DNA of 64,000 nt from Planctomycetaceae bacterium. Its GTDB lineage: Bacteria > Planctomycetota > Planctomycetia > Pirellulales > Pirellulaceae. The notes beneath the pieces are model-generated. The model saw only the letters and a list, made by a program, of their open reading frames with translations, made no database searches and was not told the DNA's origin. Both the position numbers and the translations under genes were made by a program. Below are positions 1 to 64,000 of the stretch, piece after piece. The stretch lies in contig JAAYDI010000141.1 in the NCBI GenBank assembly GCA_012729315.1, positions 1 to 64,000 on the forward strand. Direction: 5' to 3'. The first letter of the stretch is position 1; every line of letters begins with the position of its first letter.

Positions 1-265
1 TCACCGGCATGGGCCACCCCAGGGACAGGAAGCAACCGAACTCCGCCGAGGCGTAGTAGGCCACAAACAGCGAACCCGCGTCGACCGGGAAGGGTGGCTG
101 CCGCAGCTCGGCCAGCTGGTCCGACCATAGCCGAATCAACTGGCCGCTGCGGTACTCCCTCGCCACCATGCAAATCGGCGCGGGAACCACGCCAGGCGTG
201 GCGTGGAACTCGAAGTCGCACGCCCAAATCTGGAGGTAGTGCCGGAGAGGATCGGCCGTCGCCAT
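1..265 (-). CDS. DNA polymerase A-like protein, N-terminal 3'-5' exonuclease part (partial at window edge)
   Basis: The reading frame starts at an ATG (263-265) and runs off the left edge with 88 open codons and no stop. It contains the segment WACDFEFHATPG at about residues 14-25, which fits the Exo I DxE metal-binding motif of DnaQ-like proofreading domains, and FVAYYASAEFGC near residue 67. This arrangement is what I would expect at the N-terminus of the family A DNA polymerases found in phages and integrative elements; the polymerase domain itself would lie outside the window. The start codon shares one base with the TGA of the preceding gene (TGATG), so the two are probably translated together. 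It is the last visible gene of a six-gene minus-strand cassette. The family call is inferred from motif and context; a stand-alone exonuclease is the alternative. Confidence 0.6.
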   Translation of the reverse strand, partial: MATADPLRHYLQIWACDFEFHATPGVVPAPICMVAREYRSGQLIRLWSDQLAELRQPPFPVDAGSLFVAYYASAEFGCFLSLGWPMPV

Positions 266-900
266 CACGCCTCTCCTCGCAGTTGTCGCAGCATCGGATG
301 GTCAGCCGACCGAATGAACCGATCCTTGAAGCAGAGTCGGAGAAGTTCTGGGAACGTCAGCTCCGGCCACTCCGGGTCTGCCAGGTCCCCAGACGCCTGG
401 AACGTGTCATAAAGTCCGGCGGCCATGTTGGCGGCCATGCGGACCCAGACCCGCTCGGCCAGCTGCGCCGCCGCCAGGGCCGAATCTAACCAGCTGTTAG
501 TGCGGCCGTCGGTGCCGGGGAGCTTGACCGGCCAGAGGAACACGTCGGACTGGCGGTTGATTGCGAGGAACAGGACGACCGGCTGAATCTCCCCGGACAG
601 GTCCGACCAGAGGCACTTGTCGACAAGGTACGTCTCGCGCTGCATCTTGTCTTCGAAGGCGGCCGTCTCTAATCGCCACTCAGCACCGGGTCGGACTCTG
701 ACAAACTCCTGCCGGGTGGGCTTGCGGGCGCGGACGACCGTCAGCACCTTCCTGACTCCCAGGCTACTACCGAAGTCCTGGTCCAGCCGGAGACTCTCCG
801 GGTCGAACGGGTCCGGGGCCGGATCCTCTTTGGCCGGCGTGTCATCGAACAATTCAGCCGGGTCTTTGTCGTCGCTGGGGGGTATACTCTTCTTGGTCAA
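265..900 (-). CDS. Conserved hypothetical protein of the phage-like cassette, upstream of the polymerase-like gene
   Basis: The product is about 211 residues if the TTG at 898-900 is the start. I chose it because TGAGGA sits 8 nt upstream; the frame is open to 972, but that extension runs through a perfect hairpin and reads as low-complexity Pro/Arg. The N-terminus is acidic and proline-rich. The rest is compact, with KPTRQEF, RETYLVDKCLW and LFLAINRQSDVFLWPVKLP, and it ends in an Arg/Lys-rich tail. No catalytic motif is visible and I do not assign a function. It overlaps the next gene by one base, which suggests a polymerase accessory role such as a DNA-binding protein. That is inference only. 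Confidence 0.7.
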   Translation of the reverse strand: MTKKSIPPSDDKDPAELFDDTPAKEDPAPDPFDPESLRLDQDFGSSLGVRKVLTVVRARKPTRQEFVRVRPGAEWRLETAAFEDKMQRETYLVDKCLWSDLSGEIQPVVLFLAINRQSDVFLWPVKLPGTDGRTNSWLDSALAAAQLAERVWVRMAANMAAGLYDTFQASGDLADPEWPELTFPELLRLCFKDRFIRSADHPMLRQLRGEA

Positions 901-923
901 TGTGTTGATCCTCAGGGGTCTAG

Positions 924-956
924 GAGGCGGCCGGCCGTGCAATGGCCGGCCGCCTC
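924..956. other. Perfect 13-bp inverted repeat (hairpin)
   Basis: The arms GAGGCGGCCGGCC (924-936) and GGCCGGCCGCCTC (944-956) are perfectly complementary and separated by a 7-nt loop. It lies between the 72-residue gene (stop at 969) and the next minus-strand gene (TTG start at 900). There is no T-run on either side, so it is not a typical intrinsic terminator. It could be an mRNA processing or translation-controlling structure, or a protein-binding palindrome. Confidence 0.7.
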
Positions 957-968
957 GGTTTGGGATTG

Positions 969-1187
969 TCAAAAGCGGGTCCTCAGGCCCAGCTCAGCAA
1001 GTCGGATGTTGGCGGTCGCCCGGGCAAGCGCCTCGAGCGCTGCCCGCATGTCACGCTTTCGGGGCCGGACGCAGATCTCTGTCAATGCCGCCTCGATCCG
1101 GTCTAGAGTCTCCTGGAACCGATCCCGGTCCAGCGGAGGCACGTAGGCCGCCAAATCTGCCACGAGTTGGGCGTATGGTCCGTTCAT
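969..1187 (-). CDS. Small hypothetical protein of the phage-like cassette (72 aa)
   Basis: The product has 72 residues and is predicted to be mainly alpha-helical and charged, with an Arg/Lys-rich stretch (VRPRKRDMRAALEALARA) in the second half. No known domain is recognised. Its ATG (1185-1187) overlaps the TGA of the upstream gene as ATGA, which points to translational coupling. It ends just ahead of the 924-956 hairpin. It is probably a small accessory protein of the element; the function is unknown. Confidence 0.6.
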   Translation of the reverse strand: MNGPYAQLVADLAAYVPPLDRDRFQETLDRIEAALTEICVRPRKRDMRAALEALARATANIRLAELGLRTRF

Positions 1188-1474
1188 AGGTCCAACTCCT
1201 GCGGCGCGGCTAGAGTGCCACGTAGGCGGCCTTCCGCGGCGCCAGAATCGATGCTACGGCCGTACCTCGGTCTCCGGCCCAGGCGGTACGGCCACAGGGG
1301 GCAGTCATCGACCGGACAGGCGGCCACTTCAGCCGTGCTCCCGCCGGAGCAATCCAGGCACTTGAACCTCATCGCCTTGCCGGGTCGCAGGTCCGAGGCG
1401 AGCTTGGTGATGGTCCGGGATCCGTACAGGTACCGCACCTTGTGATCAGCCGGCAGGATGGGAGTGGTGGCCAT
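1184..1474 (-). CDS. Small Cys-rich putative zinc-finger phage protein (96 aa)
   Basis: The start is the ATG at 1472-1474, one base after the stop of the upstream gene and preceded by a GGGGAGGGG Shine-Dalgarno stretch. A longer in-frame extension lies inside the upstream gene and is not needed. The middle holds CLDCSGG, then EVAACPVDDCPLWPYRLGRRP, so four cysteines are spaced as CxxC-x(9-10)-CxxxxC, about residues 38-55, and could bind one zinc. A Cys pattern ending in a CPLWPYRxG box is one I associate with short prophage proteins. It overlaps the following gene by 4 nt. A nucleic-acid-binding role is plausible but inferred. Confidence 0.65.
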   Translation of the reverse strand: MATTPILPADHKVRYLYGSRTITKLASDLRPGKAMRFKCLDCSGGSTAEVAACPVDDCPLWPYRLGRRPRYGRSIDSGAAEGRLRGTLAAPQELDL

Positions 1475-1475
1475 G

Positions 1476-1964
1476 TCAGTTCCCCTCCCCCGCCACGGCC
1501 GGCAGTCCGACCTTGGCCCGGATGGCCCGCTTATGGGCACGCATGATGCGTTGCCACCCGATGTACGGCAGGTCCCCCGGATCCGCCCCGACCAGCTCGG
1601 CGAGCCATCGGATCAGATCAAGACCGATGACACCCTCCATATCTCCCCAGATGTGCGTCAGACCGGCCACAGTGTTCTCAGGCAGTCCCAGGTCGACCAC
1701 GGCCTCGGGCCGATAGACGCTGCGCGCGTCGTCGACGAACTCGAGGATGTCCGCGGCGAGCGCCTCTACCGCGGTCCGCGAGTCCGGCGGCCAGATCGCC
1801 GCATACATCCGCCGCGCCATACAGACGATGCAGCCACAGTCGCCGGCCGCCAGGTCCGCGTACTCCTCGATGCAGTCCTCCTCTGCCGCGAAACTGAGTA
1901 CGAGTTCTAGGTCGTGCTCGGTAATGCTCCCCAGTCGGTCCAAGTATGTCGTTGTGCTACTCAT
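1476..1964 (-). CDS. Hypothetical protein of the phage-like cassette (162 aa)
   Basis: The 162-residue product is acidic and mainly helical, with a CGCIVCMARRMY segment near residue 43 and a basic patch near the C-terminus. I recognise no family. The start ATG (1962-1964) overlaps the TAG of the HTH gene by 8 nt and has AGGGGAC upstream, so the gene is probably translated by re-initiation within one cassette transcript. The stop is one base from the next start. Function unknown. Confidence 0.6.
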   Translation of the reverse strand: MSSTTTYLDRLGSITEHDLELVLSFAAEEDCIEEYADLAAGDCGCIVCMARRMYAAIWPPDSRTAVEALAADILEFVDDARSVYRPEAVVDLGLPENTVAGLTHIWGDMEGVIGLDLIRWLAELVGADPGDLPYIGWQRIMRAHKRAIRAKVGLPAVAGEGN

Positions 1965-2172
1965 CTTTCGTCCCCTTTCCTTCAGAGTCGCAATATGCCA
2001 TCCAGTCCGATCCCCGGACGTAGCACCGCCCGTGCAGATACGTCACCTTCAGTCCCCGGCGCCGCGCCTCGCGCACCGCCGATCGACCCAGGCCGGCCAT
2101 CTTCTCGAACAGTTCGAGCGGGTACTGTTCGTCGTGACGGATCGCGGCCAGGTCTTCAGATCGATTTGCCAT
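1957..2172 (-). CDS. Small helix-turn-helix (excisionase/MerR-like) DNA-binding protein (71 aa)
   Basis: The 71-residue product contains a winged-helix-like segment: LFEKMAGLGRSAVREARRRGL, then KVTYLHGRCYVRGSDWMAYC. This is the pattern of Excisionase/HTH_17 proteins, where a recognition helix is followed by a wing strand and a closing W/Y motif. The start ATG (2170-2172) has TGGAGG 9 nt upstream. It is the first gene of the downstream cassette and lies just after an operator-like palindrome (2204-2220). Likely roles are recombination directionality factor or cassette regulator; the sequence does not separate them. Confidence 0.6.
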   Translation of the reverse strand: MANRSEDLAAIRHDEQYPLELFEKMAGLGRSAVREARRRGLKVTYLHGRCYVRGSDWMAYCDSEGKGTKDE

Positions 2173-2203
2173 CGTTGTGGTCCTCCATCAGGTTTCACTC
2201 GTT

Positions 2204-2220
2204 CGCGACACCGTGTCGCG
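2204..2220. promoter_or_regulatory. Operator-like palindrome upstream of the HTH gene
   Basis: The sequence CGCGACA-CCG-TGTCGCG is a perfect 7-bp inverted repeat centred 40 bp upstream of the ATG of the small HTH gene. The position suits an operator for autoregulation, but no promoter boxes are clear. Confidence 0.4.
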
Positions 2221-2250
2221 TCAACGGTGGAGATCTTGACGGAGAGACCT

Positions 2251-2386
2251 ACCTGTCAGAAATCGGCGCGAATTAATCCGACAAGACCGCGCAAAAAAGA
2301 ACCCTTCCCGGATAGTCCGAGAAGGGTGAGCGGAAACCAGAGAATGTCGGGAACGACACCTGTCGGGGATAATTAATCCGACAGGT
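2251..2386. repeat. Duplicated ACCTGTCRG / AATTAATCCGACA module
   Basis: Two copies of a bipartite motif occur about 100 bp apart: ACCTGTCAG (2251-2259) with AATTAATCCGACA (2271-2283), and ACCTGTCGG (2358-2366) with the identical AATTAATCCGACA (2371-2383). The second copy can fold as a 9-bp hairpin (2358-2386) that includes the stop codon of the 157-residue gene. The first copy is less symmetrical. An intrinsic terminator lies between them. These could be binding sites for an element-encoded protein, or the trace of a small duplication. Confidence 0.6.
2293..2327 (-). terminator. Rho-independent terminator downstream of the 157-aa gene
   Basis: Read on the minus strand, ACCCTTC pairs with GAAGGGT (2301-2307 with 2321-2327) and an inner TCCG/CGGA extends the stem. 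It is followed directly by TTCTTTTTT. This is a good intrinsic terminator, separating the 157-residue gene from the HTH-led cassette. Confidence 0.75.
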
Positions 2387-2846
2387 AGTCGCGGATTGCG
2401 CTACGAGAGAATTCCTTACCGTACGTTTTCGAGTACCGCCGATTGAACTCTTTGGCGACGTCGGCTATCGACCATTTTGGATGCTTTTTCTGGATACGCT
2501 GAGCGGCTTTGACCCGGCGTTCTCGTTGCGGATCCTTCGACCCCTCCGGCCGGCCGGCGGAGTTCGCTGAGACTTTGGGTTGGGCAGTCATCGCGTCCCG
2601 GATCTCACGCAGTAGGACAGCCTCCGGCCTCGGCCCAATCGGTCCGACCACCACCGGGACCCACGGGATCGTCGCCCCCACAGGCTGCCCGATGATGGCG
2701 AGCTGTTGCTGTTGCAGCCGCTTCCGGGTAGCAGGCGGCATCGCTGCGAGATTTGCCTGGACATGCTGGCGGCCGGCTGCGACGTCGTCGTTTACGGCAG
2801 GAGATACCGGCGTCGGTGCGGCGGCCTTCCGGGTGCACTTGGCCAT
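2373..2846 (-). CDS. Hypothetical basic protein with C-terminal HTH-like segment (157 aa)
   Basis: The start is the ATG at 2844-2846 with AAGGA about 9 nt upstream; the frame is open further but without a better ribosome site. The product is 157 residues. The N-terminal half is Ala/Gln/Pro-rich, and the C-terminal 60 residues are strongly basic (GSKDPQRERRVKAAQRIQKK, then WSIADVAKEFNRRY) and look like a DNA-binding helix-turn-helix. It is transcribed apart from the cassette (terminator at 2293-2327) and is the gene closest to the proposed attachment site. It is not an integrase: no tyrosine or serine recombinase motifs are present. It may be a regulator of the element. Confidence 0.6.
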   Translation of the reverse strand: MAKCTRKAAAPTPVSPAVNDDVAAGRQHVQANLAAMPPATRKRLQQQQLAIIGQPVGATIPWVPVVVGPIGPRPEAVLLREIRDAMTAQPKVSANSAGRPEGSKDPQRERRVKAAQRIQKKHPKWSIADVAKEFNRRYSKTYGKEFSRSAIRDYLSD

Positions 2847-3006
2847 GAGATGCAGTCCTTCTTCGGCCGGCGGCCAACCGCCAGGCAACGTAAGGACTGC
2901 CAACGCCACCAGGCGGCCGGCCTATGCGGGGATCAGCCGCGACCGGCGAGGTGTAGAAACCTGCGAGTATTATTGCAGGCAAAATCTGCGAGTCTAGATC
3001 AACCAA

Positions 3007-3042
3007 CAAAATGGGTACGGTTGCAAAACCGTACCCATTTTG
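3007..3042. terminator. 16-bp perfect palindromic hairpin between element genes and the tRNA scar
   Basis: CAAAATGGGTACGGTT (3007-3022) and AACCGTACCCATTTTG (3027-3042) are perfectly complementary with a GCAA tetraloop. The AT-rich ends give short A and T stretches on both strands, so it may act as a bidirectional terminator insulating the element. A protein-binding site near the attachment site is an alternative. The interval 2847-3155 otherwise holds no gene that I can support. Confidence 0.55.
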
Positions 3043-3155
3043 CGGTCAAAAAACTGTCCCCGGACGCTAAGTGGCCGGAGAGGCAAATATCAGAAACCCC
3101 GACAGGTTCCCATGTTGCGACGATGCCGGGAAAGTAGGTGAAGGGTAGTCGTTGC

Positions 3156-3194
<39 letters not shown>

Positions 3195-3276
3195 CAATCG
3201 GAGCTTTCGACGTGAGTTTAGGTGATGTCGACGAGCCTCGCCAAGGGGGATGGCAGGGGGTGGGAGTCGTGCCGGG

Positions 3277-3383
3277 CGAGAATAGCAAGAGAATAGCGAG
3301 AATAGAAAGCTCCCTAGCCAGAACCGGCGTCCTGCCTCACAATACCCTGGCGAGTATCTGTCCGCGGGAGTCTGTCCGCGGCC
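3277..3383 (+). promoter_or_regulatory. Repeat-rich leader of the metal-efflux operon
   Basis: Three GAATAG units (3279-3308, in GCGAGAATAG / AGAGAATAG / GCGAGAATAG) are followed by two copies of TCTGTCCGCGG (about 3357-3367 and 3371-3381). They lie about 100-200 bp upstream of the adaptor gene start. Tandem motifs in front of an efflux operon could be regulator sites. No -10/-35 boxes are convincing. Confidence 0.25.
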
Positions 3384-3481
3384 AGCGTGGGGGGGGCGGG
3401 CAATTGCCCCACACAACCACCAAGGGCGCGTCGCGGGCTGCCGTGGCGAGAAGAGGCGTGGCGAGGAGAGGAGAGGCACTG

Positions 3482-5020
3482 ATGCCAGACGCTCAGAACC
3501 AGCGCACCTCAACGTGTGTCAAACATCCTCGAAGATGGGCGCTGCTTGCGCTGGTCAGCGTGCTGGTGGTGGGTGGTGCGGCGGCAATCTGCGGGTGGCC
3601 GCGGTGGCGGCAGCTGGTGGTTGCCGGCCTGGCACGCCGCGAAGCAGACGATGCCCATGCCTCCCACGGGCCCGCGGTGTCTTCTCCTGTCCCCACCGCC
3701 GAGCAACCCCAGCACGATCGCGATCATCACTCCGCGGTACAAGACGCGTCGCATGCGCGGGCGGTGCAGGGGCAGCCGGAGGGCGATCTGGCAGGCCACG
3801 CGGACGAAGACCATCGACCGCGCGCGGCGGGAGAAACGCTGGAGCTCAGCGCGGCAGCGGCCCGGAACATGGGCCTGACGTTATGCGAGGTCCAGCTGCA
3901 GGATTTCTCCCGCTCGCTGGCCATCCCGGCCGTCGTCATCGAACGTCCCGGCCGGTCCGAAATCGTGGTGTCCGCGCCGATGACGGGGATCGTGACCCGC
4001 ATCTTTCCGTTGGCCGGTGCCGCGGTGGCTCCCGGCGACGCGCTGTGCGAAGTGCGGCTGACGCACGAAGACCTGGTCGAAAAGCAGAGTGACTTCCTGC
4101 GGGACCTGGAGCAGCTGGACGTGATCAACCAGGAGGTCAACCGTCTCGAGGACGTCGCGCGCTCGGGGGCCGTGCCGGGGCGGCGGCTGCTGGAGCCGAT
4201 GTACGAGAAACAGAAGCTGGAAGGTGCCATGCGTGCCGAGCGCGAGGCGCTGCTGTTGCACGGGCTGACTGTGGAACAGATCAGTACGATTGAACGGGAG
4301 CGCCAGCTGGTCAAGACCATCGTCATTCACGCGCCGGATCTGGACCACAGCCACCTGGAGGCGGCCCACGAGGACTTCTTCCAGGTGTCGGAACTGGCGG
4401 TGAAGCCAGGCGCGCATGTGACCACCGGCACTCCGCTCATGACGTTGACCGACCATTGCGAACTGTACATCGAGGGGCGGGCGTTCGAGCAGGATGCGGA
4501 GCTCCTCAGCGAGGCGATCAGCCAGCAGCGGCCGGTCTCTGCGCTGATCGAGTCCGCGGCGCGCGACAGGCAGGAACTAGGCGGCCTGCAGATCCTGTAC
4601 GTCGACGGTACGGTGGACCCGGAATCACGCGCGCTGAAGTGTTACGTGCGTCTGCAGAACGAGTTGCTGCGCGACGAGTCGACGCCGGACGGCCACCGCT
4701 TCGTGTCCTGGCGCTACCGGCCGGGGCAGCGCATGGAGCTGTTGGTGCCGGCCGAGACCTGGGAGGACCGGATCGTCCTGCCGGTGGAGGCGGTCATATC
4801 CGAGGGGCTGAACTGGTATGTGTACCAGAAGCATGGCGATCACTTCGATCGGGTGGTGGTGCATGTTGAGCATCGTGACCGGCGCGGCGTGGTCATCGCC
4901 CGCGACGGGGCGCTCCAGCCGGGCGACGTCGTGGCGGCGCGCGGTGCTTATCAGCTGCACCTGGCGCTCCAGCACGCGGCCGGTGGCGGCATCGATCCGC
5001 ACGCCGGGCACAATCACTAG
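3482..5020 (+). CDS. RND efflux periplasmic adaptor (CusB/CzcB type), His-rich
   Basis: This is the membrane fusion protein of a heavy-metal RND pump, linking the inner-membrane permease to an outer-membrane channel. I start it at the ATG at 3482, preceded by GAGGAGAGG; the product is 512 residues. There is one N-terminal membrane segment (about residues 19-38), then a His-rich linker (about 55-115, with HDRDHHSAV and HADEDHRP). The adaptor core follows: a biotinyl-lipoyl-like region (VSAPMTGIVTRIFPLAGAAV), a helical hairpin (about 200-270), a second lipoyl half and a beta-barrel. The C-terminus is HAGHNH. The His clusters suggest metal capture. The permease starts 57 bp downstream. No outer-membrane factor gene is adjacent. 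The metal specificity cannot be read. Confidence 0.9.
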   Translation: MPDAQNQRTSTCVKHPRRWALLALVSVLVVGGAAAICGWPRWRQLVVAGLARREADDAHASHGPAVSSPVPTAEQPQHDRDHHSAVQDASHARAVQGQPEGDLAGHADEDHRPRAAGETLELSAAAARNMGLTLCEVQLQDFSRSLAIPAVVIERPGRSEIVVSAPMTGIVTRIFPLAGAAVAPGDALCEVRLTHEDLVEKQSDFLRDLEQLDVINQEVNRLEDVARSGAVPGRRLLEPMYEKQKLEGAMRAEREALLLHGLTVEQISTIERERQLVKTIVIHAPDLDHSHLEAAHEDFFQVSELAVKPGAHVTTGTPLMTLTDHCELYIEGRAFEQDAELLSEAISQQRPVSALIESAARDRQELGGLQILYVDGTVDPESRALKCYVRLQNELLRDESTPDGHRFVSWRYRPGQRMELLVPAETWEDRIVLPVEAVISEGLNWYVYQKHGDHFDRVVVHVEHRDRRGVVIARDGALQPGDVVAARGAYQLHLALQHAAGGGIDPHAGHNH

Positions 5021-5077
5021 GCGACTGCGTGCGATGCTGTGACTGTGTGAACCGATGACGCATCACGGAACGATGTC

Positions 5078-8000
5078 ATGCTCAACGCAATCATCCGTTT
5101 CTCGCTCCACCACCGGCTGCTGGTCGCGGCCCTGGCGCTCATCGTCCTCGGCGGTGGCGGCTGGCGACTGAACCAGCTGCCCATCGACGTCTTCCCGGAC
5201 CTGAATCGCCCGCGGGTGACGATCATGACCGAAGCGCCCGGGATGGCTCCTGAAGAGGTGGAAACGCTGGTCACCTTCCCGCTCGAAACGGCTCTCAACG
5301 GGGCCACCGGCGTGCAGGCGGTGCGCAGCACCTCGGGGGTGGGCCTGTCGGTGGTCAACGTGGAGTTCAACTGGGGCACGAACATCTTCGTGGACCGCCA
5401 GGTGGTGACGGAGCGACTGTCGCTGGTCGCCGACCGGATGCCGGCCGGGGTCCGACCGCAACTGGCACCCATGTCGTCGATCATGGGTCAGATCATGATT
5501 GTGGGGCTGTGGAGCGAAGGTGGCCAGACCGATCCCATGGAGCTCCGGACGCTGGCGGATTGGGTCGTGCGGCAGCGGCTGCGGACGATTCCCGGCATCT
5601 CCGAGGTGCTCGTGATGGGTGGCGGGCGCAAGCAGTACCAGGTGCTGGTGCGTCCGGATGCGATGCTCTCCTACGGCGTCAACCTGCGCGAAATCGAAGC
5701 GGCTCTGGAGCAGAGCAACAGCAATGTGACCGGTGGGTACCTGGTCGATCAGGGTCCGCAGGAGTATCTGGTGCGCGCGCTGGGCCGCGTGCAGTCGGTC
5801 GACGACCTGCAGAAGCTGGTCGTGAAGATTCGCGGAGGGCGTCCTGTCCTGCTCCACCAGGTAGCGCGCGTAATCGAAGGTCCGGAGATCAAGCGGGGGG
5901 ACAGTGCCGCGTTCGTGCGGGAGAGGGACGGGACGTTCGCGGGCGGTCCCTGTGTGGTCCTGATCGTCAACAAGCAGCCGGGTGCGGACACGCGTGTGCT
6001 CACACAACGCGTCACGGACGCGCTGGCGGAACTGCATCGCACGCTGCCGCCCGATGTCCGCGTGGCGCCGCAGTTGTACCAGCAGGAGAAGTTCATCGAT
6101 CTGGCGATCCAGAATGTGTTGGCCGCCTTGCGGGATGGCGGGGTGCTGGTGGCCATAGTCCTCTTCGTGTTTCTGCTCAACTTCCGCACCACGTTCATCA
6201 CACTCACCGCCATCCCGCTCTCGCTCGTGGTTACCGGCCTGGTGTTCTGGTGGTTCGACATGTCGATCAACACGATGACACTGGGGGGGCTGGCCGTCGC
6301 AATCGGCGAACTGGTGGATGACGCGATTGTCGACGTGGAGAACATCTTCCGGCGGCTGCGTGAAAACTGGCTGAGCGACGCGCCCCTGCCGGCGCTGACC
6401 GTCGTCTACCGAGCCAGCGCCGAGATCCGCAACTCCATCGTGTTCAGCACGCTCATCATCGTGCTGGTGTTCATCCCGCTCTTTGCGCTCAGCGGCATGG
6501 AGGGGCGGCTGTTCACGCCGCTGGGCGTTGCCTACATCGTGTCGATTCTGGCGTCACTGGTGGTGTCCCTGACCGTGACCCCGGTGTTGTCCTACTGGCT
6601 GTTGCCGCAGTCCCGCGCCACACAGCGCGCGGAGGAGGGGTTTGTATTGCGCGGGTTGAAGGCGGTCGCAGCGCGGGTGATCGGCCTGAGTCTGCGTTGG
6701 CCCAGACCGGTGCTGGCCGCGGCCGTGGTGGCGGTCGGCATCAGTGTCCTGGTGCTGCTGCAGCTGGATAGCGATTTCATGCCGCCGTTCGACGAGGGGG
6801 TGGCGCAGCTCAACGTCATCCTGCCGCCCGGCACGTCGCTGGAACACTCGCGGGACGTGGCCGGCATGGTGGAACGGCGGCTACAGGCGTTTGACGGTGT
6901 CGAGAGCTTTGTCTCGCGCACCGGGCGTGCGGAACTGGACGAACACGTGATCGGCGTGCACGTGACCGAGTTCATCATTACGTTCGACGCCACCAGCGGC
7001 CGCCAGCGCGAGGAGGTTCTGGACGAGATCCGCGCGGCGATGGCCGAGATTCCGGGGATCGTCACCAGTGTCGAGCAGCCGCTGGCTCATCTGATCTCGG
7101 CCATGCTCTCCGGTGTCCAGGCACAGGTGGCCATCAAAGTCTACGGGGACGACCTGGAAGTGCTGCGGGCGAAAGTGGCGGAAATGACGCAGCTGGTCGC
7201 CACCGTGCCGGGTGTGATCGACCTCGTGCCCGAACCCCAGACGCTGATCAAGCAGCTGCGGATTGAACTGGACCGCGACAAGCTGGCCCAGGTGGGGCTC
7301 ACCCCAGGGGACGTCAACCATTTTGTCGAGACCGCCATGCACGGCCGCGTCATTTCCGAAGTGCTCGAAGGACAGCGGACGTTCGATCTCCTGCTGCGGC
7401 TTGACGCGCCGTATCGCGAGGACCTGGAGGTGCTCGGACGCATGTCGCTTGACCTTCCTGAAGGGGGCACCACGCCGTTGAATTCCGTGGCTCGGATCTA
7501 CTTTTCACGCGGACCGCACACGATCAACCGGGAGCATGTCCGGCGGCGTCTCGTGCTGCAATGCAATACGTCCGGCCGCGGGCTGGTCGACGTGGTGCAG
7601 GACATTAACACACGCCTCGCCCCGCTGAAGGAATCGCTTCCTACCGGTTACACGCTGGAGCTCGAAGGGCAATTCCAGAGCCAGCAGGCAGCCTCCCGCA
7701 GGATCATCCTGCTGTTCGCGCTCTCCCTGTGCGGCATGTTTCTGGTGCTGTACACCATGTTCCGGTCAGCCAATTTCTCGCTGCAAGTGATGGCAGCGCT
7801 GCCCATGGCCTTCATCGGCGCCGTGGCGGCGCTGCTGGTGACCGGCCAGACACTCACCATCGCCAGCATGGTCGGCTTCGTGTCGTTGTGTGGCATCGCC
7901 ACACGCAACGGGATCCTGCTGCTCGACCACTACATCCACCTGGTGCAGCACGAGGGGGAAACGTGGTCGCGCCAGATGATCGTGCGCGCCGGCCAGGAGC

Positions 8001-8242
8001 GACTGGCCCCCGTGCTCATGACCGCGCTGACCGCCGGCGCGGGGCTGGTGCCGCTGGCGCTGGCCGCCGGCCAGCCGGGTAAGGAGATCCTCTATCCGGT
8101 CGCCACCGTGATCATCGGTGGCTTGATCAGCAGTACGCTGCTGGAGTTCCTCGTGCGCCCGGCCCTCTTCTGGCAGTTCGGGGCGGGGGTCGCCGCACAC
8201 GACGCATCGGCCGCAGAGCACGCCACGCTCCACCCGGAATGA
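5078..8242 (+). CDS. Heavy-metal efflux RND permease (CusA/CzcA family)
   Basis: The 1054-residue product has the family length. It has the expected plan of twelve membrane helices with two large periplasmic loops: TM1 at about 12-32, opening after LPIDVFPDLNRP (a conserved CusA/CzcA sequence), TM2-6 at about 340-500, the second loop at about 560-860 and TM8-12 to about 1030. The proton-relay helix carries GELVDDAIVDVENI (about 409-423), holding the acidic residues typical of heavy-metal RND pumps. The final PxxFWQFG region is also typical. It forms an operon with the adaptor at 3482. It exports a metal cation from periplasm or cytosol; copper/silver or Co/Zn/Cd types cannot be told apart with confidence. 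Confidence 0.93.
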   Translation: MLNAIIRFSLHHRLLVAALALIVLGGGGWRLNQLPIDVFPDLNRPRVTIMTEAPGMAPEEVETLVTFPLETALNGATGVQAVRSTSGVGLSVVNVEFNWGTNIFVDRQVVTERLSLVADRMPAGVRPQLAPMSSIMGQIMIVGLWSEGGQTDPMELRTLADWVVRQRLRTIPGISEVLVMGGGRKQYQVLVRPDAMLSYGVNLREIEAALEQSNSNVTGGYLVDQGPQEYLVRALGRVQSVDDLQKLVVKIRGGRPVLLHQVARVIEGPEIKRGDSAAFVRERDGTFAGGPCVVLIVNKQPGADTRVLTQRVTDALAELHRTLPPDVRVAPQLYQQEKFIDLAIQNVLAALRDGGVLVAIVLFVFLLNFRTTFITLTAIPLSLVVTGLVFWWFDMSINTMTLGGLAVAIGELVDDAIVDVENIFRRLRENWLSDAPLPALTVVYRASAEIRNSIVFSTLIIVLVFIPLFALSGMEGRLFTPLGVAYIVSILASLVVSLTVTPVLSYWLLPQSRATQRAEEGFVLRGLKAVAARVIGLSLRWPRPVLAAAVVAVGISVLVLLQLDSDFMPPFDEGVAQLNVILPPGTSLEHSRDVAGMVERRLQAFDGVESFVSRTGRAELDEHVIGVHVTEFIITFDATSGRQREEVLDEIRAAMAEIPGIVTSVEQPLAHLISAMLSGVQAQVAIKVYGDDLEVLRAKVAEMTQLVATVPGVIDLVPEPQTLIKQLRIELDRDKLAQVGLTPGDVNHFVETAMHGRVISEVLEGQRTFDLLLRLDAPYREDLEVLGRMSLDLPEGGTTPLNSVARIYFSRGPHTINREHVRRRLVLQCNTSGRGLVDVVQDINTRLAPLKESLPTGYTLELEGQFQSQQAASRRIILLFALSLCGMFLVLYTMFRSANFSLQVMAALPMAFIGAVAALLVTGQTLTIASMVGFVSLCGIATRNGILLLDHYIHLVQHEGETWSRQMIVRAGQERLAPVLMTALTAGAGLVPLALAAGQPGKEILYPVATVIIGGLISSTLLEFLVRPALFWQFGAGVAAHDASAAEHATLHPE

Positions 8243-8325
8243 TCGGACCGAACCACGCACGCGGGTGCGCGACTCGTCCGCGTGCTGCGCGGTGGCAGGT
8301 GCTATAGGGTGGCAGCAGGGTCTGT

Positions 8326-9462
8326 TCACGGGTCGACTGACAGCGCCGCCAGCTTGGCTTCGTCGACGTCGACACCCAGCCCGGGGCCGGCCGGCACGTG
8401 GGCGACGTCCCCGTCCATCGCCAGCGGCTCGCGCAGGATGTCGCGGGTCAGGAACTGCGGCCCGTTGAGCGCCGCAGGCTGGTCGAGGCCGTAGGCGGAG
8501 AACAACGCGAGCGAGGCGGCGAGCGACAGGTCGGGATCGGTCAGGCCGCTGCCGAGCCAGAACAGACCTGCGTCCTGCACGCGTTCAATCTGTCTCCGCG
8601 CGGCTTCCAGTCCGCCGCTGCGCGACAGCTTGATCGTCAGACCATCCATCATCTGCAGCCGGATGAACTCCTCGGCGTCGGTGGGCGACACGACCCCTTC
8701 ATCGAGCGTGATCGGCAGGGCCCCCTGCCGTTTGAGCGCCTGATAGCCGCTGATGCAGTTCGGACGCAGCGGCGCCTCCAGGACGTCGACGCCCGCGTCG
8801 GCCAGCCGCGGAGCGACGGCCAACGCGGTGGCCAGGTCATAGCCGCAGTTGGCGTCGGCCCACAGATGCCCGTCGGGCACCAGTTTCCGGAGACGCCGGA
8901 CCAGCTGCACGTCGAACTCGGCATCGGGGGCTACCTTCACATTGAAATGGTGGTAGCCCCGCCCGCGCGCTGTCGCGACCTCCTGCTCCAGTTCGTCGAG
9001 CGTGCGCACGTTGATGGTCCAGCTCAACGTGATCGGCCGGTCGGCGGAGCGATTCCAGAGCTGTGCGACACTGCAGCCGGCCAGCTTGCCCGCCAGATCG
9101 TGCAGCGCCAGATCGATGCCGGCCCGGGAGATGGGCATCCCCGTACTGAACGATGGTGCCACCACCCGATCCATCATGCGGTGGGCCTCGGGGATGTCGC
9201 GCGGGTCGCATCCCGCCAGGGCCGGTGCGTAATAGTGCGCGATCACGGCCAGGGTGGCTTCGGGGACTTCATAGCTCCAGCGGGGAACGGGCAGGCTCTG
9301 CCCCCAGCCCACGACTCCATTGTCGGCTGTGATCTTCACCACCACGACCCGGTGCCCGCGGGTGCCCGCGAGGAACTTGAAATAGCCGTCCCAGGGATAG
9401 GACAGCAGCCGCGCTTCCACACGCTCGACCCGCACGTCACCCGTTTCCGTTGCCGACATCAT
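8326..9462 (-). CDS. Mandelate racemase/muconate lactonizing enzyme family protein (enolase superfamily)
   Basis: The 378-residue product starts at the ATG at 9460-9462 with AAGGAAA upstream; a longer in-frame extension lacks support. It has the enolase-superfamily layout: an N-terminal capping domain and a (beta/alpha)7beta barrel. Visible residues are VKV at about 172 (KxK-type base strand), metal ligands in WADANCGYD (about 203), LEAPL (about 230) and LDEGV (about 254), and the lysine in LTIKLSRSGG (about 277). These enzymes abstract an alpha proton from carboxylate substrates such as sugar acids or dipeptides. The substrate is not predictable. It faces the efflux operon tail to tail and shares a 279-bp divergent interval with the GH106-like gene, so both could serve sugar catabolism. 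Confidence 0.88.
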   Translation of the reverse strand: MMSATETGDVRVERVEARLLSYPWDGYFKFLAGTRGHRVVVVKITADNGVVGWGQSLPVPRWSYEVPEATLAVIAHYYAPALAGCDPRDIPEAHRMMDRVVAPSFSTGMPISRAGIDLALHDLAGKLAGCSVAQLWNRSADRPITLSWTINVRTLDELEQEVATARGRGYHHFNVKVAPDAEFDVQLVRRLRKLVPDGHLWADANCGYDLATALAVAPRLADAGVDVLEAPLRPNCISGYQALKRQGALPITLDEGVVSPTDAEEFIRLQMMDGLTIKLSRSGGLEAARRQIERVQDAGLFWLGSGLTDPDLSLAASLALFSAYGLDQPAALNGPQFLTRDILREPLAMDGDVAHVPAGPGLGVDVDEAKLAALSVDP

Positions 9463-9741
9463 GGGCGTTTCCTTCTTTTCTTCCAGTACCGGAGAGAGTT
9501 GCGTGGGGGGAGCGGCGGTGCCATATCCCCACAACAGCATCCTGGTTAAGATCAGCGTTATGAACAAGTGCCGTCGCGGCATTCTGCGCCGCACGCGGCC
9601 CCTGGTGGAGACACACATGCGGATGGCCGACGAATCATTCTACCGGCGGTGCGGGCGGGACGCTGCTGTTGGCGGCCCTGCTGTTCGCGCCGCTGATTGT
9701 CTGGGGGGCCACCGCGCGATTCTCAGCATTGTGAGAAAGCC

Positions 9742-12363
9742 ATGAAACTGATCATCCCGAGCACTTGGGCTGGCTGTCTGATGGCAGTCGCCGCATTGGC
9801 GGCAGTTGCGGAGGTGCCGCACAGCGTGAAGTTGGTGACCACATTCGACGCCCAGCAATTCCTCTCACCGGATGCGGTGTTCTGGCCGGCCCCGTTCTGG
9901 CTGTGGAATGCTCCGCTCGAGCCCGACCGTCTGCGGGCACAATTGCACGACATGGCAGCGCACGGATTCCGCAGCGTGTGCATGCTGCCGATGCCGCATG
10001 CGTTTCGTCCGGACAGTACGAACAATCTGCTCGATCCGGATTACCTCACGCCGGAGTTCCTGGAGCGGGCGCGGTTGGCCGTTGACGAGGCCTCGTCACT
10101 GGGCATGCGGTGGTGGCTGTACGACGAAGGTGGCTGGCCGTCCGGCCAGGCGGTGGGCAAAGTCACCCAGGGGCATCCTGAGTTTTGTCAACAGACACTG
10201 GTGCGCGAACAGGTACCGGCCACGACGCCGCTGACGGTGCCCGACGATGCCTTGGCACTGGTCGTCGAAGAAACGCGTTGCGTCGTGCGTCCGGGCGAGA
10301 CGTGGACGCCGCAAGCTGGAGAGACCGCCTACGTGTATCGTGTCAAACGCGGCGGATATACCGACCTGCTCAATCCGCAGGCGACGCGGCGGTTTCTCGA
10401 ACTCACGCACGAGGCGTACCGGAACGTCCTGGAGCCGCACTTTGGCCAGACCGTACACTTCGCGTTTACGGACGAGCCGAACGCGCCCAATCTCCGTCCG
10501 CCAGATTCGATTACCTGGACGCCGAACATGGACGTGTTGTATCGCGACAGGTACGGTCGTGACATTGCTGAGATCCTGCCGCTGCTGTTCTCGCCGCCCG
10601 GCCAACACGCGGCGGCGGACGTCGCGCGCGCCCGCATCGACTTTTACGATTTATGGACGGCCCGGTTCCGCGATGCTTACTTTCTGACGATCCGCGACTG
10701 GTGCCGCCAGGTGGGGCTCGCCTCAGGCGGCCATTTGAATGGCGAGGACGAGACACTCAACGCGATCCGCTATGGCTTTGGCCACGCCTTGCGGCAACTG
10801 CGCGCGATGGACGTCCCCGGGGTGGATCTGATCTGGCGGCAGCTGTTTCCCGGCCAGGAGAATCCCCACTTTTTCCCGAAGTACGCGTCGAGCGCTGCCC
10901 ACCAGAATGGCACGCGCTTCGCCTTTACGGAATCGTTCGGCGTGTACGGCAATGGCCTCACCCCGGCTCAGGCAAAATGGCTCATCGACTACCAGTACGT
11001 GCGGGGGATCAATCTGGCGGTGATCGGTTGCCTGCCCCTGACGACGCAGGATCATCACATGACGGGTGAGCGCCCGCATTTCGGTCCCGTCGATCCGCTG
11101 TGGGACAGCGAGGAAGGGTTATGGAGATACACGGCGCGTCTGAGCTACCTCCTGTCGCTCGGGACGCCCGACGTGCGCGTGACGCTTTACTATCCCGTTC
11201 GCGATATGTGGGGGCTGGGGCTGGAGGCGGCGGAGGCGGCGGACACGCACGATCAATTGGCACAGGAACTGCTCGCCAGCCAGCGCGACTTTGACCTGAT
11301 CGACGATGATCTGCTGGCGGATCCGGCCACACGCATCGAAGGCACGCAGCTCGTCGCGGGCGCGATGCGGTACGACACCATTGTTTGCGGGAAGGTCCGC
11401 TGGATGCATCCCGACGCATTGGCGCGCTTGCGCGCCTTCGCGGACGCGGGTGGCCAGGTGATCTGTTGGGGCCATCAGCCGGGTACGGACGGTGCCGCCG
11501 GTGACGTGCGAGCCGCGTTTCCGTCGCCGGAAGCCGCCATGGCCGCCATTCCCGCCACTGTGGCGCTCATGCCTGCGTCGCGCGCAGTGCGTTCGGTTGG
11601 CCGGCACGTGGATGGGGGGAAAATACTGGTGTTGTTCAACGAAGGTGCTGCACCGTATGGCGGCGAGTTGCTTGTGGATGCCCCCTTTGCCTACACATGC
11701 GACATGGGCCTGGGCCGGCTGCTGTCTCTGCCGATACAGCAGCATCGTGTCCCCGTGCAACTCGGGCCCGGCGCGACGGGTGTGTACTTCCTGAGCCAGC
11801 AGGCACGCGACGCTGATCCGGCACGCGCGGCGTCTGACCAGGTCCTTGTTCTCGACGATCAGCTCCACGCCCGGCCCTGGCGGCGCTACGTGGTGGGCGA
11901 GCACGATTTCGAAATCATCGCGCAGGACCATCCGCCGGTCCCATTCGCCGAGGCCACGTCGTGGAGGACCTGGCTCACCGAGGATTACTCCGGGCAAGTG
12001 GATTACACGGCAACGGTTGAGCTGCCAGCCGATTGGGATGGTGAACTGCTGGAACTCCAGACCGGTCCCATCGAATATGCCGCACAGGTTTTGCTCGATG
12101 GCCAACCGGTCGGCAGCCTGCTATGGCCTCCCTGGCGTGTGGAACTGCCTTCCACCACCGCCGGGCGACACGAAATCACGATTCGCGTGGCCAATTCGCT
12201 CGCGAACGAACTCACGTCGCAGCGTGTGGTGGACGCCTGGAAATCCAAGAGCGGTCCGGGTTGGCCTAGCCCATATCACGAACGCGCGCTGGTGTTCGAG
12301 AGGCAGTCGCGCGGCGGTGGGATCCAAGGCCCCGTCCGACTGGTTGTGTTGAAGAGGAGTTGA
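9742..12363 (+). CDS. Exported GH106-like glycoside hydrolase (putative alpha-L-rhamnosidase)
   Basis: The 873-residue product begins at the ATG at 9742 and has a signal peptide (MKLIIPSTWAGCLMAVAALAA). The segment FWLWNAPLEPDRLRAQLHDM, followed by LGMRWWLYDEGGWPSG (about residues 119-134), is the hallmark of GH106 and related rhamnosidase-like families. Acidic residues in FTDEPNAPN (about 243) and GGHLNGEDETLN (about 328-340) are candidate catalytic or metal-binding groups. The C-terminal part (about 730-870) resembles the beta-sandwich sugar-binding domain of GH2-type enzymes. It probably removes rhamnose or a related sugar from polysaccharides in the periplasm or outside the cell. The family is inferred from motif memory; the substrate is open. 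Confidence 0.78.
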   Translation: MKLIIPSTWAGCLMAVAALAAVAEVPHSVKLVTTFDAQQFLSPDAVFWPAPFWLWNAPLEPDRLRAQLHDMAAHGFRSVCMLPMPHAFRPDSTNNLLDPDYLTPEFLERARLAVDEASSLGMRWWLYDEGGWPSGQAVGKVTQGHPEFCQQTLVREQVPATTPLTVPDDALALVVEETRCVVRPGETWTPQAGETAYVYRVKRGGYTDLLNPQATRRFLELTHEAYRNVLEPHFGQTVHFAFTDEPNAPNLRPPDSITWTPNMDVLYRDRYGRDIAEILPLLFSPPGQHAAADVARARIDFYDLWTARFRDAYFLTIRDWCRQVGLASGGHLNGEDETLNAIRYGFGHALRQLRAMDVPGVDLIWRQLFPGQENPHFFPKYASSAAHQNGTRFAFTESFGVYGNGLTPAQAKWLIDYQYVRGINLAVIGCLPLTTQDHHMTGERPHFGPVDPLWDSEEGLWRYTARLSYLLSLGTPDVRVTLYYPVRDMWGLGLEAAEAADTHDQLAQELLASQRDFDLIDDDLLADPATRIEGTQLVAGAMRYDTIVCGKVRWMHPDALARLRAFADAGGQVICWGHQPGTDGAAGDVRAAFPSPEAAMAAIPATVALMPASRAVRSVGRHVDGGKILVLFNEGAAPYGGELLVDAPFAYTCDMGLGRLLSLPIQQHRVPVQLGPGATGVYFLSQQARDADPARAASDQVLVLDDQLHARPWRRYVVGEHDFEIIAQDHPPVPFAEATSWRTWLTEDYSGQVDYTATVELPADWDGELLELQTGPIEYAAQVLLDGQPVGSLLWPPWRVELPSTTAGRHEITIRVANSLANELTSQRVVDAWKSKSGPGWPSPYHERALVFERQSRGGGIQGPVRLVVLKRS

Positions 12364-12591
12364 CTCCAGCGCTGCATACGATTTCAAGCGGCGCTGCCCG
12401 AGCCTACCACGAGCCGCACATTGCCGGCTGGGCCCCAGGAAGCCCAGCCGTGGCTGCTTTTGGTCTCGGAGGCCGCCGGTTCAGCGCGGCGTCCGCGACA
12501 CGACCGACATTGTCCTCGGGCTGGGGCACAGGAATCCACTGGCAATCCCCAGGGTGAGCTGTTGCCGATTCTCACGTGACGGCTCGATCCG

Positions 12592-12626
12592 ACTTCCAGC
12601 CTGTCGCAGCGGGACAGGCTGGAAGT
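12592..12626. terminator. 14-bp perfect hairpin between convergent genes
   Basis: ACTTCCAGCCTGTC (12592-12605) pairs perfectly with GACAGGCTGGAAGT (12613-12626) across a 7-nt loop. It lies between the plus-strand glycosidase (stop 12363) and the minus-strand giant gene (stop 12649). There is no T-run, so it may stop transcription through a factor or stabilise the 3' ends. The remainder of 12364-12648 shows nothing else. Confidence 0.5.
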
Positions 12627-12648
12627 GGATCCGGTCTGATGCCTGACT

Positions 12649-15600
12649 TCAGTTCTTCTGTTGCTTCGTGCCGAGCAGCAGTTCCAGGAGTGCGACGTGT
12701 TCAGAGACGTCGTCGTCCCAGCCGTCAGCCACATCGGCTGCGATCACATCGAGCAGGTCGTCGGTGTCGGCCGTGGCGAGGTAGTCGTGCAGCGCCAACT
12801 GCGGCGTCGTGTCAGCCTGGCCGATCGTCAGCCCGTAGTCGGCACTGAACGTTTCGGCCGCCGCGGTACCGGCCTGGTGGACTGGTGCGGCTCCTAGCGC
12901 TTTCCGGTCGCCCAGGGACGTCAGCGGGAGGGCCGGCAGTTCTGCCGTGGACAGACCGGCGCGGGGCGCCTGCAGGCTGGCCACCGCGTACTCCGCTTCG
13001 CCTTCGCCTTCTCCCTGTGGACTGTTGAGGTAGTTGATGATCAACAGTGCGTCGTGAGGCGAGACGAAGCCGTCACCGGATGCGTCGATGTACGGAGGCG
13101 GCTCGAGCGGAGGCATGGGCGGATTGGGCAGCTGCCGCGTGCCGCGGAAGTTCAGATCGTTGATGATCAGCAGGGCATCGATGGGAGACACATGGCCATC
13201 TGCGTTCACGTCCATGTGAATCAACGGATTCTGCCACGGATACGGATTCGCGATGACGCGGATCTCGACCGTTGCTTCGTTGGACAGTGTCCCATCGTCG
13301 TCCCGCACGGTGTAGGTGAAAGCATCGATGCCGACGTATCCGGTCATGGGAATGTAGGTCACCATGCCCTGGGCATCGACCGTGAGCGTGCCGAACATCG
13401 CCCTACTGACGATGGTCACGGAATCCGGCATGATCGTGCCGTCCACGTCATAGTCATTGGCCAGCACGTCGATGATCGTGGTGGCGTTTCGAGTGGCCTG
13501 CACGGAGTCGTCCACCGCGACCGGAGGCGCGTTGTACTCCAGCCATACCGTCGCCACGTTACTGACAGCACCGTAATCGTCGCACGCCCGATAGGTGAAC
13601 GAATCGGTGCCGCTGTAGTTTGGAGCGATGGTGTAGGTGATGGATCCGTCGGGCAAAACCGACACGGTGCCGTGCTGCGGTGGGGTGACGACCGTCACGG
13701 TCGCCGGGTCCAGTGTGCCGTCCACGTCAAAGTCGTTGGCCAGCACGTTCACATTCACCACACCGGCCGGCGGTACCAGGGCCTCATCGTCGATCGCGAT
13801 GGGCATATCATTGATCCCGGTGACCACTACGGTCACCATCGCATACTCGGACAGTGCAGTGCCATCAGTGACGCGGTACATGAACACATCCTGCAGGATG
13901 CTGCCGTCCGCGAGTGCCTGCAGCGCGGGAGCCGTCCGCGGATCGTAGGTGAAACTGCCATCCGCCTGCAGTGTCACGGCAGCGCCATGCTGGGACACGA
14001 GTTCCTGCGGGTCCACCTGGATGATGTCACTCTCGATGTCGCTGTCGTTGTCCAGCAGGCCGGGAGCAGTGACAGTCAGCCGCATGTCCTCCGACACGCT
14101 GTACTGGTCATCTGCCGCCACCGGCGCATCGTTCCGGCCGTGGACCGTGATGGTCACCGTAGCCGAACTGGTGGCGCCGGCCAGGTCGGTGATGGTGTAT
14201 GTCACGGTGTCTTCCACCGATTCGCCGAACTGGAGCGCCTGCAACTGGGCCGCGTTCTGCGGATCGTACAACAGCTCTCCGTCGGTCCCGATCGACACCG
14301 CCGCGCCGTATGCACTCACGCTGTCGAAGCTGGTCACCGTCAGGATCTCACCGCCGTCGATGTCGGTGTCGTTTTCCAGTACACCGGGCACGGCGACCTG
14401 AAGCAGATCGTCTTCCGTGGTGGTGTAGGCGTCATCGGCCGCCTGCGGGGCGTCATTCACGCCGGTGACGGTGACCGTCACGGTGGCCGTACTGGTCTCG
14501 CCTGCCAGATCACTGATGGTGTAGGTGAAGGTGTCCTGCACCGCTTCACCCGGCTTGAGTGCCTGGAGCGCTGCGGCGGCGCGCGGGTCGTACATCAACT
14601 CGCCCTCGGGAGTGATCGTCACCACGGCGCCATAGACGCTCAATGCCTCGAAGTCGGTCACTGTGAGAATGTCGCCGGCATCGGCGTCCGAGTCGTTGTC
14701 GAGCAGGCCGGGCGCGGCCACCTCCAGCAACTCGTCTTCGGAGGTGAGGTACACATCGGGGGCGGCCTGCGGCGTGTCGTTCCTGCCGGTGACGGTGACC
14801 GTCACCGTGGTGGAACTTGTGGCCCCGGTCAGGTCGGTCACCGTATAGGTGAAGGTGTCCTGCAGCGACTCGCCCGGGTTGAGTGCCTGCAGACTGAGGA
14901 CACCCACCGGGTCGTACCACAACTCGCCTTCCGGACTGACGATCACCGTGGCACCGTACGCGCTGACCCCATCAAACTGCGTCACGGTCAGCACGTCGCC
15001 GGCGTCCGCGTCGGTATCGTTCTCCAGTACGCCGGGCAGGAGCACGTGCAGCAGGTCATCTTCCGAGGTGCTGTATGCGTCCTCCGCGGGCTGCGGCACG
15101 TCGTTGCGGCCAAGGACGGTCACGGTGACGGTGGCCGTGCTGGTCGCCCCCGCCAGGTCGCTGACCGTGTACGTGAACGTATCTTCGAGCGACTCGTCGG
15201 ACCTGAGCGCCTGCAGCACGGCGGAGCCAGTCGGGTCGTACAGCAGTGCGCCTGCGGGACTGATGGTCACGACCGCCCCCTGCGCGCTGACGGCATCGAA
15301 CTCGGTTACGCTCAATGCGTCATCGATGTCGGCGTCGGTGTCGTTGGCCAGCACGCCCGGGGCGTCGACCTGCAGCAGGTCGTCCTCGGACGTCGTGTAC
15401 GCGTCGTCGACCGCCACCGGCACGTCGTTGACCGGGTTGATCGTGATGAACACCGTGGTGACGGCGGTCACCTCACCCATTTCGTCCGTGGCCTGGTAGG
15501 TGAACAGGTCGCTGGTCGTCTCGCTGCCGTCATGCTGATAGACGAATGTACCGTCCGGATTGAGCACGAAGGTGCCGTCATGGTAGTTCGGCGGCGTGAT

Positions 15601-18600
15601 GAGCTGGGCGGTGAGCACGTCGAAGTCGGCGTCGATGTCGTTGGCCAGCACGCTGTCGTCGTTCGTGTCCGGTGTGGCATTGAACCGGTCGTCGGCGATC
15701 AGCGTGGCGCCTTCGTCGACGACATAATGATCCTCGACCGCGACCGGCGGGTTGTTCGGGCCCGCGGTCGTGATCACGAACCGTGTTTCACCGGCGGCGC
15801 GGTTTGGGCGCAGTCCGTTGGCGGCCAGGTCGCGGATGCCGGTGGTGGGGTCGTTGGCCAGGACGATCTCATATACGTTGCGTCGCGGCGCGACCTCCCG
15901 CCGTACCGACAGGCGAATCTGATCGCCGATCGGATCGTAGCGGAACACGTAATCGGTGCCGTCCTTCAGTAAGACGCCGTTGAGGATCAGGGTGACGTTC
16001 CGGGAGACGACCGAGCGGTCGTCAAGGCCGATGCCCTCGTCCTGGATCGCCACCACGAACTCCGACACCACGAAGGCGTCGACGAGGACGGTTGACAGTT
16101 CGGGATCGAGGTCGATGGTCGCATCGTTGTCGGCCGGCAGCGTCAGGAGTGCATAGGGACCGGCGAAGTCCACTCGCTCCACCGCTCCCCGGTCTTTGAA
16201 GATGTTCGAGCCGAGGCCGGGCGGAGGCGACTGGAGCGGATCGTCAATCCGCAGCTGGCCGAACCGATCGTAGTCGGGTGCGACGATCGGCGCGGGTGGG
16301 ATCGCCAGCGGCGACTGGACCGCCACGATCGACGGCCGGTCGTCCAGGCGGTTGACGGAGCTGTCGATCGCCTTGGTGCCGGCCGCCAGGTAGAAGTTGC
16401 CGCGTTCGGCGTCGACAAACAACGGCGCGTTGTCGGCCAGCAGGATCGCATTGCTGCCGGTGACCCCGTTATTGGTGTTCGACTTGAACAGGTTGGCCCC
16501 CAGGACCGTGGACGTCGAGGTCGCATCGATCAGGATACCGTTCTCGGTGTTGGCCACGATGTTGTTCAAGATCGTGGGGCTCGTGTTCTGCTCGACCGTG
16601 ATGCCCGTTCCGAGCGGTTCCGCGCTGCCGTAAATGGTGTTGTTCACCAGCAGGCCAAAGGGCACGACAGCCTGTGGCGTGCCTGCCGCGTTCGGATCGC
16701 CGCTGAACATAATCCCGCCCACTCCGGACTCGGCAATCACGTTGTTCCGGATGGTCAGGCCGCGTACCAATCGGGACGAGTTGAGTGTCGGCATGTTGAT
16801 GGCGGCGCCTGGGTGCGGCACGCCGGTCGCGTCGCGCGCCGCGGCGTCCACCAGGATGCCATACCCCGACGCGAACCGCACGGTGTTCGCCTCGAGCCGT
16901 AGCTGTCCCTGGACACGCTCGACGTTCTGGTCCCCCAGCCACAGCAGCGGCCCGATCAAACGCGTGTTCGTGTGGAACAGGCGGGCGAGGACGATCTCGG
17001 GGTCGGTGCCACTCACGCTGACGCCGTATTCCGTACCGCGCCGCATCTCCAACTGGTACGGTCCCGCCAGCACCTGTTTGGGTCCGGACGGATCCGGGTT
17101 CTGGGGTACCATGAAGTAACTGTTGGCCGAAGAAGGTCCCGTGACCATTTCGCCGCGTTCGGCGAACCCGATCATAACGTCGTCGATGTAGGCCCCCTCG
17201 AAGTTGTTCTGCTGCGCGCGTTGAGCGCTGGAAAGGTCGCCGTACTGGTCCCCCGGCGCCTCCTGACTCATTGTGCCGGAGGTGCTGAAATCAAACCGGA
17301 TTTCGATATAGCCGTAGCCGGCGAAATCCGACAAGTCGACGCGGGCCTGCCGCCAGCCGCCGGTGTTGTCATATAGTTCCTGCACGCGCTGCCGCGGATC
17401 GGGAGACGCGTTGGAGGACACGGACAGGTACCGCGGCAACTCGGCATTCAGCGTGGAGTTGTTGGTGGCCAGCAGTGACCAGGAGTAGCCGCCGTCGACG
17501 GAGGCAAGCACGCGGAAGCTGTCCCGCATCTGGTTGGAGTTGCTGTTGGCCCCCTGCGTGGCCAGGAAGTAGTTGAAGTACAGGGTGGGCTTGTCGGCCG
17601 CTGTGTAGCTGGCCAGGCAGAACGGGTTCGTGACCAGGCTGCCACGGGTGCCGCCCGGTACATTGTACGTCGCCGCAATCGCAGTGTTCGACGCCAGATC
17701 GCGGTGTGCCGTCTGACTCAGGAACCCGTACTGGGCGTTGACGTTGTCGTAGTCGAAGTACGCATTCTGCGGATTCTGCTGCCATGTTTCGAAACCGAAA
17801 TAGAAGCTCGCCCCGCCTTCCGTCGAGGTGATCGGCCGGCCATTGACATCGGTCGTCCAGGTGACATTGGCGGGACGGCTCTGGTCGAAGGTGGAGGTGA
17901 TGCCGTGCCCCGGGTCTGACCGGCGCTGCATGGTGGGGTGCCACAAGTTGACGTCCGCCGACGAGAAGGCCAAACCGGTCGCACCGTACACGTATGTGCT
18001 GGCCGATGTCGATCCACCGCTGAAAACGCCCTGCATCTCGCCTGTGGTGTCCAGGGCGTAGAGTGTACCGCTCCAGTCGATGGCGAACAGCAGGTTCGCG
18101 TAGGCGCCATCCTCGACGTTCTGCGGTCCTGCCGTCAATCCGGTGAACGACGGCCCGAGCGACCGCACGTTCGATGCCTGACCAGACGACGAAATCCGGT
18201 AGAACATCCCCGAGTCGCTCACGCCGTACAGCAGGCCGTTGAGAAACGCCATGCCGGTCGTGACGCCCACGTCGCCCGGTTCTGTCTCGTAGATCCCTCC
18301 CCGCAGCCCCCACGGTTGGTCCGTCGCCACGGCGGCGGAACCATTGGCGGGATTTGCGCGGTACAGGGTCGACCCGGTTGCTGCCCCACGGATCCCGCGC
18401 ACGGCATAGTAGAGATCGTACTGCGGGACGCCGGCGGCGTCCGCCCCTACGCGCCGGTAGGCCAGCGCATCCACCGCGTCCGACGTCAACTGCTGCGGGT
18501 TCGGCGGATTCGTGTCGGGGTTATAGTCCGGAATCGAATCGTTGCCCACGGTCGACTGAGCCGCGTTCGACCAGTCAATGGAAATGAGCCGGCCGGCCGT

Positions 18601-21600
18601 GTTCTGGCCACCCGGCAGCGCCTCGACGCCGTACATCCGCCCATCCGAACGCAGGGCGATATCCAGCACACCGCCGCCGCTGCCGCCGAGGTTCCCGACG
18701 TACGTCTGCGGGGCGCCGGTGAATGGATTGACGATCGACAGGCCGCTGCCGCGGGACACGTACAGGACCACGTCCTCGAGTGTGAATGGCAGGACATGAG
18801 TCTGCAGATCCAGTGTCGTTTCCACGTCGAACAACGTCTGGAGCGGCACCGCGAGCGACCCGTTGCCCGGCACCCCTGTCGGGTGACCGCTGAAGCCGAT
18901 GTGATCCTCCGCGATCCGGACGAGAGAGTTGATCGGTTCGAGCCGCACCAGCGTATTGCTGGAGTTGGAGGTGAAGGTCGCGTTAAGCGCCAACGGCAGT
19001 TGGGCGTCCGACGAGACCGCCACATAGTATCGAGCAGTGCTGCCCGCCGGCGCCACACCGGCCGGCATCTGGACCGAGCCGATGAAGGCATCCAGGGTCC
19101 CGAAGCTGCCGCGTGTCAAGTCGTCCGTGGCGGTGCCCTGCCCGGCACGCGGCTGATCGTCTTCGACATTCGAGTCGCGACTGACCAGGACCAGGTTTCC
19201 ATCAGCGTCAAAGACGCACATCGTCGTGTCGGGCCGCGACAGGCCGTCGGCATAGTCAATGTCAAAGATGGTGGCCCAGGTCTTGCCGCCTCCGTTGACG
19301 CCCGCAATCGCCTGGATCAGGTCATAGTCCAGTGTGAAGGTGTACCAGTCGACGTCGGTGGCCGACGACAGGCTGCCGGCCACACTGATGACGTTGCGGT
19401 CGGTGGCCAGCAGGTTGCCCAGCGGCTGCGCGTTGCCCAACACATCGTTGGCCGCAGTCGATTCCGCCGATTCGCCCATCAAGGGCGAATGGCCGGGCAT
19501 GCCGAACACCTCGATGCCATTGGTCGCGTAGGAGATCTCCGCGTTGCGGATGATCGAGCCGGGCACTTCGTCGACTTGCTGGAGCCGCACTTGCAGCCGG
19601 TACTCGCCGCTGCTCTGACCAGCTTCCAGATCCGATTCCTGACCGACCGGCGGCTGGCTGCGGACCCGGATGTAACAGTACTCCGACTGCGTCGCCTCGC
19701 CGGGAATGACCACTCGCATCCCCGGATCGCGCGCGTCCAAGGTATAGAAGTCGCGCCCCTGCCACGCGTTTTTGATCAGCGGTTTGGCGATGCCGCTGAG
19801 CGTTTCATTGTCGTAGGAACTGGCCAACACCGTGCCGTCGGCCCGGAACAGCTCGACGATGGCGTCGAGCGAGGATCCGGTCAGATCGAGGTCGATCCAC
19901 ACTTCCGTGCCACCCAGTGCGGTGAAGCCGTAGACGTCGAGATCGGCCGGATCGTCCGCCGCGATGAAGCCGTGGACCTGGAAGCCCAGGCGGCGGTCGG
20001 CATCGCCACTTTTGAGGTTGGGGGCGAGCACGCCCAGAATCTGTGCGGTGGCGGAGGTCGCATTCACGTCCTGGCCGCCGGTCAGCGGCGGTTCGCTCTC
20101 GCGCACCAGTTCGACGTTCCTGTCGTTGCTGTACTGGCCGAGCCGGATGCTGCGCCAGTCGCCGGGCGTTCCTTCACTTGGTCCATCGTTGTTCGTGTCG
20201 GTCATGGGCAGGCCGTTCAAGCCAATTCCCGCGCCGACGCTGTCGTCCTTCAACGACGTGAAGATCACCGGATAATGGGGTGTCCCGAGCACGTAGAAGC
20301 TGCCCCCCACGCGGTCGTCGATATCCAGCGGCTGGCCGTTGGCCGTGAATCCGGCCGTCGGGGAGCCCAGCTTCACCACCAGGCTCTCGCGCTCGCCGCT
20401 CTGCAACCGCAGGCCGCTGAGCGTGTGGTAGTTCAGCAGGATGATCTCGTCGAACAGCACGTGGGCGATATCTGTGTCGTCCCACACCGACTCGGTGGTC
20501 AGCACGGCGCCGCGCACGACCAGCCCTTCGATGGCGTTGTTGTCCAGCAGGTTCTGCCGTACCAGCGGACCGTGGTTGTCAGCGTACTGGCTGAAGCGGT
20601 CGCTGCGCCCGGTCGCCCGTCCCCAATCGGTGACGGTCGCGGCCTTGAGGGAGTTGGCGTCGATCGACATGGCCGGGCCGGCGTTGTCGAGCATTGTGTT
20701 GTGCACCAGGACGGGCTGCGCGCCGCGGATGAAGATCGTGGAGGCCTCATTGCCGCCGCGCCCCACGCGGTCGGTACTGGCCTGGCCCGACTCGTTGCGG
20801 GTCAGCAGGCTGTTGGTCAGCCGCACATCCGCCTGGTGGATCTCGAGCGCTGCGAACTGATCGAATCCGCCTTCGATGGGCGTCTGGCCACCGGCGAAGG
20901 AGATCAGCACATGATCCAGGCTGCCCGTGGACATGGCGTTGAAGAAGATGCCGCCCCACTGGCCGGGCTCCGCGTCGGTGGCGTCGAGGTCATTGTTCGT
21001 GTCGACGGTCCCGCCGGCGCCGTACCGATCGTCCTTGATGGAGGTGAAGATGACCGGCCGCTCCGCCGTGCCTTCGGCGATCAGCTGAGCGCTCATCTCG
21101 GCCTCGATGCGCGCCCCCTGCAACTTGACGATCAGCCCCGGGTCGATCCGCAGCCGCGCGTCGTAACGGGCGACCAGGTCGCCGGTCGCCGCGTCGAGCG
21201 TGGGGCCGCCGGGGGTGCCATCGATCAGCAGGTTCTCGCTGACCACATGCACGACATCGGTGTCGTCCCACCGCGCCGCGACGCTCAGCCGGTCGAGCGC
21301 CTGGCCCAGCTCCGTCTGGATCCGCACGAACAGGCCGTTGATGCTGTTATCGACCAGCAGGTTATTGTGGATGTCGGGCCCGATGCGGCCCAGCGAGTCT
21401 TCGAAGCTGTTCAGGTTCGCGGAGAGTGCTGCATCCGCGCTCTGGCGGATCACCGAATAGGAGATAGTCGGCCGCACGCTGGTCATGTCGACCGGCGTGA
21501 ACGTCTGCCGCACCGAGTTGACCAGGACCTTGCCGCCGCCGTTATGGAGATCGGCGTGGTTGACCCAGTTCAGGAAGATCCCCTCCTCCTCCAGTCCCGC

Positions 21601-24600
21601 GTCGTCGCGGAACACGATGCCGCCCCAGTCGCCGGGGCGCGCGATTTCACCCGGACCGTTGCTATCCCCTCCGGCGCTGTCGTCGCGATAGGATCGGAAG
21701 TACACCGCGGCCTCGGGGGTCCCCAGCACCTGTACGGCGCCGGCGCTGCGATCCACCCCCAGTGCGGATGTGCCGACGTCGATGTTGGCGGCCATCAGCT
21801 TCAGCAGGACTCCTGCGTCGATCATGACCGTGACCCCCTGCGGCACGATCAGGCCGGCACCGTCCGCCAGCGGGCGCTGAGCCGTGTCCACACCGAGCAG
21901 ATAGGGCACGTTGTCGGCCAGTGTGGCCAACGACCCGTCCGTGCCGCCGTTGCCTACGATCCGGACGAGATTCGACGCACTGAGCAGCGCCCGAGTGCCG
22001 CTCACGTCGAGCAGCTTGGCGTTGCTCAGACGCATGATCGAGCCGTCGGGGGTGGCGGTGGTGTCCAGGTTGGCGGCTGTGTTGATGGCCCCGGCAATTG
22101 CCGCAGCCACGGCGGCCGGAGTGTCCGCGGCCGCGAATGAGATCGGACGCGTGCCGGGCCGCGTCTGACCGTCCTGGTCGAATTCGAACACCACGGCCGG
22201 GTGCAGCCCATCACCCACCACGATCTGATCGCCGTCGTGCAGCGCCGCGCCGCCCGCGGCTGGCACGACGATCCGCGCTGCGGCGGCCGCCAGGGCCGTG
22301 GCGATGGTATCGTAGGGATCCGCCAGGGTTCCGCTCCCCTCAGGCGCGCTGGTGGTGCTGTTCATCTTGTCGACAAAGATGGTCGGCCCGGTCTGGAACC
22401 AGAAGTCGAACTGGCCGCCCGGCGACCCGTCGCCATCTCCATCCAGACTGGTCTGGTGCTGCGCGTCGACGAGTGTCGACGCGGAGTCGGCGACGAACGA
22501 CAGAGTCAGTTCGTAGAGACCCTCGGACGTGCCGCCAAACCCGGTGTTGTCGATGGCGGGATCGAAGCCCACATTGCCGGAGCTGGTGACCGCGATGTAG
22601 TACACCCCCGCCTCCAGCCAGACCTCCAGCCACGGGTCGCTGCTGTAGTAGTCGTCATTGGACGCGATGACCTGGCGCGCGACGCCCTGCGGAGTGGCCG
22701 TTTCCTGGTAGAGGGTCAGGGCGGCATCCAGCAGGCTGCTGCTGGGCGCCATCCGTTCGGCCACGATTTCCGCGGTCACGCGGCCCGCTTCCGGCACTTC
22801 GAACCGGTACAGGTCGATGTCATTCGCCGCCGGGGGGTAGATGAACTGGGCGTGAATCACGTCCGCATCGCCGGGGAACACCGGCTCGGCAGGCGGTGCC
22901 TCCGGGATCCGGTTGCTGCCCATGATCGTCAGTTCGGGCAGATCGTACGTATGTCCCAGTCCCAGGCTGTGGCCGATCTCGTGCATCGCGGTACGGAACC
23001 ACGACCCGCCATACGGACTGACGCCCCAATCCTCGGCCGCATCCATGATAACGCGAGCGCCCATCGATCCTTCGGACAAACCGGCCACTCCGCCGGGGCC
23101 TGTCGGTATTGACGGATCGATGGCGCGCAGGTCGCCGGTCACGACCGTCAGGCCACGATTGGCCGTCTCGACAAACTTGATCCCCAGCAGTTTGCCGTAG
23201 ATTTCGAAGATCTCGCGCGTGCGGTCCTTCTGGTTCTCGGTGATGACGTTTTCCGGTCTATCGCCACTCGGCAGCACGCCATAGTAGCGTTGGAAGTTGT
23301 AGTACGCGGTGGGAACCGATTGTGCGTTGGGTTCATAACCCGAGGTGATCAGCGCGAGCGACTCGGCCGCGTTGATCCGGCCACCGGTCGCGCTGTCACC
23401 GGTCAACTCCGGAATTACGTCCACCCCTCCGAGCACGGCGTTCTTGAGTTGTGTCACGGTGGCGTTCGGCGCCACGCTCGCAAGAAGCCCAATCACGCCG
23501 GTAACGTGCGGCGCGGCCATCGACGTGCCCTCGAACATGGCGTACGAATGACCGCCAATCGTGCTGAGGATGTCCACGCCAGGTGCCGACACGTCCACCG
23601 AGGTGGCCCCATAATTGGAGAACGAGGCACGGGTGTCTTGGTTCGTCGTGGCGCCCACCGAGATGATCCCGTCCAGGTCGAAGTTGGCGGGATAGAAGGG
23701 AATCACATCGGTGTCTGCCCCATCGTTGCCCGCCGCGGCAACATACACGATTCCCGCGGCGATGCTGCGTTGGATCGCAAGCAGCAACGAATCCGAGTAT
23801 GCTCCCAGAGCGCCATAACTGTTATTGCTGGCCACGATGTTCACGCCGTAGTCCGACTTCATCATGGTCATGTAGTCGATCGCTTCAATTGCGCCGGCAA
23901 CGGATCCGCCGCCCGTTTCGGGTATGAACTTGAGGGCCATGACGCGGGCTTGCCAGTTGATGCCTGTCACCCCTATGCCGTTGTCGCCCGAGGCCGCGAT
24001 GGTGCCCGCCACATGCGTTCCGTGGTCACGGTCATCCATCGGGTCGGAATCACCATTCACGGTATCGATGCCATAAATGTCGTCGATGTATCCGTTGCCG
24101 TCATTGTCCAATCCGTCGCCGGGTATTTCTCCCGGGTTGACCCACATGTTTGCGATCAGGTCGGGATGGGTGTAGTCCACGCCCGTGTCAATCACCGCGA
24201 TCACGATGTCCGAAGACCCGGTCGTGATGTCCCATGCCTCAGGCGCATTGATATCCGCGTCCGGCGTTCCGCCAAACTGACCGGTGTTGTTCAGCCCCCA
24301 GAGCTGACCAAAATCCGGGTCGTTTGGATACGTGTTACTGACGTCCAGGAGATAGTCGGGCTCGGCGAAGGCCACGGCCGCAAGGGAAGCCAACTCCCAT
24401 GTCTGCTGCAGAACGTCGATTCCCTCAGATGCTTCTACCACCAGCGTGCCTGACAAGTCCTTGACCACGTGCAGTCCGCGCGCTGCCAGGATGGCGGCAC
24501 GCTCCTCTGCACTCGTGTCAGCATTGAACCGGATCAGCAAGCGATCGGGAACGTAGGACAGACCGTTGTAACCACCCCCCAAGAAATGCGACTCGGGGGG

Positions 24601-26412
24601 AATGTGGCGATGGCCGGGTTCCAGCAGGCTGCCCGGCATGTTCAGCTCCATCGCCGGATTGCTGATCACCGTGAACACCGACTGACCGGCGGCCCCCAGC
24701 ACGCCCAGGGGCGTAGCCTTGGCGAAACTCGAATTGTCGTCGTCGCGGCTCAATGGCTGATCGAACGAGATCGCGATCGTGTAGCTGCCACTCGAGGTGC
24801 CGCCACTTGCCCCGCTGCCGGTCAGCGGCAGATAGGCGACGTTGCCGCTGCTCGACACACCGACATAATACATGCCGGCGTCGGGCACTGAGACCGATAG
24901 CGTCTCGCGTGCACCCTGCCCTGGCATGTCGGACTGCGCCAGCTCGGTGCCGGCCGCCGTGAAGACGCGCAGGACGCCGTCGAGCGTGTCCGCTGGCGCG
25001 AGTTCGACCGTGATCACCCCGGCTGCCATGACGTCCACCCGGTACAGGTCCACGTCGTTGTGACCGTCCTGCGAATCGCCCCCCAGGCTCGATGTCTTGG
25101 CATAGTCGGGCGGCGTGTCCGCCGGATCGTTCACAATCAACTTCCAGCTGATGAGTTCTCCCTCGTTGTCCGTCGCCGTGTCCTGGATCTCCAGCCGCCA
25201 CGAGCCGGTGACCGACAGATTGTCAAAGACGCTGAGCGACTCGATCGGCCGGAAATGCCCGGTAAACGGACCTTCCCCGGCGGTGATCGAGACCGTCGCT
25301 TCGTCGTCCAGGATCGTTCCCGTAAACGGGCCCAGCACCCCCTGCGTGGGAGTCACCCGAATCAGCTCAACCCGGTCCCCGCGCGGACCCACCAGGTGCA
25401 CGCGCAAGTCGGGCGAATACGCGTGCTCCATGTTGATCTCGACATTAATGTCGCGGACCAGGTATGTGTCGTGGACCGAAATGCGCGACGTCACCGTCTC
25501 GTTGTCGCGGATCGGGATCGTGACCGGGTCGCCATTCTCGTCCACAATCTCCGGACTGGCGTAGACCACATGCTCCGCCCGCTGCACCAGCGTCCCAACG
25601 CTGGTCGCCGTCGCTGCCGAGTTGTTCGGTTCATCCGAAACGCCGATCTGCAGACGATAGGTGCTGTCCGGCAACTCGTCGGCGAACGTGAGCACCGCCT
25701 GCTGCGCCGCCGCGTCGTATTGCACCTGCTGCGGCAGCAGTAAGGCACCCGTCAAGGCATCCACCAGATGGTAGAAGGCCGGATTCGATGCCGCCGCCGC
25801 GTCCAGCTGCGAACTGTTGAAGTACACAACGATCTGGTCCTTCGCCTGACTCAGCGCGCCCGTGTCCGGATCGCGCACCACCGGCTGCGGCACCACCGAA
25901 ATGACCTGCGTCCCCTGGTCCAACGTGAACTGAATGTCCAGATCCTTGCCGCCATTGAACGGCACTCCATTGGTATTCCTCACCGACCCGTCGACGTGAA
26001 TGCCATACACGTCGTCCGGCAGCGCCTCGGCGAATCGCAGGATCACCTCGTTCGGCGATACACCCAGACCCCGGTAACCGGCCGCCACCACCACATCGTC
26101 CTCATCACCCAGGATGCCGTTGTCCCCCGCACGGCTCAACTGAAAACCACTCAGCGTCGCCGGGTTGATCACATCGTCCGTGTCGAACTGAAAGAGCAAC
26201 TCGCGGAACGCGTCGTGCCGGATGTCGCCGTCTTGAGTGAGGCGACCATCCACCCTGATCTCCAACAACTCCGGACCCACCGCCAGCAGGCGACGAGGCT
26301 CGAGTGACTCAACGATGAGATGACGCAGGGTCTCGCGACGCGCACGATTGTAATCGTTCTGACGCAGTACCCGCTGATGATGGAGAGAGCGATGAGGGCG
26401 TCGCAGAGTCAT
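12649..26412 (-). CDS. Giant exported multidomain protein with subtilisin and metzincin domains, cadherin-like repeats and dockerin
   Basis: The product is 4587 residues, starting at the ATG at 26410-26412 with GGGAGAG upstream. Reading from the N-terminus: an LEPRRLLAV motif (about 38-45, known at the N-terminus of large planctomycete exported proteins); a proprotein-convertase P-like domain (about 305-425); a pre-peptidase C-terminal-like domain (about 430-550); a subtilisin domain with Asp in VIDTGVDYTHPD (about 742), His in DHGTHVAG (about 797) and Ser in GTSMAAPH (about 964); a zinc site HEIGHSLGLGH (His1144, 1148, 1154); a second PPC-like domain (about 1195-1305); long parallel-beta-helix-like and beta-propeller-like stretches (about 1400-3400); eight cadherin-like repeats (about 3555-4385); and a dockerin pair of EF-hands (DVNADGHVSPIDALLI and DASGDGFVSPHDALLI, about 4397-4461). 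It is probably anchored at or released from the cell surface. The substrate is unknown. Confidence 0.93.
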   Translation of the reverse strand: MTLRRPHRSLHHQRVLRQNDYNRARRETLRHLIVESLEPRRLLAVGPELLEIRVDGRLTQDGDIRHDAFRELLFQFDTDDVINPATLSGFQLSRAGDNGILGDEDDVVVAAGYRGLGVSPNEVILRFAEALPDDVYGIHVDGSVRNTNGVPFNGGKDLDIQFTLDQGTQVISVVPQPVVRDPDTGALSQAKDQIVVYFNSSQLDAAAASNPAFYHLVDALTGALLLPQQVQYDAAAQQAVLTFADELPDSTYRLQIGVSDEPNNSAATATSVGTLVQRAEHVVYASPEIVDENGDPVTIPIRDNETVTSRISVHDTYLVRDINVEINMEHAYSPDLRVHLVGPRGDRVELIRVTPTQGVLGPFTGTILDDEATVSITAGEGPFTGHFRPIESLSVFDNLSVTGSWRLEIQDTATDNEGELISWKLIVNDPADTPPDYAKTSSLGGDSQDGHNDVDLYRVDVMAAGVITVELAPADTLDGVLRVFTAAGTELAQSDMPGQGARETLSVSVPDAGMYYVGVSSSGNVAYLPLTGSGASGGTSSGSYTIAISFDQPLSRDDDNSSFAKATPLGVLGAAGQSVFTVISNPAMELNMPGSLLEPGHRHIPPESHFLGGGYNGLSYVPDRLLIRFNADTSAEERAAILAARGLHVVKDLSGTLVVEASEGIDVLQQTWELASLAAVAFAEPDYLLDVSNTYPNDPDFGQLWGLNNTGQFGGTPDADINAPEAWDITTGSSDIVIAVIDTGVDYTHPDLIANMWVNPGEIPGDGLDNDGNGYIDDIYGIDTVNGDSDPMDDRDHGTHVAGTIAASGDNGIGVTGINWQARVMALKFIPETGGGSVAGAIEAIDYMTMMKSDYGVNIVASNNSYGALGAYSDSLLLAIQRSIAAGIVYVAAAGNDGADTDVIPFYPANFDLDGIISVGATTNQDTRASFSNYGATSVDVSAPGVDILSTIGGHSYAMFEGTSMAAPHVTGVIGLLASVAPNATVTQLKNAVLGGVDVIPELTGDSATGGRINAAESLALITSGYEPNAQSVPTAYYNFQRYYGVLPSGDRPENVITENQKDRTREIFEIYGKLLGIKFVETANRGLTVVTGDLRAIDPSIPTGPGGVAGLSEGSMGARVIMDAAEDWGVSPYGGSWFRTAMHEIGHSLGLGHTYDLPELTIMGSNRIPEAPPAEPVFPGDADVIHAQFIYPPAANDIDLYRFEVPEAGRVTAEIVAERMAPSSSLLDAALTLYQETATPQGVARQVIASNDDYYSSDPWLEVWLEAGVYYIAVTSSGNVGFDPAIDNTGFGGTSEGLYELTLSFVADSASTLVDAQHQTSLDGDGDGSPGGQFDFWFQTGPTIFVDKMNSTTSAPEGSGTLADPYDTIATALAAAAARIVVPAAGGAALHDGDQIVVGDGLHPAVVFEFDQDGQTRPGTRPISFAAADTPAAVAAAIAGAINTAANLDTTATPDGSIMRLSNAKLLDVSGTRALLSASNLVRIVGNGGTDGSLATLADNVPYLLGVDTAQRPLADGAGLIVPQGVTVMIDAGVLLKLMAANIDVGTSALGVDRSAGAVQVLGTPEAAVYFRSYRDDSAGGDSNGPGEIARPGDWGGIVFRDDAGLEEEGIFLNWVNHADLHNGGGKVLVNSVRQTFTPVDMTSVRPTISYSVIRQSADAALSANLNSFEDSLGRIGPDIHNNLLVDNSINGLFVRIQTELGQALDRLSVAARWDDTDVVHVVSENLLIDGTPGGPTLDAATGDLVARYDARLRIDPGLIVKLQGARIEAEMSAQLIAEGTAERPVIFTSIKDDRYGAGGTVDTNNDLDATDAEPGQWGGIFFNAMSTGSLDHVLISFAGGQTPIEGGFDQFAALEIHQADVRLTNSLLTRNESGQASTDRVGRGGNEASTIFIRGAQPVLVHNTMLDNAGPAMSIDANSLKAATVTDWGRATGRSDRFSQYADNHGPLVRQNLLDNNAIEGLVVRGAVLTTESVWDDTDIAHVLFDEIILLNYHTLSGLRLQSGERESLVVKLGSPTAGFTANGQPLDIDDRVGGSFYVLGTPHYPVIFTSLKDDSVGAGIGLNGLPMTDTNNDGPSEGTPGDWRSIRLGQYSNDRNVELVRESEPPLTGGQDVNATSATAQILGVLAPNLKSGDADRRLGFQVHGFIAADDPADLDVYGFTALGGTEVWIDLDLTGSSLDAIVELFRADGTVLASSYDNETLSGIAKPLIKNAWQGRDFYTLDARDPGMRVVIPGEATQSEYCYIRVRSQPPVGQESDLEAGQSSGEYRLQVRLQQVDEVPGSIIRNAEISYATNGIEVFGMPGHSPLMGESAESTAANDVLGNAQPLGNLLATDRNVISVAGSLSSATDVDWYTFTLDYDLIQAIAGVNGGGKTWATIFDIDYADGLSRPDTTMCVFDADGNLVLVSRDSNVEDDQPRAGQGTATDDLTRGSFGTLDAFIGSVQMPAGVAPAGSTARYYVAVSSDAQLPLALNATFTSNSSNTLVRLEPINSLVRIAEDHIGFSGHPTGVPGNGSLAVPLQTLFDVETTLDLQTHVLPFTLEDVVLYVSRGSGLSIVNPFTGAPQTYVGNLGGSGGGVLDIALRSDGRMYGVEALPGGQNTAGRLISIDWSNAAQSTVGNDSIPDYNPDTNPPNPQQLTSDAVDALAYRRVGADAAGVPQYDLYYAVRGIRGAATGSTLYRANPANGSAAVATDQPWGLRGGIYETEPGDVGVTTGMAFLNGLLYGVSDSGMFYRISSSGQASNVRSLGPSFTGLTAGPQNVEDGAYANLLFAIDWSGTLYALDTTGEMQGVFSGGSTSASTYVYGATGLAFSSADVNLWHPTMQRRSDPGHGITSTFDQSRPANVTWTTDVNGRPITSTEGGASFYFGFETWQQNPQNAYFDYDNVNAQYGFLSQTAHRDLASNTAIAATYNVPGGTRGSLVTNPFCLASYTAADKPTLYFNYFLATQGANSNSNQMRDSFRVLASVDGGYSWSLLATNNSTLNAELPRYLSVSSNASPDPRQRVQELYDNTGGWRQARVDLSDFAGYGYIEIRFDFSTSGTMSQEAPGDQYGDLSSAQRAQQNNFEGAYIDDVMIGFAERGEMVTGPSSANSYFMVPQNPDPSGPKQVLAGPYQLEMRRGTEYGVSVSGTDPEIVLARLFHTNTRLIGPLLWLGDQNVERVQGQLRLEANTVRFASGYGILVDAAARDATGVPHPGAAINMPTLNSSRLVRGLTIRNNVIAESGVGGIMFSGDPNAAGTPQAVVPFGLLVNNTIYGSAEPLGTGITVEQNTSPTILNNIVANTENGILIDATSTSTVLGANLFKSNTNNGVTGSNAILLADNAPLFVDAERGNFYLAAGTKAIDSSVNRLDDRPSIVAVQSPLAIPPAPIVAPDYDRFGQLRIDDPLQSPPPGLGSNIFKDRGAVERVDFAGPYALLTLPADNDATIDLDPELSTVLVDAFVVSEFVVAIQDEGIGLDDRSVVSRNVTLILNGVLLKDGTDYVFRYDPIGDQIRLSVRREVAPRRNVYEIVLANDPTTGIRDLAANGLRPNRAAGETRFVITTAGPNNPPVAVEDHYVVDEGATLIADDRFNATPDTNDDSVLANDIDADFDVLTAQLITPPNYHDGTFVLNPDGTFVYQHDGSETTSDLFTYQATDEMGEVTAVTTVFITINPVNDVPVAVDDAYTTSEDDLLQVDAPGVLANDTDADIDDALSVTEFDAVSAQGAVVTISPAGALLYDPTGSAVLQALRSDESLEDTFTYTVSDLAGATSTATVTVTVLGRNDVPQPAEDAYSTSEDDLLHVLLPGVLENDTDADAGDVLTVTQFDGVSAYGATVIVSPEGELWYDPVGVLSLQALNPGESLQDTFTYTVTDLTGATSSTTVTVTVTGRNDTPQAAPDVYLTSEDELLEVAAPGLLDNDSDADAGDILTVTDFEALSVYGAVVTITPEGELMYDPRAAAALQALKPGEAVQDTFTYTISDLAGETSTATVTVTVTGVNDAPQAADDAYTTTEDDLLQVAVPGVLENDTDIDGGEILTVTSFDSVSAYGAAVSIGTDGELLYDPQNAAQLQALQFGESVEDTVTYTITDLAGATSSATVTITVHGRNDAPVAADDQYSVSEDMRLTVTAPGLLDNDSDIESDIIQVDPQELVSQHGAAVTLQADGSFTYDPRTAPALQALADGSILQDVFMYRVTDGTALSEYAMVTVVVTGINDMPIAIDDEALVPPAGVVNVNVLANDFDVDGTLDPATVTVVTPPQHGTVSVLPDGSITYTIAPNYSGTDSFTYRACDDYGAVSNVATVWLEYNAPPVAVDDSVQATRNATTIIDVLANDYDVDGTIMPDSVTIVSRAMFGTLTVDAQGMVTYIPMTGYVGIDAFTYTVRDDDGTLSNEATVEIRVIANPYPWQNPLIHMDVNADGHVSPIDALLIINDLNFRGTRQLPNPPMPPLEPPPYIDASGDGFVSPHDALLIINYLNSPQGEGEGEAEYAVASLQAPRAGLSTAELPALPLTSLGDRKALGAAPVHQAGTAAAETFSADYGLTIGQADTTPQLALHDYLATADTDDLLDVIAADVADGWDDDVSEHVALLELLLGTKQQKN
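13260..15745 (-). repeat. Eight tandem cadherin-like (Ig-fold) repeats inside the giant gene
   Basis: The encoded segment contains eight units of about 100 residues. Each opens with N-D-x-P-x-A-x-D-x-Y and carries LxNDxD about 30 residues later, as in VPGVLENDTDIDG. The five units from about 13960 to 15430 are the most alike, sharing TSEDDLLxV and xDTFTYTxxDLxGxTSxxTVTVTV, which suggests recent duplication. The LxNDxD and DxD acidic motifs are typical calcium-binding positions of cadherin-like and VCBS-type repeats. Such arrays act as rigid spacers. Confidence 0.85.
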
Positions 26413-26674
26413 GAGATAACTCTCCCTAGTACGAACTGGGTCGTCTGTATGGTGTTAAATCAGGTAGTTCAGGCAAAACAGAAAGGGGCAAAACAGAGAG
26501 GCATGAGTTCCGCCGTTGCGTGCGCGCGCAGCGTCTACGAAACTGCCGGATACCGGCAGAGACAGAATCAGACAGATTGGAACTCCACAACGGCTCACCT
26601 CTCGGGTCCGTACGTATTGCGCTCCTCCGAAGCATCCCACCGGGAGGACTGTACCGGCTAACCGGGTCATATCG

Positions 26675-26702
26675 ATTATGACATTTACTCTAATCTGAGC
26701 AA
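26675..26702 (-). promoter_or_regulatory. Possible sigma70-like promoter for the giant gene
   Basis: On the minus strand TTGCTC (26697-26702) and CATAAT (26675-26680) are spaced by 16 bp in the only AT-rich stretch of the interval 26413-26888. This would leave a leader of about 260 nt before the start codon. The match to consensus is partial. No gene is visible in this 476-bp interval. Confidence 0.25.
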
Positions 26703-26766
26703 CTTGTGATGCAACAGCGCTTCGGTGTGCGCAGCATTTTCCGATTATTCCCCGATTAGAGCTTAT

Positions 26767-26809
26767 GGGGGTGGACAACGCCAGCAAAATGCTGGTGGGG
26801 CGTGTCCCC
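26767..26809. terminator. Stem-loop downstream of the 1119-aa gene
   Basis: CCAGCA-AAA-TGCTGG forms a tight inner stem, flanked by partly complementary GGGGTGGACAACG and GGGGCGTGTCCCC. It lies about 80 nt beyond the stop of the minus-strand gene that ends at 26889. There is no strong T-run, so terminator function is only suggested. Confidence 0.35.
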
Positions 26810-26888
26810 ATGACCTCTTTCTGGGGGGATCGCCAGGTGTCTCGCCAGGTGCAGGGTGTGTGGAGCGCCGTCCGGGGCGTCAGTCGGT

Positions 26889-29800
26889 CTAGCTTCCAGG
26901 CTCGGCCGGGCTGATTTCGTGCCGTTCGGGCGGCTGGAGCGTCAGCCGCGCGCGGACCGGCATGTTATGGGGTGGACGGCAGAGCAAGCGGGCGGTGAAT
27001 TCCCCGGCCGGGAGTGTCCACTCGGGAACTGGATGGTCCGATCGTTCGGGTGCGGACTGTCCGGGAGCGTTGAGTAGTGCCGGTTCGCCCGGCCAGAGGG
27101 TGAGGTACTGTCCTTCGCGCAGCGTGCCCTGCCAGGCGAATCGTTGGCCGGCCACCTCGATGACCGGATCGACCAGCGCACGCTCGTCCAAGGTGGGGAG
27201 CGCTTTGATATCGTCGATCGCGCAGGCGGCGGTGGTACGGGCGGGCAGGCCGTTGTAGTAGAGCGTCAGGCTGGTGACCTGGCTGTAATCGATGGGGTCG
27301 GGAGTGGGGCGTGGGAGCTGTTGATAGCGCCAGCCTTCGAAGTCGTTGGTGATGTAGTAGTCGGTGGCGCCGCGGGAGTCGCGCAGCTGCAGCTTGAATG
27401 CACCGCCCTGGCCGTCCCCGCGCATCCAGAAGCCGATGCCCTGATGGTCCGAGAGATCCAGTGGCGGGTCGAACCGTTTGCCGATGGCCGACCAGCCGTC
27501 CGCGGTGGCGAGCGTGCTTTCGGCCGTATAGACCGCGTAGTGCGGTCCGGCGCGGCCGTCGTCGCTGCGCAGTTCCAGGCGCTGTGTGACGCCGGGCAGG
27601 ACGGACCCGGCCTGGCCCGGCCCGATTTCGCGGACCGGCACGGACGCGGTGGGTTGGCCCGCGTAGGGCGCGAGATCGTCGAACGTTTCGAGTACGATGG
27701 CGTCGTCCGACATGTAGGATGGTCCAGGGGTGAGCCAGACGCCGCCGAGCGCATGGAGTTGGACACCCGCGCGCACCGGGCCGGCGGCCACGCGTACCGG
27801 CCAGGAGTTCTCGGCCGGCTCAGCGGACATCAGGGTGTGCCACGGCGTGTACACGACGCGCTGAAAGAACTCGTTTCCGTCGTCTTCCAGCAGCCGATAC
27901 TCGCGGCGCAGATCCAGCCTTTGGGCACGCTCCGCGGGATCCTGCTTGCCACCCAGTTGCGGATCGATGCGCAGACGCTCCTTCATGGCGGCATCCACGC
28001 GACCCGAGAGTCGCAGCTGTTCATAGCGCCGGATCAGATCGAGGATTTCGCCGGTAAACGGATGCTGCCGGGCCGCATTCACGGACACCTGGAAGGACAT
28101 CGATGCGTCGTAGCCGATGGTGGTGCCCAGCACATACTCGAACATGTCGGGGGTGGCGGTTGGATCGTAGCCATAGTACCAGCCGATGTCCAGCGGCATG
28201 CCGGTGGCGCTGAAGGAGGTGAACCAGGGGGAGCGTTCATCCAGGTACCCCTTCAAGTCGCCGTGTCCGTCGGCCGACGCGGAGCGGGCCAGCAGGTGCC
28301 ACGAGTAGTGACTGAAGCTGCTGGCCTGCAACAGCACGTCCTTGTTTTCCAGTTTGTCGTAGTAGGCTTTGTGGAGTTTCGCGTTGTAGTACCAGTGATC
28401 GCCTTGCAGCCGCTCGGACCCGTCGAAATACAGCATGTCGACCTTGCACGCATTGGCCACGCGGGCGAAATGGGTGGCCACTTCGTCCAGCAGCGTCGTG
28501 TCCATGTCGAACATGTGGTAGCCGTAGGCGCGGACCAGGTGGGTGACCGAGTCGCCCGCCTGGTGCGGGGCGGCCTGGGTCCTCAGATGCCCGCGCCGGC
28601 AGCCGCGGAAACCGTACGGGGGCGTGAGCGAGCGTTCGGAGTACTGCACCAGTTCCTGGCCGATCTGGAGCACCGTGCCGGCCCCTTCATAGCCGCCATC
28701 TTCGGCCGGAAAGTCCGCGGGGGCCTCGGCCGTCGGCAGGAAGTCGGCTGCCGCGTCCACGTCGCTGGCCAGCGCCACGGCCGGACCTTTCACCAGTCGC
28801 GGATCGGGCACCGGCGTCAGGTATGGGTCGGGCGGGTAGATCGAGGCGGCCAGGAAATGCAGGCCCACGCGAAACCCGGCTTCCCGGAACCGCTCCATCG
28901 TGCGGGCGAGTCCATCGAGTCCGTCGGGGAAATTGTTCCGGTTGACTTCAAAGTGGCCAGTGCCGCGGCACCACGATCCTTGATCGATCAGGATGGTATG
29001 GAAACCACCGCGGCGGGCGATGGCCAGCGCCTCGTCGAACTGCGATTCACGGAACGCGGTGAGGAAATAGTACGAGCGGTGGATCCAGGGGGAGTGTTTG
29101 TTCCAGACGCCGCCCGGGCGGGGACTCGGCATGCCCGCCGCCTGCTCGCACCGCGCCACGTAGTCCCACAGTTCCGCACGCGGGCTGACGACCACGGCGA
29201 ACCGTGCGGGGGTCAAGCCATGCCGGTGGGTCGTCGACACGCTCAGCACGGTGCCCGGCGGCGACCACCAGTCCGCGCTGGGGGACTCGAAATCCTCCAG
29301 CACGATCACCTGCTCCCGACCATCGCGTTCCACTACCGCTTCAATATGGTCGACGTGGCAGGTGACCGTCGTGTCGGCCGGCATGCCGTTATAGTAGATG
29401 TTCAGCGCGTTGACCGTGTCATAGCGCAGCGTGTTGATCGGGCTGTCGACCAGAGTCACCTGGCGCCAACCCTGGAAGTCGATCGGCAGGTAGTTGTCGC
29501 GGTACCCGCCCGCTCCGTCGTGGAGCTGGATTTTCAACTGTTCTCCCTTCCCATCGCCGTGTACCCAGGCGCGGATGGCGCGGCAACCGGTCAGGTCCAG
29601 CGGCGCCGCGAACCGCTTGCCGCGCACGCTCCACCCGCCCGGCTGTTCGTTGCAGGTGGCCGTGAAGCGGGCGGCGTACTGGCCGACCTGGGCCAGGCCC
29701 GTCACCTGCTCGAACTGATGTGAGCAGCCTGGGCGGTCCCCATGCGCGCCGACCAGCCGCTCGGGCTGGCCGAGCACATTCGGTTCGGCCCCCATGACGG

Positions 29801-30248
29801 CGACCGACCAGTCGGTCGTGGAACAGGCATTGAGCGCGGCCGCGAGATCTGCCTGGGGCGGAACCGCCAGATGAAACAGCTGCAGCTTCTCGACTCCCGG
29901 CTCCGCCCCCTGCAGTTCGGTCAGCTCCCAGACCATCAACCCCGGCTCCGTCCGCACCATAAACGTGGCCGTCGCGCCGCCCTGGAATTCCACCTGCAGG
30001 CGATCCCCCTGCAAGTCGACCGCCACGGGGACCTGCTGGCGCTGTTCCGTCTCCAGGACGAACAGCGGCCGCGCGTCCACGGGCCACGCACTGCCGTCCT
30101 GCAGCACGAGGGAGGAGAGCTGACCCTGCCGTTCGATGGTCAGCACAGCGGTGCCCAGATCGAACTGGATTTGAGCCGGTGTGGATGCGGCGGGGGCGAG
30201 CAGGAGGGCGAGGGCCAACATCAGGCTGCGACGGGCGTGTCGTTTCAT
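26889..30248 (-). CDS. Large exported putative glycosidase of unrecognised family with two CBM-like domains
   Basis: The 1119-residue product starts at the ATG at 30246-30248, giving a clear signal peptide (MKRHARRSLMLALALLLAPA). The start overlaps the NUDIX stop as ATGA. Two similar beta-sandwich segments flank the core: about residues 185-325 (QLHDGAGGYRDNYLPIDFQGW ... YYNGMPADTT) and about 905-1020 (QLRDSRGATDYYITNDFEGW ... YYNGLPARTT). They resemble CBM11/CIA30-type carbohydrate-binding modules. The middle (about 370-750) looks like a TIM barrel: ILIDQGSW, FRVGLHFLAASIYPPDPYL and DMLYFDGSERLQGDHWYY with candidate acids in YFDGSE. I cannot place it in a GH family. It is probably an extracellular polysaccharide-active enzyme. 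Confidence 0.72.
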   Translation of the reverse strand: MKRHARRSLMLALALLLAPAASTPAQIQFDLGTAVLTIERQGQLSSLVLQDGSAWPVDARPLFVLETEQRQQVPVAVDLQGDRLQVEFQGGATATFMVRTEPGLMVWELTELQGAEPGVEKLQLFHLAVPPQADLAAALNACSTTDWSVAVMGAEPNVLGQPERLVGAHGDRPGCSHQFEQVTGLAQVGQYAARFTATCNEQPGGWSVRGKRFAAPLDLTGCRAIRAWVHGDGKGEQLKIQLHDGAGGYRDNYLPIDFQGWRQVTLVDSPINTLRYDTVNALNIYYNGMPADTTVTCHVDHIEAVVERDGREQVIVLEDFESPSADWWSPPGTVLSVSTTHRHGLTPARFAVVVSPRAELWDYVARCEQAAGMPSPRPGGVWNKHSPWIHRSYYFLTAFRESQFDEALAIARRGGFHTILIDQGSWCRGTGHFEVNRNNFPDGLDGLARTMERFREAGFRVGLHFLAASIYPPDPYLTPVPDPRLVKGPAVALASDVDAAADFLPTAEAPADFPAEDGGYEGAGTVLQIGQELVQYSERSLTPPYGFRGCRRGHLRTQAAPHQAGDSVTHLVRAYGYHMFDMDTTLLDEVATHFARVANACKVDMLYFDGSERLQGDHWYYNAKLHKAYYDKLENKDVLLQASSFSHYSWHLLARSASADGHGDLKGYLDERSPWFTSFSATGMPLDIGWYYGYDPTATPDMFEYVLGTTIGYDASMSFQVSVNAARQHPFTGEILDLIRRYEQLRLSGRVDAAMKERLRIDPQLGGKQDPAERAQRLDLRREYRLLEDDGNEFFQRVVYTPWHTLMSAEPAENSWPVRVAAGPVRAGVQLHALGGVWLTPGPSYMSDDAIVLETFDDLAPYAGQPTASVPVREIGPGQAGSVLPGVTQRLELRSDDGRAGPHYAVYTAESTLATADGWSAIGKRFDPPLDLSDHQGIGFWMRGDGQGGAFKLQLRDSRGATDYYITNDFEGWRYQQLPRPTPDPIDYSQVTSLTLYYNGLPARTTAACAIDDIKALPTLDERALVDPVIEVAGQRFAWQGTLREGQYLTLWPGEPALLNAPGQSAPERSDHPVPEWTLPAGEFTARLLCRPPHNMPVRARLTLQPPERHEISPAEPGS

Positions 30249-30772
30249 GGTGAGGATCCTTCGTGAAACATGCTCAGCGCGCCGCGTTCCAGCGCGTCGA
30301 GGAAGTGGTGGTTGCTGGTGAGTAGTCCGGGCAACGCGCGGATTTCGCGGCAGGTGAGCCAGTGTGTCGCGGCCACCTCCGCCGGGTTGGGCTGCAGCGG
30401 GGAGGCCGGGTCGAGTTCCGCGAGCCACCACCGCAGGTCGACCTGCCACGGGGTGATGCTCTGCCAGATGCGGCGCACCGGCGCTGCCTCCACCCCCAGC
30501 TCCTCGCGCAGCTCGCGGCGCAGCGCGTCCTGTTCGCTTTCGCCCGGTTCGATGGCCCCGCCTGGGAAGCAGTAGGTGCCGGGTGCCTCGACCGTGGCAG
30601 CGCGGCGTATCACCAGCAGCCGGTCGCCGCGGCAGATCACCGCCACGGCGCCACAGCGCGTGGCCAGCGGCGGAGGGCTGCCGGACTGGCGGCGGCCGGT
30701 GTACGCGCGGTTCTCGACCGGCGCCCGGTCCGGCTGGTTCGTCGTGTATCTTGGAGGAACGTGCGGATACAT
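30245..30772 (-). CDS. NUDIX hydrolase
   Basis: The 175-residue product contains a full NUDIX box at residues 71-94 (GGAIEPGESEQDALRRELRE followed by ELGV), matching GX5EX7REUXEEXGU, which binds the divalent cations used to hydrolyse nucleoside-diphosphate-linked substrates. The N-terminal 35 residues are disordered-looking, so an internal start is possible. A CYCFPGG-like approach to the box and the WLTCREI segment are typical of MutT-like housecleaning enzymes. It is divergent from recQ with 59 bp between the starts, and its stop overlaps the start of the exported glycosidase by 4 nt. That coupling is odd, because the two products work in different compartments. Confidence 0.88.
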   Translation of the reverse strand: MYPHVPPRYTTNQPDRAPVENRAYTGRRQSGSPPPLATRCGAVAVICRGDRLLVIRRAATVEAPGTYCFPGGAIEPGESEQDALRRELREELGVEAAPVRRIWQSITPWQVDLRWWLAELDPASPLQPNPAEVAATHWLTCREIRALPGLLTSNHHFLDALERGALSMFHEGSSP

Positions 30773-30831
30773 CTACAATGCGTGCTCCGGAGCGAGCGTG
30801 GCGCCAAGCCTCTGGTGGTGGACGGATCTCG

Positions 30832-33396
30832 ATGGCCAAGACACTGGATGACCAACTGCAGCAGCATCTGACCACGTTCGCCCTGGACTCCTTTCGACCG
30901 GGGCAGGCTGAGGTGATCAAGGCGGTCCTGGCGGGCCGCGACTGCCTGTGCATTATGCCCACAGGTGGCGGCAAGAGTCTATGCTACCAGTTGCCGGCGG
31001 TGATGCGGGATGGGGTGACGCTGGTGGTGTCCCCGCTGATCGCGCTGATGAAGGACCAGGTCGACACGTTGCAGGCCCTGGGGGTGCGGGCGACGCTCAT
31101 CAACAGCACGCTGGACGCCGGCGAGCAGAATCAGCGGTTGGCCTGGATGGCGGCGGGCCACTACGATCTGGTCTACATCGCGCCGGAACGGCTGCGCAGT
31201 GGGCGGTTTCTCGAGGCGCTTGGCCGGACGGCGGTCCAGCTGCTGGCGGTCGACGAGGCGCACTGCATCAGCCAGTGGGGGCACGATTTCCGCCCGGACT
31301 ATGCCCGCCTGGGTGCGCTGCGGCGGCAGCTGGGCAGCCCGACCACCATCGCGCTGACGGCGACGGCGACGCCGGAGGTCCGCGCCGATGTGGGCAAGCT
31401 GCTCGAGCTGCGCGCGCCGGCCGTCTTCATCACGGGTTTCGCGCGCCCCAATCTGCGGTTCGAAGTCCAGTACGCGCCGGCCGCGCGGAAGGATGAGCTG
31501 CTGGTGGACTTCCTGCATCAGACGCCGGGGGCCGGTATTGTGTACGCGGCCACGCGGCGGCGCTGCGAAGAGGTGGCCAGTCTGTGCGACGCGGTGGGGG
31601 ACCGCCGGGTGGGCCTGTACCACGCCGGCCTGGACCTGGAGGCACGCCGCCGCGCGCAGGAAGCGTTCATGGCGGGCGACACGCCGATCGTGGTGGCGAC
31701 CAATGCGTTTGGCATGGGGATCGACAAGGCGGACCTGCGGTTCGTGGTGCACTACAACATGCCGGGCAGTCTGGAGGCGTATTACCAGGAGGCGGGGCGC
31801 GCCGGGCGGGATGGCCACACGTCGCGCTGCCTGTTGCTGTACACGCCGGCGGACCGTCACGTGCAGGAGTTCTTCATCGAAAACGCCTATCCTTCGCGGG
31901 AGACGGTGGCACGCGTCTATCAGTATCTGTGCAGCCTGGTCGAAGACCCGATCGAAGTGACACAGCAGGAGCTCAAGGAGCGCCTGACTCTGGAACTTGG
32001 CGGGGAAGGGATTGGCGCCTGCGAGCAGCTGCTGGAACGCTGCGGCGCGATCGAGCGGTTGGCCACCCAGGAGAATCGCGCGGCGGTGCGGCTGGACTCG
32101 CCGCTCCCGTCGCTCGTCGAACTGCTGCCCCGCGAGGCCTCCGCGCAGCGCCGCGTGCTGCGCGCGATCGAGGGGCTGGTCGGCGCACGCCGCGGCGAGC
32201 GTGTCTACTTTCCGCTGGCCGATCTGGTCGACGCAGCCGACATGCCGCGGGACGCCGTGAACCGCGCGCTCCGCACGCTGCGCAGGCTGCCCGGCTTCGA
32301 CTATGTCCCTCCCTTTCGCGGCCGCGCGGTGCACGTGTGCAACCGGCAGCGTCCCTTCGCGAAGCTGGACATCGATTTCACCACGCTCGAACAGCGCAAG
32401 GCGCGCGAGTACGAGAAGCTGGAACGTGTCATCGGCTACGCCACGTCCGGCGGCTGCCGCCAGCTGGAGATCCTGCGGTATTTCGGCGATCCGCAGGCGC
32501 GGCACTGCGGTGTGTGTGATAACTGTGGTCCCGCGCCGCACCGTGCGCGGTCCGCGGCAGACGCCGCGGTGCCGGCCGGCAGCGACGAGTCGATGCTGCG
32601 CTGCGTGCGGATGGCGCTGAGCGGCGTCGCACGCACACAGGGGCGCGTCGGCAAGGGGCTGGTCGCCAAGATGCTCTGCGGCTCCCAGTCCCAGCAGCTC
32701 CGCAAGCTGCGTCTGGACCAGCTCAGCACCTTCGGTATCCTGTCGCACCTGTCCCAGTCGGATGCCGGCATGCTGCTCGATGCCCTGATCGCGGCCGGGC
32801 TGGTGGAGCAGAAGGAAGCACAGCGGTTCCGGCCGACGGTGCGGCTCACACCATACGGCCAGCAGGTGATGAAGGGGCAGCGGGCGCTGGAGGCACCGCT
32901 GGTGGTGCCGGGCCAGCTGCGGTGGAAGCTGCATCGGCCCGCGGCACCGCAGCCCGCGGCGTCACAGCCCGCGCCCCATGCGCAGAGCGGGACCAAGCCG
33001 GACGGGGACGCGGGCCGGGCCAGCGCGACGCCGCTGCCGGCGGCCGTCGGGCGACCGGACGCGGCCAGTACGGCCGATCCCGATCCGGCGACGCGTCCGG
33101 ACTATTACTGGACCTGGCGCGTGATCGACGCCGGATGTTCGCTCGCCGAGTGCGCGCGGATTCGCGGGCTCGACCACGCCGCGCTGGTGCAGCATCTCTT
33201 GCGGGCGGCCGAAGCCGGCTATCGCGTCCGCGCCACCGACATCTTCACCCCCGGCGAACTCGACGAACTGACGCAGCGCGTACTTGCCAGCGACGGGCAG
33301 ACGCGCGGCGCGGGAGGTCAGTCGGCAGCCGGCGTGACGGCCGACCAGGAGGCGCTGTTCCGGCGCTGTACGGGGGGCGGTTCAGGGGGCCGCTAA
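30832..33396 (+). CDS. recQ: ATP-dependent DNA helicase RecQ with C-terminal extension
   Basis: The product is 854 residues from the ATG at 30832. It has the RecQ order: motif 0 in FRPGQAEVIKAVL, Walker A in MPTGGGKSLCYQLP (about residues 42-55), DEAH with the aromatic-rich loop in VDEAHCISQWGHDFRPDY (about 139-156), motif VI in QEAGRAGRDG, and a zinc-binding domain with cysteines in SGGCRQLEILRYFG and HCGVCDNCGP (about 543-567). A winged-helix (RQC-like) region follows. About 240 residues beyond E. coli RecQ length form a Pro/Ala-rich linker and a further HTH-like segment (about 760-830), perhaps an RQC-minor type module. It unwinds 3'-5' in recombination and repair. Confidence 0.93.
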   Translation: MAKTLDDQLQQHLTTFALDSFRPGQAEVIKAVLAGRDCLCIMPTGGGKSLCYQLPAVMRDGVTLVVSPLIALMKDQVDTLQALGVRATLINSTLDAGEQNQRLAWMAAGHYDLVYIAPERLRSGRFLEALGRTAVQLLAVDEAHCISQWGHDFRPDYARLGALRRQLGSPTTIALTATATPEVRADVGKLLELRAPAVFITGFARPNLRFEVQYAPAARKDELLVDFLHQTPGAGIVYAATRRRCEEVASLCDAVGDRRVGLYHAGLDLEARRRAQEAFMAGDTPIVVATNAFGMGIDKADLRFVVHYNMPGSLEAYYQEAGRAGRDGHTSRCLLLYTPADRHVQEFFIENAYPSRETVARVYQYLCSLVEDPIEVTQQELKERLTLELGGEGIGACEQLLERCGAIERLATQENRAAVRLDSPLPSLVELLPREASAQRRVLRAIEGLVGARRGERVYFPLADLVDAADMPRDAVNRALRTLRRLPGFDYVPPFRGRAVHVCNRQRPFAKLDIDFTTLEQRKAREYEKLERVIGYATSGGCRQLEILRYFGDPQARHCGVCDNCGPAPHRARSAADAAVPAGSDESMLRCVRMALSGVARTQGRVGKGLVAKMLCGSQSQQLRKLRLDQLSTFGILSHLSQSDAGMLLDALIAAGLVEQKEAQRFRPTVRLTPYGQQVMKGQRALEAPLVVPGQLRWKLHRPAAPQPAASQPAPHAQSGTKPDGDAGRASATPLPAAVGRPDAASTADPDPATRPDYYWTWRVIDAGCSLAECARIRGLDHAALVQHLLRAAEAGYRVRATDIFTPGELDELTQRVLASDGQTRGAGGQSAAGVTADQEALFRRCTGGGSGGR

Positions 33397-33515
33397 CCGC
33401 GCGGGGTGCATCGCAATTTCGCCAGGGGTGCTATACAATTGGCGTACTCCTTGGCGGGCAGCGTTGAACGCGGGCAGCATTGAAGAACCCAGAGCAGGAC
33501 GTTGGAAGGACGGTA

Positions 33516-35444
33516 ATGGAGAATTCGTCACGCGACAGCCGCAAACCGGGCGGCGAATTGAAGGCGGCGATTCGCCGCCCCGGCCCCAACGTCTGGGTGC
33601 TGCTGGTCATCGTCGGCATCATGGCGATCGCCTTGATCTTCGCGCAGGGGCCGCGGCGGTCGACGATCCCGTATTCGTTCTTCCTGGAGCAGATCGAACA
33701 GAACAACGTCGTGTTCGTGCAGATCGGCAGCCAGGATGCCAACGGCGTGTTCCAGCAGCCGCCGCCGGAGTTCGACTGGATCGATCGGGAGGGCAAGCCG
33801 AAGCAGGGGGATCCGCAGAAGCAGTTGCAGAAGCACTTCCGGGTGGTCCTGCCGCAGGAAGGGGAGTCGCGCCAGCAGCTGATCGACCTGCTGCGGAGCA
33901 AGGGGATCAAGCTGGAGATCGAGCCGCCCAGCAACGCGCTGGTCATGTTTTACATGTTCGTGCTGCTGGTGCCGCTGGCGCTGTTTGCCTTCTTCTGGTT
34001 TTCGTATCGCCGGACGCGGGACCAGATGATGGGTGGCGGGTTCCTGATGGGGTTCAGCAAGAGCCCGGCGAAGCGCTACGAAGCCGTCTCGCAGCCAGTG
34101 ACATTCAAGGACGTGGCCGGGCTGGAAGGTGTCAAAGCGGACCTGGAGGAGATTGTCGAGTATCTGCGGAATCCGGACCGGTTCCAGCGCCTCGGTGGCC
34201 GCGTCCCGAAAGGGGTGCTGCTCAACGGGCCGCCTGGCACCGGCAAGACGCTGCTGGCCCGCGCCGTGGCGGGCGAAGCCAGTGTCCCGTTCTATTCGGT
34301 GACCGGGTCCGAGTTCATACAGATGTTCGTCGGGGTCGGGGCCAGCCGCGTGCGGGACCTGTTCAAGACGGCGAAGGAGAACTCGCCGGCCATCATCTTC
34401 ATCGACGAGATCGACGCGGTGGGGCGCCAGCGCGGTGCTGGCCTGGGGGGCGGACACGACGAACGCGAGCAGACGCTCAACCAGATCCTGAGCGAGATGG
34501 ACGGCTTCGCCCAGAACGACTCGGTGATCGTGCTCGCCTCGACTAACCGGCCGGACGTGCTGGACCCCGCCCTGCTGCGCCCCGGCCGGTTCGACCGTCA
34601 CATCACGGTCGATCGCCCCACACTCAAGGGTCGCCTGGAGATCTTCAAGGTCCACGTGCGGGATGTGCCGCTGGCGGACGATGTCGACTTGAGCCGGATG
34701 GCGGCCGCCACGGTCGGCCTGACCGGTGCGGACATCCGGAACATCGTCAACGAGGCGGCGCTGTGGGCGGCGCGGCAGGACACCAATCGGGTCACGATGG
34801 CCGACTTCGACTATGCCCGCGACAAGGTCCTGATGGGTGCCAAGCGCGAGGAGGTCCTGTCGGACAAGGAGAAGGAGAAAACCGCCTATCACGAGGCGGG
34901 GCACACGCTGGCCGCCTGGACATCGCCCGGCGCGCACCGCGTGCACAAGGTGACGATCATACCGCGCGGCCGCGCGCTCGGCGGAACCCACACCATTCCA
35001 ACCGAGGACCGGTTGAGCGTTGCCGAGCATGAACTGCGCGATCACCTGGTCGTCATGCTGGGCGGGCGGGCTGCCGAGAAGCTGATCTACAACGAAACGA
35101 CGGCCGGCGCCGAAAACGATCTGGAACGGGCCACCGGCATCGCCCGCCGCATGGTGACGCACTGGGGAATGAGCGAACGGCTGGGCCCGGTGAGCTACAA
35201 AATCTCTGACGAGGACCCGTTTCTGGGCCGGGAGATCCATCGGCAGCGGATGTTCAGCGAGCACACGATGGAGCTGATCGACGAGGAAGTGGCACGGATC
35301 CTGCACGGCGCGGCCCAAGACGCCGAAAAGCTGCTGGTGGATCACCGCGAGCAACTCGAGACGCTGACCCAGGCATTGCTGGCCTCGGAAGAGCTCTCTG
35401 AACGGGAAATTGAACAGCTGATCGGGCCGTCGGTCCATGGGTGA
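33516..35444 (+). CDS. ftsH: ATP-dependent zinc metalloprotease FtsH
   Basis: The 642-residue product starts at the ATG at 33516 with GGAAGGA 6 nt upstream; an in-frame TTG at 33480 is less likely. Two membrane segments (about 28-46 and about 148-168) enclose a periplasmic domain of roughly 100 residues. The AAA+ domain has Walker A GPPGTGKT (about 236), Walker B IIFIDEID (about 293) and the second region of homology near [19 protein letters not shown]. The protease domain has the zinc motif HEAGH (about 459-463). It degrades membrane and short-lived cytosolic proteins as a hexamer. It is the first gene of a plus-strand run; rsgA starts 3 nt after its stop. Confidence 0.96.
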
Positions 35445-35447
35445 GCT

Positions 35448-36587
35448 GTGAGCAGCAAGAAGAAACAGCGCAAGATCCGCACGGAGTTCCGCAAACGCCA
35501 CAACACGCGAGCACGCGACGGAGACATCACGCGGCAGTACGCCCGCGAGGATCTGGAGAAGCAGGAGCTGGCGCCGCAGATAGAACGGGTCAGCGGCAAG
35601 GGGGACCTGACGCGCAAACGCACGGTCCGCGGCGCTGTCGCGGCGGACCCGGACAGCGGTTTCGATGTGCAGCTCGATGTGGATCACACCCTCTGCCGGC
35701 CGGGACGCGTCCTGGTCGTGCACGGGCTGGTGAGCGTGGTCCAGGACGACACCGGCCAGCAGTTTCGCTGCGCCATGCGCCGGCTGCTCAAGTCGCTGAG
35801 TACCGATCAGCGGCACGTGGTGGCGGCGGGCGACCGCGTCTGGTTCCGGCCGACCGAGCAGGGGGAGGGGTTCATCGAACGCGTGGAACCGCGCCGCGGC
35901 ATCCTGAGCCGCACCAGCCGCGGGCGGCAGCAGGTGATCGTGGCCAATGTCGACCAGCTGTTGATCGTCAGCAGCGCCGCCGAACCGATGCCCAAGCCGC
36001 ACCTGATCGACCGCATGCTGGTTACCGCCGAGAAGGCACGCATCCACCCGGTGATCTGCCTCAACAAGATCGACCTGGTGGAGCCCGCCGACCTGCAACC
36101 GCTCATGGGCGTGTATGGCCAGATGGGCTACCAGGTCCTGGTGCTGTCGGCGACGACGGGGTTTGGCATCGACCGCCTGCAACGCGTGCTGGCCAACCAG
36201 CAGAGCGTGGTGGCGGGGCAGAGCGGCGTCGGCAAATCGTCGCTGCTCAACGCGATTCAGCCGGATCTGCAGCTCCGCGTGCGGACGGTCAGTGACGAGA
36301 CGCAGAAGGGACGGCACACGACGACCACCGCGCAACTCATCCCGCTGCAGGTCGGCGGCTACGTCGTCGACACGCCGGGCATCCGGCAGTTCCAGCTGTG
36401 GGATGTGATTCCGGAAGAAGTGGCCGGCTACTTCCGCGACCTGCGGCCGTTTGTGAGTCACTGCCGCTTTCCCGACTGCACGCACACGCATGAAGAAGGG
36501 TGTGCCGTCAAGGACGCGACGGCCGACGGGAAGCTCGACGTACGACGCTACGAAAGTTACTGCCAGATGGTATTGGACGACCCATGA
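35448..36587 (+). CDS. rsgA: Ribosome small subunit-dependent GTPase RsgA
   Basis: The 379-residue product starts at a GTG three bases behind the ftsH stop. After a basic N-terminal tail (about 1-60) comes an OB-fold, then a circularly permuted GTPase. G4 NKID (about 206) comes before G1 GQSGVGKSSLLN (about 254-265) and G3 DTPGIRQF (about 307), the diagnostic order of this family. The zinc domain has CRFPDCTHTHEEGCAVK (about 343-359). It acts in late 30S subunit maturation. The stop overlaps the next start as ATGA. The link with ftsH suggests a housekeeping operon. Confidence 0.95.
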   Translation: MSSKKKQRKIRTEFRKRHNTRARDGDITRQYAREDLEKQELAPQIERVSGKGDLTRKRTVRGAVAADPDSGFDVQLDVDHTLCRPGRVLVVHGLVSVVQDDTGQQFRCAMRRLLKSLSTDQRHVVAAGDRVWFRPTEQGEGFIERVEPRRGILSRTSRGRQQVIVANVDQLLIVSSAAEPMPKPHLIDRMLVTAEKARIHPVICLNKIDLVEPADLQPLMGVYGQMGYQVLVLSATTGFGIDRLQRVLANQQSVVAGQSGVGKSSLLNAIQPDLQLRVRTVSDETQKGRHTTTTAQLIPLQVGGYVVDTPGIRQFQLWDVIPEEVAGYFRDLRPFVSHCRFPDCTHTHEEGCAVKDATADGKLDVRRYESYCQMVLDDP

Positions 36588-37768
36588 CACGACCCATGAC
36601 GCGCCGCGACCGGCTCATGGCGACACTGCGCGGCGAGCCGGTGGATCGGCCGCCAGTCAGCCTGTACGAGATCGGTGGCCTGCCAATGGACCCCACCGAT
36701 CCCGATCCGTACAACGTCTATCACGACCCGAGCTGGCGCCCGCTGCTGGAGCTCGCCGAGGAGGAAACCGACCTGATTCGCATGCGGAGCGCCGTGCGCG
36801 CCCAGTCGCATGTGGCCTGGGACCAGGCGTCGCCGTCCGCCGCCCGGTCGGTGCGAGACGAGCTGATGCGGACCGAGTCGTGGGAACAGGACGGCTGCCG
36901 CCACACGCGCGTGACGGTGCAGATCGGTGGCCGCCAGCTCACCTGCCAGATGCGGCGCGAGAAGGACGTCGACACCCTCTGGACGGTCGAGCACCTGCTC
37001 AAGGACCGGGACGATCTGCTGGCCTATCTGCAGCTGCCCGACGAGTTCTTCGACCAGCCGATCGCGGTGGATCCGTTGGCTGCCGAGGAGCAGTCGGTGG
37101 GGGATCGCGGTATCGTGATGGTCGACACGGAGGATCCGCTCTGTGCGGCGGCCACGCTGTTCAGCATGCAGGACTACACGATTGTCGCCTTCACGGAACG
37201 CGCGCTGTTCCACCAGTTGCTGCAGAAGCTGGCCGGGCCGCTGCAGCGCCGGACCGAGCAGGTATCCCGGGCGTTTCCGGGGCGGCTGTGGCGCATCTAT
37301 GGGCCCGAGTATGCGGCCGAACCGTACCTGCCGCCGCAGCTGTTCGAGGAGTATGTCGTGCGGTATGTGACTCCCATGGTGGAGGCGATCCACGCGCACG
37401 GCGGCTGGGTCCGCATTCACAGTCACGGTCGCACTCGCCATCTGCTGGACATGATCGTCGGCATGCAGGCGGATGCGATCGATCCGCTCGAGCCGCCGCC
37501 GCTGGGCGATGTTACCATGGACTATGTCCGGGAGCGTTACGGCCAGCAGCTGGTGCTGTTCGGAAACGTGGAAGTCGCCGACATCGAACGGATGGAGCCG
37601 GCCCAGTTCGACACGCTGGTGTGCCAGACACTCGAACAGGGAACCGCCGGCCAGGGACGCGGCTTCGTCCTGATGCCCACCGCTTGTCCGGTGGGCCGGA
37701 AGATCGAGCCTCGCACGCTGACCAACTACCAGACGCTGGTGCGGCGCGCTGTGAACTGGGGGGGCTGA
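36584..37768 (+). CDS. Uroporphyrinogen decarboxylase-like protein
   Basis: The 394-residue product starts at the ATG overlapping the rsgA stop (ATGA). The opening MTRRDRLMATLRGEPVDRPPVS is the typical N-terminus of URO-D-like proteins of the MtaA/CmuA group. HAHGGWVRIHSHGRTRHLLDMI (about 267-288) and ADAIDPLEPPPLGDVTM (about 295-311) match the barrel strands that hold the substrate or metal-binding residues in that group. True HemE proteins lack this layout, so a methyltransferase or lyase role is more likely than haem synthesis. Its place behind ftsH-rsgA says little about function. Confidence 0.8.
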   Translation: MTRPMTRRDRLMATLRGEPVDRPPVSLYEIGGLPMDPTDPDPYNVYHDPSWRPLLELAEEETDLIRMRSAVRAQSHVAWDQASPSAARSVRDELMRTESWEQDGCRHTRVTVQIGGRQLTCQMRREKDVDTLWTVEHLLKDRDDLLAYLQLPDEFFDQPIAVDPLAAEEQSVGDRGIVMVDTEDPLCAAATLFSMQDYTIVAFTERALFHQLLQKLAGPLQRRTEQVSRAFPGRLWRIYGPEYAAEPYLPPQLFEEYVVRYVTPMVEAIHAHGGWVRIHSHGRTRHLLDMIVGMQADAIDPLEPPPLGDVTMDYVRERYGQQLVLFGNVEVADIERMEPAQFDTLVCQTLEQGTAGQGRGFVLMPTACPVGRKIEPRTLTNYQTLVRRAVNWGG

Positions 37769-37876
37769 CCCGCGGGGCGGGTGGGCGGAGCAGTGCCCAC
37801 GGACGATTGGGCGGTGGTACAATGGCCGTGGTACGATGGCCGCAGGCATGCTACGGACACTCGGGAGGCGAAATCC

Positions 37877-38305
37877 ATGCAACGCGGCAGCCGCAAACCA
37901 CTGCGTTTCACGCTTCGGGCGGGCTGGTCCACTCGGCTGGCCATCTGCATGGCCTGTGCCCTGCTGCCCCCGCGCGGGGCGGCGGCCGACACGGCTAGCG
38001 CCGTTCCGGCAGTTGCAGTTGACTCGGTGGAACAGGTGCAGGACATGCTGGCGCGGGCCGGCGCTCTGGCGGCACGGCTGACGACCCCCGAGAACACGCA
38101 GCGCCTGCAACCGCTTGCCGCACGCGTCGCCGAACTGACGCGGCGTGTGGGCAGGCAGGAGCCGGATGCCGCACCCCCACCCGCGGCGCTGTCGGAGATC
38201 GCGGCCGAAGCCCGGCGACTCGCCCGGCAGATTGCGTTCTGCAACCCGCGGCTGGATTCCGATTCGCGCGGTGATCCCGACGCGCCCGCAGATGCTCCCC
38301 GCTAG
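37877..38305 (+). CDS. Short exported protein, possibly the truncated N-terminus of a longer one
   Basis: The 142-residue product starts at the ATG at 37877 (GGAGGCG upstream). It has an Arg-rich n-region and a hydrophobic stretch ending at an AAADTA-like cleavage site (about residue 38). A helical region follows, ending in [20 protein letters not shown]-like sequence. I remember similar 'ARxIAFxNPLLDFD' segments near the N-terminus of large exported planctomycete proteins, where the chain continues with LLFxKR. Here it stops about 14 residues later. Its last 4 bases overlap the sulfatase gene end on the other strand. It may therefore be a remnant. Function unknown. Confidence 0.5.
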
Positions 38306-39801
38306 TCGGCCAGCCGTGTGTCGCCCGGTTCGAGTCTGGCGGCGGGGCGGACGGCGTTCCCTTCGCGGTTGGTCAGGCGGTCCCCGAGTTCGACCCGCGC
38401 GCGTTCGGCCCATTGCTGCAGGCGCGCCACCTCGTCCGGGTACTGGTCCGCCACGTTCGTCGATTCGCCCGGGTCGGATTTGAGGTCGAACAGCTCCAGG
38501 CCGATGCTGGCGACGCTGTAGGGGGCGGGCGAGCCGCCCCTGCCTCCCGGATTCCCGGCGAGCGTACGGTAGTTGTGGGGCAGATGCAACTTCCAACGCC
38601 GATCCCGGACCGCCTGCAGTTCGTTGCTGGCCAGATAGCACCAGAACGCCTCGTGGGGTGACTGTGCGCCGGGTTCGCCGAACATCAGCGGCCGGATATC
38701 CTTGCCGTCGATCTGGTGGGCTGGCAGTTCGGCGCCGATGAGGGCGGCGACGGTGGGCAGGATGTCGATCGTCGAAGCCAGTTCGTCGCACACGCTGTCG
38801 GCCGGGATCCTGCCCGGCCAGCGCATCAGCGTTGGCACGCGAATCCCTCCCTCGAATTCGGTCCCCTTGCCTTCCCGCAGTGGCCCCGCGGATCCGGCAT
38901 GCTCGCCGTAACTCAACCAGGGGCCATTGTCGGCTGTGAAGATGACCAGCGTCTGACTGTCGAGCCCGTTACGTTCGAGCGCTGCGAGAATCTGGCCGAC
39001 CGACCAGTCGACTTCCATCACGACGTCCCCGAAGAGGCCGCGCGCGCTCTTGCCGCGGAACTTGTCCGAGACGTGTAGCGGAACATGCACCATGCTGTGC
39101 GGCACGTACAGCAGGAAGGGCTGCGCCGCGTGCCGCTGGATGAAGTCCACCGCGTGTTCCGTATACCAGGTGGTCAGCGATTCCTGATCCTGCGAGGTCA
39201 CGTCGCTGCTGACTACCTGGTTCCCCTCGATCAAGGGCAGGGGAGGAAAGCCGCGCTTCCGCGCTGCGGAATCCGGAGGCAGCGCGACGTAGTCCGGATG
39301 CTGCGGCCACATGTCGTTGGAGTAGGGCAAGCCGAAGTACTCATCGAACCCGTGCTGGAGCGGCAGGAACTTCGGATGGTGGCCCAGGTGCCACTTGCCG
39401 AAACAGGCCGTGGCATAGCCCTTCTGCTGGCACACCTCGCCGAGCGTCATCTCCCGCGCGTGAATCCCGATCTCGGCGCGCGGGCCCAGCGCGCCGTCGA
39501 TCCCGACACGCCCGTGATAGCAGCCCGTCATCAACGCTGCCCGGGATGCCGAACAGACGGCCGAAGAAACCACGAAGTCGGTGAACTTCATGCCTTCGGC
39601 TGCCAGGCGATCCAGGTGCGGTGTGGCGTAGCCTTGCGCGCCGAACGGCCCGATGTCGGCGTACCCCATGTCGTCGATAAAGATCACCACGATGTTCGGC
39701 GGCCGTGCGGGATCCTGGGCACGCGCGGCGCCCAGTACGCTGCACAGGCCCGCCACGAACCCGATGCCGGTCAACAACCGCATGCTGTGACGGTGAACCA
39801 T
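38302..39801 (-). CDS. Exported arylsulfatase (formylglycine-dependent sulfatase)
   Basis: The 499-residue product starts at the ATG at 39799-39801 with AGAGGA 8 nt upstream and has a signal peptide ([21 protein letters not shown]). Sulfatase landmarks are [16 protein letters not shown] (metal-binding Asp43-Asp44) and [12 protein letters not shown] with Cys83, to be converted to formylglycine. The motif is CxAxR rather than the commoner CxPxR; both are accepted by formylglycine-generating enzyme. [13 protein letters not shown] (about 135) and [14 protein letters not shown] (about 296, metal ligands) are also present. It cleaves sulfate esters, probably from polysaccharides. It overlaps the preceding gene tail to tail, and the neighbours are other catabolic genes. 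Confidence 0.94.
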
Positions 39802-39934
39802 GGGATGATCCTCTGCTACTGGTGTGTTCGAATCGTCTGTGATCCAAGGACTTCAAGGTACGTGTCAGGATCGGTCAGCGGCATGTGGAGCGACGGCCAC
39901 TCGAGGGCTGTCCCGACTGCCGCCTCCCCGAAAG

Positions 39935-42235
39935 TTACTCGAGATGCCGAAACCGTTTACCATCGAGTGACGTGCAGCCAGGGCCACCGAAGCGGACGCG
40001 CAAGGTGGGGGCGCGAGCCGTCGTGCCGGTCAGCGTGAAACGATGGATGCCTGGCTGCAGGTGCACCGGCACCATGGTCCACGCGATGGGGCCGGTGGGA
40101 GCGGTGCCCGTCGGCCAGATCTGCTGGTCGTCCACCTTCAGCGCGTTCACCGAATTGCCCTCCAACTGGAACTGGTACACGTCGTCCGCCGGCACCGTGA
40201 AGTACGCGTCGAGCACCAGCGGCTGGTCCGCCCCCGGGTTGAGCTTGGCCAGCCAGCGGGCATCTTTCGTCTCGGTCACGATGACCGGCAGGTCGTTGCC
40301 CACGGTCAGCCGCAAGCCGTCGACCAGTTGCGCGGCGTTCACGTCCGTCACCGGCGGCAGCGGCGGCGGGGGCAGGATGGTGAGCGCGAGCGGCGCGCTG
40401 CGGCACGTCTGGCCCGCCAGGCGGCTGGACGCCTGCAACGCTACAGGTCCCATCCCCAGCCGGCGCGTATCGACCTGCAGGGTGCCCTCGGATCCTTCGA
40501 TCGTGCCGAGCGAGCGGCCGTTGTGCAGGATCTCGATCGACGGCGCGTCCGCTGCCCGCGCACGCACGGTCAGCAGTTCGCCGTAGGCAATCTCCGTTGC
40601 GTCGGAGCCGTCGCGCTCGAGCGTCAGGGAGCTGCCCTGGTTGGCGATGACAATTGGCACCATGATCCGGCTCTGGGTCTCCAGCGGGCCGGGGGCCACG
40701 GCCACCACACGCAGCTCGTGCCACCCGTCGGCCACCGCCGTGGTATCCAGGACGAACCGCTGCCGCGCCGGGTCGGACGCCAGCCGCCTGCCGTCCAGGA
40801 ACACCTGGAAGTGGTCGACGGCGGCGCTGATGTCGCTCACTCCGGTGACGCGCGGCTCCAGCACCAGCTGGCCCGTGGTTTTCTGCCCAGGCTCGACGCC
40901 CGGCAGTTCCAGTTCCAGACGCGTGGCCCACGGCTGGCACAGGGCATCGCCCACGATGAGCAGTTGGTACGGCCCGAGCACTGATTGATAGAACGCTTCG
41001 GCCAGCGACGCGCCGCGCACATAGTGCAGGTGGAGGAAGGCGGAGGGGAACTTGGCATGGATCGACAGCGGCTCGACAACCGTGCCGCTCGAGCCAGCCG
41101 CGCCATGGCGCAGGAACTCCGTCAGCGGCGTCTGGCTGGCCCCTTCCGTCAGGATTCCCCCGAAGCTCGTCAGGTGCTCGCAGATCGCCCCGGGCAGGAT
41201 CGTGCTGCCCGACTTCTTCCAGTTCACTCCGGCGGAGCCGATCATCGCGCCCAGCACGTCGTCCTTCTGCTGGGGCAGAGTGCCGTCGACGATGGCGCCC
41301 TGCACGCCGGTCTCTGCCAACGCCTGGACAGCCGTGGCAAACGCCCACTGCCGCGTCGTGGACCGGACGTCGTTGTTCTTCATGAAGTAGATGGTGCCCC
41401 GGGGGTGCGTGGCGTCGGCCGCCACGCTGCGCTGCAGATAGTCCAGGGCTTCACGGACTGAATTACCCCGGCCGCTCGTCACCGCCAGCATGGTGGACAG
41501 CACGTAACGCATGCCCTGCTCCGCCACGCGGGTACCGGTGGGATCCCAGGCGTACTTCGAGCGGAAGGCGGTCGTCGGCTGGATTTCCAGCGGCTCCTGG
41601 CTCTTGCCCGCATTCGCCAGCTCCTGCGCTTCCTGCACCGCCTTGCCGTGTTCCGCCGACAACGCCGACTGTTGCAGATCGCGCAGCGGACGACGCGCGT
41701 AGAAGTTATTGATCAGCTCCAGGTAGTGGCGGTTCTTGGCCAGCACGAATTGGTAGAGGTAGGTCAAGCCGGTGAGGGAGGCTGTGGGGGCCAGAAGTTT
41801 GTCCGGCGCGGCACCGCCCAGGTCGCGGCGCGCATCGATGGCCGTGGGAAAGTCGGACGAGTAGACGATGTAATCGACATGTTCGAGCAGGTTCCGTTCG
41901 AACAGCGTCTTGAAGACGGGCACGAGAATGGTCTCGCGAAACGTCTCGACGTCGGTCTGCTCGAAACTGGACAGATCTGTCAGGTACACGACGTTCGACG
42001 GCGGAATCTGCCGCCACTGGAGGTAGTGGTTGGCCACGGTCTGGGACGCCCAGCTGTCGGCGTTCACGACCAGTGCCACGTTCTCCGGCCCCCCACCGGC
42101 GAAAACCGGCCCGCTCGCAAATACCAGACAAGCAAACACCAGACAACACGCCACCAACAGTTGCCGTGCAGCGTCTGCCAGCGCTCCATGCGGGCACTGC
42201 CCCACGAAGCGGCCCGATTCCTGCAGTCTGCTCAC
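39935..42235 (-). CDS. TIGR03790-like exported protein
   Basis: The product is 766 residues from the GTG at 42233-42235, which has GGGAGG 8 nt upstream and leads straight into a hydrophobic export segment (LLVACCLVFACLVFASGPVFA). A longer open frame upstream lacks a ribosome site. The segment ENVALVVNADSWASQTVANHYLQWRQIPPSNVVYL (about residues 50-84) is the signature of the TIGR03790 family, exported proteins of unknown function common in planctomycetes. The C-terminal 350 residues look like Ig-type and PA14-like beta domains (DAYFTVPADDVYQFQLEGNS, then a YxxRFGG-type end). No catalytic site is evident. Confidence 0.75.
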   Translation of the reverse strand: MSRLQESGRFVGQCPHGALADAARQLLVACCLVFACLVFASGPVFAGGGPENVALVVNADSWASQTVANHYLQWRQIPPSNVVYLTDLSSFEQTDVETFRETILVPVFKTLFERNLLEHVDYIVYSSDFPTAIDARRDLGGAAPDKLLAPTASLTGLTYLYQFVLAKNRHYLELINNFYARRPLRDLQQSALSAEHGKAVQEAQELANAGKSQEPLEIQPTTAFRSKYAWDPTGTRVAEQGMRYVLSTMLAVTSGRGNSVREALDYLQRSVAADATHPRGTIYFMKNNDVRSTTRQWAFATAVQALAETGVQGAIVDGTLPQQKDDVLGAMIGSAGVNWKKSGSTILPGAICEHLTSFGGILTEGASQTPLTEFLRHGAAGSSGTVVEPLSIHAKFPSAFLHLHYVRGASLAEAFYQSVLGPYQLLIVGDALCQPWATRLELELPGVEPGQKTTGQLVLEPRVTGVSDISAAVDHFQVFLDGRRLASDPARQRFVLDTTAVADGWHELRVVAVAPGPLETQSRIMVPIVIANQGSSLTLERDGSDATEIAYGELLTVRARAADAPSIEILHNGRSLGTIEGSEGTLQVDTRRLGMGPVALQASSRLAGQTCRSAPLALTILPPPPLPPVTDVNAAQLVDGLRLTVGNDLPVIVTETKDARWLAKLNPGADQPLVLDAYFTVPADDVYQFQLEGNSVNALKVDDQQIWPTGTAPTGPIAWTMVPVHLQPGIHRFTLTGTTARAPTLRVRFGGPGCTSLDGKRFRHLE

Positions 42236-42402
42236 CCCATCTGCCTCCCTGATTCTGTACGCCAGTTCCTCACACGCGTGCTGCCGTACGCCCCGGGGGC
42301 AACCGGCAGGCACCGCTTCATCGGCTGCGCCGATCCCCGATGATACCCTGTGGCGATAGCCGGTTGCCAGTCCGTGCCAGGGGAGCGCGGCGGCCCAATC
42401 GT

Positions 42403-42432
42403 CCCGTGTGCTAATCACCCCGTGTACCAATC
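42403..42432 (+). promoter_or_regulatory. Imperfect tandem repeat in the divergent interval before the ThuA gene
   Basis: CCCGTGTGCTAATC (42403-42416) and CCCGTGTACCAATC (42419-42432) are 14-mers with two mismatches at a 16-bp period, about 130 bp upstream of the ThuA-DUF1080 start. The interval 42236-42564 between the two divergent genes holds no other feature I can support. A regulator site is possible. Confidence 0.3.
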
Positions 42433-42564
42433 GCGCCTTGTGATGCGCCTGCGGAAATCGCGCACAGGTATCTCACCGGGCCCGTTTCCCGCGTTACAAT
42501 GGCGGACACTGCGTGCGTCTGGTTCCATGCCTGCCAACTACTCATGCCTGAGGAGACCGAGTCT

Positions 42565-43884
42565 ATGCTGACGTCCATGCTGACGCGAAGAACCCTGCTG
42601 TTGTTGATCGTTTTCCAGATGTGCCTGGGAGTCACCCTTGCCCAAGGCGCTGCAGCCGTCAAAGAGGACCAGCTCCAGGTGCTCGTCATCACCGGCGGAC
42701 ACGACTATGACGTGCCACAGTTCAACGCCATGTTCGCGGCCATCCCGGACATCGCCGTCGAATACGCCACCTTCCCCGATGCGGCGGCGCGGCTGACGCC
42801 CGAATTGGCTGACAAGGTCGATGTCATCGTGCTCTATGACATGTGGGTACCGGGATTCACTCCCGAACAACAACAGGCCTTCGTCGCGCTGCTCAATCGC
42901 GGCATCGGACTGGTGGCGCTGCATCATACCCTGGGTGGACACCCGGAATGGCCCGAATACGGCAAGATCATCGGCGGTCATTACCGGGTGGCCCCCCGGA
43001 CCGTCGATGGCCAGACGGTGCCCGCGTCCGAGTTCTACCATGATATGGATATCCAGGTCCGGGTGGCCGATACCGATCACCCGATCACTCGCGGCCTGCA
43101 GGATTTTCAGATCCACGACGAGACCTACAAAAACTACGACACCGATCCGAACGTCCGTGTCCTGCTCACCACGGATCATCCTCAGAGCGATCCGGAGATC
43201 TGCTGGGTGAAGCAGTACGGCCGCAGCCGCGTGGTGTACCTGGAACTGGGGCACGACCGCCACGCGTACGAGCATCCGAGTTACCGGACGGTTCTGGCCC
43301 GCTCCATTCGCTGGACGGCCGGCCGCCCGGCCGATCCGGACGCCCCCACCACAGCACTGTTCAATGGCCGGGATCTGACCGGATGGACGGCGGAAGGCCA
43401 GGCCGTGTGGGAGGTCAAGGATGGCATGTTGATCGGGCGGCAAGGAGCGGGTAACACCCCCGGCGACCTGTTCACCACTGATACGTACGACGATTTCGAG
43501 CTTACCGTCACCTACCGCGTCGTATGGCCCGCCAACAGCGGTGTGTGGTACCGGTACCAGAGCGGCGAGAAGGCGTACCAGGCCGACATTCTCGAGTACG
43601 AGAATCCATTTGCGCTGAGCGGCTCGCTGTATCGTCCAGGGGGCACGGGCGGACCGTTCGAAGCGGTTAACACGGATGCGAGCATCATCGATCGGGAAGG
43701 CTGGAACACCATGGTCATCCGGGCCGCCGGCAGCCGGCAGGTCATCTTCCTCAATGGAAAGAAGGTGGTGGACGTGCGGGCGGACGTGTCGGACAGCGGC
43801 CGCATCGGATTCCAGGTTCATCCCGGCGATGAATTCGCCACGATGCAGATTGTGGTGCGCGAGATTACGATTCGCCCGCTGTGA
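42565..43884 (+). CDS. Exported ThuA-like domain fused to DUF1080 (3-keto-disaccharide hydrolase) domain
   Basis: The product is 439 residues from the ATG at 42565 (AGGAGA upstream), with a signal peptide (RRTLLLLIVFQMCLGVTLAQG). Residues 30-255 form a ThuA-like class I glutamine-amidotransferase fold: VLVITGGHDYD at the start, and GLVALHHTLGGHPEWPEYGKIIGGH, conserved in ThuA proteins. Residues 265-437 form a DUF1080 beta-sandwich: FNGRDLTGWTAEG, EDFELTVTYRV-like and NSGVWYRY segments. DUF1080 proteins are linked to hydrolysis of 3-keto-glycosides, and ThuA-like proteins to the 3-keto sugar route. The fusion plus nearby Gfo/Idh/MocA oxidoreductases fits keto-sugar-mediated glycoside cleavage outside the cytosol. 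Confidence 0.88.
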   Translation: MLTSMLTRRTLLLLIVFQMCLGVTLAQGAAAVKEDQLQVLVITGGHDYDVPQFNAMFAAIPDIAVEYATFPDAAARLTPELADKVDVIVLYDMWVPGFTPEQQQAFVALLNRGIGLVALHHTLGGHPEWPEYGKIIGGHYRVAPRTVDGQTVPASEFYHDMDIQVRVADTDHPITRGLQDFQIHDETYKNYDTDPNVRVLLTTDHPQSDPEICWVKQYGRSRVVYLELGHDRHAYEHPSYRTVLARSIRWTAGRPADPDAPTTALFNGRDLTGWTAEGQAVWEVKDGMLIGRQGAGNTPGDLFTTDTYDDFELTVTYRVVWPANSGVWYRYQSGEKAYQADILEYENPFALSGSLYRPGGTGGPFEAVNTDASIIDREGWNTMVIRAAGSRQVIFLNGKKVVDVRADVSDSGRIGFQVHPGDEFATMQIVVREITIRPL

Positions 43885-43947
43885 GGGAGGAGAGAGTAGA
43901 GAGGAGAGAAGAGAGCTTGGAATTGCAGGGAGCGGGGGCAGGACAAG

Positions 43948-44046
43948 AAAAAAACGCCCGCAGTCTCCTGGAGGTTGGTCGACCGCGGCACAAGGCCCAA
44001 CTGCTTGTGCGTTTCACGGTCAATCACGCTCCAGGAGCCTGCGGGC
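43948..44046 (-). ncRNA. Nested stem-loop RNA candidate or long-stem terminator
   Basis: Read on the minus strand, GCCCGCAG-G-CTCCTGGAG (44046-44029) pairs with CTCCAGGAG-A-CTGCGGGC (43973-43956), giving 17 bp with one internal mismatch. It is followed by GTTTTTTTC (43955-43947). The 55-nt apical part folds again: GACCG/CGGTC and then GCACAAG/CTTGTGC close two inner helices. An ordinary terminator would not need a three-tier stem of this size. It lies about 340 nt beyond the stop of the minus-strand oxidoreductase gene, so it could end that operon. It could also be a free-standing small RNA whose own terminator is the outer stem. Confidence 0.5.
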
Positions 44047-44386
44047 TTACCCCGTCAGCAAACTCGCGTCGTCCGCGTGCACCTGTCCGCCGGCCGGCAG
44101 GGCATCCGGTCCTGTCCGGGCCGTCTTGTTCCACCGCATCCTTCGCATGTTGGGAATGATCGATCCAGGTGGCCCGACAAATGCAACCAAAAGCGCGTTC
44201 GCTGCGCAGCCGTCAGGATCGGCACAAGCGGAATCACGGGAGGAAGGAGCAAGTCACACCGACTCGCCTCCTCCGGCCGTTCGGCCAGCAGACGTGTGCC
44301 CGCCCAGGTGATTGGTCGGTACGGGTCCTCGTGGACAGGAATGGTCGATACATCGAGGCAGGGCACTTCCACATCCGGGAACCGCG
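44047..44386 (-). other. Interval with weak coding-like sequence behind the oxidoreductase gene
   Basis: No gene is supported. One minus-strand frame is open from 44489 to 44055 and reads FPDVEVPCLDVSTIPVHEDP and then WAGTRLLAERPEEA in its middle part, which is more protein-like than a random frame. It has no ribosome site of its own and its beginning lies inside the upstream gene. It may be a decayed gene or an untranslated leader of the RNA candidate at 43948-44046. Confidence 0.3.
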
Positions 44387-45466
44387 TCAGCAACCGATGT
44401 GCAGCGCTTGAGCCTGGGCCTGGAGCGCCAGTTCGATGGCCAGGAACGTGTGCCGCTGCGGCATGGCGTGATCGGTGCGCTGGAGACAATCGAGTATGAG
44501 CTGACCGAAGAACGGGAAGCCCACCTGGCCGTGCACGGGAATGTGCCGTTCACCTGTGTGATCCACCAGGTACACGTGATCGCCCGCACCATCCCGGGCG
44601 ACGTCCAGGTACTTGCGCAGTTCCAGATAGCCGTCGGTGCCGAGCACGATCGTCCGGCCATCACCCCAGGCACTCAAGCCGTCGGGGGTGAACCAGTCGA
44701 CCCGGAAGTAGAAGCTGGCGCCGTTGTCAGCCAGGAAGCTGGCGTCGCCGAAATCCTCGAAGGCCGGGTGATCCGGATTGTGGTAGTTAGCCACGGTGCT
44801 GTGCAGCACGCGGGCATTCTGTGCACCGGTATAGTACAGGCACTGTTCGATCTGATGGCTGCCGATGTCCACCAGAATGCCGCCGTACTGCTGCCGATCC
44901 CAGAACCAGGCGGGACGCTGTGCGGGACTCAGGCGGTGCGGGCCGAGTCCGATCACCTGCAGGACACGCCCGATCGCGCCGTCCTGGATGAGCTGTCCGG
45001 CGTGGACGGCGGCTTCGACGTGCAGCCGTTCCGAGTAGTAGACGGCGAAGATCCGGCCGGTCTGCGCGACCTGCTCCCGCACCGCGTCGAGTTGTGCGAG
45101 CGTCGTCAGCGGCGGCTTGTCGGTGAAGTAGTCTTTGCCGTGGTCCAGTGTGCGCAGCCCCAGCGGACCGCGCTGGCACGGCACCGGCGCGCTGGCGACG
45201 AGCGTCACAGACGGATCTTCCAGGACTTCGGCTTCCTCCCGTGCCGGAGCTGCGCCCGGGTAGGTCTGGCAAAACGTCTCCACCTTGCGCGGATCGGGAT
45301 CGTAGACCCAGACCAGCTCACCGCCGGCCTCGAGCAGTCCGTTGCACATGCCGTAGATATGCCCATGGTCCAGCCCCACGGCCGCGAAACGGAACTCGCC
45401 CGGACCGCAGACCGGTCGGGCCTTGCCCCGCGGCGCGTAGTGCATGCCGTCGGCTTTCTGCGTCAT
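44387..45466 (-). CDS. Gfo/Idh/MocA family oxidoreductase
   Basis: The 359-residue product has a nucleotide-binding fold near the start (FRFAAVGLDHGHIYGMCNGL, about residues 26-45; a modified GxGxxG). The usual EKP motif appears as DYFTDKPPLTT (about 112-122). VDIGSHQIEQCLYYTG (about 196-211) provides the His that in this family often acts near the substrate. These NAD(P)-dependent enzymes oxidise or reduce sugars and cyclitols. It starts 10 nt after the stop of a second Gfo/Idh/MocA gene, with AGAGG across the junction, so the two belong to one operon led by a URO-D-like gene. No export signal is visible, so it is cytosolic. Confidence 0.88.
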   Translation of the reverse strand: MTQKADGMHYAPRGKARPVCGPGEFRFAAVGLDHGHIYGMCNGLLEAGGELVWVYDPDPRKVETFCQTYPGAAPAREEAEVLEDPSVTLVASAPVPCQRGPLGLRTLDHGKDYFTDKPPLTTLAQLDAVREQVAQTGRIFAVYYSERLHVEAAVHAGQLIQDGAIGRVLQVIGLGPHRLSPAQRPAWFWDRQQYGGILVDIGSHQIEQCLYYTGAQNARVLHSTVANYHNPDHPAFEDFGDASFLADNGASFYFRVDWFTPDGLSAWGDGRTIVLGTDGYLELRKYLDVARDGAGDHVYLVDHTGERHIPVHGQVGFPFFGQLILDCLQRTDHAMPQRHTFLAIELALQAQAQALHIGC

Positions 45467-45475
45467 GGTCGCCTC

Positions 45476-46633
45476 TCACTTCCCATAGTCCCGGCCGAAA
45501 GTGATTTCGTTGTCGGCGAAGTTGGCCACGCTGCGGGTTTTCGTACGGAATCGCCGCGCCACGCGGAGGATGCCGTCCCGCGCATAGAACGGATCGTCGG
45601 GCGTCAACGGCAGCGCCACCTTGCCGCCCAGATGACCCGACTGATAGATGGCACTGACCAGCTCCAGCGTGCGCCGCCCCTGCTCGGCGTCGATCAGCAG
45701 CGGTGCGTCCCCTGCGATCGCTTGCAGGAAATTCGCGATCTGCCCGTCATGCCCCTGCTGTACGACGTCCGGCAGCCGGTCGTAGAAATCCTGGATCTTG
45801 TCCTGCGTCGAGACGTCCTCTGTGGGGAACCCATTCTCCCGCTGTGTCATGGCACGCACTTGCCAGGGCAGTCCGACCCGTGCACGCTCACCCTGGAACA
45901 CCAGCTGTTGATCCTCCCCATGATGGACCAGCGAGGCGGTGATCTGGCCGATGCTGCCGTCCGGGTACTGCAGCACCGCGGTGGCGAAATCCTCGACCTC
46001 CGAATTGTCGTGGTTCAGGTTCGCGTTGACGGCCCACACTTCGGTTGGCAGCCCTCGCATCCACTGGAACAGGTCGATGTGGTGGACGGCGTGGTTCATC
46101 GTGCAGCCGCCACCTTCCTTGTCCCAGGTGCCGCGCCACCAGAGGTCGTAGTAGTTGCTGCCGCGCCACCAGAACGAGTCGACCTGCGCGTGCAGCACGC
46201 GGCCGAGCAACCCGGCTTCGAGGACCTGCTTGAGCTTCATCACGGGGGTCTGGAAACGATTCTGGGCCACGACGGACAGCAGGCGGCCGCTGGCGCGCGC
46301 GGCGGCCTGCATCTGATCGCATTCGGCAAGGCAGGTGGCCATGGGCTTTTCGACCAACACGTGTTTGCCGGCATCCAGCAGCGCGACGGTGGCAGGCGCA
46401 TGTTCGAACGGTGGCAGACAGACCGATGCGGCGTCGAAGTCGGCCTCCGCCAGCAGCCGTTTCAGGTCGGGAAACACGGCCGCCTCCAGCCCGTGCCGCG
46501 ACGCCTTCTCGCGCGCTTTGTCGGGAAACAGATCGGCCAGGGCCACCACCCGGCACTGGTCCGGGAACTTGAGATACGACTGGATGTGACGGTCCGCAAT
46601 CGCCCCCGTACCTAGTATGGCGATCTTCAGCAT
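45476..46633 (-). CDS. Gfo/Idh/MocA family oxidoreductase
   Basis: The 385-residue product starts at the ATG at 46631-46633 (GGAG 7 nt upstream); the frame is open far upstream, but that part is antisense noise over the next gene. It has the classical fold: LKIAILGTGAIADRHIQSYL (GxGxxA, about 2-21), HVLVEKPMAT (about 90-99) and TMNHAVHHIDLFQWMRG (about 178-194) with the His pair typical of inositol/glucose-fructose oxidoreductase relatives. It is the middle gene of a three-gene minus-strand operon: URO-D-like 38 nt upstream and a second oxidoreductase 9 nt downstream. It is probably NAD(P)-dependent sugar oxidation; the substrate is unknown. Confidence 0.9.
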   Translation of the reverse strand: MLKIAILGTGAIADRHIQSYLKFPDQCRVVALADLFPDKAREKASRHGLEAAVFPDLKRLLAEADFDAASVCLPPFEHAPATVALLDAGKHVLVEKPMATCLAECDQMQAAARASGRLLSVVAQNRFQTPVMKLKQVLEAGLLGRVLHAQVDSFWWRGSNYYDLWWRGTWDKEGGGCTMNHAVHHIDLFQWMRGLPTEVWAVNANLNHDNSEVEDFATAVLQYPDGSIGQITASLVHHGEDQQLVFQGERARVGLPWQVRAMTQRENGFPTEDVSTQDKIQDFYDRLPDVVQQGHDGQIANFLQAIAGDAPLLIDAEQGRRTLELVSAIYQSGHLGGKVALPLTPDDPFYARDGILRVARRFRTKTRSVANFADNEITFGRDYGK

Positions 46634-46671
46634 CGTAAAACTCCAACTCCTTTCGCAGGCAGCTGCCACCC

Positions 46672-47700
46672 CTACACGCTGCGCGCCGCCGCCAGAGCGC
46701 GGATGTTCGCACCCGGCGTACCCGGCGATGTGCCGCCGCCGGCTGACAGCAGCCAGCCGTGTGCCGCCGGGTGCGCTCGGCGACACGCCGCCACATGTGC
46801 CTGGACCTCGTCGGGCGTGCCGCGGGCCAGCACCTCCAGCGGCGGGACGTTGCCCATCAGGCAGATCTCGCCGCCCACCAGATCGCGGACCCGGTCTAGC
46901 GGCTGCTGGTGCGTGAAGTTGAGCACGCGGATGCCCAGTTCGGCGTAACAGCCGAACGCGACCGGGTTGTTCGTGTCGTTGTGGAACAGCTTCAACAACT
47001 CGGGGAACGCCCCGAACACGTCGGCCAGATAGGGGTGGGCGAACTCGCGATAGTCCGCCAGCGACAGGAAACCCACGATGTCGTCCAACAGCAGCACGCC
47101 CCCGACATCCGGCAACACCTCGGCCTGTGCCTCCAGCCACGTGCGCACCAGCGTCGTTGTGGTGCGCAGCAGCTGGTGTACCTGGTCGGGAGCCGTCTTC
47201 AGAGCCAGCAGGAATTCGGTGACACCCAGCAGATGCGTCGCCAGCACCAGCGGCCCACGCGCGGCCATGATCCGGACCACATGCCCCGCATCCGCGATGC
47301 GCGGCCGGAGCAACTGATAGTAGTTCAGGATGACCGGCAGCAGGCCGTCGCGGCGCGGGTTGGGGGGCGCCAGCCGGCACACGTCCTGAATCTCGGCCGT
47401 CAACGCATGCACGTCGGGGACCCTGTCGTGATGGAAGGTCAGCCGGCAGCCGAAGGCGCTCGGTTCAGCAGCCATGCCCATCTCGACCCAGAAACCGGGT
47501 ACGAAGATCACGTCAGGGAACTCGCGGGCCACCGTCACGTTGGCGTGCAGCCAGACTTCCGGCACGGTCAGGTAGTCCAGGGTCGAGATGCCGAGGTAAC
47601 CTGGCAGCCAGGGGCTGTCAATAATCAACGCCACCGGGGGCACGGCGAAATCTTCCCCGGCCGCGCACCGCTTCAGCACATCCCACTGTTCAGCTCGCAT
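46672..47700 (-). CDS. Uroporphyrinogen decarboxylase-like protein (MtaA/CmuA-type)
   Basis: The 342-residue product starts at the ATG at 47698-47700 with GGAG 5 nt upstream. URO-D-like features are GVLLLDDIVGFLSLADYREFAHPYL (about residues 203-227) and LLKLFHNDTNNPVAFGCYAELGIRVLNFTHQ (about 237-267). Their H-x-D-T-N and LNF positions correspond to barrel-end residues in the family. It is clearly different from the URO-D-like protein at 36584. It leads an operon with two Gfo/Idh/MocA genes, so it is more likely to serve a catabolic or methyl-transfer step than haem synthesis. Confidence 0.78.
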   Translation of the reverse strand: MRAEQWDVLKRCAAGEDFAVPPVALIIDSPWLPGYLGISTLDYLTVPEVWLHANVTVAREFPDVIFVPGFWVEMGMAAEPSAFGCRLTFHHDRVPDVHALTAEIQDVCRLAPPNPRRDGLLPVILNYYQLLRPRIADAGHVVRIMAARGPLVLATHLLGVTEFLLALKTAPDQVHQLLRTTTTLVRTWLEAQAEVLPDVGGVLLLDDIVGFLSLADYREFAHPYLADVFGAFPELLKLFHNDTNNPVAFGCYAELGIRVLNFTHQQPLDRVRDLVGGEICLMGNVPPLEVLARGTPDEVQAHVAACRRAHPAAHGWLLSAGGGTSPGTPGANIRALAAARSV

Positions 47701-47774
47701 CGTCGCTCCGCTCGTTCGCGTTGAATAGGGGGAATGAGATGCAATTGAAACTGTCGACAGGGTTTACGATCAGT

Positions 47775-47847
47775 GGGCGATGAGGGACTCGAACCCCCGA
47801 CCCCCTCGGTGTAAACGAGGTGCTCTAACCAACTGAGCTAATCGCCC
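47775..47847 (-). tRNA. tRNA-Val(UAC)
   Basis: The 73-nt sequence folds as a standard tRNA: acceptor GGGCGAT/ATCGCCC, D-arm GCTCAGTTGGTTAGAGC, anticodon stem CCTCG/CGAGG with loop TTTACAC (anticodon UAC, valine), and T-arm with TTCGAGT. The CCA end is not encoded. It lies between the start of the URO-D-like gene and the aldose epimerase gene. Confidence 0.95.
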
Positions 47848-48082
47848 GGTGCGGAATCGCGTATGGGATAATCCAACGGCTGCATGATAGTCAGGTGCAT
47901 GGGGGCTCGCAAGGCAACCTCATGCTGGGCCGCCAGGACGCCAGGATTGTCTGCCGTTGCAAACCGCGCGGTGCACACCTTGCTGAACGACGCTGCCGTG
48001 TCACACAATGGTCTCACACAATGCAGACACCGCGCGGAAGTATCGCCCGACGGTGCCTGCGGAGACTGGAGGTCGCCACGAA

Positions 48083-49036
48083 ATGACATGTGAGATTCTG
48101 ACGCTCATCGATCCCGACTCGGGCGCGCTGGCCCGCTTCCTGCCAGGTGTCGGCTGCAACTGTTTCCAGTTCCAGGTGCCGACCAGGTCCGGGCCGGTCG
48201 AAGTGCTGTGGGCGGAGCCGGGTTTCGAGCAGGGGGACAAGCGGGCGAGCGGCAGCGGGAATCCGGTGTTGTTTCCCTTCCCGGGCCGGATCCAGGGGAC
48301 TACGCTCCACTGGGACGGCCGCGACTGGCCGCTCGCGCCGGGGGATGGGCTGGGCAACGCGATTCACGGCTTCGTCCATGAACGCGCGTGGCGCGTGGTG
48401 GAGCTCGAGTCGAGTCGCCTCGTGGCCGAATTCCAGGCATCGCAGGATGATCCGCAGTTACTCCAAAGTTGGCCGGCCGATTTCCGCATCCGGGCGAGTT
48501 ACACGTTGCGCGGGGCGCAGCTGTCCGCCACCTACCGCATCGAGAATCCGGCCGCGTGCCCGCTGCCGTACGGCCTGGGCACACATCCGTACTTCCGCCT
48601 CCCCTTGGGTGGCACGTCGGCAGCCGGCTGCCGCGTCCACGTGCCGGTGCAACGCTGTTGGGAGCTGGCAGCGATGATCCCCACCGGCAGCCCCATGCCG
48701 CCGGACGTCGCCGCGCGGCTGGAGCGCGGTCAGATGTTTCGCGACATGACGTACGACGACGTGTTCTCTGACCTGGTCGCGCGCGGCGGGCAGTGCGAGG
48801 CCACGATCGACGATCCAGAGTCCGGGCGGCGCATGACGCTGACGTTCGACAGCGGTTTTCGCGCGTGCGTGCTGTACACGCCGCCCCATCGGGAAGCGCT
48901 CTGCATCGAACCGTACACGTGTATCCCCGACCCGTTCCGTCTGGAATCGCTGGGCATCGACGCGGGGCTGCGCGTGTTGGACCCTGGGCAGTCATGCGAG
49001 CTGCATGTGGACATCGAGCTGTGCGAGCTGAGCTGA
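48083..49036 (+). CDS. Aldose 1-epimerase family protein
   Basis: The product is 317 residues from the ATG at 48083 with GGAGG upstream. It matches the galactose-mutarotase-like beta-sandwich fold: GNPVLFPFPGRIQG (about residues 52-65), GNAIHGFVHERAW (about 91-103) and YGLGTHPYFRLP (about 168-179) with the two His residues that bind and protonate the sugar ring. EALCIEPYTC (about 270) carries the probable catalytic Glu. It interconverts alpha and beta anomers of hexoses or related sugars, and could support use of sugars released by the nearby hydrolases. It converges with the Ser/Thr kinase gene. Confidence 0.9.
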   Translation: MTCEILTLIDPDSGALARFLPGVGCNCFQFQVPTRSGPVEVLWAEPGFEQGDKRASGSGNPVLFPFPGRIQGTTLHWDGRDWPLAPGDGLGNAIHGFVHERAWRVVELESSRLVAEFQASQDDPQLLQSWPADFRIRASYTLRGAQLSATYRIENPAACPLPYGLGTHPYFRLPLGGTSAAGCRVHVPVQRCWELAAMIPTGSPMPPDVAARLERGQMFRDMTYDDVFSDLVARGGQCEATIDDPESGRRMTLTFDSGFRACVLYTPPHREALCIEPYTCIPDPFRLESLGIDAGLRVLDPGQSCELHVDIELCELS

Positions 49037-49204
49037 TGCCGCTGCTGACACCTGTGCGGCATGCGCATCAGCGTCTTGAGGATCTTCCTTGAGGATCTTC
49101 TCGAGGGTCGTTCCGGTCTTTTCTTTCTTGGTCAGGAACTCGTTCAGGGCCAGGCCATGGGGGAGGCAGGCCTCGACGATCGGAGGGGCAGAAACACAGG
49201 CCGG
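48992..49204 (-). other. In-frame coding-like continuation behind the amber stop of the kinase gene
   Basis: Directly behind the TAG of the kinase gene (49205-49207) the same frame stays open for about 70 codons to a TGA at 48992. Its central part reads GLALNEFLTKKEKTGTTLEK followed by ILKEDPQDADAHAAQ, which looks like real protein. It has no start codon or ribosome site of its own. The last 15 codons overlap the end of the aldose epimerase gene in antisense. It could be a kinase C-terminus lost by a nonsense mutation, a readthrough tail, or the remnant of another gene. Confidence 0.35.
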
Positions 49205-52201
49205 CTAGGGAGTGTTGCCGGGGCGGGGCAATCGCAGCTCGACCCGGGGCAGCAGCGACGAGTAGTCGGGGAACTGCGGCAGTTCGGCTGGCGCGATTTC
49301 CAGATCGCCCATGAACCAGCTCCCGCCGCCGCTGGGCTCCATGAAGTCGCCGAGTTTCTGGCGGTCGACGCTGGAGGCGGGCGGCAGCCACGAGAAACCG
49401 GTCGCTGGCAGGGGATTGCGTTCGCCGTACCAGGACGGTTCACTGCGCCGTTCCTGCAGCTCGTCAAACGTGTATTCCTTGAACACGCTGCCGTCGGTAT
49501 TCGATTCCACGCGCAACACGACGCGTGTGTTCTTGTAGAAGTTGTTGCTGCCGCTGATCGCTAGCTGGCTGCCATCTTCGGCCAATGGGGCGGAGCCGCG
49601 CAGCAGATAGAGAGGGGTGGCCGGTTTGGTCAATTGCGTGGCGAACAGGCAAGCCTGCGACTTGACGGTCACGCGGGCGGGATAGGGCGCATTGGTGTCC
49701 GTGCGGACGCGACAGATGCCGCGGTCGGCGAACACCAGCAGCCGCTTGAGGCTCAGCGAGACATGCCCCAGCGACCAGGGCGGGTCCACGATCGCGCCGC
49801 CCAGATCGACCAGCTGCTCGGAGCTGATTAGCAGGCCGTGTTCCCAGGTCAGCCAGAATGGGGTGGCCTGTTCGGACCGCACGAGCGAAATCTGGCCGCG
49901 GGCGATGCAGTCGGTCAAGCGAATGGCTGGCGGGTCGTCGAGTTCTGCGAGGTCATACAGCAGACCCGCGAGTTGATCCATGGGCATCAGGTCGAACAGC
50001 GCGACGTTGCGTGCGGCGGGCAAGCCGTCTGCGCCGACGTTGCGGATCGTGAACGAACAGCGGCTGAACTCAGCGACCGGCACGCCGTCGAGCTGGAACA
50101 GCGCTCTGGGCGCTCGGTCTTCTGCCGTGGGGGGGAACTGCAGGTAGAAGTGCGTATCCCGCCAGGTAATCTGACCGCTGTGCGCGCTGATCAGCGCAGG
50201 CCGCTCAGCGTCACTGCGCGGCGCCGAGCCCGCTTCGCAGGCCAAAATCGGCGTGTACCCTTCGGTCGGCCGGATGGTGAGCCTACCCCGCGCGAACCGG
50301 CTTAAGTCGAGGTCCAGAGGGCCCACGGCGCGGATGCCGTTGAACCGCAACTGGATCTCATCCACACCGCTGAGTACGGCCGCCCGATCGATCGCCTCTT
50401 CGAGCGACCGGACGCCCAGCATGTTGCGTTCGAGCCGGACGTCTTCGTCGGAGACCACGAGCACGTGCGGATCTGTGGCCGCTGCTGCCGGCTTGCGGCG
50501 GTCGGCGTCCTGTGTCCCATCGGCGTTGGGCGTGGGCTGATCAGCCGCCCGCGGTTCCTGGCCATCGGTCGGCGGCGTGGTGGGCAGCGCAGGGGTGGCA
50601 GGCGGCGCCGGTTCGCTCGCGGATGTTGTCTCGGAGGCCGGCGGGGTTGGTTTCGGCGCTGCTGTGGCACTGTCGTTCGCGTCGGCGCTGGCCGGCGCCT
50701 GTACCTCATCGTCCGCTGCAGGCGTGCCGCCTGGCGGCACCGGATCGGCGGCCGGTTTTTGCGGCAGTGCCGCCGGTGGGGCGGGGTCGGTTGCCGCCGA
50801 CGCAGCGTCTGGCACGTCCGTCCCGGCTGGCGGTTTGGCCGAGTCTAGATCGGGCGTCTGGGTCTTGTGGGTCTCGGGCCGCGCCGCGAGGTGCGGTGGT
50901 GGTGGCAGCGGCACATTGCTGGCCTGGTCGAACCATGTCTGGACGAGGACGATCAGCGCGAGGACGGCGGCCGGGGCCATCCATGGCATGTGACGTCCCC
51001 ACCATGTCACTTGTGGCTGAGTCGGCGCGAGCCAGACGGTGCTGTTGGCCGTGATTGCCGTGAGATTCAGGCGATCGGCCAGGAGCAGCAGTTCGCCAAT
51101 CAACTCCCGCGGCGATTGGAACCGCTGCTCCGGCAGCTTGGCCAGCATCTTCTTGACCACCGCGACGATATCGCCCGGCAGATCGGGCCGGTACGTCAGC
51201 AGATCGGGCGGCTCCTCACTGCTGTGGCTCAGCAGCTTCTGCAGCACCGTGCCGTCGGGAAAGGGCGGCTGGCCCGTCAGCATGAAGAAGAGGGTACAGC
51301 CGAGCGAATACAGGTCGCTCCGCACGTCGGTGTTCCGCGGATCGCGCGCCTGTTCCGGTGAGATGTAGTCGAAGGTTCCCAGTGTGACGCCACTGGCTGT
51401 CAGATCCTCCGTCGGCGACTCCACCTGACGCAGCCTTGCCAGCCCCATATCCACGAGTTTCGCGCGGCCGTCGATCATGATCAGAATGTTCGACGGCTTG
51501 ATATCGCGGTGTGTCACGTCCCGTTGCGAGGCATGATCCAGAGCTTCGGCGATCTGCAGGGTGCACGTGACGGCCTCTTCCAGCGTGAGTGGCCCGTTGT
51601 GCTCCACCAGGTCCCGCACATTGATCCCTTCAATGTACTCGAAGACGATGTAGTTCCACCCTTTGTCTTCGCCAACATAGTAGACACGCGCAATGTTGGG
51701 ATGGTCGAGCCGGGCTGCACTCTGCGCTTCGTTGCGGAACCGCCGCAACGAATCCTCATTCGTCTCGTCGCGGGAGACCACCTTCACGGCCACCGTGCGC
51801 CCGAGCATCGTGTCGGTCGCCCGAAACACGGCACCCATCCCGCCGCCACCGACAAACTCCTCCAGTTGGAAATGTCCCAGCATTTCGCCGGTCAGCGCCG
51901 TGCCCATCTCGTAGGGATTGGCGGCCCGCACAAACGCCGGTGCCGAGGCCGGCGGCCGCTTGGAAATGACCGTCTTCTGACTGTCCACCGGATCGGCCCC
52001 AGTGCCCGTACCTGCCGGCGCCCCCCCAGGCGCAGACACCGTCGACGGCTGCCTCGTGGAGCGGTCGGACGTATCGTCAGTTCGTTCGGGATCGTCAGAG
52101 TGTTGATCGGACACGGATACGCCAAATATAATGGAGCGGGACCGACTGGCCGGCGCCGCACCGCCAAAGCGTTGCGCCGGCCGAAAGCGATTAGACCGCA
52201 C
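49205..52201 (-). CDS. Membrane-anchored serine/threonine protein kinase with extracytoplasmic domain
   Basis: The product is up to 998 residues (GTG at 52199-52201; an internal GTG about 30 residues on is a possible alternative, as both ribosome sites are weak). The kinase domain (about 110-375) has glycine loop GGGGMGAVF (118-126), Lys140 in AVKVV, THRDIKPSN (230-238) and a DMG in place of DFG (251-253), common in planctomycete kinases. A single membrane segment (about 405-425) is followed by a Pro/Ala-rich linker (about 430-600). A C-terminal domain with parallel-beta-helix-like rungs lies outside the membrane. It phosphorylates cytosolic targets in response to an unknown external cue. The hybrid kinase gene is divergent upstream. 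Confidence 0.9.
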   Translation of the reverse strand: MRSNRFRPAQRFGGAAPASRSRSIIFGVSVSDQHSDDPERTDDTSDRSTRQPSTVSAPGGAPAGTGTGADPVDSQKTVISKRPPASAPAFVRAANPYEMGTALTGEMLGHFQLEEFVGGGGMGAVFRATDTMLGRTVAVKVVSRDETNEDSLRRFRNEAQSAARLDHPNIARVYYVGEDKGWNYIVFEYIEGINVRDLVEHNGPLTLEEAVTCTLQIAEALDHASQRDVTHRDIKPSNILIMIDGRAKLVDMGLARLRQVESPTEDLTASGVTLGTFDYISPEQARDPRNTDVRSDLYSLGCTLFFMLTGQPPFPDGTVLQKLLSHSSEEPPDLLTYRPDLPGDIVAVVKKMLAKLPEQRFQSPRELIGELLLLADRLNLTAITANSTVWLAPTQPQVTWWGRHMPWMAPAAVLALIVLVQTWFDQASNVPLPPPPHLAARPETHKTQTPDLDSAKPPAGTDVPDAASAATDPAPPAALPQKPAADPVPPGGTPAADDEVQAPASADANDSATAAPKPTPPASETTSASEPAPPATPALPTTPPTDGQEPRAADQPTPNADGTQDADRRKPAAAATDPHVLVVSDEDVRLERNMLGVRSLEEAIDRAAVLSGVDEIQLRFNGIRAVGPLDLDLSRFARGRLTIRPTEGYTPILACEAGSAPRSDAERPALISAHSGQITWRDTHFYLQFPPTAEDRAPRALFQLDGVPVAEFSRCSFTIRNVGADGLPAARNVALFDLMPMDQLAGLLYDLAELDDPPAIRLTDCIARGQISLVRSEQATPFWLTWEHGLLISSEQLVDLGGAIVDPPWSLGHVSLSLKRLLVFADRGICRVRTDTNAPYPARVTVKSQACLFATQLTKPATPLYLLRGSAPLAEDGSQLAISGSNNFYKNTRVVLRVESNTDGSVFKEYTFDELQERRSEPSWYGERNPLPATGFSWLPPASSVDRQKLGDFMEPSGGGSWFMGDLEIAPAELPQFPDYSSLLPRVELRLPRPGNTP

Positions 52202-52346
52202 ACGAGACCCCAGGTCCCTCAGCTGAATTGCCGTGCCTGAGCACGTTGCACTATTGTAGTTTCAGGACGCGCGGGCGTCAATCAATAAAGCCATGGTGGT
52301 GTTGAACTTACGTCACCTGATACCAACGCCGCCACCGGGTTGTTGC

Positions 52347-52378
52347 CCGCCCTGGGGGGCCACCACCCCGGAGGGCGG
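52347..52378. other. GC-rich hairpin between divergent kinase genes
   Basis: CCGCCCT (52347-52353) pairs with AGGGCGG (52372-52378), and the inner GGGGG and CCCC extend the stem. It lies in the 312-bp interval 52202-52513 between the Ser/Thr kinase and the hybrid histidine kinase, which holds both promoters. No clear promoter boxes are visible. It may be a regulatory palindrome or a terminator-like structure. Confidence 0.35.
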
Positions 52379-52513
52379 TGCTTGTCGTTGCCCCCGTGCG
52401 GACGCGATCACGCGTGTAGCAGGCCGAGTGCGGTCCTAGCGCCCGATGGCGTTTCGACTGTTACAATCAGACTGTGAGTTGGATCGCGAGGTGCTGGGGA
52501 GGAGGGAACACGC

Positions 52514-55114
52514 ATGGCCGGCAGCGGGTCTTCCGAGTCACGGAGACCGGAAGAGGTCACGCCCGGGGCCTCGCCCCGGCGGGTGGAGCTTCCGGGGGAT
52601 GCCGCGGGCGCGGCACACGATGCGCACCTGTGGGATTTGGAATTGCGCTATCTCCAGCTGTTCGAGTCGACTGGCGACGCGATCATGCTGCTGGGTGCGG
52701 ACGGCTTTCTGGAGTGCAATCAGGCGACGCTGCAGATGTTCGGGTACCGCGTGAAGCAGGAGTTCATGGCCCGGCATCCGAGCGAAGTGTCGCCGCCGCA
52801 GCAGCCCGATGGGACCGATTCGCAGACGGCCGCCGCGGCCTACATCGCTCAGGCGTACCGCGACGGCACGGCCCGCTTTGAATGGGTGCATCGCCGCACC
52901 GACGGAACGGATTTCCCCGTCGACGTGCTGCTGACCCGGATCGATCCGCAGGAGGAGAGCATCCTGCAGGCGGTGGTACGGGATATCACGCAGCGCAAAC
53001 GGGTGGAGCGGGAACTGCGGGAAACACAGGAACAGCTGGAGCAGCGCGTCCAGCGGCGGACAGCTGCCCTGGCGGCTGCCAACGAAGAGCTGCGGCGCGA
53101 GGTGACCGAGCGACGGCGGGTCGAATCGGAACTGGCGTTCGAACGGTTCCTGCTCACGACGCTTATGCAGCACGCTCCGGACTACATTTTCTTCAAGGAC
53201 GAACGCAGCCGGTTCCTGCGCATCAGCCAGGCGCTGGCGGAATACTTCGGCCTGACCGATCCGGCCCAGGCGATCGGCAAGTCGGACTTCGATTTCTACG
53301 ACACTGCACGTGCGCAGCAGTACCTGGCGGATGAACAGGAGATCATGCGGACGGGGCAGATGACCGTGGACAAGGAGCAGGACCAGGTCCACCCTGACGG
53401 TCGCACCACGTGGATGCTGACCAACAAGGTTCCGCTCTACGGTCTGGATGGAACGATCCTCGGCACCTTCGGCATCTCGCGCGACATCACCGCGCGAAAA
53501 CGGACGGAGGAGCAGCTGCAGGTGGCGATCCAGGAAGCACAGGCAGCCAGCCGCGCGAAGAGTGATTTCCTGGCCAACATGAGCCACGAGATCCGGACGC
53601 CGATGAATGCGATCATCGGCATGACCGAACTGGTGCTGGACACGCCCCTGACGGAGAGCCAGCGGGACTATCTGACCATCGTGCGCGATTCCGGCGAGTC
53701 GCTGCTGACCGTCATCAACGACATTCTGGACTTCTCCAAGGTCGAGGCGGGCAAGCTGGAACTGGAGCAGGCCGCGTTCGACATCCGCGAGGTGCTCGGC
53801 GACACGCTCAAGTCACTGGCCCTGCGCGCACACGACAAGCGGCTGGAACTGGCCTGCCACATCCTGCCGGACGTGCCCGAGTGGTTGATCGGTGACGCCG
53901 GACGCCTGCGCCAGGTCGTCGTGAATCTGGTGGGCAACGCCATCAAGTTTACCGATCAGGGGGAAGTCGTCCTGAACGTGGCGGTCCAGCAGCGGATGGA
54001 CCACGCGGTCCGCTTGCATTGCACGGTGACCGACACGGGGGTCGGAATTCCGCCGGACAAACTGGAAAAGGTGTTCCGCGCGTTCGAGCAGGCGGACAGT
54101 TCCACCACGCGACGGCACGGTGGGACCGGGCTCGGGCTGGCTATCTGCACCCGGCTGGTGGCAGCCATGGGGGGCGAGATCTGGGTGAACAGCGAAATAG
54201 GGCAGGGCAGCACGTTCCACTTCACGGCCGCATTCGGTATCTCGCCGCTGCCCCCCGACCGGCCGCGCACGCCGCGCCGCGCCGTGATGGACGGCACGCG
54301 CATCCTGGTGGTGGACGACAACGCCACCAATCGCCTGATCCTGGAAGAAATGCTCCGCAACTGGCGCATGCGGCCGTCGGTCGCCGCCAATGTGAGCGAC
54401 GCCATGGCCATGCTGCGCTCCGCACACGCCTGCGGCCAGCGCTATGAACTGATCCTGACCGACGCGAACATGCCGGAAGTCGACGGATTCGCGCTCGCCG
54501 AACGGATCAAGCAGGATGCGGAACTCGGTAGCACGGTAATCATGATGCTGACCTCCGGCGGAAGGCCGGGCGACGTGGGCCGCTGCGAAGACCTGCATGT
54601 CGCCGCATACCTGTTCAAACCGGTCAAGCAGTCCGAGTTGTTCGATGCGATGGCCCTGGCTCTGGGCATCTCCTCCCCGGCGGACGCCGACGAAGTGAGC
54701 GCGACGGCGCTGCCCGACCCGCTCACCCGACCGCTGCGGATTCTGCTGGCCGAGGACAGTCTGGTGAACCAGAAGCTGGCGGTCGGCCTGCTCCAGAAAT
54801 ACGGCCACACCGTCGATGTGGTCGGAGACGGCCGCGCGGCGCTGGCGACCGTCGAAACCCAGGACTATGATCTGGTGCTGATGGATGTGCAGATGCCGGA
54901 GATGGACGGTCTGGAGGCCACCCGCGCCATCCGTGTCCGGGAAGCTCGGCACGGCGGACATCTGCCCATCATTGCGATGACCGCCCACGCGATGAAAGGG
55001 GATCGGGAGCGGTGCCTGGAGGCGGGCATGGACAGTTACGTGGCGAAACCGATTCGAGCCCGCGAGTTGTTTGAGGCGATTGCCCGCGTGTTGTCTCGGC
55101 CCAACGCCGATTGA
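52514..55114 (+). CDS. Hybrid sensor histidine kinase with two PAS and two receiver domains
   Basis: The product is 866 residues from the ATG at 52514 with GGAGGAGGG upstream. It has no membrane segment, so it is cytosolic. Order: PAS (about 36-160, [20 protein letters not shown]), coiled coil (about 165-210), PAS (about 215-335, [17 protein letters not shown]), HisKA with His358 in [11 protein letters not shown], HATPase with DTGVGIP and GGTGLGLAI (about 400-570), receiver 1 with Asp650 in LILTDANMP, and receiver 2 with Asp791 in LVLMDVQMP. The plan matches BarA/ArcB-like phosphorelay sensors. The usual terminal Hpt domain is absent but is encoded as a separate gene 45 bp downstream. The signal and output regulator are unknown. 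Confidence 0.94.
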
Positions 55115-55159
55115 ACGCGGCGTCGTGCCATCGCTCGCCGCAGGGTGAAGGAGATTTGC

Positions 55160-55504
55160 ATGGCTTTGATAGACTGGTCCGCAGCGCTGGAAATGACGGG
55201 AGGCGACCAGGCGCTGCTGGTCGAAGTCATCGGTGTATTTCAGCAGGAGACGCCGACGCTGATGGCCAGCATCCGGCAAGCCCTCGGGACGGGCGACATG
55301 AAACTGCTCCACCGCGCCGCACACACCTTGAAGAACTCTCTGTGGAGCCTGGGCGCTACCGAGAGTGGCAACACCGCCTATGCCCTCGAACAACTCGTGC
55401 ATGACGGAACGCTCGACGGCGCGGAACAACTCTGTGCCAGCCTGGAATCCCAGTTGCCACCCGTCTACCAGGAACTCGACCGCTACGTGCAGGAGAGCCG
55501 TTAG
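55160..55504 (+). CDS. Stand-alone Hpt domain phosphotransfer protein
   Basis: The 114-residue product starts at the ATG at 55160 with AAGGAG 6 nt upstream. It is a four-helix Hpt domain: LLHRAAHTLKNSLWSLGA contains the phospho-accepting His55 in the H-T-L-K-N-S motif. It begins 45 bp behind the hybrid kinase gene and is very probably its phosphotransfer partner, carrying phosphate from Asp791 or Asp650 to a response regulator encoded elsewhere. The region in front, LIDWSAALEMTGGDQALLVEV, is typical of such proteins. Confidence 0.92.
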   Translation: MALIDWSAALEMTGGDQALLVEVIGVFQQETPTLMASIRQALGTGDMKLLHRAAHTLKNSLWSLGATESGNTAYALEQLVHDGTLDGAEQLCASLESQLPPVYQELDRYVQESR

Positions 55505-55525
55505 CACGGCGCTCGTGGCGGAACC

Positions 55526-56845
55526 CTACGCAAATCGCGTGGTGCCTGGCACGGCGATCGGATAGTTGCCGTCGGCGTCGGGCAGCACCGGGGGAGGCGC
55601 GTCGAGCGCGTAACGCTCCGGGTTGACCTGCCGCTGGGAGTTCAGCGCCTGGTCCCACGTGATCTCCTCACCCGTGTGCGAACACCAGGTGGCCATCAGC
55701 GCCAGCAGGCTGCTGCGCGCCATGTACAGACCGTTGTTGATCGGTGTGCCGGCGCGGATCGAGGAGAGCAGAGCGGCCTGTTCCAGGTCGAACCGGTTGC
55801 AGGGAGGCCCCTCGTACCGCCACGTCACCTCCCCTTCGATCTTGTTCTGCAGCAGGTCGCAGCGGCCGCGCGTGCCGATGAACACGTCGGAGATGTCGGT
55901 CGTGGCACCATTGATCTGCCGGCAATACGCATACATCTGGACGCCATCCGGGTAGCGGAACACGGTGGCGTGGTGGTCGAAGACGTCGCCGAAGGTCGGG
56001 CCCTTCCGCACCTCGCGCCCACCCATGCCCCACGCGCTGAGCGGCGGAGCGTCGTGCAGCGCCCAGGCCCCTTTGTCCACGTTATGCACGAGGTTCAGCC
56101 CGGGGAGGTCTGCCGACAACCAGTTGAAATCGTACCAGTTGTAGATCTGGTACTCCATCTCCGTCATGCCTGGTTTGCGCGGCAGGCTGCGCAGTGAGCC
56201 GGTGTTACACACCTCCTGGATCGACGTGATGTCGCCGATCGCGCCGTCGTGGACGCGCTGCATCGTTTCCCGCACGCCGGTGTCGTAGCGCCAGGCCAGG
56301 CCGGAGACGATGCTGAGTCCTTTCTGCCGGGCGGTCTCGGCCGACTGCAATACCGAACGCACCCCAGGGGCGTCCACGGCGTGGGTCTTCTCGCAGAACA
56401 CGTGCTTGCCGGCATCGACCGCCGCCTGCAGATAAATTGGCACGAAGTGCGAAGGCACCGCGATCAGGACGACATCCACGTCGCAGGCGAGCAGGTGCTG
56501 GTAGGCGTCGAGCCCGACAAACCGCCGCTCGGGCGGTACGTCAATCTGCTCCGGTTTGAGCGCCAGCAGGCTCTGGAGACTCTCGTCAATACGCCACGCA
56601 AATGCGTCCGCCATGGCCACCAGCTTCGTCTGCGCGTCGACGGTCAACGCATTGATCACCGCGCCGCTGCCGCGCCCGCCGCAGCCGATCAGTCCGAGTC
56701 GCAAGACATCACTTCCCGCTACGTGCACCGTCTGGCCGGCTGCCAGGCGAGTGACCGCCAACGCCGATATGACGGCAGACGACTGGTGCAGGAAACTGCG
56801 GCGCGTGCAGGGCACACGCTGGATAACGGTCGATGAGCGGGCCAT
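55526..56845 (-). CDS. Gfo/Idh/MocA family oxidoreductase with Tat signal
   Basis: The product is 439 residues from the ATG at 56843-56845 (GGAG 8 nt upstream). The N-terminus has a twin-arginine signal (TRRSFLHQS at about 14-22, then a hydrophobic stretch), so the folded, cofactor-loaded enzyme is exported. The nucleotide fold opens with LRLGLIGCGGRGSG (about 48-61); KHVFCEKTHAVD (about 142-153) is the EKP-region, with EKT in place of EKP; the C-terminal domain holds WGMGGREVRKGPTFGDVFDHHA (about 270-291). It converges with the Hpt gene and is followed downstream in the genome by a GH172 gene, which suggests extracytoplasmic oxidation of a glycoside. Confidence 0.9.
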   Translation of the reverse strand: MARSSTVIQRVPCTRRSFLHQSSAVISALAVTRLAAGQTVHVAGSDVLRLGLIGCGGRGSGAVINALTVDAQTKLVAMADAFAWRIDESLQSLLALKPEQIDVPPERRFVGLDAYQHLLACDVDVVLIAVPSHFVPIYLQAAVDAGKHVFCEKTHAVDAPGVRSVLQSAETARQKGLSIVSGLAWRYDTGVRETMQRVHDGAIGDITSIQEVCNTGSLRSLPRKPGMTEMEYQIYNWYDFNWLSADLPGLNLVHNVDKGAWALHDAPPLSAWGMGGREVRKGPTFGDVFDHHATVFRYPDGVQMYAYCRQINGATTDISDVFIGTRGRCDLLQNKIEGEVTWRYEGPPCNRFDLEQAALLSSIRAGTPINNGLYMARSSLLALMATWCSHTGEEITWDQALNSQRQVNPERYALDAPPPVLPDADGNYPIAVPGTTRFA

Positions 56846-56947
56846 GGATTCTTCTCCGGGGAGCTGTCAGTCGAGCAATCGGCGGCAGGTCACAGGTGGC
56901 AGCGGGCAACCCGCCACGAGCTGTACGAAGCTGCACGTGACTGGGGT

Positions 56948-58072
56948 TCACTTACCAGGCCAGATATTGGCCGTGCGGGCGGCGACGTCGGGCAGTGCGG
57001 GGAGCGGAGCGCTGGGGACCGGCTCGTACCAGAACGTCGCGCAGCTCCAGTCGTCCTGCGTCTCGGCGAGCCCGTTGTTCCAGGCGATCTGCTGGATCGT
57101 AATGCGCGCTTCCCGCTGCCAGGCGATCGGGTCCGGCAGGTGCCACCGGTACATCGACACGAACACATGGCCGGAAGTCTCGTCCTTCTGATCCAGACTG
57201 CAGCCGTTGTACAGGAATGGCGTCTGTTGGATGCCCCAGGCGAGCCCCACGTAGTCCTCGCTCCCCGTGCCGCAGATGGTCGGGAACTCCTGGTCGCCGT
57301 CCATGTATACCTTGACCTCCCCTTCCCCCCACCACTGCTCCGGATGCAGATTGCGGATGCCGATCACAGACCCGATGAACCGCCCTTTGTTCTGGCGCAG
57401 CGGCAGCAGTTCAAAGTCCTGCTTCTGTGTCGTCGGGTTTTCGCGTCGGAACAGCACGTGCAGGCGACCGACATCGCTCGGGTGCTGGTCGCCGATCGTG
57501 TAGTCGATCTGATAGTAGAGGGGCACCTCCTGTTGCGCCTGGTTGCAGAACGTCATCTTGACCCGCTTGACGAACGGCATGGGCAGCCAGATGTTGCGGC
57601 CTCCCGTGCTGCCCACCGAGTGCACGGCGGACTGGTAGGGCATGATCTTGCCATGTGCGAATCCGAAGAAGTCGCCAATCGGGCACTCGATGCTCGGATG
57701 TTCTTGGTCGTCCCACCACGCCCGGACGATCAGCGCGCGTTGGTTGGCCGGCTCCTGGACCGTGGTGATCCAGATGTGCCGGATGGTCCCCGGCCCCTCA
57801 ATGTCGCATAACTGCACCTCCTCACCCGGCTTGATCGTCCGCGCCGGCGCGCCTTTACGTCCCACTCCCAGCGGACTGGCCGCCTTGCCTCCCTCGCCCG
57901 GCGCTCCTGTCGGGTTCTCAAACGAGATCGAGCGCGACACGAGCCCCGTGTCCAGTCGATACGGTTGGTGGAGCAGGTCGACCGGCTGCGCGGATGCGGT
58001 GATTGACCAGACGGTGGCAAACGCGGCAGTCAGACTGGCGACCGCCAGACGCAGGGGATGACGCACGGTCAT
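56948..58072 (-). CDS. Exported DUF2961 protein (GH172 family)
   Basis: The 374-residue product has a signal peptide (RLAVASLTAAFATVWSITASA). DUF2961/GH172 features are SRSISFENPTGAPGEGGKAA (about residues 47-66), EGPGTIRHIWIT (about 92-103), ECPIGDFFGFAHG (about 128-140) and CGTGSEDYVGLAWG (about 268-281), with the conserved acid in the SED motif. Characterised GH172 enzymes act on alpha-D-fructofuranosides or alpha-D-arabinofuranosides. The chain ends in a jelly-roll-like strand pattern. It is followed downstream by a Tat-exported Gfo/Idh/MocA gene on the same strand. The substrate is not predictable from sequence alone. Confidence 0.88.
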   Translation of the reverse strand: MTVRHPLRLAVASLTAAFATVWSITASAQPVDLLHQPYRLDTGLVSRSISFENPTGAPGEGGKAASPLGVGRKGAPARTIKPGEEVQLCDIEGPGTIRHIWITTVQEPANQRALIVRAWWDDQEHPSIECPIGDFFGFAHGKIMPYQSAVHSVGSTGGRNIWLPMPFVKRVKMTFCNQAQQEVPLYYQIDYTIGDQHPSDVGRLHVLFRRENPTTQKQDFELLPLRQNKGRFIGSVIGIRNLHPEQWWGEGEVKVYMDGDQEFPTICGTGSEDYVGLAWGIQQTPFLYNGCSLDQKDETSGHVFVSMYRWHLPDPIAWQREARITIQQIAWNNGLAETQDDWSCATFWYEPVPSAPLPALPDVAARTANIWPGK

Positions 58073-58277
58073 GAGCAGTTACCTCCTATCGGCGTGGTGA
58101 AAAGCGTCAGCGCGGAGTGTCTGGGACGCACGGCGCGGCGCGCTCCGGCCCGTCGGTCGGCGGATGCCGCCGCGCCCGTCTGCCACGATACCGTGTGTGA
58201 GACTTGCTGCAAGTACCCTGCCTGCGCAGAACTCCCCCGTTGCGGGGTCACACGCAGCGGCCCTGCTGCCAGTAAAG

Positions 58278-58547
58278 CTAAGCCGCGTTGCGCAAGCTGG
58301 ACGTGAACTGCTGGTCAGTGAGAGCGATGACGCGGAGGACAGCCCCGGCGCGATCGTAGAATTTGATCTGATGTTCTTCGCTGAACCACACGGCCTGGAA
58401 CCCGTCGGCTTCGAAGCGGCGGCCACAGAAGTACCCGTCGCGGATCAGAACCGCCTCGCGGAGTTTCCGCCCCGGTGGGACGCCGAACTCGGCAAAGACC
58501 TGACAGATGAGGGACCGAATCTGTTCCAGGAACGGGACGTAGTCCAT
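58278..58547 (-). CDS. Small hypothetical protein (89 aa)
   Basis: The product is 89 residues from the ATG at 58545-58547; a TTG two codons upstream is also possible. It is predicted to begin with a helix (YVPFLEQIRSLICQVFAEFG), then alternating strands with EADGFQAVWFSEEHQIKFYD. The amphipathic pattern and good codon use suggest a real gene. No domain is recognised. It stands alone between the GH172 gene and the next exported protein gene on the same strand. Function unknown. Confidence 0.6.
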   Translation of the reverse strand: MDYVPFLEQIRSLICQVFAEFGVPPGRKLREAVLIRDGYFCGRRFEADGFQAVWFSEEHQIKFYDRAGAVLRVIALTDQQFTSSLRNAA

Positions 58548-58690
58548 GTCCAACTCTCAGGCGAAAGGTACGCTTCCGTGCGTCAGCACCAGTCTCTGCA
58601 TACCATCGGCACGCCGCTGCCCGACAGTTCGCTCAACGCCTCCTCACCGACAAAGTCTTCCCAGCTTCCGGGAAACCTCGGGCCGCCAGC

Positions 58691-60085
58691 TCACCACAAG
58701 CGGATGCGGGCATAGTGGATGGCGTTACCCGCGCCGGCGCGGGTGCCCAGCAGTTCCAGCACTTTGGACGCGGGTGATCCGCCGCGCACCGTTGCTGTGA
58801 AGAAAGAGGACATGGCGGTGGCCAACGGCACGTCGACGGTCGGACCGACGGTCCCGCCAGGCAGCAGCTCGACGAGCCGGTTCTGGGCCAGTGCATGCCC
58901 CTCCGCGTCGATGCCGGTGACATAGTAGAACACAAACAGACGCCCGGCGGGCGCGACGTGGAACCGTGCAGCCGATACCACTTCGTTGGCGCCCCCCTCG
59001 AGTGCCTCGACCAGCGTCTGCCGGTGGACGACCTCCCCTTGGGCGACGATCGCATAGTTGAGCGACTGCGACTGTGGGACGCCGGGAAAGAACTTGTCGC
59101 GCAGCCGGGGGTCGATGGCGCGTTCAGTCCACAGGATGTGTACGCGGCCATCGTCGGCCAGCCACAGATCGGCGGGCCCGATCCAGCCGCACGTCTTGTC
59201 GCGGCTGGCGATTTCCACCCAGGGGGCGAACTTCCCGGTCGTGATGTCGTCAGACCAGGTATAGAACAGGCGACGGAAATCGTAGTCCCAGTTGTTCCCC
59301 GTGAGTTCCTTCTTGTAGTCGCGCCACTGCTGGTATGGCTCCACGATGTCACTCACCCCGCAGAAATGCACGGCCCGATCGCGCAGCATGACGTTCGGGT
59401 AGCAGATGCGGATGGGCTGCGGTTGATCGTACTCGGCACCCCACGGCCATTTGAGCTGGCCCTGTGCGGGCCAGTGCCCGTCGGCGTCGCGTAGTGCCCA
59501 TTCGGCATGGGTGTAGCCCACGTTCTGCAGTAGGATCAGTTCGCCCCGGGGCCCGTCGGCGGCCAGCGTACGGTAGGAGTGTTCGGTGAACGGCGGCGTG
59601 CCCTGCCACTGCGGCAGCATCGTCTCGGGCGCCGCGGCGATGTCCGGGAGTTGCCAGCGCAGCAACTGCGGCTGGGCGGGCCCTGCCGCGTCGGTCGGCC
59701 CGGTCAACGTCGGATTGGCCGACAACACCAGTTGCGCGCCGGTCAGGCCCACCAGCGGGCACGGTTCGCGCGTGCGTCCCGACTCGTCACGATGCCGCAA
59801 CTGCCAGCCGTCCGCAGTCCGTTCGAACAGCAGCCATCGGCAGTTGTTCAACGGCGCGGCCCCCGGGATCGTCTCCAGACCGCTGGCAAACAGCCGGTCG
59901 GCAACTCGCACGAGGCACGTTGAGCCGCTGCACCACATCGGTCCCGCCCCGTTGTTGGCCGGTTCGAACTGATACACGGTTTCCTCGGCCTCGACGACCG
60001 GAGCGAGCGGTGTCTGGGCCAGCGCCGCAGGGATCGACAGCAGGGTGACCAGTGCCGTGCACAGGCCGGCAAATCGAGATGGCAT
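58691..60085 (-). CDS. Exported protein of putative beta-propeller (sialidase/BNR-like) fold
   Basis: The product is 464 residues from the ATG at 60083-60085 (AAAGGA 7 nt upstream), with a signal peptide (GLCTALVTLLSIPAALAQ). The chain has repeated strand-turn patterns: CRWLLFERTADGWQLRHRD, then EWALRDADGHWPAQGQLKWP, and DLWLADDGRVHILWTERAID, the last resembling an Asp-box-like DxGxxHxxW pattern of sialidase-type propellers. No complete set of catalytic sialidase residues (Arg triad, Tyr/Glu) is clear. It may be a glycan-binding or glycan-cleaving exported protein. The SDR gene lies 106 bp upstream on the same strand. Confidence 0.6.
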   Translation of the reverse strand: MPSRFAGLCTALVTLLSIPAALAQTPLAPVVEAEETVYQFEPANNGAGPMWCSGSTCLVRVADRLFASGLETIPGAAPLNNCRWLLFERTADGWQLRHRDESGRTREPCPLVGLTGAQLVLSANPTLTGPTDAAGPAQPQLLRWQLPDIAAAPETMLPQWQGTPPFTEHSYRTLAADGPRGELILLQNVGYTHAEWALRDADGHWPAQGQLKWPWGAEYDQPQPIRICYPNVMLRDRAVHFCGVSDIVEPYQQWRDYKKELTGNNWDYDFRRLFYTWSDDITTGKFAPWVEIASRDKTCGWIGPADLWLADDGRVHILWTERAIDPRLRDKFFPGVPQSQSLNYAIVAQGEVVHRQTLVEALEGGANEVVSAARFHVAPAGRLFVFYYVTGIDAEGHALAQNRLVELLPGGTVGPTVDVPLATAMSSFFTATVRGGSPASKVLELLGTRAGAGNAIHYARIRLW

Positions 60086-60191
60086 AGCCTGTTCCTTTGC
60101 TTGATTCACGGGCGGGCGTTCCAGCCTCCGGCGTTGACGTGCATGGCGTCTCTTGCGTTGTCCCCGCGTTCGGCCTGGCTGCTGCCATGTG

Positions 60192-60941
60192 TCAGGCGAT
60201 GCGGCTGGTCAGCCCGCCGTCAATCACGTACGTTTCGCCGGTAATATAGTCGTTGGTGATCAGCAGGGCGACGACGTCGGCCACCTGCTGCGGTGTGCCT
60301 TCGCGATGCAGGGGGATGCGGTGGTCGAGATTGAACTGCCGCCGCTGTTCGGACATGTCGGCGTGGAACCGGGTGCGGATCACGCCTGGGGCGACGCAGT
60401 TGACACGGATGTTGTCGTCGGCCAGGTCCCGCGCCAGAGCTCGCGTGAACTGGGGAATGGCTCCTTTGGCGGTGGCGTAGGCGATTGCGCCGGGAACGCC
60501 CCGGATGCCGGCTGTCGAGGAGACGGTGATGATCGCCCCCTCCGACTGCTGGCGCAGGAAAGGCAGCGCCGCACGGCACAGGAAGTAGTTGGCATTCACG
60601 TGCAGATCGATCGTAGCCAGCCATTGTTCGGGCGAGACCTGGTCGATCGTGCCGGCGGAGGGACCGCCCGCGTTGTGGACCAGGATATCGAGGCGACCCA
60701 GTTGGCTTGCCGCGGTCTGGACCGCGCGGGCGCAGTGGTCGGCATGGCGCAGATCGGCCGTAATGATCACCGCGCGCTGCCCGGCGGACTCGATCTGCTG
60801 CTGGACTTCGAGTGCCTCGGGGCCATCGTGCCGCGCGACGATCGCCACCGACGCGCCGCGCCGCGCCAGCTCGACCGCCACCGCGGCTCCGATCCCCATC
60901 GTGCCGCCGGTTACCAGTGCTGCTTTGTCGCGCAGGTCCAT
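60192..60941 (-). CDS. Short-chain dehydrogenase/reductase (SDR family)
   Basis: The 249-residue product has the classical SDR landmarks: TGGTMGIG cofactor loop (11-18), HNAGG (89-93), catalytic Ser141 or Ser142 in VSSTAG, and Tyr155/Lys159 in YATAK. The C-terminus IDGGLTSRIA is typical. It is NAD(P)-dependent; the substrate could be a sugar, keto acid or alcohol. It starts 17 bp behind the HTH-protein gene with GGAG 8 nt upstream of its ATG, so the two are probably co-transcribed. It is cytosolic. Confidence 0.92.
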   Translation of the reverse strand: MDLRDKAALVTGGTMGIGAAVAVELARRGASVAIVARHDGPEALEVQQQIESAGQRAVIITADLRHADHCARAVQTAASQLGRLDILVHNAGGPSAGTIDQVSPEQWLATIDLHVNANYFLCRAALPFLRQQSEGAIITVSSTAGIRGVPGAIAYATAKGAIPQFTRALARDLADDNIRVNCVAPGVIRTRFHADMSEQRRQFNLDHRIPLHREGTPQQVADVVALLITNDYITGETYVIDGGLTSRIA

Positions 60942-60958
60942 GAGAGCACTCCGCTAAG

Positions 60959-62125
60959 TTATTCGACTTTGGCCGCGTCGAGCCGCCGGGCGATGACGTC
61001 GTGACTGAGGGGAATGATAGTCGTGCCGGCAACCAGGTCGGTCCGCAGCAGGTCCGCCTGCTGGTCCTGTTCATCCGAAAAGGTGTATTTGACGATGAAG
61101 GCCCCGACCTGAATGCCATGCCGTGAGTAGATAGGCGGCCAGAATCCTTCGGCGCCGGACGAGAGGGTCTTGGCCAGCATCCGCGTGGCGCGGCCGGAAA
61201 AGCCCCCCAGCACCATCTCCAGCCGCCCCTGCGACTCGCGATGGATGTAGAACACCAGCGCCGTATCGTGTTTGGGCTCGTCCCAGCCGCAGTACTCCCA
61301 CGACTGGTCCTCGTTCTCGTAGTAGATCCCGGGGGCCGCGGAGGTGTCGTCCTGGCTCAGACGCAGTCCGCCGGCGCACGAAGGGGGATGCGGATCGTCG
61401 GCCCGATACCGCAGGAAGAACGGGCAAGCGCGCTGGTGCGCGTGCTCTGCCGTGTCGATCGACACAAACGGCTCGCAGCCGAACGCGGAGGCCAGGATCA
61501 GCTCCGCCACCGGGTTGCTCTTCATGCTGCCCACGCAGATCAACGCCTGATCGCTCCCCGGATCGCAGAAGTTGTCGTACACGTTCCGAGCCCGGGCAAT
61601 CACCTCGTCGATCGGGACCTGCCCCGGGCTCCACACGAGCGACTGCCGGAGATGCTCCGGATGCGGCACCAGCCCGTGCGCCGCATGTGCGCTGCCCCGC
61701 TCCCGCTTCAGGTGCTTGGCCGTCCCGCCGAGACTCGATACGCCGTTGAGCAACTCGCCCAGCAGCACCGAATCGGACGCGACGACCCAGGCGCCCACGG
61801 GCCAGGCGTCCTCCTCGCCCCGCCGTACCCCCAGGCACATCTCCAGCCGCCGCCGCCGGGCCAGCAGCTCCCAGAAATGTTCCGGTTCCACGGCGAATAA
61901 CGCGCCGGGCAGCTGGTCAGCCGACACGTAGCCGTATTCGATCAGGTAGTCGCACAGGCGCGACAGCGCCTGCATCGGAATGTATTTGACTTCGTTCTTC
62001 AGCAGCGCTGCGACCTGATGGCGGTCCAGCCCGGTGAACTCCACAATCGCTTTGATCGTGCCGGGGCGCTTGCGGGGATCCGGTACGTGTCCCAGCAGTT
62101 CGGCCAGTCGAAATGAGTAACGCAT
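60959..62125 (-). CDS. HTH-domain protein of unknown function (388 aa)
   Basis: The 388-residue product starts at the ATG at 62123-62125 with GGAGGGGG upstream. The N-terminal 75 residues look like a small helix-turn-helix of XRE type: RPGTIKAIVEFTGLDRHQVA, then ALLKNEVKYIPMQALSRLCDYL. The rest (about 85-385) is a long alpha/beta domain with WPVGAWVVASDSVLLGELLNG, ALICVGSMKSNPVAELILAS and WEYCGWDEPKHDTALVFYIHRE; I recognise no enzyme motif. It may be a regulator that senses a ligand, in an operon with the SDR gene. Function open. Confidence 0.6.
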   Translation of the reverse strand: MRYSFRLAELLGHVPDPRKRPGTIKAIVEFTGLDRHQVAALLKNEVKYIPMQALSRLCDYLIEYGYVSADQLPGALFAVEPEHFWELLARRRRLEMCLGVRRGEEDAWPVGAWVVASDSVLLGELLNGVSSLGGTAKHLKRERGSAHAAHGLVPHPEHLRQSLVWSPGQVPIDEVIARARNVYDNFCDPGSDQALICVGSMKSNPVAELILASAFGCEPFVSIDTAEHAHQRACPFFLRYRADDPHPPSCAGGLRLSQDDTSAAPGIYYENEDQSWEYCGWDEPKHDTALVFYIHRESQGRLEMVLGGFSGRATRMLAKTLSSGAEGFWPPIYSRHGIQVGAFIVKYTFSDEQDQQADLLRTDLVAGTTIIPLSHDVIARRLDAAKVE

Positions 62126-62321
62126 CCCTGTGCCCCCTCCGACGGGATTTCATCCTGACAACGCATGGCAACGGCGTGGGCGCCGTCGGACGCACGCGTT
62201 GCCCAATCCTGGCAGGGCGGGTCGTCGATCAGCTCCCGTGGGGCGGTCCAGCGACCGCCCCACCTCACACGATCAACATCTGGCTGCGGAAAAACGGCCG
62301 TTCGCCGTTCTCCGCCGCAGG

Positions 62322-63692
62322 TCAGAGCGTGTAGCCTTCACGGTACTCCGGGAACACGATGCTCTTGAGCTCGGGAGCATTGGTGGCCACCATGTTCTTG
62401 GCGTCCCATTCCACTTTCTTCCCGTCTGCCCACACTGCCAGGTTACCCAGCAGAATGGTCTCGGTGAGCGGGCTGGCGTAATCCGGGAAGTTCGCCATGG
62501 CCGGCTCGCCACCCTTGATCGCGTTGATCCATTCCTTGAAGTGACCCGGTGACTTCTTGTACTCGAGGTTCTTCGGCTCATCGACCCCGATGAAGTGCAT
62601 CTCATCGCCGTAGTCGCCCTGACCGAACAGAGCACCCTTGTCGCCGATGAACAGCGACCCGGTGATCATGCCGTAGTCCGAATCCGGCGTCCATTTGAGC
62701 GTCCGGACCAGCGGCTCGCAGCTGGCGAGCAACTCGTCCTCGAGCAGCGATACTGGCGGCAACTGCTTGCCGTCGTACCACACCATCTTGACCGCCGGAC
62801 GCTTGTCGTTGGCCGGGAATTCGAAGTCGATGATCGACCAGGCCGGATACGTTTCCTTGTTGTGCCCCGGCGTCTTCGCGACCACCGAGATCGGATCGCG
62901 CAGGTCGAGCGCCGCAAACGGCATGTTGACTGTGTGGCACGCCATGTCACCCAGCGCGCCGGTACCGAAGTCCCACCAGCCGCGCCAGGCAAACGGGTGG
63001 TACACACCCCGCGCGTAGGGCCGGAACGGTGCCGGGCCGAGCCACTCGTCCCAGTGCAACGTGGCGGGCACCGGATCCGCCGCGCTCGGGCGATCGATCC
63101 CCTGCGGCCAGATCGGGCGGTTGGTCCAGACGTGCACCTCCTTGACCGTGCCGATCGCGCCCGCCTGAATGGCTGCCGCACCGATCCGCAGAGCCGTGTT
63201 CGCGGTGCCCTGGTTGCCCATCATCGTCGCCACGTTGTGCTTGGCCGCCAGTTCGCCCAACACTCGCGCCTCGGAAATGGCGTGTGTCAGCGGCTTCTGT
63301 ACGAAGCAGGCTTTTCCCATCTTGATCGCCATCGCCGCCGCCGCCGTGTGCGTGTGGTCCGGCGTGCTCACCGTCACCGCGTCGATCTCCTTGCCACACT
63401 CTTCGAGCATCTTGCGGAAATCATAGTACCGCTTGGCCTTGGAGAACCCCGGCCGGTCCGCGCCCTTGCCCAACGTGTCCTCGTCCACGTCGCAGATCGC
63501 TACGATGTTGCCGTTCCGCTCGCAGTCCTCGGAGTCCGAACTCCCCTTACCACCAACGCCGATGCAGGCGAAGTTGATGGTCTCGTTCGCAGCCCGGCTC
63601 TCCGGAATGCTCACACCGGCCGCTACCCAGAAACCTACGCCAGTCGCTGCCGTGGTCTTCAAAAAGTCACGACGATTTGTTCGCTTGGTCAT
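62322..63692 (-). CDS. Gfo/Idh/MocA family oxidoreductase with Tat signal
   Basis: The product is 456 residues from the ATG at 63690-63692 with AAGGAG 8 nt upstream. The N-terminus MTKRTNRRDFLKTTAATGVG is a twin-arginine signal (RRDFLK). The nucleotide fold opens with INFACIGVGGKGSSDSEDC (about 39-57), DHTHTAAAAMAIKMGKACFVQKPLTHAI (about 112-139) carries QKP in place of EKP, and MACHTVNMPFAALDL (about 250-264) is the conserved C-domain His region. This is the planctomycete-type exported oxidoreductase, probably acting on sugars in the periplasm. It stands alone; 63693-63908 upstream contains its promoter region and no other gene. Confidence 0.92.
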   Translation of the reverse strand: MTKRTNRRDFLKTTAATGVGFWVAAGVSIPESRAANETINFACIGVGGKGSSDSEDCERNGNIVAICDVDEDTLGKGADRPGFSKAKRYYDFRKMLEECGKEIDAVTVSTPDHTHTAAAAMAIKMGKACFVQKPLTHAISEARVLGELAAKHNVATMMGNQGTANTALRIGAAAIQAGAIGTVKEVHVWTNRPIWPQGIDRPSAADPVPATLHWDEWLGPAPFRPYARGVYHPFAWRGWWDFGTGALGDMACHTVNMPFAALDLRDPISVVAKTPGHNKETYPAWSIIDFEFPANDKRPAVKMVWYDGKQLPPVSLLEDELLASCEPLVRTLKWTPDSDYGMITGSLFIGDKGALFGQGDYGDEMHFIGVDEPKNLEYKKSPGHFKEWINAIKGGEPAMANFPDYASPLTETILLGNLAVWADGKKVEWDAKNMVATNAPELKSIVFPEYREGYTL

Positions 63693-63908
63693 CCGCAAAA
63701 CTCCTTGCACACAATTGGAAGAATATCTAGGGTCCTGCCACTCGTTCCTGCTGTCCGGGCCAACTCGGCCGGCGCAACCGTAAGAATGTCATCACACCAA
63801 GTGATCAACAACGATACGGGATCCACGCGACGAATGGCCATCATTCATCCCACGGATCCAAAGGAGGGAAGCAATCAGCAGCGTATCGTCAGCGAGGGGA
63901 GAATGCAA

Positions 63909-63932
63909 ACCCCCCACCGCCTTGCGGGGGGG
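63909..63932 (-). terminator. Intrinsic terminator of mnmE
   Basis: On the minus strand the six-C run at 63931-63926 pairs with the six-G run at 63916-63911 around a CGCAAGGCGGT loop, followed by TTTGC. It lies directly behind the mnmE stop and so fits transcription ending there. The T-run is short. Confidence 0.6.
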
Positions 63933-63935
63933 CGC

Positions 63936-64000
63936 TCACTTGCCGATACAGAAGCGACTGAAGATGCGATCCAGAATGTCGTCCGTGTACACGGTGCCGA
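63936..64000 (-). CDS. mnmE: tRNA modification GTPase MnmE, C-terminal end (partial)
   Basis: Only the last 21 codons are visible. They read GTVYTDDILDRIFSRFCIGK before the TGA at 63936-63938. The ending TDDILDxIFSxFCIGK is diagnostic of MnmE/TrmE, where the final Cys (in FCIGK) is essential for the tRNA wobble-uridine (5-carboxymethylaminomethyl) modification performed with MnmG. The GTPase and N-terminal domains lie beyond the right edge. Confidence 0.93.
   Translation of the reverse strand, partial: GTVYTDDILDRIFSRFCIGK

Follow-up and report, generated by a model that had tools for sequence, protein, structure and literature searches.

A predicted subtilisin inserted between a metzincin and its histidine-bearing pro-segment in a giant planctomycete protein: a possible built-in activation circuit

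Results

A subtilase and a metzincin in one giant protein

The window, by which we mean the whole stretch of 64,000 nucleotides of planctomycete DNA that was analysed, contains an uninterrupted open reading frame of 4587 residues on the minus strand, running from position 26412 down to position 12649. The original prediction had this frame right in size and left the strand unstated. The encoded giant protein is probably exported, and its features are the following.

12649..26412, minus strand: gene of the 4587-residue giant protein (ORF and Pfam)
26272..26325, minus strand: planctomycete extracellular signal PF07595, residues 30-47 (22.1 bits, below the cut-off of 25.5)
25588..26280, minus strand: N-terminal module common to the family, residues 45-275 (blastp to family members)
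25135..25455, minus strand: proprotein-convertase P-domain (P_proprotein), residues 320-426 (Pfam)
24850..25056, minus strand: first PPC domain, residues 453-521 (Pfam)
24586..24636, minus strand: pro-segment motif PGSLLEPGHRHIPPESH with His601 and His609, residues 593-609 (family alignments)
23323..24576, minus strand: inserted S8 cassette of prodomain and catalytic domain, residues 613-1030, edges to within about 10 residues (empty-site alignments)
24355..24564, minus strand: fervidolysin-type prodomain, residues 617-686 (Pfam, just below cut-off)
23434..24213, minus strand: Peptidase_S8 domain, residues 734-993, with D742, H797 and S964 (Pfam and motifs)
22873..23322, minus strand: matrixin-like metzincin catalytic domain, residues 1031-1180 (Pfam, PDB profile match, fold of homologue L078)
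22951..22983, minus strand: zinc motif HEIGHSLGLGH, residues 1144-1154 (sequence)
22912..22929, minus strand: Met-turn TIMGSN, residues 1162-1167 (sequence)
22483..22830, minus strand: PPC-type part after the metzincin, residues 1195-1310 (family alignment; resembles the first PPC domain)
16459..16902, minus strand: beta-helix (Beta_helix), residues 3171-3318 (Pfam)
13243..15756, minus strand: tandem cadherin-like/Big_9 repeats, about residues 3553-4390, edges approximate (read from the sequence, and Pfam)
13024..13215, minus strand: type I dockerin (Dockerin_1) with two EF-like repeats, residues 4400-4463 (Pfam)

The presence of two proteases, adhesive repeats and a dockerin in a single chain, as originally proposed, was confirmed by Pfam, which placed three PPC stretches and eight Cadherin_4/Big_9 stretches over its cut-offs. 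The N-terminal module (residues 45-275) had no match in Pfam and gave the impression, when judged by eye, of an Ig-like domain. The further idea of a self-contained machine remained unproven: no match to cohesin PF00963, as a partner for the dockerin, was found in the organism's own genome (96.65% complete), and the protein was accordingly not assigned to a cellulosome. A chimeric assembly was considered and thought unlikely, because the reading frame is unbroken and two genomes from other genera show the arrangement as well, with approximately 51-57% identity.

The Peptidase_S8 domain was detected with an E-value of 2e-48 and 165.6 bits against a cut-off of 21.8, and all three subtilase motifs are present, namely DTGVDY (742-747), HGTHVAG (797-803) and GTSMAAP (962-968, with Ser964). 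Judged by its sequence, the domain is a subtilase with a complete predicted triad. Its own prodomain (PF22148, residues 617-686) scored 20.6 bits, just below the cut-off of 21, and the corresponding prodomain in the relative L146 scored 26.3 bits, over this cut-off. An NPro-like prodomain and a complete triad are also found in the fervidolysin-type S8 subtilases of planctomycetes, many of which, among the closest matches listed, lie in frames of about 650-2900 residues and some in giants. Unlike these, the window cassette sits within the linker that joins a second protease to the pro-segment of that protease. The conservation of the serine site in homologues, which the original prediction had exposed to test, was complete for the cassette type, with HGTH and GTSM motifs in 11/11 loci (L191-L201). 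For S8 domains of the other, N-terminal type it was partial, since simple motif searches returned the His and Ser motifs in 8/10 and all three in 6/10, and L079 and L151 had no match to the His or the Ser motif.

The metzincin domain was recognised as Peptidase_M10 (PF00413) over residues 1058-1157 (E 2e-6, 28.1 bits against a cut-off of 24), and some homologous modules score under this cut-off. Both the HExxHxxGxxH motif, at 1144-1154, and a Met-turn, with M1164, were found; the latter (TIMGSN) starts about two residues beyond the position first estimated for it. The window protein retains every zinc ligand, the general base Glu1145 and the Met-turn, and so does a homologous protein of genome G411. 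At the Met-turn position, 65 of the 87 zinc-intact modules of the family have Met and 16 have Gln. Furthermore, a profile built from 46 sequences (A1) matched human MMP-12 in the PDB over profile positions 30-127, including the zinc helix, with an E-value of 3e-6.

In a VIA-align comparison, the AlphaFold model of the homologue L078 aligned with serralysin (Z 9.9), MMP-11 (Z 9.2) and karilysin (Z 8.4), and the 50 matches listed were all metzincins (Z 9.9-8.3). This model is weak (pLDDT 51), and the pro-segment is unplaced in it (pLDDT 32-38), so that it speaks neither for nor against a docking of this segment. For the model of the window module itself (pLDDT 52), MMP and collagen-binding PPC-type matches came out on top in Foldseek, the best one being MMP-1 (E 5.6e-4), the single match below E 0.001. 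These models support a metzincin fold for the module, as the original prediction would have it. The MMP-12 profile match, the zinc motif, the Met-turn, the fold of the L078 model and a short segment right ahead of the first strand are the points in which the window domain resembles the matrixins (M10A; proMMPs, karilysin).

The zinc site is frequently lost within the family

The constant core of the family consists of the N-terminal module, the histidine-bearing pro-segment, the metzincin and the PPC domain. Searches with profile A1 (46 rows) recovered the core module in at least 176 of 396 genomes of the order, in 32/118 genomes of the class and in 7/149 genomes across the phylum, three of the latter matching in the PPC part only. 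When residues 601-1310 were compared with 60 relatives, the matches listed fell into two classes; among them, those of the S8 class lay mostly in frames of about 500-3000 residues and those of the metzincin-PPC class mostly in giant frames of 2000-10000 residues. Of 136 homologous modules, 87 have intact zinc ligands (HEHH) and 49 have lost them; this is not an unbiased fraction, because the first 45 relatives were chosen among the strong hits of a query with an intact zinc site. On the tree, the state of the zinc site changes at least 20 times, and a paralogue in the window's own genome (L043, G000:C95) has the broken motif HEIGRLLGLHL.

Another enzyme was found in 27 of the 61 relatives whose N-termini were scanned with Pfam, a number that excludes L150, with a metzincin-like match just below cut-off. 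These comprised an S8 domain ahead of the N-terminal module in ten relatives (order checked in 10/10, P-domain in 9/10), a second metzincin in twelve, an M36 fungalysin with FTP propeptide in two (L041, L136), and in one each a C25 peptidase with propeptide (L096), a PhoPQ-related hydrolase (L071) and an S8 in the linker (L146). The zinc site is intact in 25/28 members with an extra enzyme, including the window, versus 62/108 others (p 0.0017, not tree-corrected), where the comparison omits the S8-giants, which go the opposite way, and where the 'others' include nearly all relatives with fewer than 650 residues before the module, which were unscanned, as well as the unscanned L051, L056, L076, L081 and L082 from the 21 first-batch relatives with a long N-terminus.

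The S8-giants form a separate group in which the module was zinc-dead in 18/18 loci read and the S8 lies far downstream. The giants L193-L201 carry the metzincin module; no match to it was obtained for L227 (G659), the nineteenth such locus. In three genomes (G505, G543 and G613), picked because the loci lay close, the gene of an S8 giant has that of a metzincin-core giant as its immediate downstream neighbour on the same strand; the stop-to-stop frames are 114, 136 and 3 bases apart, respectively. The first giant of G613 has its module and its S8 in two different frames, and the gene may therefore be split there.

Conceivably, the metzincin could serve chiefly for structure or binding, the window's zinc site being a relic and its coupling to the pro-segment histidines, described below, a sign of the slow decay of an old enzyme. 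The repeated loss of the ligands, the broken paralogue and the zinc-dead S8-giants would all fit this idea, as would the continued conservation of the fold region and the following PPC domain. However, the ligands, Glu1145 and the Met-turn have been kept in the window and in G411, and the site is retained preferentially in the members with an extra enzyme, if the S8-giants are set aside and the tree is not considered. We regard a relic as improbable. With regard to the original prediction, for which loss of the ligands in homologues was to count as contrary evidence, the site held in the window and in nearly all members with an extra enzyme, and the losses elsewhere, including all S8-giants read, speak partly against its generality.

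The S8 cassette is inserted directly behind the pro-segment

The distance from the end of the N-terminal module to the metzincin is at most 213 residues in 40 of the first 45 relatives, as compared to 421-707 residues in the other five and about 750 in the window. Of 85 relatives, 41 gave an alignment that runs through the junction when the window flanks 430-612 and 1027-1160 were joined. The clearest empty site was found in L152 (G608), where the stretches corresponding to window residues 359-622 and 1032-1330 are adjacent, with 46% and 61% identity. In the metzincin tree L152 groups with the window with an SH-aLRT support of 92, or 99 when L146 is included. These alignments indicate that the S8 cassette (residues ∼613-1030) has been inserted where the pro-segment would otherwise run on to the first metzincin strand, and the pro-segment motif PG..EPGHR.I..E.H stands directly before it.

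We also considered whether the P-domain is part of the window's S8 enzyme, and rejected this. The S8-less L152 includes the second half of the P-domain and aligns over window residues 359-622, so that the P-domain and the first PPC domain are not the S8's own. In another branch, a different S8 does have a P-domain behind it, near the N-terminus.

The same arrangement was found in G411 (L146/L191), with 54% identity over residues 362-1306 and with the pro-segment, the S8 motifs and the zinc site all present. The order there is P-domain, PPC, EPGHRQIPVETH, prodomain, S8 and metzincin, and the pair lies about 3000 residues from the N-terminal module instead of directly behind it. In G730 (L192/L208) the pro-segment and the HGTH and GTSM motifs are present, and the metzincin is cut by the contig edge. 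Both genomes belong to genera other than that of the window. Including the window, the exact arrangement occurs in at least 3 of 241 family genomes, a lower bound as the best candidates per genome were scored. A single clade of the three S8 cassettes was rejected (AU p 5.9e-6; the constrained group was defined by arrangement, after a quick tree had been viewed), whereas a clade of L191 and L192 was not (AU p 0.083). It follows that the cassettes at this site go back to two or more origins, through either independent insertions or exchange.

These findings bear on the idea that the two proteases are independent surface enzymes. The core would then be a display platform for shuffled peptidase cassettes, the S8 would degrade external protein, and the linker would merely be a tolerated insertion point between domains. 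Domain borders are indeed where insertions are tolerated, and the frequency of additional enzymes among the scanned relatives is in agreement with such a platform, as is the fact that the S8 cassette in other giants adjoins a PPC domain, far from the metzincin. On the other hand, the use of an identical border by S8 domains that are not monophyletic exceeds what tolerance needs, even if recombination between neighbouring giant genes could have the same outcome. We consider independent enzymes quite conceivable.

Pro-segment histidines are coupled to the state of the zinc site

A scan of 328 columns in 86 sequences showed that His609 is present in 57/57 zinc-intact versus 20/29 zinc-broken members, and His601 in 51/57 versus 14/29. 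In this raw scan the two histidines ranked directly after the four ligand columns and five non-ligand columns (Y1156, V1109, M1123, G1111 and I1146), whose association with the state of the site was stronger. In 50 further modules, each less than 85% identical to any other used (10 of 60 loci were dropped), the corresponding values were 29/30 versus 10/20 for His609 and 26/30 versus 8/20 for His601. The sole zinc-intact exception for His609 was L146, an artefact since its S8 cassette intervenes and the region directly before the metzincin had been read; the pro-segment that precedes this cassette has both histidines. L118 and L146 were consequently read by eye, the alignment being shifted for the former and showing the S8 tail for the latter, and L169, which has no recognisable pro-segment, was left out of the histidine counts. 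Over all modules, His609 then occurs in 87/87 zinc-intact and 29/48 zinc-dead members, and His601 in 78/87 and 22/48, being missing in nine of the 87 intact ones. Removal of the near-duplicate L092 changed the broken counts to 28/47 and 22/47, respectively.

Since the relatives are not independent, dependent and independent two-trait models were fitted on the tree for the 56 columns that are conserved in zinc-intact members. The strongest of these was G1111 (p 1.7e-6), followed by His609 (p 6.5e-4, or about 0.04 after correction for 56 tests) and then by I1146, G1151, P599 and His601 (p 0.03, uncorrected). After this correction G1111 and His609 alone stayed below 0.05. The nearby acidic position 598 (p 0.47) and polar position 607 (p 0.76) do not covary with the zinc site. 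An independent-pairs test restricted to supported branches gave no significant result, its nine pairs being too few to show an effect; on average, His609 went the same way in 1.4 pairs and the opposite way in 1.0, in figures that precede the re-reading of L118 and L146.

None of the 86 zinc-intact members read has a Cys in the pro-segment, so that a cysteine switch of the MMP type does not fit and was rejected; the window protein has four Cys in total, none of them near the proteases. An aspartate switch found no correspondence either: none of the pro-segment columns with a conservation of at least 88% is an Asp column. Asp occupies position 603 in 49/87 zinc-intact members, where the window has His, and position 598 is Asp or Glu in 81/87. 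From the way in which the histidines go with an intact zinc site, and from the lack of Cys, we conclude, on sequence grounds, that the pro-segment is tied to the active site and that its histidines are the best-conserved candidate metal ligands. Tyr1038 follows His609 at a spacing of 15-20 residues in the central 80% of 84 members, and we take His601 to stand at about the same distance before the first strand as the switch Cys of MMPs.

Alternatively, the histidines might belong to a metal site of their own, with a structural or regulatory role, or make substrate-like contacts in the cleft, without blocking the zinc. Two histidines at a conserved spacing would suit a structural site equally well. 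Moreover, G1111, located ahead of the zinc helix and perhaps at the rim of the cleft, covaries with the zinc site more strongly than they do, and covariation alone therefore cannot name the contact. However, none of the remaining His, Asp or Glu positions among the 56 columns, the zinc motif excepted, covaries significantly (the next being D1253, p 0.15; H1187, p 0.24), and we regard this possibility as highly improbable. A latch on the zinc also meets with contrary observations: His609 is kept in the 29/48 zinc-dead members and in 11/18 zinc-dead S8-giants, and about 430 residues of sequence, the inserted domain included, would have to be spanned for it to reach the zinc in the window protein.

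Discussion

The placement of the S8 between the metzincin and a possible latch suggests a built-in activation circuit. We tentatively favour the view that the window protein is the zymogen of a metzincin, latched by histidine and carrying a subtilisin in the hinge, in which S8 processing would unlatch the metzincin. The PG..EPGHR.I..E.H pro-segment would keep the metzincin latent, with the invariant His609 and/or the usual His601 binding the active-site zinc, as Cys or Asp do elsewhere. After export, the subtilisin would mature through cleavage of its own prodomain, and cuts at the cassette edges would then detach the latch and free the active metzincin. The beta-helix, the cadherin-like repeats and the dockerin would retain both proteases at the cell surface or matrix. 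We infer this order of activation, as well as the location and the substrates. That the serine protease activates the metalloprotease was a guess in the original prediction; it has gained from the finding that the S8 sits exactly between the zinc-coupled pro-segment and the metzincin, and the activation itself stays putative. The broader proposal, of a new zymogen type (a 'histidine switch') in a family where cassettes are repeatedly installed, here in the hinge, so that a serine protease activates a metalloprotease in cis, we consider rather unlikely.

Both enzyme families are already known, as are the cadherin/dockerin giants of planctomycetes. According to the accessible part of PMC6949598, the zymogen switch is a Cys in MMPs and an Asp in karilysin, and the accessible parts of PMC6949598 and PMC9848320 give Cys or Asp as the known metzincin switches. 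The window family differs from the matrixins in that its pro-segment has histidines and neither Cys nor a conserved Asp, and in that a subtilisin lies in the linker, a PPC domain comes next, and the whole is part of a giant protein. The pappalysin promirolysin is similar in that a short pro-segment blocks the metzincin zinc and activation is proteolytic, and different in having a Cys switch, auto-activation by the metzincin itself and no inserted serine protease, as far as the same part of PMC6949598 describes it. A search of the open-licence PMC literature yielded no description of a histidine switch for a metalloprotease zymogen and, in titles and abstract beginnings, none of an S8 inside a metzincin pro-segment.

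A giant 'Matrixin' of 6858 residues, Pla52n_17500, is listed for Stieleria varia in the accessible part of PMC7717043, where it comes last in a run of three giant genes with consecutive numbers. It shares with the window protein its giant size, cadherin-like repeats and matrixin annotation, and the succession of giant genes resembles that in G505, G543 and G613. The Stieleria varia giants were described there, from automated domain assignments, as adhesion or glycosyl-hydrolase proteins, and that part of the paper mentions no latch, zinc-site decay or S8 insertion. Likewise, the huge Big_9/Cadherin/Dockerin_1 proteins of Planctomycetota have the same repeat and dockerin make-up as the window protein in the accessible text of PMC11573180, in which the words 'peptidase' and 'metallo' are absent.

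If true, the histidine latch would be a third type of metzincin switch beside Cys and Asp, as these are known from the parts of the literature cited above, and the family supplies 136 natural variants, live and dead, with which to test it. A protease within the latch of another protease would, if true, constitute a one-molecule activation cascade. This gives a testable function to the planctomycete giants, which have so far, in the accessible parts of PMC11573180 and PMC7717043, been described mainly as adhesion or extracellular proteins.

Covariation of Gly1111 with the zinc site

With the tree taken into account, no other conserved column covaries with the zinc site as strongly as that of Gly1111 (23082-23080, minus strand). 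The glycine is present in 84 of the 87 modules with an intact zinc site, versus 19 of the 49 modules that have lost zinc ligands and are referred to here as zinc-dead. Perhaps Gly1111 is a residue of the cleft rim.

A further giant with a metzincin core, of 4567 aa, is encoded in the genome from which the window derives (locus L043, G000:C95:1-17000). Its zinc motif is broken, reading HEIGRLLGLHL, and Asn occupies the position of the pro-segment histidine His601.

Genomic surroundings of the giant gene

Long open frames lie opposite the giant gene, and its flanks encode several proteins with Pfam matches:

13054-15972, plus strand: open frame of 972 aa, GTG start
17938-22140, plus strand: open frame of 1400 aa, GTG start
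5078-12363 and 26889-36590: neighbouring genes for an AcrB-type transporter, a mandelate-racemase-like enzyme, a GH106-like rhamnosidase and a protein of 1361 aa that matches CBM_11

The plus-strand frames probably arise as a by-product of GC-rich coding. Within the two flanking stretches, the open reading frames of 651 and 1020 aa had no match in Pfam.

Variation in the N-terminal slot and members with a zinc-dead metzincin

Other peptidases are also fused to the metzincin core. The giant at L096:2238-5963 (genome G225) starts with a C25 (gingipain-family) peptidase and its own propeptide, while an M36 fungalysin with an FTP propeptide precedes the core at L041:7133-11167 (G015) and L136:2183-5590 (G581); the L136 metzincin is zinc-dead. 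Elsewhere the slot holds a propeller in place of an enzyme, which is Sortilin/Vps10-like at loci L091 and L099 (in the latter with a match under the cut-off) and of the NHL type at L112.

For the N-terminal S8 domain at L079:3-3230, a search with simple His and Ser motif patterns gave no matches, and the metzincin of this protein is likewise zinc-dead. Both its proteases may be inactive.

At L202, L203 and L204, an S8 giant with a dead metzincin is followed directly downstream, on the same strand, by a second metzincin-core giant. These tandem giants possibly represent a trans version of the cis arrangement, in which the S8 cassette is inserted between pro-segment and metzincin in one chain.
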